22,358 nucleotides of DNA from a virus: positions 1 through 22,358 of the IMG/VR virus record IMGVR_UViG_3300042305_001754. One strand, 5' to 3'. A program made the translations under genes and the position numbers. Within the stretch, counting starts at the first letter, position 1, and each line of letters opens with the position of its first letter. Of this stretch, positions 1 to 22,358 are shown in pieces. The notes below the pieces were generated by a model. The model had not been told where the DNA came from, ran no database searches, and saw only the letters and a list, made by a program, of their open reading frames with translations.

Positions 1-433
1 TTCCTGATGTTCCACTAGATCCTGAAGAACCTGAAGTTCCGCTAGACCCTGATGTACCTGAAGATCCACTGCTTCCTGAGGTTCCGCTTGATCCTGAAGA
101 ACCTGAGGTTCCGCTAGACCCTGATGTACCTGAAGATCCACTAGATCCTGAAGAACCTGAGGTTCCGCTAGACCCTGATGTTCCTGAAGATCCACTACTT
201 CCTGATGTACCACTAGATCCCGAAGAACCTGAAGTACCGCTAGATCCTGATGTTCCTGAAGATCCACTACTTCCTGAGGTTCCACTAGATCCTGAAGAAC
301 CTGATGTCCCTGAAGAACCACTACTTCCTGAAGTTCCACTTGACCCTGAAGACCCAGAAGAACCTGATGTTCCCGAAGAACCACTACTACCTGATGTTCC
401 ACTTGAACCCGAAACACCACTAGTTCCTGAGGA
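1..433 (-). repeat. Nested tandem repeat encoding Gly-X-Y triplets
   Basis: The basic unit is 9 nt (one Gly-X-Y triplet). A higher-order unit beginning cctgaagaacctga on the plus strand recurs at 21, 93, 147, 219 (one mismatch) and 291. The spacings are 72, 54, 72 and 72 nt, which are 8 or 6 triplets. Spacing always in multiples of 9 keeps the frame, so the array can grow or shrink without breaking the gene. The array continues past the window edge. Confidence 0.9.
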
Positions 434-706
434 TACGTCAATTGTCTTGATAACTAAATCTAAATCGGTGATACCTGTCCAATACCAATATTCTGTGACC
501 CCACTTTCAACTGTCAAATATCTCGGATAATCATTTGGACCCTCCTGAGTTGTTGTTCCTGTAATTATACCAACGGTTAATCCTAAATACCTATTCGCAT
601 ATAATATACTATTGTTCGCTTCTGTAACACTTGTATACGGACCATATCGTTCATCTAACGGTTTGGGTGAAAAGGTTTCTAAATTATCGTTTAATATAAT
701 AGCCAT
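1..706 (-). CDS. Collagen-like (Gly-X-Y) tail fibre protein, N-terminal part only
   Basis: This reading frame is open from an ATG at 706 to the window edge, giving 235 codons of a longer gene. Residues 1 to about 90 form a non-repetitive head containing KPLDERYGPY, RYLGLTVGI and EYWYW. From memory, this pattern recurs at the N-terminus of fibre-like proteins in uncultured and Bacteroidota phage genomes. After about residue 91 the visible chain is strictly Gly-X-Y, with X Ser or Thr (once Val) and Y Ser, for about 47 triplets. No proline is present in the triplets. The likely role is an elongated trimeric fibre shaft whose receptor-binding tip would lie beyond the window. The start is 1 nt after the stop of the 558-aa gene (TAAAATGG), so translation is probably coupled. 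The fibre role is inferred; the repeat is seen directly. Confidence 0.85.
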   Translation of the reverse strand, partial: MAIILNDNLETFSPKPLDERYGPYTSVTEANNSILYANRYLGLTVGIITGTTTQEGPNDYPRYLTVESGVTEYWYWTGITDLDLVIKTIDVSSGTSGVSGSSGTSGSSGSSGTSGSSGSSGSSGTSGSSGSSGTSGSSGSSGTSGSSGSSGTSGSSGTSGSSGSSGTSGSSGSSGTSGSSGTSGSSGSSGSSGTSGSSGTSGSSGSSGTSGSSGSSGTSGSSGTSGSSGSSGTSG

Positions 707-707
707 T

Positions 708-2384
708 TTACGAGTTTCTTAATTGCATAGGATCTGCGAAAGTTGATGTTTGATAGTTACCTATATATATTTTATAATTGATTGTATTCCAATATCCGTC
801 GGAACTATCCACACTTACTATTTGCGGTGTGTTGAAAAGATTACTTCCACCACCTATAGCACCTTGATTTAATTCAGTAACAAACCACTTTGTTTTGGTT
901 GTATAATTTTCAAAATGAGCGAACCATAAGTACTCTGAACTAGCACTAAAATTAATAGTTATGGTTCCACTAGCGGAACTCAAAACTTTATTTGCCGTTC
1001 CTCCCGAAATTTCATCGGCAATAGTTGATGTAGTTGGAAGTGTGATAGAAGTACCCCAATAGTATGGGTAGATTCCTGTGTATGTATATGAAGTACTTTC
1101 AAAATTATTTGCCGCCGCTTGAGGAGCATTTACACTTCTTACTAATGCGGTTCTTGTATCTGCGGATCCTTTACTATCATTTTTTGCTAAACCCGCATTA
1201 TAATTACCATCGGATTTATATACTGTAGCTGTTGAGGTATTTGATCCTACGGGCGCTGGAACAGTATAAGATTCCGCATAAGGTGTTGGACTTATTGTAA
1301 AACCGGAATTAGGATTATTCGGATCCTGAAATCCAAATTGAGCGGCAATATTTGTTGCTGAACTATTCGTTAGTGTTGTATCAGTAAAAATTGACGATCC
1401 ATCCCTTAATAATCTTAATTGTGTAAAAATATCAGCATCATTTTTGGTTGAACTGGCACTTATATTAAGGTTCAAAGTAGATCCAACTTCAACTATTGTG
1501 TTCGCAACCCCTGATATTCCAATCGTTGGTATTGTGTACGTTGGATTTAGGGTTGGAAATAATAATTCATCAAATAATTGTACCAATGTTAATCCGGTGA
1601 GTTGTGACACTGTTGTTCCCGCCTCTACACCACCAACATCTTCAGGTACTTCTAAGTTAGGATCCAAAATACTGTTATAGATAGTATATAAAGTATTACC
1701 TTCGAGACCTAAACCAGTATTTGCCGAAACACTAACTGTAAATCCACTTGTTAGTCCGGTGACATTGAATGTCCCACCTGTGTTGTTGGTAAATATTATT
1801 TCTGAACTTTCAGGATAATACGTACCACCCGTAACAAATACATCTATATTTGGAAATTTTCTCCATCTTGCATTTGCTCTTGTAACACCACTTACATCCT
1901 CGATAGTAGACCCCGTCCATAATGAAATAAAATCCCTACCTATTTGTGATAAGGAGTTGACCGTCGTTGTATAGTCTGTCTGTGTGATTGCTGAAGCACC
2001 ACTTAAGGTTAACAACTGATCCAATAAAGTATCATAATCATCAATTACATACTGATATGTTGTTTGGTTTTCTTGAACATAAGCCAACATACCGAGTTTT
2101 CGTCTACCTGATGAAATATTATCAGAGTTGAGAAATAATACATCAGGATTAAAGGTGTTATTTTCCCCTTTTATAAAACGAATAGGAATTGTGTTTCCTG
2201 TATATTCGATAAGACCTGTTTGGCCCGTTGGTATTGTGTAAATCAGGTCTTGAAGTGTATAGACCTGCATAAAACCACCTATCTCATAATTACTAAAATT
2301 TGTTCCATATGTTACCTCTCGTGGTACGGAACTTGGTCCGTAGACTTGACTTGGGTTTGATGGATTTTTAAATGAGAGTGGCAT
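708..2384 (-). CDS. Modular tail fibre / appendage structural protein (558 aa)
   Basis: This appears to be a complete structural protein of 558 aa that I cannot tie to a named family. Several segments resemble modules I recall from fibre-like proteins of Bacteroidota and uncultured phages. These are an N-terminal segment with RRKLGMLAYVQ (about residues 94-104); a segment with VTGGTYYPESS followed by IFTNNTGGTFNVTG (184-210); a segment with GGVEAGTTVSQLTG and LFPTLNPTYTIP (251-286); and a C-terminal part starting near YTGIYPYYWG (435-444). There is no signal peptide or membrane segment. It starts 31 nt after the 342-aa gene, with a TATTTATA motif in that gap, and is followed after 1 nt by the Gly-X-Y fibre gene. 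The pair probably forms one transcript and one appendage. The gene is certain; the fibre role is inferred from modules and position. Confidence 0.85.
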   Translation of the reverse strand: MPLSFKNPSNPSQVYGPSSVPREVTYGTNFSNYEIGGFMQVYTLQDLIYTIPTGQTGLIEYTGNTIPIRFIKGENNTFNPDVLFLNSDNISSGRRKLGMLAYVQENQTTYQYVIDDYDTLLDQLLTLSGASAITQTDYTTTVNSLSQIGRDFISLWTGSTIEDVSGVTRANARWRKFPNIDVFVTGGTYYPESSEIIFTNNTGGTFNVTGLTSGFTVSVSANTGLGLEGNTLYTIYNSILDPNLEVPEDVGGVEAGTTVSQLTGLTLVQLFDELLFPTLNPTYTIPTIGISGVANTIVEVGSTLNLNISASSTKNDADIFTQLRLLRDGSSIFTDTTLTNSSATNIAAQFGFQDPNNPNSGFTISPTPYAESYTVPAPVGSNTSTATVYKSDGNYNAGLAKNDSKGSADTRTALVRSVNAPQAAANNFESTSYTYTGIYPYYWGTSITLPTTSTIADEISGGTANKVLSSASGTITINFSASSEYLWFAHFENYTTKTKWFVTELNQGAIGGGSNLFNTPQIVSVDSSDGYWNTINYKIYIGNYQTSTFADPMQLRNS

Positions 2385-2395
2385 TTAGTTTTCTA

Positions 2396-2403
2396 TATAA
2401 ATA
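2396..2403 (-). promoter_or_regulatory. TATTTATA motif, candidate promoter for the fibre gene pair
   Basis: In the 31-nt gap before the 558-aa gene the coding strand reads TATTTATA, ending 11 nt before the ATG. The same octamer occurs at the other three uncoupled gene junctions. Just upstream (plus 2405-2412) the coding strand also reads TAATTTTG, which fits the Bacteroides -7 consensus TAnnTTTG. I see no convincing -33 element, so a host-type promoter is possible but unproven. Confidence 0.45.
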
Positions 2404-2415
2404 TCAAAATTACAT

Positions 2416-3444
2416 TTATGGAACATATTCACCCGAAGAAAAATATAGTCCCGTTCCAAGTGGTAATGTGTTAGGAATATGTAAGTTTGGATCTATCCAA
2501 AGAACTCTATATGTACCAGCCGGAATAGCAGCCCCTGAAGTAACAGTAACATTGGTTTGTTTTATACTATCAGGTATTAAGTCAGCACCAATATTGTATG
2601 AACAAGGGTTGGTTCCAACATTAACAGTCATTTCAGACATTGTTCCATTCATACCACCAAGTGGTAACCATATCGTATAGAAGTACTTAACAGTTGTGTT
2701 CACCAAGGAACTGTTGATATTTATAGTTCCAAATCCATATTGATTAATTGGACACCCATATGTGTCATTACCTGATGTTTGGAACATCGCGCTACTGAGT
2801 GAAGAGACTTGTGTAATAAAGTTTCCTGAACTTCCATTGGTAAATCCGCTATAGTGAGCATAATAATCCATATTGTCTGAATAATTCAAACTTCCAGGAA
2901 CACCCGAGTTACCCCAACCAAACCAAGTTTTAGCACCATCATACATATATTGACCTATAGCATTTCTTGAAGTATAATCTTGTGGTTCGGGGAATAGGTA
3001 AGCTTGATAACTGAAAGGTGTTGCACTAGGTGTAGGTGTAGGTGTTGGAGTTTGTGTTGGACTTTCTGATATACTTGGGGTGATGGTAGGTGTGGGTGTT
3101 GGACTGAGACCAATAGTAGGTGTAACTGTAGGTGTTGGAGTGAAAGACGGTGTAATAGTAGGTGTTGGAGTAACTGTGGGTGTAATTGGTGACGTTGTCG
3201 TTTCAGTAACAAGTACCACTTGTTGTTGGAAATTATCACCACATCCCTCCTCTAAGTTAACAACATAAATTTGGTATATAACTCCTGTAGGTGATCCGGG
3301 TAAATCCAAAGTCACCCCTACAATCATATCATCAAAGGTCGCAGAAGAATAAACGGGTGCCGTTATAGAGGTGTCACCTGTATAGACATCAAAAGGGCCT
3401 GTTGCGTTTGAATTGGGGGATATTCTAAGAATATATTCGGCCAT
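2416..3444 (-). CDS. Tail appendage protein with Pro/Thr linker (342 aa)
   Basis: Three parts are visible. Residues 1 to about 80 form a small domain with PFDVYTGD (17-24), resembling the whole 90-aa protein encoded just upstream. Residues 82-143 are a low-complexity Pro/Thr/Ser linker (TPTPTVTPT type). Residues 145-342 form an aromatic- and Gly-rich C-terminal domain, with YLFPEPQDYTSRN and WFGWGNSG near its start. From memory, that C-terminal type recurs in freshwater and uncultured phage genomes; its function is unknown to me. The layout suggests a base domain that docks on the virion, a flexible spacer and an exposed binding head. The gene stands alone, with 51 nt upstream containing a terminator-like hairpin and a TATTTATA motif, and 31 nt downstream before the next gene. 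No signal peptide or membrane helix is present. Confidence 0.85.
   Translation of the reverse strand: MAEYILRISPNSNATGPFDVYTGDTSITAPVYSSATFDDMIVGVTLDLPGSPTGVIYQIYVVNLEEGCGDNFQQQVVLVTETTTSPITPTVTPTPTITPSFTPTPTVTPTIGLSPTPTPTITPSISESPTQTPTPTPTPSATPFSYQAYLFPEPQDYTSRNAIGQYMYDGAKTWFGWGNSGVPGSLNYSDNMDYYAHYSGFTNGSSGNFITQVSSLSSAMFQTSGNDTYGCPINQYGFGTININSSLVNTTVKYFYTIWLPLGGMNGTMSEMTVNVGTNPCSYNIGADLIPDSIKQTNVTVTSGAAIPAGTYRVLWIDPNLHIPNTLPLGTGLYFSSGEYVP
3016..3201 (-). repeat. Pro/Thr-linker coding repeat in the 342-aa gene
   Basis: The plus strand shows an imperfect hexamer array of the type ggtgtt / ggtgta, which on the coding strand encodes alternating Pro and Thr/Ser over about 62 residues. Near-identical DNA lies in three linkers of the 1050-aa gene. 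Confidence 0.85.
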
Positions 3445-3458
3445 TTAAGGAGTTTTTT

Positions 3459-3466
3459 TATAAATA
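3459..3466 (-). promoter_or_regulatory. TATTTATA motif, candidate promoter for the 342-aa gene
   Basis: The coding strand reads GTATTTATAAAAAAA in the 51-nt gap, with the octamer ending 14 nt before the ATG. This 15-mer is identical to the one before the 1800-aa gene. It directly follows a hairpin and T-run, as expected for a terminator followed by a fresh start of transcription. Its promoter function is inferred from position and recurrence. Confidence 0.5.
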
Positions 3467-3470
3467 CAAT

Positions 3471-3494
3471 AAAAAAGGTATTTGAAATACTTTA
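3471..3494 (-). terminator. Weak terminator-like hairpin after the 90-aa gene
   Basis: On the coding strand GTATT-TCA-AATAC forms a short stem-loop just after the TAA of the 90-aa gene. It is followed by one C and then TTTTTT. Flanking AAA and TTT can extend the stem with a one-base bulge. The stem is almost all A-T, so termination is likely to be inefficient. It would mark the end of the eight-gene block. Confidence 0.4.
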
Positions 3495-3495
3495 T

Positions 3496-3768
3496 TTATG
3501 GTTTCTCCTCAACATCGATTCCGAAATAGCAAATGTCTGTTTCAGTATTACAAGGAATGATATAAAATAAACTACATCCATTACCATCTATAACTGTAAG
3601 TCCGATTTGTGGTGAATTATTGAATAATGATGGAACATTCAATGTAACCGTTGGTGGAACATTGTTTAATACAATCCCTACAAGAGATTGATTGTTTCCG
3701 TTTATATCTGAAATATATACTTCAAATGGTGGTGTTCCCGTTATTGTATTTAATCTTATGTTCGCCAT
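3496..3768 (-). CDS. Small structural protein, paralogous to the start of the 342-aa protein (90 aa)
   Basis: This 90-aa protein is short and soluble, with no signal peptide or membrane helix. It contains PPFEVYISD (about residues 14-22), a Val/Leu-rich core with VTLNVP, and a C-terminal DGNGC motif like the ends of the SprB-type modules next door. The same order (PFDVYTGD, VTLDLP, EEGC) is seen in the first 80 residues of the 342-aa protein, so the two look like diverged copies of one beta-sandwich-sized domain. It starts 1 nt after the 1050-aa stop (TAAAATGG), which suggests coupled synthesis, and is the last gene of the long block. It may be a fibre-base or decoration subunit; function is not known. 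Confidence 0.8.
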   Translation of the reverse strand: MANIRLNTITGTPPFEVYISDINGNNQSLVGIVLNNVPPTVTLNVPSLFNNSPQIGLTVIDGNGCSLFYIIPCNTETDICYFGIDVEEKP

Positions 3769-3769
3769 T

Positions 3770-6700
3770 TTAACAAGATGTACTAATCAGATTACCTGAA
3801 GTATTTGAAACTTGGAATACTGTTGATGGTGATGGAACCGAGGTCGGTGAAATAAATCTTGCCACTTGAACGGGTGTTGTACAAGAACTGTTGGTGTATG
3901 CGTTGTATCCTGCTGTAACGTTTGTGTTGTACATATAAATTACACTTGTGGATGCTGATCCATCACAAACCGCAGTCTTGGATACACTTATATAAACCGT
4001 ATGGGGTGTGCAAGGTGTGACTATTGGAGACGCTGTTGGTGTTTTTGTTGGTGTAACTGTCGGTGTCTGTGATGGTGGTAAATTACATAAAGGACCAAGT
4101 ATTTGAATTGCTCCTGTTCCCGCACCATTTAAAATTGTAACACTTCCAACAACCGCACAGATGGAAACGGAAGTTTCTGCGTTAACAAAAACCGTTTGAG
4201 TGTTTCCTCCACAATCGGTATACCCCCACAATGTACCTGTACTTCTTGCTCCACTCACATCATATATCTTACAAGTATAAGTTATCACTGATGGAGTTTT
4301 TGTTGGTGTTGGAGTTGGTGTTTTAGTTTGTGTTGGAGTGATGGTCGGTGAAACAGGAACGGGGGTTGTGCAATTGTAAGACACTGCGATACCCAACGTT
4401 CCAACAATCTGTAATACATCTTGATTGATCGGGCTAGTGACAGGTCTAATAAATACTCCATTGCCTATTGGTAGAGTACAGTTGGATCCTGAATAGACAT
4501 ATGAACCAGCTCCCAACACCGCACTTGGTGAGTAAACTGTTGTCGCTGTTCCTGCTGCGAAACATGCATTTCTTGGATCAGTTGTTAGATAAACAGAATG
4601 TGCGAAACAGGTTTGACTTACTGTTGGTGTCACGGTCGGAGTTTGAGTGAGTGTAGGTGTTATTGTCGGAGTTTGAGTGACAGTAGAAGTATTTGTTGGA
4701 CTAGCACCCGGTGTTGACGTAACTGTTGGTGTGACTGTTTTGGTTGGAGTTACGGTCGGTGTCGGTGCAATTGCACTCTGAGCACAAGTAATATCGTAAT
4801 CTATGGATACCGAAAAACAAATCGTTTCGTTTTCCAAAATATTACCCCCATCACAATCAGAGAAAACTGTAACTTTGTTATTTAATAAATCAAACGTATA
4901 TGAACTAATTCCTTCAATTGAATCTAAAAGACCCGATATTGATGCGGTATAAGTATTGTCACCAGGAACATCATTTAAAGTTGTTGCAGTGTAAAATTGG
5001 TCAGTATAACTGACTCCACTGACAGTAATATCCGTTTGGAAAATCGCACTATTCAACGTACAATCAATTCCTGAACCATTTGTTAAGTCATAAAACCCTT
5101 CATTCAACATATTGAATAAAGATCTTTTCCTGTTATATGTTATTTGAAATTCAGATTCACATACAGAATATGTTTCATAACATATAACTTGTGTTTTGGA
5201 GGTAATTGTTACTGATTTTGTTTTTGAACATCCATTTCTATCAGTAACAGTAACTGAGTATGTTCCTCCACTTAAGTTTGATATTGTTTGTCCTGTTTCT
5301 CCATTTGACCAAACAAAGGTAAATGGCCCATTTCCGTCTGTTATATAAGCAGTTGCCGACCCAGTGTTACCCACCGTTCCATTGGTTCCCTGTATAAAGA
5401 AATCAAGATATCCAATATTTGGTAATAAAGCATTTTTGGTTATTTCACAACCACTTGTATCCGTTACCACAACCTGATATAATCCATTGTCTAAGTTATA
5501 GAAGGTATATGTACCTTCCGAACTTTGACTACTTTGATCTATAATTTCGTTTTCAAAATATAATTGATATTGAACGGGATATTGAATATCACCCGAGATA
5601 TCAACTTGAATACTTCCATTCATATTTTGACACGTTTCAGCGTCCGGTAAAACAACCACTGAAAACTTATCTTGTGTAATTATTGTAAATTCTTCACTGT
5701 AAGTACAAATAGGATTTGATATTACTATGGTATAATCTCCGTTATCAAGAGAAGAAAATGTGGCTGTTGTAAAATTTGTTGTTTGAACATCTGTATCACC
5801 GCCGGGTTTGATTAAGGTATAGGTGTAAGGGCCGGCTCCACCCGCAATGACTGCAGTGACAGAACCACCTAATGTTGAACAGGTTGAATTTGTCGTATTT
5901 AACGATATTAAGTTAAATCCGTTAGTTGTATTTAGACTCGTTTGATATAAGAAACTACACAATCCGACATCTTGTACTCTGATTCCCAACTCTCCCGCCG
6001 ACAAACCGGTTAAGGTTAGGGTTTTTGAATAAGATATCTCACTATACCCGTTTGATCCTGAATAATAAAATGGTAATTCACCACCGGTGAATACTAAAAC
6101 AACTTGACCATCATTTGCAAAACAACTTGGTGAAGTTACTGTTGCCGTTTGAAGTCCCAAAGGGTCTATTGTTCCAATAAATTGTGACTTTGTTGTTGCA
6201 CAACCTGTAGCATCGGTTACAATAACACTATAAGTACCTGCGGTTAATCCTGTTATTGTTTGAGTTGTTCGTGGTGGACTAAAACTTGTCCAACTGTAAT
6301 TATAAGGTGCGGTTCCAGTCATACCTGTAACACTCAACTTACCATTATGAACCCCACAATTAGAATCATTTACCACCCAAAACCCGTAATCCAAAGTTGT
6401 AGAAGTTAATATATTGACCGATGAAGTTGTGGCTGTACAACCATTCGCACTACTACCTGAAACAAAATATGTACCCGCCCCAAGATTATAATACGTGTAA
6501 GATGTTACATTCGTTGTTGTCTGAGAACTAAAAATACCATCTTTATATAAACTTAAGGTATATGGTGCGGTTCCGGCCGATAAATTAACAGTTAATGATC
6601 CATCTGATCCACCACAAGTTGTATTTATAATTCTTGTTATGTAAGGAACAAAATTGGATTGAACAACAATCTCCACCGTTTCAGGTGAAGATTGATTATT

Positions 6701-6922
6701 TAAATCATTAACTTGAATATAGTAAGTTCCTGCCGATAAATTAAATCGGGAAGATAGAAAATCTCCCGCCGTTGTTTGTGTATCTGACCCCAAGTTTGGT
6801 GAAACCCAATTAACTGTCATAGGCGGTGCGGATGAATTCAAAAGAAATTGAATATTACCATCGTGGGTGTTATAACAATCCGCACCTACCGTATTACTGA
6901 ATGATAATGTTGTTAATGACAT
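3770..6922 (-). CDS. SprB-repeat-like multidomain tail protein with Pro/Thr linkers (1050 aa)
   Basis: Residues 1 to about 575 hold roughly seven Ig-like modules of 70-90 aa. Several end in the pattern GTYSVxVTDxxGC (229-241, 553-564; variant at 480-492), with a Cys near the start of most modules. This is the hallmark of the SprB repeat of flavobacterial gliding adhesins. Residues 576-719 are a separate domain. From 720 on, three Cys-bearing domains alternate with Pro/Thr linkers (about 720-771, 853-878 and 950-970). The first and third of these domains (about 772-852 and 971-1050) are clear duplicates; the middle one is of a different type. There is no N-terminal signal peptide, which argues against a secreted bacterial adhesin and for a virion part. 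The start overlaps the 983-aa stop by 1 nt (TAATG). Lying after the gpI-like gene, it occupies the place of a side tail fibre and may contact host glycans. Confidence 0.87.
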   Translation of the reverse strand: MSLTTLSFSNTVGADCYNTHDGNIQFLLNSSAPPMTVNWVSPNLGSDTQTTAGDFLSSRFNLSAGTYYIQVNDLNNQSSPETVEIVVQSNFVPYITRIINTTCGGSDGSLTVNLSAGTAPYTLSLYKDGIFSSQTTTNVTSYTYYNLGAGTYFVSGSSANGCTATTSSVNILTSTTLDYGFWVVNDSNCGVHNGKLSVTGMTGTAPYNYSWTSFSPPRTTQTITGLTAGTYSVIVTDATGCATTKSQFIGTIDPLGLQTATVTSPSCFANDGQVVLVFTGGELPFYYSGSNGYSEISYSKTLTLTGLSAGELGIRVQDVGLCSFLYQTSLNTTNGFNLISLNTTNSTCSTLGGSVTAVIAGGAGPYTYTLIKPGGDTDVQTTNFTTATFSSLDNGDYTIVISNPICTYSEEFTIITQDKFSVVVLPDAETCQNMNGSIQVDISGDIQYPVQYQLYFENEIIDQSSQSSEGTYTFYNLDNGLYQVVVTDTSGCEITKNALLPNIGYLDFFIQGTNGTVGNTGSATAYITDGNGPFTFVWSNGETGQTISNLSGGTYSVTVTDRNGCSKTKSVTITSKTQVICYETYSVCESEFQITYNRKRSLFNMLNEGFYDLTNGSGIDCTLNSAIFQTDITVSGVSYTDQFYTATTLNDVPGDNTYTASISGLLDSIEGISSYTFDLLNNKVTVFSDCDGGNILENETICFSVSIDYDITCAQSAIAPTPTVTPTKTVTPTVTSTPGASPTNTSTVTQTPTITPTLTQTPTVTPTVSQTCFAHSVYLTTDPRNACFAAGTATTVYSPSAVLGAGSYVYSGSNCTLPIGNGVFIRPVTSPINQDVLQIVGTLGIAVSYNCTTPVPVSPTITPTQTKTPTPTPTKTPSVITYTCKIYDVSGARSTGTLWGYTDCGGNTQTVFVNAETSVSICAVVGSVTILNGAGTGAIQILGPLCNLPPSQTPTVTPTKTPTASPIVTPCTPHTVYISVSKTAVCDGSASTSVIYMYNTNVTAGYNAYTNSSCTTPVQVARFISPTSVPSPSTVFQVSNTSGNLISTSC
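4018..4078 (-). repeat. Third Pro/Thr-linker repeat in the 1050-aa gene
   Basis: This short hexamer-type array encodes a Pro/Thr-rich spacer (PTVTPTKTPT) between the second and third C-terminal domains. Confidence 0.75.
4288..4366 (-). repeat. Second Pro/Thr-linker repeat in the 1050-aa gene
   Basis: This array encodes about 26 residues of alternating Pro, Thr and Lys (TPTPTPTKTP) between the first and second C-terminal domains. Its DNA resembles the linker in the 342-aa gene. Confidence 0.75.
4610..4765 (-). repeat. First Pro/Thr-linker repeat in the 1050-aa gene
   Basis: The longest of the three linkers (about 52 residues) joins the N-terminal Ig-like region to the duplicated C-terminal domains. 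On the plus strand it is built from imperfect copies of gttggtgt and gtcggagttt. Confidence 0.8.
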
Positions 6923-9873
6923 TAATTGAGACTAAAAGTAAAATTGATACCTACTCTTAAATAGAATGTGTCTTGTGAAAATAACTCATAACAATTCGTA
7001 TTTGAGACGGTAAGTTCATTATTGTTTATATAATAGTTGAATCCGTAATTGTGTAAATCTGTAAGGTAAGTATTCAGAGCATTCAACCAATTTGTTGATG
7101 TTGGAGCATCTGTTGATCCATATCCCTCATAAAACTTTTCCAAAACAATTTGTTCATTTCCAATTTTTAAATCAACATACCACTCTGACACCAAAGTATC
7201 CAAGTTAACTTGTGGATATGTGTATGAGTTTGAAACTAAACAAGCATCAAGCCTATTAGTAAGAATTGAATTGAATGAATTAATTGATGATCCAACCGAC
7301 CAGGGATAAACCGAACATACTACAGTTTCATCGATACAATCTTGTGTGAAGATGTAACATTCAAGCCAGCAGTTCTTACAAGGTACAGGAATAATCTGAC
7401 AACCCCTCTGTCTTCTATAAACAAATTTTTGTCTATTGAATTGAGTATTTTCAAATCTTACGCCTCCGTTCCAAATCGTTGATGATGGAATCATCTGTTC
7501 GATCAATCTCATCCACCTATCACCAATTTGAATGGTGAAATCAATCATTTTTTGATATGTGAATTGATTTGAAGGAACTCCAACCGTACTTTGTGAGTTC
7601 AAATATTTCCAATACAAAGATTGTAAGAGAGGATATCCTGAAGTTTTACCGTCCGTATCATACCATCTATTTGGAACGTTCACCATCTTATTATAGAAGG
7701 TCTGAGCAAATTCAAAGAAAGTTTTTTGTGTCGGCTTCGGATTGATAACAAAGGGATATGGATCACCCGGATATGTTATCGTCAAACCTGTAGATGGAAT
7801 TGGATAATTGTATTGAACTGACATATTCCAAACATCATATTCCAATGGTTTGGCAACATTTAAATTCAGGTCAATATTTTTAGCATTTAAAACAAGTCTA
7901 TCATCACTTACTTGATAATACGCTTCATAACCTGGAACAATACTTCTTCTCAATCCAAGTTGTGTATCCGTCCAACTCTTTTGGTTATCGGCGATTTGTC
8001 TGAGTTGGAAGCCCATACTAATATCAGGGAACGAAGTGAAAGTATCCAAGTACTTGTATCCGTATGAAAAATTCTGATATTTTGTTACGTTCACAGGATT
8101 GGTTCCCGTATAAACCGAAGCCGCCGCGTCAACTTCCAAAGGTGATACGTGATAAGGCGTTCTATCATACCAACCAGCACCTTGTTGATAAAAGAAACTA
8201 CTGTTGTTGGTTGGTGGTTTGGGATACCCCTCATCATCAAACGGGAAATCCGATCTGTATAAGTTTACAAATTGTATCTGTGTGTCAATTGTAAATGCAC
8301 AATATTGAACACCCTGAAATTGATAAACATTCGATGTGTCATAAACAACAACTTCTTCGGCTTTTGAACCACCCGAAATTTCAGACCAATAAGTGTTAAA
8401 TCTGTCAATATTAATTGGACCATCCGCTAAATAAATCGTTTCATTAAATTCAATCATAGAGTCGGGTGCCCCGATCATTCTCAATAAAAATTCAATGGAT
8501 TTTTTTGTTCCTTTAGATTTAAAAAGGTATGCAGAGTTAAGAATTAAATTTCTATAAAATTGAAAGTTAAGTTCTGTTGGTGTGTAATCTCTCGAATATC
8601 CTGAATAAATTGGATTCTTACCTACGTTGAAAATTGAATTCAAAAAGTTTTCGTTTGTGATTTGTGAAACATCTTCACTCCATCCTAACGTTGTTGCTAA
8701 ATTGGATAAGAGTTGGGATGGTATATCACTGTTTGGAAGATTGTAGTGAACTGAATTTATGTATGCTAATCCATCAATAAATCTTTTGAGTTCATCAAAA
8801 CTTCTTCCATATATTTGTAAAACTTTTTCAACCTTTTGATCTTCCGTGTCAAAATCTTTGAAGGCTCCTGTTGTCAAAAATCTTGAAATAAGGTTGGACT
8901 TAAACCTGTCCATTTCCTCCGACAACGCATTTAATTTTTCAAGGTATTGTGTGTAGATATAAGTTCTAATATCTAAGTTCCACTGACCATCTAAAGACCA
9001 AGTCAAATATTCATTACCTGTGTAATTCTGACCATCAGATGTTTGTCTTGGAACCTTGAAAAACGCAGTATATCTCGGGGTAATTAATCTGTTTAATAAG
9101 AATTTTCCGAGTTCGTCAAAATTTTCCGAAAAAACCATTTCGGTTTTGGTGTCATTAAGACGAATAACCAAAGAATCAAAGGTGGATGTAACGCCCGAAA
9201 ATGGATTACCCTCAACGATGAAAGTTATATAACCCGAAGTTAAGTTTTGTGAAGGTGTAAAATCATTTACAGGATATTCAACACCATTTAAAAACAAAGA
9301 ATAATTTATATATGTCGCTGGTAAATTTCTATATTCCGATACCGCCTGTTCTCTTGCTGAGATATTAATCGTGGCATTTTGAGAGAAATCAATATCAAAT
9401 GGATTTTTGATCCTACCAACATTAATCTTAAATTCAGTTTCATTACCGACCGCATCATACGAAATATCATAAGCCGTATTTGCCGATGTATAATCGTAGT
9501 ATAATCCATCAACTTCTAAGGCCGCAGGAAAGAAGTTGATTACCCGTTGGATTGTCGCCGCGAACCTTTTTTGTAAAGACCCGTAAAGTGAATAATTTGT
9601 AACTTCCGATAAATCAAAGTTTGGAACAACACTAAATTCTCTAGCAAATATTTTCTTTGCTTCAGCGACACTGTTGACTTGTAAATCTTCTAAAGAAATA
9701 GGTTTGGAAAAAGATCCAACACTAAATTCTCTATTAGCTTTTTCTACTATACCTCTTGTAAATTCAAAATTACCTTGAGTTAGACCTCCCCCATCCACCA
9801 CCTGAAACCCGACCAAATTGTCCGAGAAGGTGGTGTTTCCATTAGCAGGTACTCTGTAATTTCCTGTAGCCAT
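6922..9873 (-). CDS. Baseplate protein with P2 gpI / gp7-like segment (983 aa)
   Basis: The middle of this large protein resembles the phage tail protein I family of P2, related to the N-terminal part of T4 gp7. A helical stretch at about 310-400 includes LATTLGWSED. It is followed by FQFYRNLILNSAYLFKSKGT and SIEFLLRMIGAP (438-470), the family's pattern of an R..L...A.L.KSKGT helix and a LLR..GAP end. The N-terminal 300 residues and the C-terminal part are rich in beta-type sequence. Around 825-850 lies a Cys cluster (CQIIPVPCKNCWLEC, then two more Cys) that might bind metal or form disulphides. In P2, gpI follows gpW and gpJ and links the wedge to the fibre. Here it comes after gp25- and gp6-like genes, though with five genes between. 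Both flanking junctions are 1-nt TAATG overlaps. The gpI relation is a pattern match from memory, not an alignment. Confidence 0.8.
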   Translation of the reverse strand: MATGNYRVPANGNTTFSDNLVGFQVVDGGGLTQGNFEFTRGIVEKANREFSVGSFSKPISLEDLQVNSVAEAKKIFAREFSVVPNFDLSEVTNYSLYGSLQKRFAATIQRVINFFPAALEVDGLYYDYTSANTAYDISYDAVGNETEFKINVGRIKNPFDIDFSQNATINISAREQAVSEYRNLPATYINYSLFLNGVEYPVNDFTPSQNLTSGYITFIVEGNPFSGVTSTFDSLVIRLNDTKTEMVFSENFDELGKFLLNRLITPRYTAFFKVPRQTSDGQNYTGNEYLTWSLDGQWNLDIRTYIYTQYLEKLNALSEEMDRFKSNLISRFLTTGAFKDFDTEDQKVEKVLQIYGRSFDELKRFIDGLAYINSVHYNLPNSDIPSQLLSNLATTLGWSEDVSQITNENFLNSIFNVGKNPIYSGYSRDYTPTELNFQFYRNLILNSAYLFKSKGTKKSIEFLLRMIGAPDSMIEFNETIYLADGPINIDRFNTYWSEISGGSKAEEVVVYDTSNVYQFQGVQYCAFTIDTQIQFVNLYRSDFPFDDEGYPKPPTNNSSFFYQQGAGWYDRTPYHVSPLEVDAAASVYTGTNPVNVTKYQNFSYGYKYLDTFTSFPDISMGFQLRQIADNQKSWTDTQLGLRRSIVPGYEAYYQVSDDRLVLNAKNIDLNLNVAKPLEYDVWNMSVQYNYPIPSTGLTITYPGDPYPFVINPKPTQKTFFEFAQTFYNKMVNVPNRWYDTDGKTSGYPLLQSLYWKYLNSQSTVGVPSNQFTYQKMIDFTIQIGDRWMRLIEQMIPSSTIWNGGVRFENTQFNRQKFVYRRQRGCQIIPVPCKNCWLECYIFTQDCIDETVVCSVYPWSVGSSINSFNSILTNRLDACLVSNSYTYPQVNLDTLVSEWYVDLKIGNEQIVLEKFYEGYGSTDAPTSTNWLNALNTYLTDLHNYGFNYYINNNELTVSNTNCYELFSQDTFYLRVGINFTFSLN

Positions 9874-10781
9874 TAACTAATTATTGTATTGAAGTTCTTA
9901 CTAAAATCAATATTGTCACCTCTATTCTGACGAACCTCATAAAGAAGTTCACTAAATTCGTTTCTGATTTCGAACAAGTTGTATTGTTTGTAAATATTGT
10001 TATCAGAATCATAGATTGTGTAAATACCGTCCTCAATAGATTTGGTCTGATTTCCGTAAAGAGCGAGAGCCAAGGTAGATGCGTCGTGTTCAACGAGTTC
10101 TATCTCAATAGTTTGAGGATCAAAGAAGGTATTTGTGATGATAATACTTTGATTTGGCTGTCCAATAAATGGAACGGCTGAAGGTTTGTTTGTTGGTGCC
10201 GCCGATGGTGTAAGAGTCAAAAACATAAGGTTTGAACTACCATCAACGTATCTATAACGGATCGCCTTTTCTGATGTATTTGTAAGATTGGTCACAACGG
10301 GTTCACAGAAGAAAGATGAGGTTACAATCCTAAAGAAGTTAGGAATTTTTGTTCCATCACTATTCAAATATTCAACTCTAAATCCAACCAATCCTTGATT
10401 AATAAACTTATTCCTGAATTGTTGTGGAACATTATTTAAGTCAATTACAATACCATTCACATTTGGTAATGCGGATAACACACCACAATCGGTGATCAAA
10501 GTTCTTATTTCAATTGGACGAACAACCAATGTATAAATACCTAAAGCATTGAACTCTTCGGCAGGAAGTTGTAAATTATAAAGTCCACCAATTACTTCAA
10601 TATTTGGATTTCCTCCTGTTGCTGTATTGTGAAAATACGGAGTTAGAATGGAAGGAGCATTCAACTTTTTTAAGGTGAAATTATTTGTTACATCCCTTGA
10701 TTCGGTATATAACAAAATGATCTCAACATCTTCGGGTGATACATCCGAAGGTCTTATTGTTCCGTAACTACCTAATGCCAT
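9873..10781 (-). CDS. Unrecognised baseplate/tail structural protein (302 aa)
   Basis: I do not recognise this 302-aa soluble protein. It begins MALGSYGTIRPSDVSPEDVE, then has a beta-rich segment with LPAEEFNALGIYTLVV (about 74-89) that reads like an Ig-type strand pair, and a charged C-terminus ending DNIDFSKNFN. There is no signal peptide, membrane helix or Cys cluster. The start lies inside the last codons of the 364-aa gene (14-nt overlap), preceded by AAGG four bases before the ATG, the nearest thing to a Shine-Dalgarno site among the starts I checked. Its stop overlaps the next start by 1 nt. Because it lies between wedge-type genes in a fully coupled block, a baseplate or tail-end role is the best inference. 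Confidence 0.8.
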   Translation of the reverse strand: MALGSYGTIRPSDVSPEDVEIILLYTESRDVTNNFTLKKLNAPSILTPYFHNTATGGNPNIEVIGGLYNLQLPAEEFNALGIYTLVVRPIEIRTLITDCGVLSALPNVNGIVIDLNNVPQQFRNKFINQGLVGFRVEYLNSDGTKIPNFFRIVTSSFFCEPVVTNLTNTSEKAIRYRYVDGSSNLMFLTLTPSAAPTNKPSAVPFIGQPNQSIIITNTFFDPQTIEIELVEHDASTLALALYGNQTKSIEDGIYTIYDSDNNIYKQYNLFEIRNEFSELLYEVRQNRGDNIDFSKNFNTIIS

Positions 10782-11862
10782 CCTTATTTAATTTAAAATA
10801 TTTATAACCGTATTTGGATAAGTCCCCAAGGTTGTCCACTTCACCAAGTCTTTCAAGTGATTCCAATCCTGAAGCTTTATCTCTTTCAATAAATACATTT
10901 GATTGTATTTCCGGTTGACTAACAAACCCAATTAATCTTTCATCTTTAGTTACAAGTGTTGTTTGTAAATTATTTGAGTCTAATCCACTTGAATTTATAA
11001 AGAATATCGTCTGTCCGTTGGGGTAATCGTAGTAATCCACACCTTCAATAGTATAAGAAGTATAGAGTGGATTTATAGAGTTAATCTGACCATAAACACC
11101 TGAGTTTTTTACCAAAGGTTGCCCCACCGGATATTTGTTACTTCCGTATCTACGGAGTTCATTAATTCTTGATTTTGTTTCACCCGAGATCACAAATGGT
11201 GTCGCCACAAAATTTGATGAGAATTCTGAAGACGCATTAAAGTTTGAATCTTCTGTGAAGATATATTGTGCGTTTATCGGAATACCCGACCAACTTCCTG
11301 AATTTGGAACAAAGTATATTGTTCCTGTAGGATCCGGAACAGGGGCGGGATAATAGGGTATCTGTATTGTTTTTTCAACTATAGATGTTCCCCACTGATT
11401 TTGTTGTGTTATTTTAACAACATACTTAAGATTTGTATTTGGATATGTATGACTTAAAACATCAAATGAATTTGTTGTTTCATTAAAAACAAATGTTTCA
11501 TTCGTAGTTCCATCACCCCAATCGACAACATATGGAGCATCTTTTAGAAAACTTTTGAATTCAACATCAGAAGTATTTTTTACAAATAGAACATAAGGAT
11601 TGCTTGAAAAATACATCACAAAGTTGTTTAATACATCTTTTTGCAGGATAAATCCATCAAATTCAGAATAAAAACCCAAGTCTTTTACATTCTTTGTTAA
11701 GTAAATCGGGACGGTCATTCCTGTATAATAAGAAGCTCCGTTTGTTCCTCCCGAAAGAACTTCGGTCATACCCGAATAGTAACCTATTTGTTCACCATCA
11801 TAGGTAACATCAAAAACTTTTTGTTTGATAACTTCGGGTGATATTTTGATTTTTCTAAACAT
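10768..11862 (-). CDS. Structural protein with PKD-like domain (364 aa)
   Basis: Residues about 95-168 carry a PKD-type signature: VVDWGDGTT (112-120), then SHTYPNTNLKYVVKI (137-151). This corresponds to the family's WDFGDG and HTY...G.Y.V motifs. PKD domains are beta-sandwiches that serve as spacers or protein/glycan-binding modules in Bacteroidota surface proteins and occur in some phage appendages. The N-terminal 90 residues begin MFRKIKISPEVIKQK and include two similar YYSGMT / YYTGMT segments. The C-terminal 100 residues are unassigned and end in a basic, Tyr-rich tail. It overlaps the 267-aa stop by 1 nt (TAATG) and the 302-aa start by 14 nt. At 364 aa it is close in size to T4 gp8 (334 aa), but I see no motif that supports that identity. 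Confidence 0.83.
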   Translation of the reverse strand: MFRKIKISPEVIKQKVFDVTYDGEQIGYYSGMTEVLSGGTNGASYYTGMTVPIYLTKNVKDLGFYSEFDGFILQKDVLNNFVMYFSSNPYVLFVKNTSDVEFKSFLKDAPYVVDWGDGTTNETFVFNETTNSFDVLSHTYPNTNLKYVVKITQQNQWGTSIVEKTIQIPYYPAPVPDPTGTIYFVPNSGSWSGIPINAQYIFTEDSNFNASSEFSSNFVATPFVISGETKSRINELRRYGSNKYPVGQPLVKNSGVYGQINSINPLYTSYTIEGVDYYDYPNGQTIFFINSSGLDSNNLQTTLVTKDERLIGFVSQPEIQSNVFIERDKASGLESLERLGEVDNLGDLSKYGYKYFKLNKDGIR

Positions 11863-12665
11863 TATGAATTGACATATTCATAGAATTTAATTGGACTCAT
11901 GGTAGTTCCTGCTCTAAAATCATTATTGAATGAAGATAATGTGTATGTGTACTTGTCATAATTGAGGTTAACCTTATAGAAAAAGTTATCCTCAGGATTG
12001 AAGTTTGAGTTGTTTCCTGAAATAGATGACTGTGATTTGTTCAAAAACCTGACAAACTCACCCGTCTTACCATTAAAGAATTTTGCACTCATATAAAATT
12101 CAGTTAAACCTAACACTTCAGGATCTCTTAACCAATAAATAAAATATCCTTCTTTATCACCAATAAAATCCAACTGATAATTTGGTATTCTGACCTCCAC
12201 TTCGTCACCGTTTTGTAAGGTAACCGGTTCAAACTTCCCTTGTTGGACGGGTAATATAATTGTCAAATAAACTTTTTGAGTTTCTTTGTTCTTGGAATCA
12301 TAAAGATCCAATTTAAAGAATGAATTTGTAAAAGAATTTGCATAATAATACAACTCGTCGTTGGTAAAATCGGTGGTATATGTATTTTTCCAATATGTTG
12401 CGTTATTTCCAACATTTTGTATTGGAACTGCGTTATCAAAAAAATAAAACTGATAGTTGGTGCTCGTCAGAGATAACCCATATGGTTCGTGAGAAAAACG
12501 AGCAATTTCATAATCTTTGGGTGGGTTAATAATCTCTTGAATAATTTCATCGGTATAGACATCCACCATCTGCTGACGACCATACGGATCAAACTTAACC
12601 TCCAAAGGAATTGTAAGTTTTTTGGAGATGTTATCTCGTGTTATTTTAAATTTATTGACAGTCAT
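11862..12665 (-). CDS. Unrecognised baseplate/tail structural protein (267 aa)
   Basis: I do not recognise this 267-aa protein. It starts MTVNKFKITRDNISKKLTIP and is rich in Tyr, Phe and Asn. It includes a predicted strand-rich centre (QKVYLTIILPVQQGKF, about 130-145) and a segment GYFIYWLRDPEVLGLTEFYM (174-193). There is no signal peptide or transmembrane helix. The start lies 14 nt inside the end of the 587-aa gene, and the stop overlaps the 364-aa start by 1 nt. Tight coupling to both neighbours suggests these products are made in fixed proportion and assemble together, probably in the baseplate; this is inference from position only. Confidence 0.8.
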   Translation of the reverse strand: MTVNKFKITRDNISKKLTIPLEVKFDPYGRQQMVDVYTDEIIQEIINPPKDYEIARFSHEPYGLSLTSTNYQFYFFDNAVPIQNVGNNATYWKNTYTTDFTNDELYYYANSFTNSFFKLDLYDSKNKETQKVYLTIILPVQQGKFEPVTLQNGDEVEVRIPNYQLDFIGDKEGYFIYWLRDPEVLGLTEFYMSAKFFNGKTGEFVRFLNKSQSSISGNNSNFNPEDNFFYKVNLNYDKYTYTLSSFNNDFRAGTTMSPIKFYEYVNS

Positions 12666-14415
12666 CTGACAGAGGTTGATAAATAACTTGGGTAAAGCTT
12701 TTATTTGTTCTTCCTTCAGGGATTAATTTGAATATAAAATCCCTGAATACATAGTTTGCACCGTTAGAAAATGGATAATCCACCCCGTTTCCATCTTGAT
12801 CAATAAATCCCGGATCATATAGATCCCTCCAAATCCACTTGTTATAGTTTTTGGAGTAATATGCCCAATATGGTAAGTTATCAATACCTGTTTGACCATT
12901 GAAGTTTTCAACGTAGGTTGAAAAACTTCTCAATGGAATTTCAAAGTGGGGTTTGTAATAATATCCACTCGCATTTTCAGGTGTAGAACTGGTCGGAAAT
13001 ACCGTTTCATTGAAATTTATCTTATGATAATTTTCAGAGATTACAAATTCAGTTTGAGTTAATTTATTAAACTCACAAAAATCACCAACCAAAGTGTCCG
13101 TAACACCCAAAGGTAAATTATAATAAAATACAAAGTTAGCACCTCCTCCAACATTATTACCAACACCTGTCTTTCCTGCTTTACCACCAGTTGACCCATT
13201 AGATTGTTGATACGATCCAACCCTTAAAGGTAAAACCGCATCCAAGTTTGTATCGGTCCACCACGAATTTGTTCCACCACTTGTAATATTAAAATCCCAC
13301 CCTGTCTTTAATCCACCCCTATTCTGATTTGGTATTTTTGGTTTGTTAAAATACCCCGCATACCCCTTATTAATAATCGTATAAAATAATTTTGTTACGG
13401 GGAGTCCGTTATTGTCAGTAATACCTGTGATAACAACATCTTTTGTTGAAATTAAGGAATAAGATTGAGTCGCATTTTTAATTGAAATTCTCCTTACATT
13501 GTTTGGTGTCAATGCCGCATATTCAAGTTTTTTATCAGGATTAAATCCGTTAAGTTCAAAACCTGACTTAACCACATTTATATCGTCGTTGGTTACCAAA
13601 ACTTTATGTTCACGACAATAGTAAATTGAAGTTGTTTCTTCTATATTTTGTGGATCAATAACTTTTTTAAATGTTCCAAGATCACCTTCGTTGAAGGTCG
13701 TTCCATATCCAATATCGTAAATTGCGAACTTATATATTTCACTTTCAAAGTTTCCATCACCAAGTGAATAAACAGGGAATATATTTTTTCCATTAAAAGT
13801 GACGGGTAGTAAAACATAATTTTGTTTGGTTAAATTATGTGGAACAGGACATTCAAATAAAATCAAAGGTTTACCCTGTAACTTAATTTTTTTTATCATA
13901 TAAGGAATACCAGTACTCGCCGAAAAATTCAAAACAAATCCATCACCGGCAATATATGACATTTTACTATCAACATTTTTATGTGGATAGGTAACCGCAA
14001 AAGACCAATTATAGGAATATGCCGATACGGGTTTAAAATCTACATGTGTATTTGTTGTGTCATTTCTAAAGAAATCAAATTCATAGTATTGTGGATATCC
14101 TCCCCAAGGCTGCGTTCCTTCAACAGAACTTTCAGGGTTAACATAATATAAATTATTTTTAAAAGAATTGAAATTTGTTGTTCCACTGATCGTGTTATTC
14201 ATAACAAACTGAAATTTAGAAGACAATCTATATTTCAGAGTTGAATTTCTCTCTGTGACATATTGTTCTTGAAGACTTAAAACTCGTGTTTGTTCCCCTT
14301 GAACATAATTACGAGAAGATTGATTCAGGGTTAAAGGATAGGTAAACCCATCATTAACACCCCCAACAAATTGAAAGTTGGGTGGAACAATAGATATGTT
14401 ATCGTAGGTATTCAA
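12652..14415 (-). CDS. Unrecognised baseplate/tail structural protein with TTG start (587 aa)
   Basis: I cannot name a family for this 587-aa soluble protein. It is rich in Tyr, Asn and Gly, with a flexible Gly/Asn stretch near 400-420 (GGKAGKTGVGNNVGGG) and an aromatic C-terminal segment near 500-560 (LPYWAYYSKNYNKWIWRDLY). The reading frame has no ATG before residue 72 and a TAG six codons upstream. The TTG that overlaps the TGA of the 1800-aa gene (TTGA, 4-nt overlap) is therefore the most likely start. It would be the only non-ATG start in the window, plausible where re-initiation at the upstream stop delivers ribosomes. Position between the 1800-aa gene and other coupled genes points to a baseplate part. 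Confidence 0.82.
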   Translation of the reverse strand: MNTYDNISIVPPNFQFVGGVNDGFTYPLTLNQSSRNYVQGEQTRVLSLQEQYVTERNSTLKYRLSSKFQFVMNNTISGTTNFNSFKNNLYYVNPESSVEGTQPWGGYPQYYEFDFFRNDTTNTHVDFKPVSAYSYNWSFAVTYPHKNVDSKMSYIAGDGFVLNFSASTGIPYMIKKIKLQGKPLILFECPVPHNLTKQNYVLLPVTFNGKNIFPVYSLGDGNFESEIYKFAIYDIGYGTTFNEGDLGTFKKVIDPQNIEETTSIYYCREHKVLVTNDDINVVKSGFELNGFNPDKKLEYAALTPNNVRRISIKNATQSYSLISTKDVVITGITDNNGLPVTKLFYTIINKGYAGYFNKPKIPNQNRGGLKTGWDFNITSGGTNSWWTDTNLDAVLPLRVGSYQQSNGSTGGKAGKTGVGNNVGGGANFVFYYNLPLGVTDTLVGDFCEFNKLTQTEFVISENYHKINFNETVFPTSSTPENASGYYYKPHFEIPLRSFSTYVENFNGQTGIDNLPYWAYYSKNYNKWIWRDLYDPGFIDQDGNGVDYPFSNGANYVFRDFIFKLIPEGRTNKSFTQVIYQPLSDDCQ

Positions 14416-17400
14416 TTCCCGTATTTTCTAATAAATAAATCCAAAGCTGAATTTCCGACCCTTGTTCCAAAATAAAAATGGAATGGAGCACCTATTAGGT
14501 TTCTGTTATCAGGTTCTGAGATCAGTTGTAAAGCACCAAGATCAAATCTTGGATTTCCGTTTTGATCATAAATTGCAAACAATCCTTCACCTAACTCTTG
14601 GTTGAAATAGTCTGATGTTGCATTTGTAAAATCCAAGTTTTGGTAACCATTAGCCAAAAATGGTGTTTGAGTAACCCAATTGTTTCCCTCAGATCCGAAC
14701 CAAGTGGTGGAGTTATACGGTGCACCATACTTTCTTTCCCATCTATAGAACGGAACGTGTTGAGTGTGAGGATATCCGAAATTAATGTATGGTAAAACAC
14801 CGGGTGTGACAATTTTTCTGACCGAGGTGTCACCTGTAAACATTACCGAGAATACATAATTTTGATAATTGTTTGACTCGGGGGCATTCGCAACACCGAA
14901 TTCAATTTGGTTGTAGTTATAATTGGTCCCCAAGAAGGGTTTAACTCCAAGCTCGGATTGGAAGGAAGCAAGTTGTGTAAAGTCACCATCCATCCTCTTA
15001 TCAGGTCTTGTAAAGAACTGATTAATTAAACCCTGATTGTTTGACAGAGCTCTCCAACCATTAAAGTTAATCATCCTTGAGATAACAAAGAAGTTCAAAA
15101 GATCTTCTATAGGTTGGAAAGTTGTTGTCTTGAGGTTGTTTACATTATACCCTTCAAAATCATCTGAAAAACAAACAAACTTCATAAACTCATCCTTCGG
15201 ACCCAAATCCATAATCGTGGTTGGTCTTCCGAGTTGTTTGATATTCGCACCTTGATAAAGACCATTTCCTTTTTCAGGGCCAGGTTTTCCAACAAAAGAT
15301 CCTCCAAATTGATTTTCTTGAACAACCCAAGGTGATGATCTATAATAAAAACTATTCGTTTGATCGTTAAACGCAATAAGATCCTTACAATATGAATAAT
15401 AGGGTTGGTTATCAGAGTCATAGAAGGTATTCATCTGAAAGGTGGGCATAAACAAAGTTCCGTTTACCCAATTATTAATAAAATCCAAAGAAAACACATC
15501 ACGACAAAGTGCAAATGATATGGTAAATCTTTGTCTCCACTCGTTAAAATCTTGAATGTCTTCGGCAATTTTTAAAAGTCTATTGAATAACCTATAACAA
15601 CCATTTTGAACTTCATCTGGGTTACATCCGTTTGGATTGTCTTCCTCGTCACTTATCTGTATATCACCGTTCTCATCGATATAATAGCAATCCAACTCTC
15701 TCATTCCCTCACATTGGAAAGAACGTATTAAATTTGTCATTCCTGACCAAGCTGGATCATTCGCTTCATCCATTTCCTCAATGAAATCTTCATACGCACC
15801 TGAATCACCAGCAACACCAGTTGAACCCGCAACTTGGTAAACCCCCTGTAATATAGAAGCTTCGGTCGTCAGAGTTCCCTCAGAAACACTTCCATAATTT
15901 GCAATATAGAAGTTACTATTTTGGTGTAGAGCAAATCTATTGTCATATACACTAATTGGTGATGATGAGTCAGGTAAATTTGAGTTGAAAATTAGTGTGG
16001 TCATACCCCCTTCACCATCGGAAAAAGAACCTTGCTCAGTTGTTGAGATAGGGAGACGGTCACTACGAAACACTAAACCTCGACTATTACTATATGTTAT
16101 TTCAGGTAATCCATATTGTTTATAACTATAAGACAATAACCTAGAAAGAAATGGATTTGGTGCTTTTGTGTTCGGTAAAGAACATGTATTACTATTACCG
16201 TCCCATATAGAACCTTGATTGGCATAGTAACTCGGTATGTTTATTAAAGTCGAAGACATAAATGAATTCCCTTCTATGTTAATTGGAAAATTGTTGTCTA
16301 AGAAGGTTGTAGGTTTAAATCCAAATGAATAGTTGTAGTAAAACTGATCAGGATTAGTCGGTGTGGTTGTGGGTCCTTGTGAATATAGATATCCCCCCGT
16401 CCCTAAATGACCGGGTTGTAGTATTGTCCCACTATAAACTAAACCACTACTATCTACTGTTGTAGACACATAATCTAATTCATAACTTACATTCTTACCG
16501 GCATCCAAATAAAACTGATGTAAGTTACTCGTGAATGATTCATACGGCTGAGTTGGTAACTCTCCTGACTTACCTCCACTTGGGGTATAACCCCTCAGGA
16601 AAGAATTATAAAATAAATTGTTTAAAGGGAGATTAAAATTTTGATCAAAAATATGCGGAGTTGCTGTTGTGTAACTGTATGTAGGTCCAGGAATTGGGGC
16701 AACTCCGAATGGTGGTTGATTGATAAATGTAATGTCATTCGAAGGTGTTGCTTGAATGGGTATATTCAATTTAAATTGACCTGTAACAACAGCTCCTTCC
16801 AATCCCCAACCATCTTTTCCAATAATCCTTGATAAATCATATGTTATCTCCTGTGCCGGAGTGTGAGGATCAACACCTCTAATTAAGAATGCGACCTCCA
16901 AGTTTTCCCAATCCTCAATGAATTTCAAAGGAGTTAAGAATTTTGAAACAGAACAATTACATTGTTTATTATCATTCAACCAATCAATAATATCATAATA
17001 TTCATTTTCTGCGGAATTATCACCAGGTATACTCGATGAATTTTCTTCATACCATTTGTATATTCTCAAATTGATTAATTGTTGGTGTAATAAGAATTCA
17101 TTAACAAAATTATTTTCAATTACAGGATCATCCCCAATAGTACTATTCAACTGTAATAATTCTGAAACTTTGAATTTTTTAACAACTTGAAAATATTCTA
17201 TATCGGTAGGATACTCAAAGGTATAGGTCTGATTTGGTATATTTATGTTGAAATTTGCCGAGAGTGATTCGTTATTTTGATCGTTGAAATTTGCATAATT
17301 TATTGTTTTTACCACACCAGAACCTATTGTAGGTACAAAATTAGTAGCAAATAAGTTTGGATCATTTGATTGGGTTGGATCTTGAAATACTAATAAACTT

Positions 17401-19814
17401 CCTTGGATTATTTCTTGATTTGGTTCGATCAAAATAGGTACGACATAATCATAAAACGGTTCGTTACTCGGATATTCTTGTTTGTTTACTTCTATTTTGA
17501 CCCTATTTATTCCATTCCAATCTTGATGAAAATATAGTGATCTGTTTGAAAAATAATTTAACTTTTGTGCAAAAGTCATTGAGTGAGTCCATACAATTGT
17601 GTTTGCAACTATATTAATTTCATTTTGGAGGACATCATTATCACTGAGAAACTCTTCATCCTCAAACTCAATGGTCGCGCCAATTTCTTTTTTATTATTG
17701 AATGGAGTTGGGACTCTAGCACTTTTACTAGTAATAGGATCTCCAGCCATTAAGTTTTTTATAATAGTTCCAAGTGTATTGGTATCAATATACGGTTGAT
17801 TAACGATGAGGTGAAATTCTTGATTATTCAAAACACCACCTCCTCGGTCATAAAGTTGAGAACCCGTAGAACACCCTATTTCATCAAGATTAATTAAATC
17901 ATCTATGAATTGAGTTATTTCATTTTGGTCACCATATGTGTTAGGAAAATTTAAATCAACTAAAATAGAATTACCAGAATCTAATTCACTATACTCCTCC
18001 AAAATATCACCAGGTGATTGGTCTTGCGGAGCACCATCCTCCGCTGAACAATCACATGTTGTACAGTCAGGGTATGTCAACATAGGTAATGATATTATAA
18101 TTGGTGACTCAAATGAACATTCTTCGCTTCCACATCCAGTGCAAAATCCAGGACAATTAATATTAACGTTAATTAGATCACCCACTCGTTTAAGTGCACA
18201 AATAACAAAACAAATAGAAGCAACAATGGTAAATAATATGTGACCAATATAGATCAGAATCCAAATTATAGGAGATAAAATACCCAATAATATTTGTAAC
18301 AGAAAGAAAAGAAAATCAAAATCTTTGTGACCATCATTCGTAGGAAACTTATTAACTTCAGACTCACAGGTCCTATCCAATATCTTTTTTATACCCGTAA
18401 ACTTATCCTTTACATTTGCCGACTTGTATTGATCAATCAGATTACTTACGGTATATACTTTGTTATATACCATATTATAGAAGTAATCCTGACAATTGAT
18501 TGCGATATCTTTATCAGGATAATCACCCCAACTCAAACTGAAAGAATATGACTTTTGGAATAGTATATTTTGATTTGTATTTTCATTCAAAAAGGCAGGA
18601 TCTTGACTACCACCCGAATCCCAACCGTATTCTCGGATATTCGGAACCAAAAAGTCAGCTCTCTGAAGAACATCACTAAATTTTTGATTTGTATCGTATT
18701 CAATTTTGAATCTATATTTACCCTCAGTAGGAATACCAACTGTTGGATCATTAGAAAGAACTTGTTCTCCGAATTCATTTGTAGTTACAAAATTCAAATT
18801 CATTGGAACCTCCACAAGCCAAGAGCCGTCTTCATTGATTACTCTACCACCATTTTCTAAATTAAATTGTTCAAGAACGGGATCCCCATTTTCGTCCACA
18901 CCTTCCGTTTGTCTTATGGATAGGATTCGTCCTGGTGATGTTTGACTAGCACATAAATCACCAAGTTTTGGCTTGACCTTACAAGGTTTATTTCCACTTC
19001 CTTGATCTTTGATATAGTCAGTATTGGATGAGGAGAATGTGGATCCCATAAAAACAGAATGAGGTGTTATAGTAATCCCCAAATCTCTCAAATCAAAATC
19101 CGCTCGAGCGATACCAATCTGGCATATTTCATTATTTCCCCAAAATGGACTTACATTTACACTTCTTACAAAGTTCACAATTTGCGGTAAACTTTCTAAA
19201 TCCGTGGAGCTCTTGTATCTACCACCTTCGAACTGACCTTCAGATGCTCTTCCGATTCTTATCAAATCGGATGGCGATAAAGAAAAACAACCCATATCTG
19301 ATAAGTCCAAATCCACATTCAAAGCAACTTCACCTACAGGAACCCCAACAATCATAAAGTCACCACTTTCATTTGTTTTAGTCGTAAACTTATAGTAGTT
19401 ATCATAAACCTCAATAACCTCCGATCTTGTCAAAACATCGTTTGCTGATGGAAATGATCCTGTTGCTGCGTGACCCGGATAACTTGGTTCATAAGGTAAT
19501 AGATTATACCTAAATCCGTCTTCATTTTTGGTGGATAAATCTCTATATGGGTATAGTGTTGATATTAAAGGATTTAAAGAATCAATATCAGATAGAGGTA
19601 TAAAAACTGATACTCTTGCATTTGGAACCCCATAACCTTTGTTGACAATAACTCTACCCGCAATCACACCATAGTCCGAACAATTTCGGTCATAGACATC
19701 ACTTTGTCTTAACTTTAAAGAAAGTATTTCTAAATAATCAAAATCTTGGTTGAGTTCGAGTTGAATTTGTTGATCAACACCTACTTCAGTTCTTATTCTA
19801 AAACTTTTTGACAT
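14412..19814 (-). CDS. Giant baseplate-region protein with hydrophobic hairpin and Cys cluster (1800 aa)
   Basis: This is the largest gene in the window and the head of the eight-gene block. Residues about 46-168 resemble the carboxypeptidase regulatory-like (beta-sandwich) domain: YGVIAGRVIVNKGYGVPNARVSV, split here for length only by the motif ends G53-V70, later KTNESGDFMIVGVPVGE (146-162). Residues about 498-541 form a long hydrophobic stretch (FLFFLLQILLGILSPIIW, then ILFTIVASICFVICALKR) with an SP turn, enough for two membrane helices. At once follows a Cys cluster at 554, 558, 561, 566, 584, 587 and 589. The remaining 1200 residues are soluble and aspartate/asparagine-rich, ending with FHFYFGTRVGNSALDLFIRK, a tail I recall from other Bacteroidota phage proteins. 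Being next to gp25/gp6 it is probably a baseplate component; the membrane segment could act at the host envelope. The start has no Shine-Dalgarno site but a TATTTATA motif 16 nt upstream. Confidence 0.85.
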   Translation of the reverse strand: MSKSFRIRTEVGVDQQIQLELNQDFDYLEILSLKLRQSDVYDRNCSDYGVIAGRVIVNKGYGVPNARVSVFIPLSDIDSLNPLISTLYPYRDLSTKNEDGFRYNLLPYEPSYPGHAATGSFPSANDVLTRSEVIEVYDNYYKFTTKTNESGDFMIVGVPVGEVALNVDLDLSDMGCFSLSPSDLIRIGRASEGQFEGGRYKSSTDLESLPQIVNFVRSVNVSPFWGNNEICQIGIARADFDLRDLGITITPHSVFMGSTFSSSNTDYIKDQGSGNKPCKVKPKLGDLCASQTSPGRILSIRQTEGVDENGDPVLEQFNLENGGRVINEDGSWLVEVPMNLNFVTTNEFGEQVLSNDPTVGIPTEGKYRFKIEYDTNQKFSDVLQRADFLVPNIREYGWDSGGSQDPAFLNENTNQNILFQKSYSFSLSWGDYPDKDIAINCQDYFYNMVYNKVYTVSNLIDQYKSANVKDKFTGIKKILDRTCESEVNKFPTNDGHKDFDFLFFLLQILLGILSPIIWILIYIGHILFTIVASICFVICALKRVGDLINVNINCPGFCTGCGSEECSFESPIIISLPMLTYPDCTTCDCSAEDGAPQDQSPGDILEEYSELDSGNSILVDLNFPNTYGDQNEITQFIDDLINLDEIGCSTGSQLYDRGGGVLNNQEFHLIVNQPYIDTNTLGTIIKNLMAGDPITSKSARVPTPFNNKKEIGATIEFEDEEFLSDNDVLQNEINIVANTIVWTHSMTFAQKLNYFSNRSLYFHQDWNGINRVKIEVNKQEYPSNEPFYDYVVPILIEPNQEIIQGSLLVFQDPTQSNDPNLFATNFVPTIGSGVVKTINYANFNDQNNESLSANFNINIPNQTYTFEYPTDIEYFQVVKKFKVSELLQLNSTIGDDPVIENNFVNEFLLHQQLINLRIYKWYEENSSSIPGDNSAENEYYDIIDWLNDNKQCNCSVSKFLTPLKFIEDWENLEVAFLIRGVDPHTPAQEITYDLSRIIGKDGWGLEGAVVTGQFKLNIPIQATPSNDITFINQPPFGVAPIPGPTYSYTTATPHIFDQNFNLPLNNLFYNSFLRGYTPSGGKSGELPTQPYESFTSNLHQFYLDAGKNVSYELDYVSTTVDSSGLVYSGTILQPGHLGTGGYLYSQGPTTTPTNPDQFYYNYSFGFKPTTFLDNNFPINIEGNSFMSSTLINIPSYYANQGSIWDGNSNTCSLPNTKAPNPFLSRLLSYSYKQYGLPEITYSNSRGLVFRSDRLPISTTEQGSFSDGEGGMTTLIFNSNLPDSSSPISVYDNRFALHQNSNFYIANYGSVSEGTLTTEASILQGVYQVAGSTGVAGDSGAYEDFIEEMDEANDPAWSGMTNLIRSFQCEGMRELDCYYIDENGDIQISDEEDNPNGCNPDEVQNGCYRLFNRLLKIAEDIQDFNEWRQRFTISFALCRDVFSLDFINNWVNGTLFMPTFQMNTFYDSDNQPYYSYCKDLIAFNDQTNSFYYRSSPWVVQENQFGGSFVGKPGPEKGNGLYQGANIKQLGRPTTIMDLGPKDEFMKFVCFSDDFEGYNVNNLKTTTFQPIEDLLNFFVISRMINFNGWRALSNNQGLINQFFTRPDKRMDGDFTQLASFQSELGVKPFLGTNYNYNQIEFGVANAPESNNYQNYVFSVMFTGDTSVRKIVTPGVLPYINFGYPHTQHVPFYRWERKYGAPYNSTTWFGSEGNNWVTQTPFLANGYQNLDFTNATSDYFNQELGEGLFAIYDQNGNPRFDLGALQLISEPDNRNLIGAPFHFYFGTRVGNSALDLFIRKYGN

Positions 19815-19830
19815 AAGTCGGGCATTTTTT

Positions 19831-19838
19831 TATAAATA
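19831..19838 (-). promoter_or_regulatory. TATTTATA motif, candidate promoter for the eight-gene block
   Basis: The coding strand reads GTATTTATAAAAAAA in the 69-nt gap, with the octamer ending 16 nt before the ATG of the 1800-aa gene. This is an exact 15-mer match to the site before the 342-aa gene. Promoter function is inferred. Confidence 0.5.
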
Positions 19839-19853
19839 CGGAATTTCGTATTT
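19834..19853. other. Inverted repeat overlapping the TATTTATA motif
   Basis: A perfect 7-bp inverted repeat, aaatacg and cgtattt, flanks a 6-nt loop. Its left arm overlaps the TATTTATA octamer. No T-run follows on the coding strand, so it is not a standard terminator. It could be an operator-like site or an mRNA hairpin in the leader. Confidence 0.4.
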
Positions 19854-19883
19854 TATAAAATAATCATATACCAAGAAAAATCA

Positions 19884-21722
19884 TTAGGAGATATTGACTC
19901 CTGAGAAATTTTTTGTAGATACCAAAATATCTTTACTCGGGAACCTCACTTGGCACATCTGATTTGGTTGAGCGAAGATTGTTTGATCAATCAATTGAAT
20001 TTGTTTTGTGGTCTCATCAGAATATGGTTGACTGATAGGATCTGATGAGTATTGACCACCCAACATATTAAACACATCTATTGATGTGACAGTAATGACA
20101 CCTGCAACATTTTGAATCAAACTATTGAGTTCGGCGATGAAGACATCTTGACCCATCACTCGGTTGATAGGATCCATATATGTTGAAATGGTGTTAACTA
20201 TATTTGTTATTACTTCTCCCTGATTTTGAACAGCATCCAATACAACTTGAACTTGAAACTTTAGGTCAATTACTTGTCCACTTTCAATATAAATGTAGTC
20301 ATTTATCATTCTATAGTTTGAAAGATAATTCGCCACATTTTGTTTGATGGTATTTGAAACTATCGGAGTAAGTTTTCCGTCTGCATCATAAGACAACATT
20401 TGAATTTTGATTTTGTTGTCTTCTTCAGTAATATTAACTTTTGCCGGTGCACCAAATTGTCCTGGCATCGTTTGAATCAAAGACTGATAGTCGTTGATTG
20501 TGACTGCTCTCTTTTGAGCTGCGAAGTTGAACGCTACAAAGTTTCTTGCCTCTTCCAAAGTTGGTTTGTCAGCACCTCCAACCGCAGCGACGGGGTTGGT
20601 AACCCTCAAAGATCCTTTTACTTGGTTATTGATAATGCTTGATGGTCCGTTGATTGAGAAATCAACCGTACCGACTTGTGTAATTACATTTGTTCCCAAG
20701 TTTGTTCCTTTACCACCACCCACACGATATTGAATGAATAAAGTTGTGTTTGGTTTCAGTGTTGCACCAAGAGAAAAATTGTTACTCAAGGTTTGAATAT
20801 TCGGTAAGACACCTGTATTGGAAAAACTGTTTAGAAGTTCTTGTGATGAAGTAGTACCACCTCCAAAAGTCATTTTTAAAAACCCTTCGGGTGTAAATTC
20901 AGTGATAAATCTATTGTTTGTTTGAATATATTTTCCAACCTTAACACCCGGTTTGTCACTTGGCTTTGTAGAATCTTCCACAAATACACGATCTTCAGCC
21001 AATGCGTATACCTCATACCATTTATCAGACGATGAAATAAATTCCGCGTTTGATGGTACATTTGCATAGTTTGTACCATCTTTTTGAATTACGGAAGTAA
21101 CCCCCAACACATTTCTTTCAGGTAAAAATATGTTTAAAAATGGTCTTGAATCGGCAGGTGTTACGACTTTTTTGAATACTTTTGTAATACCATTGATGAC
21201 GGGTTCTCTTTTGGTGATTGTATAGTTAATAAGGACATTGTTTGCGTCAAAGTTAGGTATTTTTGTTCGGTTATTAAAACCTTGTGTATTATATTGTGAA
21301 GAGAAATCACAATCATAAATCAATTCAAAAGTTTGACCACCACCGATTACCTGACTTCCTCTCCTTAGAACACCCAAATATCTTTCGTCTTCTTTATCAC
21401 CAAAAGCAGGAACGGTAATTGAAATATCCGCAACCGCAACTGAAGGTCTATTACCCGGAATCTTCAATCCATATGTTCTTGCAATATTGAAAACAGAAGA
21501 TTTTTGTTGAGCGTATTGTAGTACAGTTTCTTGTATACTACGGTCAATTTGATAGTTTAAGTTATCCGCAATACCCGCATTGAGATCCAATAATACTGAG
21601 AAAATGGATGCGTCATTGAAGTTATCAATAACATCGGGATAATATTGTCTAACATAATTAATGAGGTCTGATCTCACCGCCTCAAAATCCCTACTTGTAT
21701 ATGGTATTCTACTATTTGCCAT
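19884..21722 (-). CDS. gp6: Baseplate wedge protein, T4 gp6 / P2 gpJ (Baseplate J) family (612 aa)
   Basis: The N-terminus matches the gp6 pattern. A short SRDFEAVRSDLINYV helix is followed by DASIFSVLLDLNAGIADNLNYQ (positions 38-59; central residues FSVLLDLNAGIADNL), then an acidic/Gln-rich helix leading to the conserved A..YGLKIPGNRPS (about 82-94). The centre is beta-rich. The C-terminal half carries the Baseplate J signature RAVTINDYQSLI (about 415-426) and a long helical-beta region with GQDVFIAELNSLI (about 545-557). Members of this family dimerise to form the inner ring of wedges that holds the baseplate together and couples its opening to sheath contraction. 612 aa is close to T4 gp6 (660 aa). 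It starts 1 nt after the gp25-like stop (TAAAATGG). I am confident of the family. Confidence 0.93.
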   Translation of the reverse strand: MANSRIPYTSRDFEAVRSDLINYVRQYYPDVIDNFNDASIFSVLLDLNAGIADNLNYQIDRSIQETVLQYAQQKSSVFNIARTYGLKIPGNRPSVAVADISITVPAFGDKEDERYLGVLRRGSQVIGGGQTFELIYDCDFSSQYNTQGFNNRTKIPNFDANNVLINYTITKREPVINGITKVFKKVVTPADSRPFLNIFLPERNVLGVTSVIQKDGTNYANVPSNAEFISSSDKWYEVYALAEDRVFVEDSTKPSDKPGVKVGKYIQTNNRFITEFTPEGFLKMTFGGGTTSSQELLNSFSNTGVLPNIQTLSNNFSLGATLKPNTTLFIQYRVGGGKGTNLGTNVITQVGTVDFSINGPSSIINNQVKGSLRVTNPVAAVGGADKPTLEEARNFVAFNFAAQKRAVTINDYQSLIQTMPGQFGAPAKVNITEEDNKIKIQMLSYDADGKLTPIVSNTIKQNVANYLSNYRMINDYIYIESGQVIDLKFQVQVVLDAVQNQGEVITNIVNTISTYMDPINRVMGQDVFIAELNSLIQNVAGVITVTSIDVFNMLGGQYSSDPISQPYSDETTKQIQLIDQTIFAQPNQMCQVRFPSKDILVSTKNFSGVNIS

Positions 21723-21723
21723 T

Positions 21724-22200
21724 TTAGATATTAAGTATTACGAAATCTTTTGTTTCAAATGCGTCTGAGGTTATGGTGAAAGAAATTTTGACTTTCGCAG
21801 TGTATTCTTGAACACCCTGTCCGGCCGTTCTATAAATATCAAATATTTTATATTCAGGTTGGTCACTTACATATTCTCCGTTAGCAAATGTTTCAGTATC
21901 CTGCCAAAGAGGAATAATTTCAATATTGTCAATTCTCAAGTTTGGGATGTAAGTGTCCACAGCTTGTTGAATTTCTGCTCTAATAGCCCCAAATGTTGGC
22001 CCATCCAAAGGTTCAAAAATATATTCATATAACCTTGTTCCAAAATCTGGAAGAAAATATCTTGATCCCTTCCTTGTGAGAAGAAGATGGATGAGGTTGG
22101 ATCTAATTTCCTGTTCGGGAGTTTCAGTCAGCGCCAAATAGTCACCTTTGAGTGAATCTCTAAAAGGAAATGCTATACCATAAGTTTTTCCGTTTGCCAT
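21724..22200 (-). CDS. gp25: Baseplate wedge protein, T4 gp25 / P2 gpW (GPW_gp25) family (158 aa)
   Basis: The family core is clear: IRSNLIHLLLTRKGSRYFLP (32-51), DFGTRLYEYIFEPLD (52-66), then an amphipathic helix and PNLRIDNIEIIPL (about 90-102). In T4, gp25 sits where wedge, hub and sheath meet and is needed to start sheath assembly. The family is shared with type VI secretion and other contractile injection systems (TssE). At 158 aa it is slightly longer than T4 gp25 (132 aa), the surplus lying in a loop with NGEYVSDQPEYK. No Shine-Dalgarno site precedes the ATG. The TATTTATA motif is 28 nt upstream and a hairpin/T-run lies just before it, so this gene probably begins a transcript shared with the gp6-like gene. 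Confidence 0.94.
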   Translation of the reverse strand: MANGKTYGIAFPFRDSLKGDYLALTETPEQEIRSNLIHLLLTRKGSRYFLPDFGTRLYEYIFEPLDGPTFGAIRAEIQQAVDTYIPNLRIDNIEIIPLWQDTETFANGEYVSDQPEYKIFDIYRTAGQGVQEYTAKVKISFTITSDAFETKDFVILNI

Positions 22201-22228
22201 TACAGATAAATATAGTATAGTAAATTTT

Positions 22229-22236
22229 TATAAATA
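22229..22236 (-). promoter_or_regulatory. TATTTATA motif, candidate promoter for gp25-gp6
   Basis: The coding strand reads TTATTTATAAAAATT, with the octamer ending 28 nt before the gp25-like ATG. A second, imperfect copy (ATATTTATC) lies about 5 nt before the start. It follows directly on the T-run of the hairpin at 22246-22260. Confidence 0.5.
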
Positions 22237-22260
22237 AAAAACCCCTACCACTATGTGGTA
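22236..22260 (-). terminator. Terminator-like hairpin upstream of gp25
   Basis: On the coding strand TACCAC-ATA-GTGGTA forms a perfect 6-bp stem with a 3-nt loop, followed by GGGG and TTTTTT. The four G between stem and T-run are atypical, so efficiency is doubtful. It probably ends the gene to the right, whose coding end may lie at 22263. Confidence 0.5.
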
Positions 22261-22262
22261 AT

Positions 22263-22358
22263 TTACGTATAACAAAACTCTACTTTTAATTTAACATTAG
22301 TCCAAAAAGAATTATTCCTATCCATATATTGATACAACAGAAATATAGACGATATTCT
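22263..22358 (-). CDS. Possible C-terminal end of the upstream gene
   Basis: One minus-strand frame is open from the window edge to a TAA at 22263, giving 31 codons ending in KVEFCYT, just 2 nt before the hairpin. A second frame is open to a TAA at 22286 and would end in a hydrophobic segment (IWIGIILFGLMLN). I cannot choose between them from so little sequence. The rest of the 158-nt stretch before gp25 holds only the hairpin and the TATTTATA motif. Confidence 0.3.
   Translation of the reverse strand, partial: RISSIFLLYQYMDRNNSFWTNVKLKVEFCYT

Follow-up and report, generated by a model that had tools for sequence, protein, structure and literature searches.

An undescribed family of phage baseplate-locus proteins with a probable membrane-active helix

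A protein of 1800 aa encoded next to the baseplate wedge genes of a phage, here called X, represents an undescribed baseplate-locus family with a probable membrane-active helix. The DNA analysed (the window, 22,358 nucleotides) and its relatives were compared for locus, gene order, conservation, predicted helix, hydrophobicity and polar stripe, and from what was observed we tentatively propose, at somewhat less than an even chance, that X is a baseplate protein whose shielded helix would insert into a host envelope membrane on opening of the baseplate, where it would anchor the baseplate or line the opening. The 22.4-kb window is an IMG/VR-type virus record whose minus strand encodes gp25, gp6/Baseplate_J and then X:

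21724..22200, minus strand: gp25 / gpW-like baseplate protein (PF04965, E 2.6e-11; PHROG baseplate wedge)
19884..21722, minus strand: gp6 / Baseplate_J-like baseplate wedge protein, directly upstream of X (PHROG baseplate wedge, E 5e-18; PF04865)
14412..19814, minus strand: X, baseplate-locus protein with a hydrophobic helix, 1800 aa (open reading frame call; relatives at the equivalent post-gp6 site)
6922..14415, minus strand: baseplate/tail genes downstream of X, encoding 587, 267, 364, 302 and 983 aa, their order kept in relatives

Beyond the 983-aa gene lie genes for a 1050-aa Hoc-like protein and for fibre-like proteins. The 1050-aa protein (3770-6922) has Hoc-like/Ig-type repeats, 30 cysteines and Thr/Pro-rich linkers and is adjoined by TPTPTP-rich proteins (2416-3444), and a fibre-like protein consisting mostly of GTSGSSGSS repeats (2-706) is truncated at the window edge. 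The 983-aa protein (6922-9873) carries a TKGTxxSIxxLLxxxGxP-type motif that recurs in proteins of 1265-1400 aa encoded after gp6 in three other phage records: Flavobacterium phage immuto, Microcystis phage Mel-JY01 and LR756508. These post-gp6 proteins were considered as counterparts of X and rejected on inspection, as none has a hydrophobic segment and it is the window's 983-aa protein that shares their TKGTxxSI motif. The STKG of T4 gp7 bears a faint likeness to this motif, and BLAST of the 983-aa protein against gp7 was not significant.

About 250 loci, spanning three deep clades (A, B and C), were compared, and nearly all show the order gp25-gp6-X; each of 12 longer records has X as a single copy. 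A place in the tail operon is by itself no proof of a virion location, and X might instead act outside the virion, as an assembly factor or a membrane protein made late in infection; we regard this as very improbable in view of the near-invariant gene order and single copy, and of the huge size, adhesin-like beta-sandwiches and hypervariable middle of X, which would be typical of surface-exposed virion proteins.

Searches with X returned little. Neither X, a 1685-aa relative nor two distant members matched any of 50,697 annotated phage records by tblastn; no Pfam model reached its cut-off with X, and the PDB, searched by sequence profile, gave no match to X. PHROG likewise had no match for X; of four distant members, three gave none and the fourth an insignificant one (E 0.039). 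UniProt contains one homologue, A0A8S5LA66 of Myoviridae sp. ctPuP5, an uncharacterised protein (35% identity across 550 columns; Foldseek E 8.6e-50), whose record describes neither a function nor the helix. No description of X was found in the open-licence literature. Tail-tip proteins with a membrane-active segment are, as a kind, already known.

The layout of X, as assembled from alignment and structure prediction, is as follows:

19062..19688, minus strand: first predicted prealbumin/carboxypeptidase-regulatory-like beta-sandwich, X aa 43-251 (AlphaFold model; VIA-align Z 5-6 to transthyretin/CarboxypepD-like domains; sub-cut-off PF13620)
18441..19058, minus strand: second predicted beta-sandwich of similar kind, X aa 253-458 (AlphaFold model; VIA-align)
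18336..18395, minus strand: anchor GIK...C483...NKFPTN, X aa 474-493, directly before the helix (P491 in 117/119, N493 in 116/119, K476 in 116/119; C483 in 34/34 of clade A)
18171..18314, minus strand: 48-residue hydrophobic helix, X aa 501-548 (KD, family alignment, AlphaFold model, periodicity)
18117..18155, minus strand: lineage-specific C554, C558, C561 and C566, X aa 554-566 (11, 5, 5 and 12 of 34)
18048..18065, minus strand: clade-wide C-x2-C-x-C motif (YPDCTTCDC), X aa 584-589 (34/34 of clade A)
15915..18017, minus strand: highly variable middle, X aa 600-1300 (25-72% identity between the window and L003; flanks 90-100%)
14412..15719, minus strand: conserved C-terminal region, X aa 1366-1800 plus stop, with an NxWxNG motif and C1368, C1376, C1406 and C1437

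X aa 498-548 is the sole strong membrane-type segment in the window: Kyte-Doolittle hydropathy (KD, averaged over 19 residues) peaks at 2.54 within residues 498-545, against at most 1.61 in every other window protein. An earlier note on this DNA had described a hydrophobic run from D498 (18323) ended by LKR at 541-543, a cysteine cluster reaching C589 (18048) and more than 1200 residues beyond the cluster; translation bears out these positions exactly, with 1211 residues after C589. The same note had read the run as a membrane hairpin split by an SP turn. AlphaFold2 with the 119-sequence alignment (mean pLDDT 83.4; the model covers the part of X before its C-terminal 1200 residues) instead gave one continuous helix, 501-548, at pLDDT of about 85-91. 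A poor model (pLDDT 45), built from an alignment of only 34 close relatives, showed the same helix. Because the modelled helix is uninterrupted, the hairpin is unsupported; the mid-segment proline is confined to clade A (28/34, versus 0/63 and 0/18 in the other two clades), and the SP-turn hairpin was thus ruled out as a family trait.

The hydrophobic segment is retained by close relatives of X (65-100%) and far beyond them. With gp6 as bait, 80 loci were recovered, and on long-enough contigs the post-gp6 gene always encoded an X homologue with a hydrophobic stretch at about aa 500. A genome scan added the distant members L092-L095, with which scans of viral contigs yielded more, on contigs of up to 412 kb. 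In the resulting 119-sequence alignment, where K476, N488, P491 and N493 are near-invariant (112-117 of 119), a segment with KD of at least 1.6 lies within 75 aa after P-x-N in all 116 fairly scorable members, and the roughly 490 residues before it contain no comparable hydrophobic segment in any of the 119 aligned relatives. Homologues lacking the hydrophobicity, to which the earlier note had looked for evidence against its reading, are absent among the 116. A non-redundant tally found the segment, right after the near-invariant P-x-N, in 145 of 145 gp6-adjacent X proteins and in three further X at contig edges. Four relatives without it (L092, L094, L095 and L261) were considered as a sign that the helix is dispensable at the gp6 locus, which was rejected because all four lie away from gp6. 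Short X-like proteins of 730-770 aa without the helix (L178/L271/L261, L092 and L094, one cut by a contig end) occur elsewhere in tail gene clusters, and a search with the short form L094 gave no additional relatives.

The best 21-mer of the segment averages KD 2.3-2.5 in each of the three clades; some clade B members are less hydrophobic (KD down to 1.6) and carry about five charged residues in the segment. When each clade is analysed on its own, the hydropathy spectrum peaks at exactly 100 degrees (permutation p≤0.0002), and one helix face forms a weakly polar stripe of N, G, S, T, H or Q, as in GFINGILNIINGLIT of clade C. The circumference is otherwise mostly hydrophobic in clades A and C. 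Relatives share roughly half as much identity in the helix as in X aa 1-470 (helix identity computed without gaps, so that indels may inflate the divergence), and hydrophobic-to-hydrophobic exchanges account for 47-59% of substitutions in the helix versus 20-23% elsewhere. Between the window and L008, synonymous/nonsynonymous codon differences number 161/34 in aa 1-470 and 12/24 in aa 498-548 (p=8e-9), and some members of clade A have a longer stretch between their fixed flanks, grown from about 50 to 180 aa by added hydrophobic segments. To judge from these comparisons, the pattern suits a helix in which hydrophobicity is constrained and specific contacts are not, and for this reason we prefer lipid contact to a buried core helix. 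The level of hydrophobicity, the polar stripe, the basic C-flank described below, the relaxed sequence under constrained hydrophobicity and the extra segments together favour lipid contact, short of proof.

The chief competing explanation, which we consider somewhat unlikely, is a buried structural helix, six or more copies of which would bundle or pack on baseplate proteins away from lipid and serve in assembly or triggering. The small polar residues of clade C recur at strict heptad-like intervals (GFINGILNIINGLIT), which along with the 100-degree periodicity would suit helix-helix packing; the strict tie of the helix to the gp6-adjacent locus is what an assembly contact would show, and T4 gp7 is a virion wedge protein with a TM-like stretch. 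Against such packing stand the mostly hydrophobic circumference in clades A and C, and the fast change with hydrophobicity alone kept, together with the growth from about 50 to 180 aa, is unsuited to precise packing. Some observations count against membrane insertion: the polar stripe equally fits a buried or bundled helix; the 48-residue helix (about 72 Å if straight) exceeds one bilayer crossing; and some clade B members combine lower hydrophobicity with charges. The earlier note had suggested structure prediction as a means of recognising an ordinary buried core helix; no such helix appears in the predicted fold, a monomer model that is silent on burial in the assembled baseplate.

All three clades have a basic C-flank after the helix (K+R 2.4-2.7 versus D+E 0.7-0.9 per 15 aa, against a background of K+R 1.4-1.7 and D+E 1.9-2.1 per 15 aa). 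This resembles a cytosol-facing flank, and X has no signal peptide and is synthesised in the cytoplasm, all of which would agree with a helix that holds baseplates at the host inner membrane while they are being built and has no part in infection. The thylakoid contractile injection system moreover shows baseplate-like complexes anchored to a membrane from inside (PMC8894136). Such an assembly-time anchor would need a hairpin, because both long flanks would stay cytosolic, whereas the model is a continuous helix and two clades lack the proline break; mature virions would also have to pull the helix out of lipid. We consider it decidedly unlikely, and continue with insertion during infection as the preferred reading.

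The seven Cys in 36 residues after the helix are present exactly as the earlier note had listed them, a clustering reached in 1 of 5000 shuffles of X. Comparison divides them: within clade A, C584, C587 and C589 are found in 34/34 members, whereas C554 (11/34), C558 (5/34), C561 (5/34) and C566 (12/34) are poorly kept, and a seven-Cys metal site was accordingly rejected as a family trait. In the 119-sequence alignment, 79 relatives have Cys at position 584 and 84 have it at position 589, and in clades other than A the Cys-rich stretches that follow the helix are spaced differently. The invariant clade A cysteines C483, C584, C587 and C589 flank the helix on both sides and may act as a metal clamp or form a disulfide. 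Of the earlier membrane-helix reading as a whole, a family-wide segment with membrane-type features in a baseplate module stands, while the hairpin and the conserved seven-Cys cluster have to be given up.

For the two predicted N-terminal beta-sandwiches (aa 43-251 and aa 253-458), VIA-align Z scores of 5-6 over 80-112 residues are middling, PF13620 scored 15.7 bits against X, below the Pfam cut-off of 32.3, and the Foldseek lists for X consist mostly of generic beta-sandwich proteins uninformative on function. The pattern in the variable middle (15915-18017 of the window, compared with L003 4004-9319) would fit a part of X that faces the surface or a receptor and is diversifying or recombining.

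The bS21 gene was detected above cut-off in 4 of 8 X-carrying records (236-321 kb), a count that excludes the 22-kb window record. According to the searched passages of Chen et al. 2022 (PMC9723584), in which X is unmentioned, bS21 is encoded by large phages of freshwater Bacteroidetes. Two of the four genome-scan matches sit in Bacteroidota or Cytophagales MAGs. From the bS21 genes and these MAG matches, the host of the X phages is probably Bacteroidota, which applies to the group rather than to the window's own record.

Taken together, we propose that X is a core baseplate-module protein of large contractile-tailed phages, probably on Bacteroidota, in which two N-terminal beta-sandwiches lead through the anchor (GIK...C...P-x-N) to a hydrophobic helix of 40-50 residues and then to the cysteine site. 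X would be carried in the virion, where its helix would be shielded by other baseplate parts or by copies packed along the weakly polar face. Rearrangement of the baseplate at the cell surface would expose the helices, which could then insert into a host envelope membrane and there anchor the baseplate and/or line an opening for the tube or DNA. A bolder version, which we think unlikely, makes X a new class of contractile-tail baseplate protein with a stored membrane-penetrating helix: copies would insert into the outer or inner Bacteroidota membrane as a collar or pore that is anchored there, its N/G stripe turned inward, and the envelope would be breached by a protein-lined opening together with tube puncture. 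How large contractile Bacteroidota phages breach the envelope is little known, and the helix of X offers a single testable element; if the proposal is true, stored membrane-active segments extend from short-tailed phages to contractile baseplates.

Known systems offer partial parallels. The earlier note had called a membrane segment in a virion-region protein unusual, which is too strong: T4 gp7, the wedge protein next to gp6 in a baseplate of solved structure, has a TM-like segment of 31 aa (aa 878-908, KD 2.07; L256:5061-8159), annotated in its record as a 'predicted integral membrane domain'. The segment of X is nevertheless real and family-defining. Like X, gp7 comes after gp6 in gene order, is very large and has one TM-like segment, and so provides a precedent for the helix of X; since gp7 is a component of an aqueous virion, it also shows that TM-like segments need not enter lipid. 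The gp7 segment differs in lying near the C-terminus, and hhalign of X profile A5 with T4 gp7 (probability 0.2%, E 0.32) rules out X as a gp7 homologue.

In the thylakoid-anchored contractile injection system of Anabaena, Cis12 and Cis13 tie a phage-tail-like baseplate to the membrane (PMC8894136). Both are baseplate components adjoining the gp6 homologue (Cis11), much as X is encoded beside gp6, and Cis13 reaches the membrane through a predicted TM helix (PMC8894136). The likeness drawn here is one of description. The Cis13 helix is C-terminal, whereas that of X occupies aa 501-548 of 1800, and Cis13 is a fibre-like trimer that enters the membrane of the producing cell itself. T6SS effectors carry shielded TMDs (PMC7773334); the prePAAR effectors resemble X, as we propose it, in bearing membrane-inserting segments on a contractile machine, Eag-shielded and soluble before delivery (PMC7773334). 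They differ in being spike effectors with N-terminal TMDs and a dedicated chaperone, for which no candidate was identified for X.

The nearest functional precedent is phi29 gp9, whose hydrophobic loops come out of the tail knob and form a helix barrel to penetrate the membrane (PMC6542822). The phages differ, phi29 having a short non-contractile tail and a Gram-positive host, and gp9 is a different protein. In indirect comparisons the X profiles matched no PDB sequence, and gp9 was not among the Foldseek matches. The X helix is also longer than the gp9 segment and is followed by a Cys site, and its release is a proposal only. Both are nonetheless proteins of the tail tip, gp9 by description and X by our proposal, and the long hydrophobic stretch within the otherwise soluble X is a trait in common with the gp9 kind, for which storage of the hydrophobic segment in the virion, and its conversion to a helix barrel with a hydrophobic outside, have been proposed (PMC6542822).
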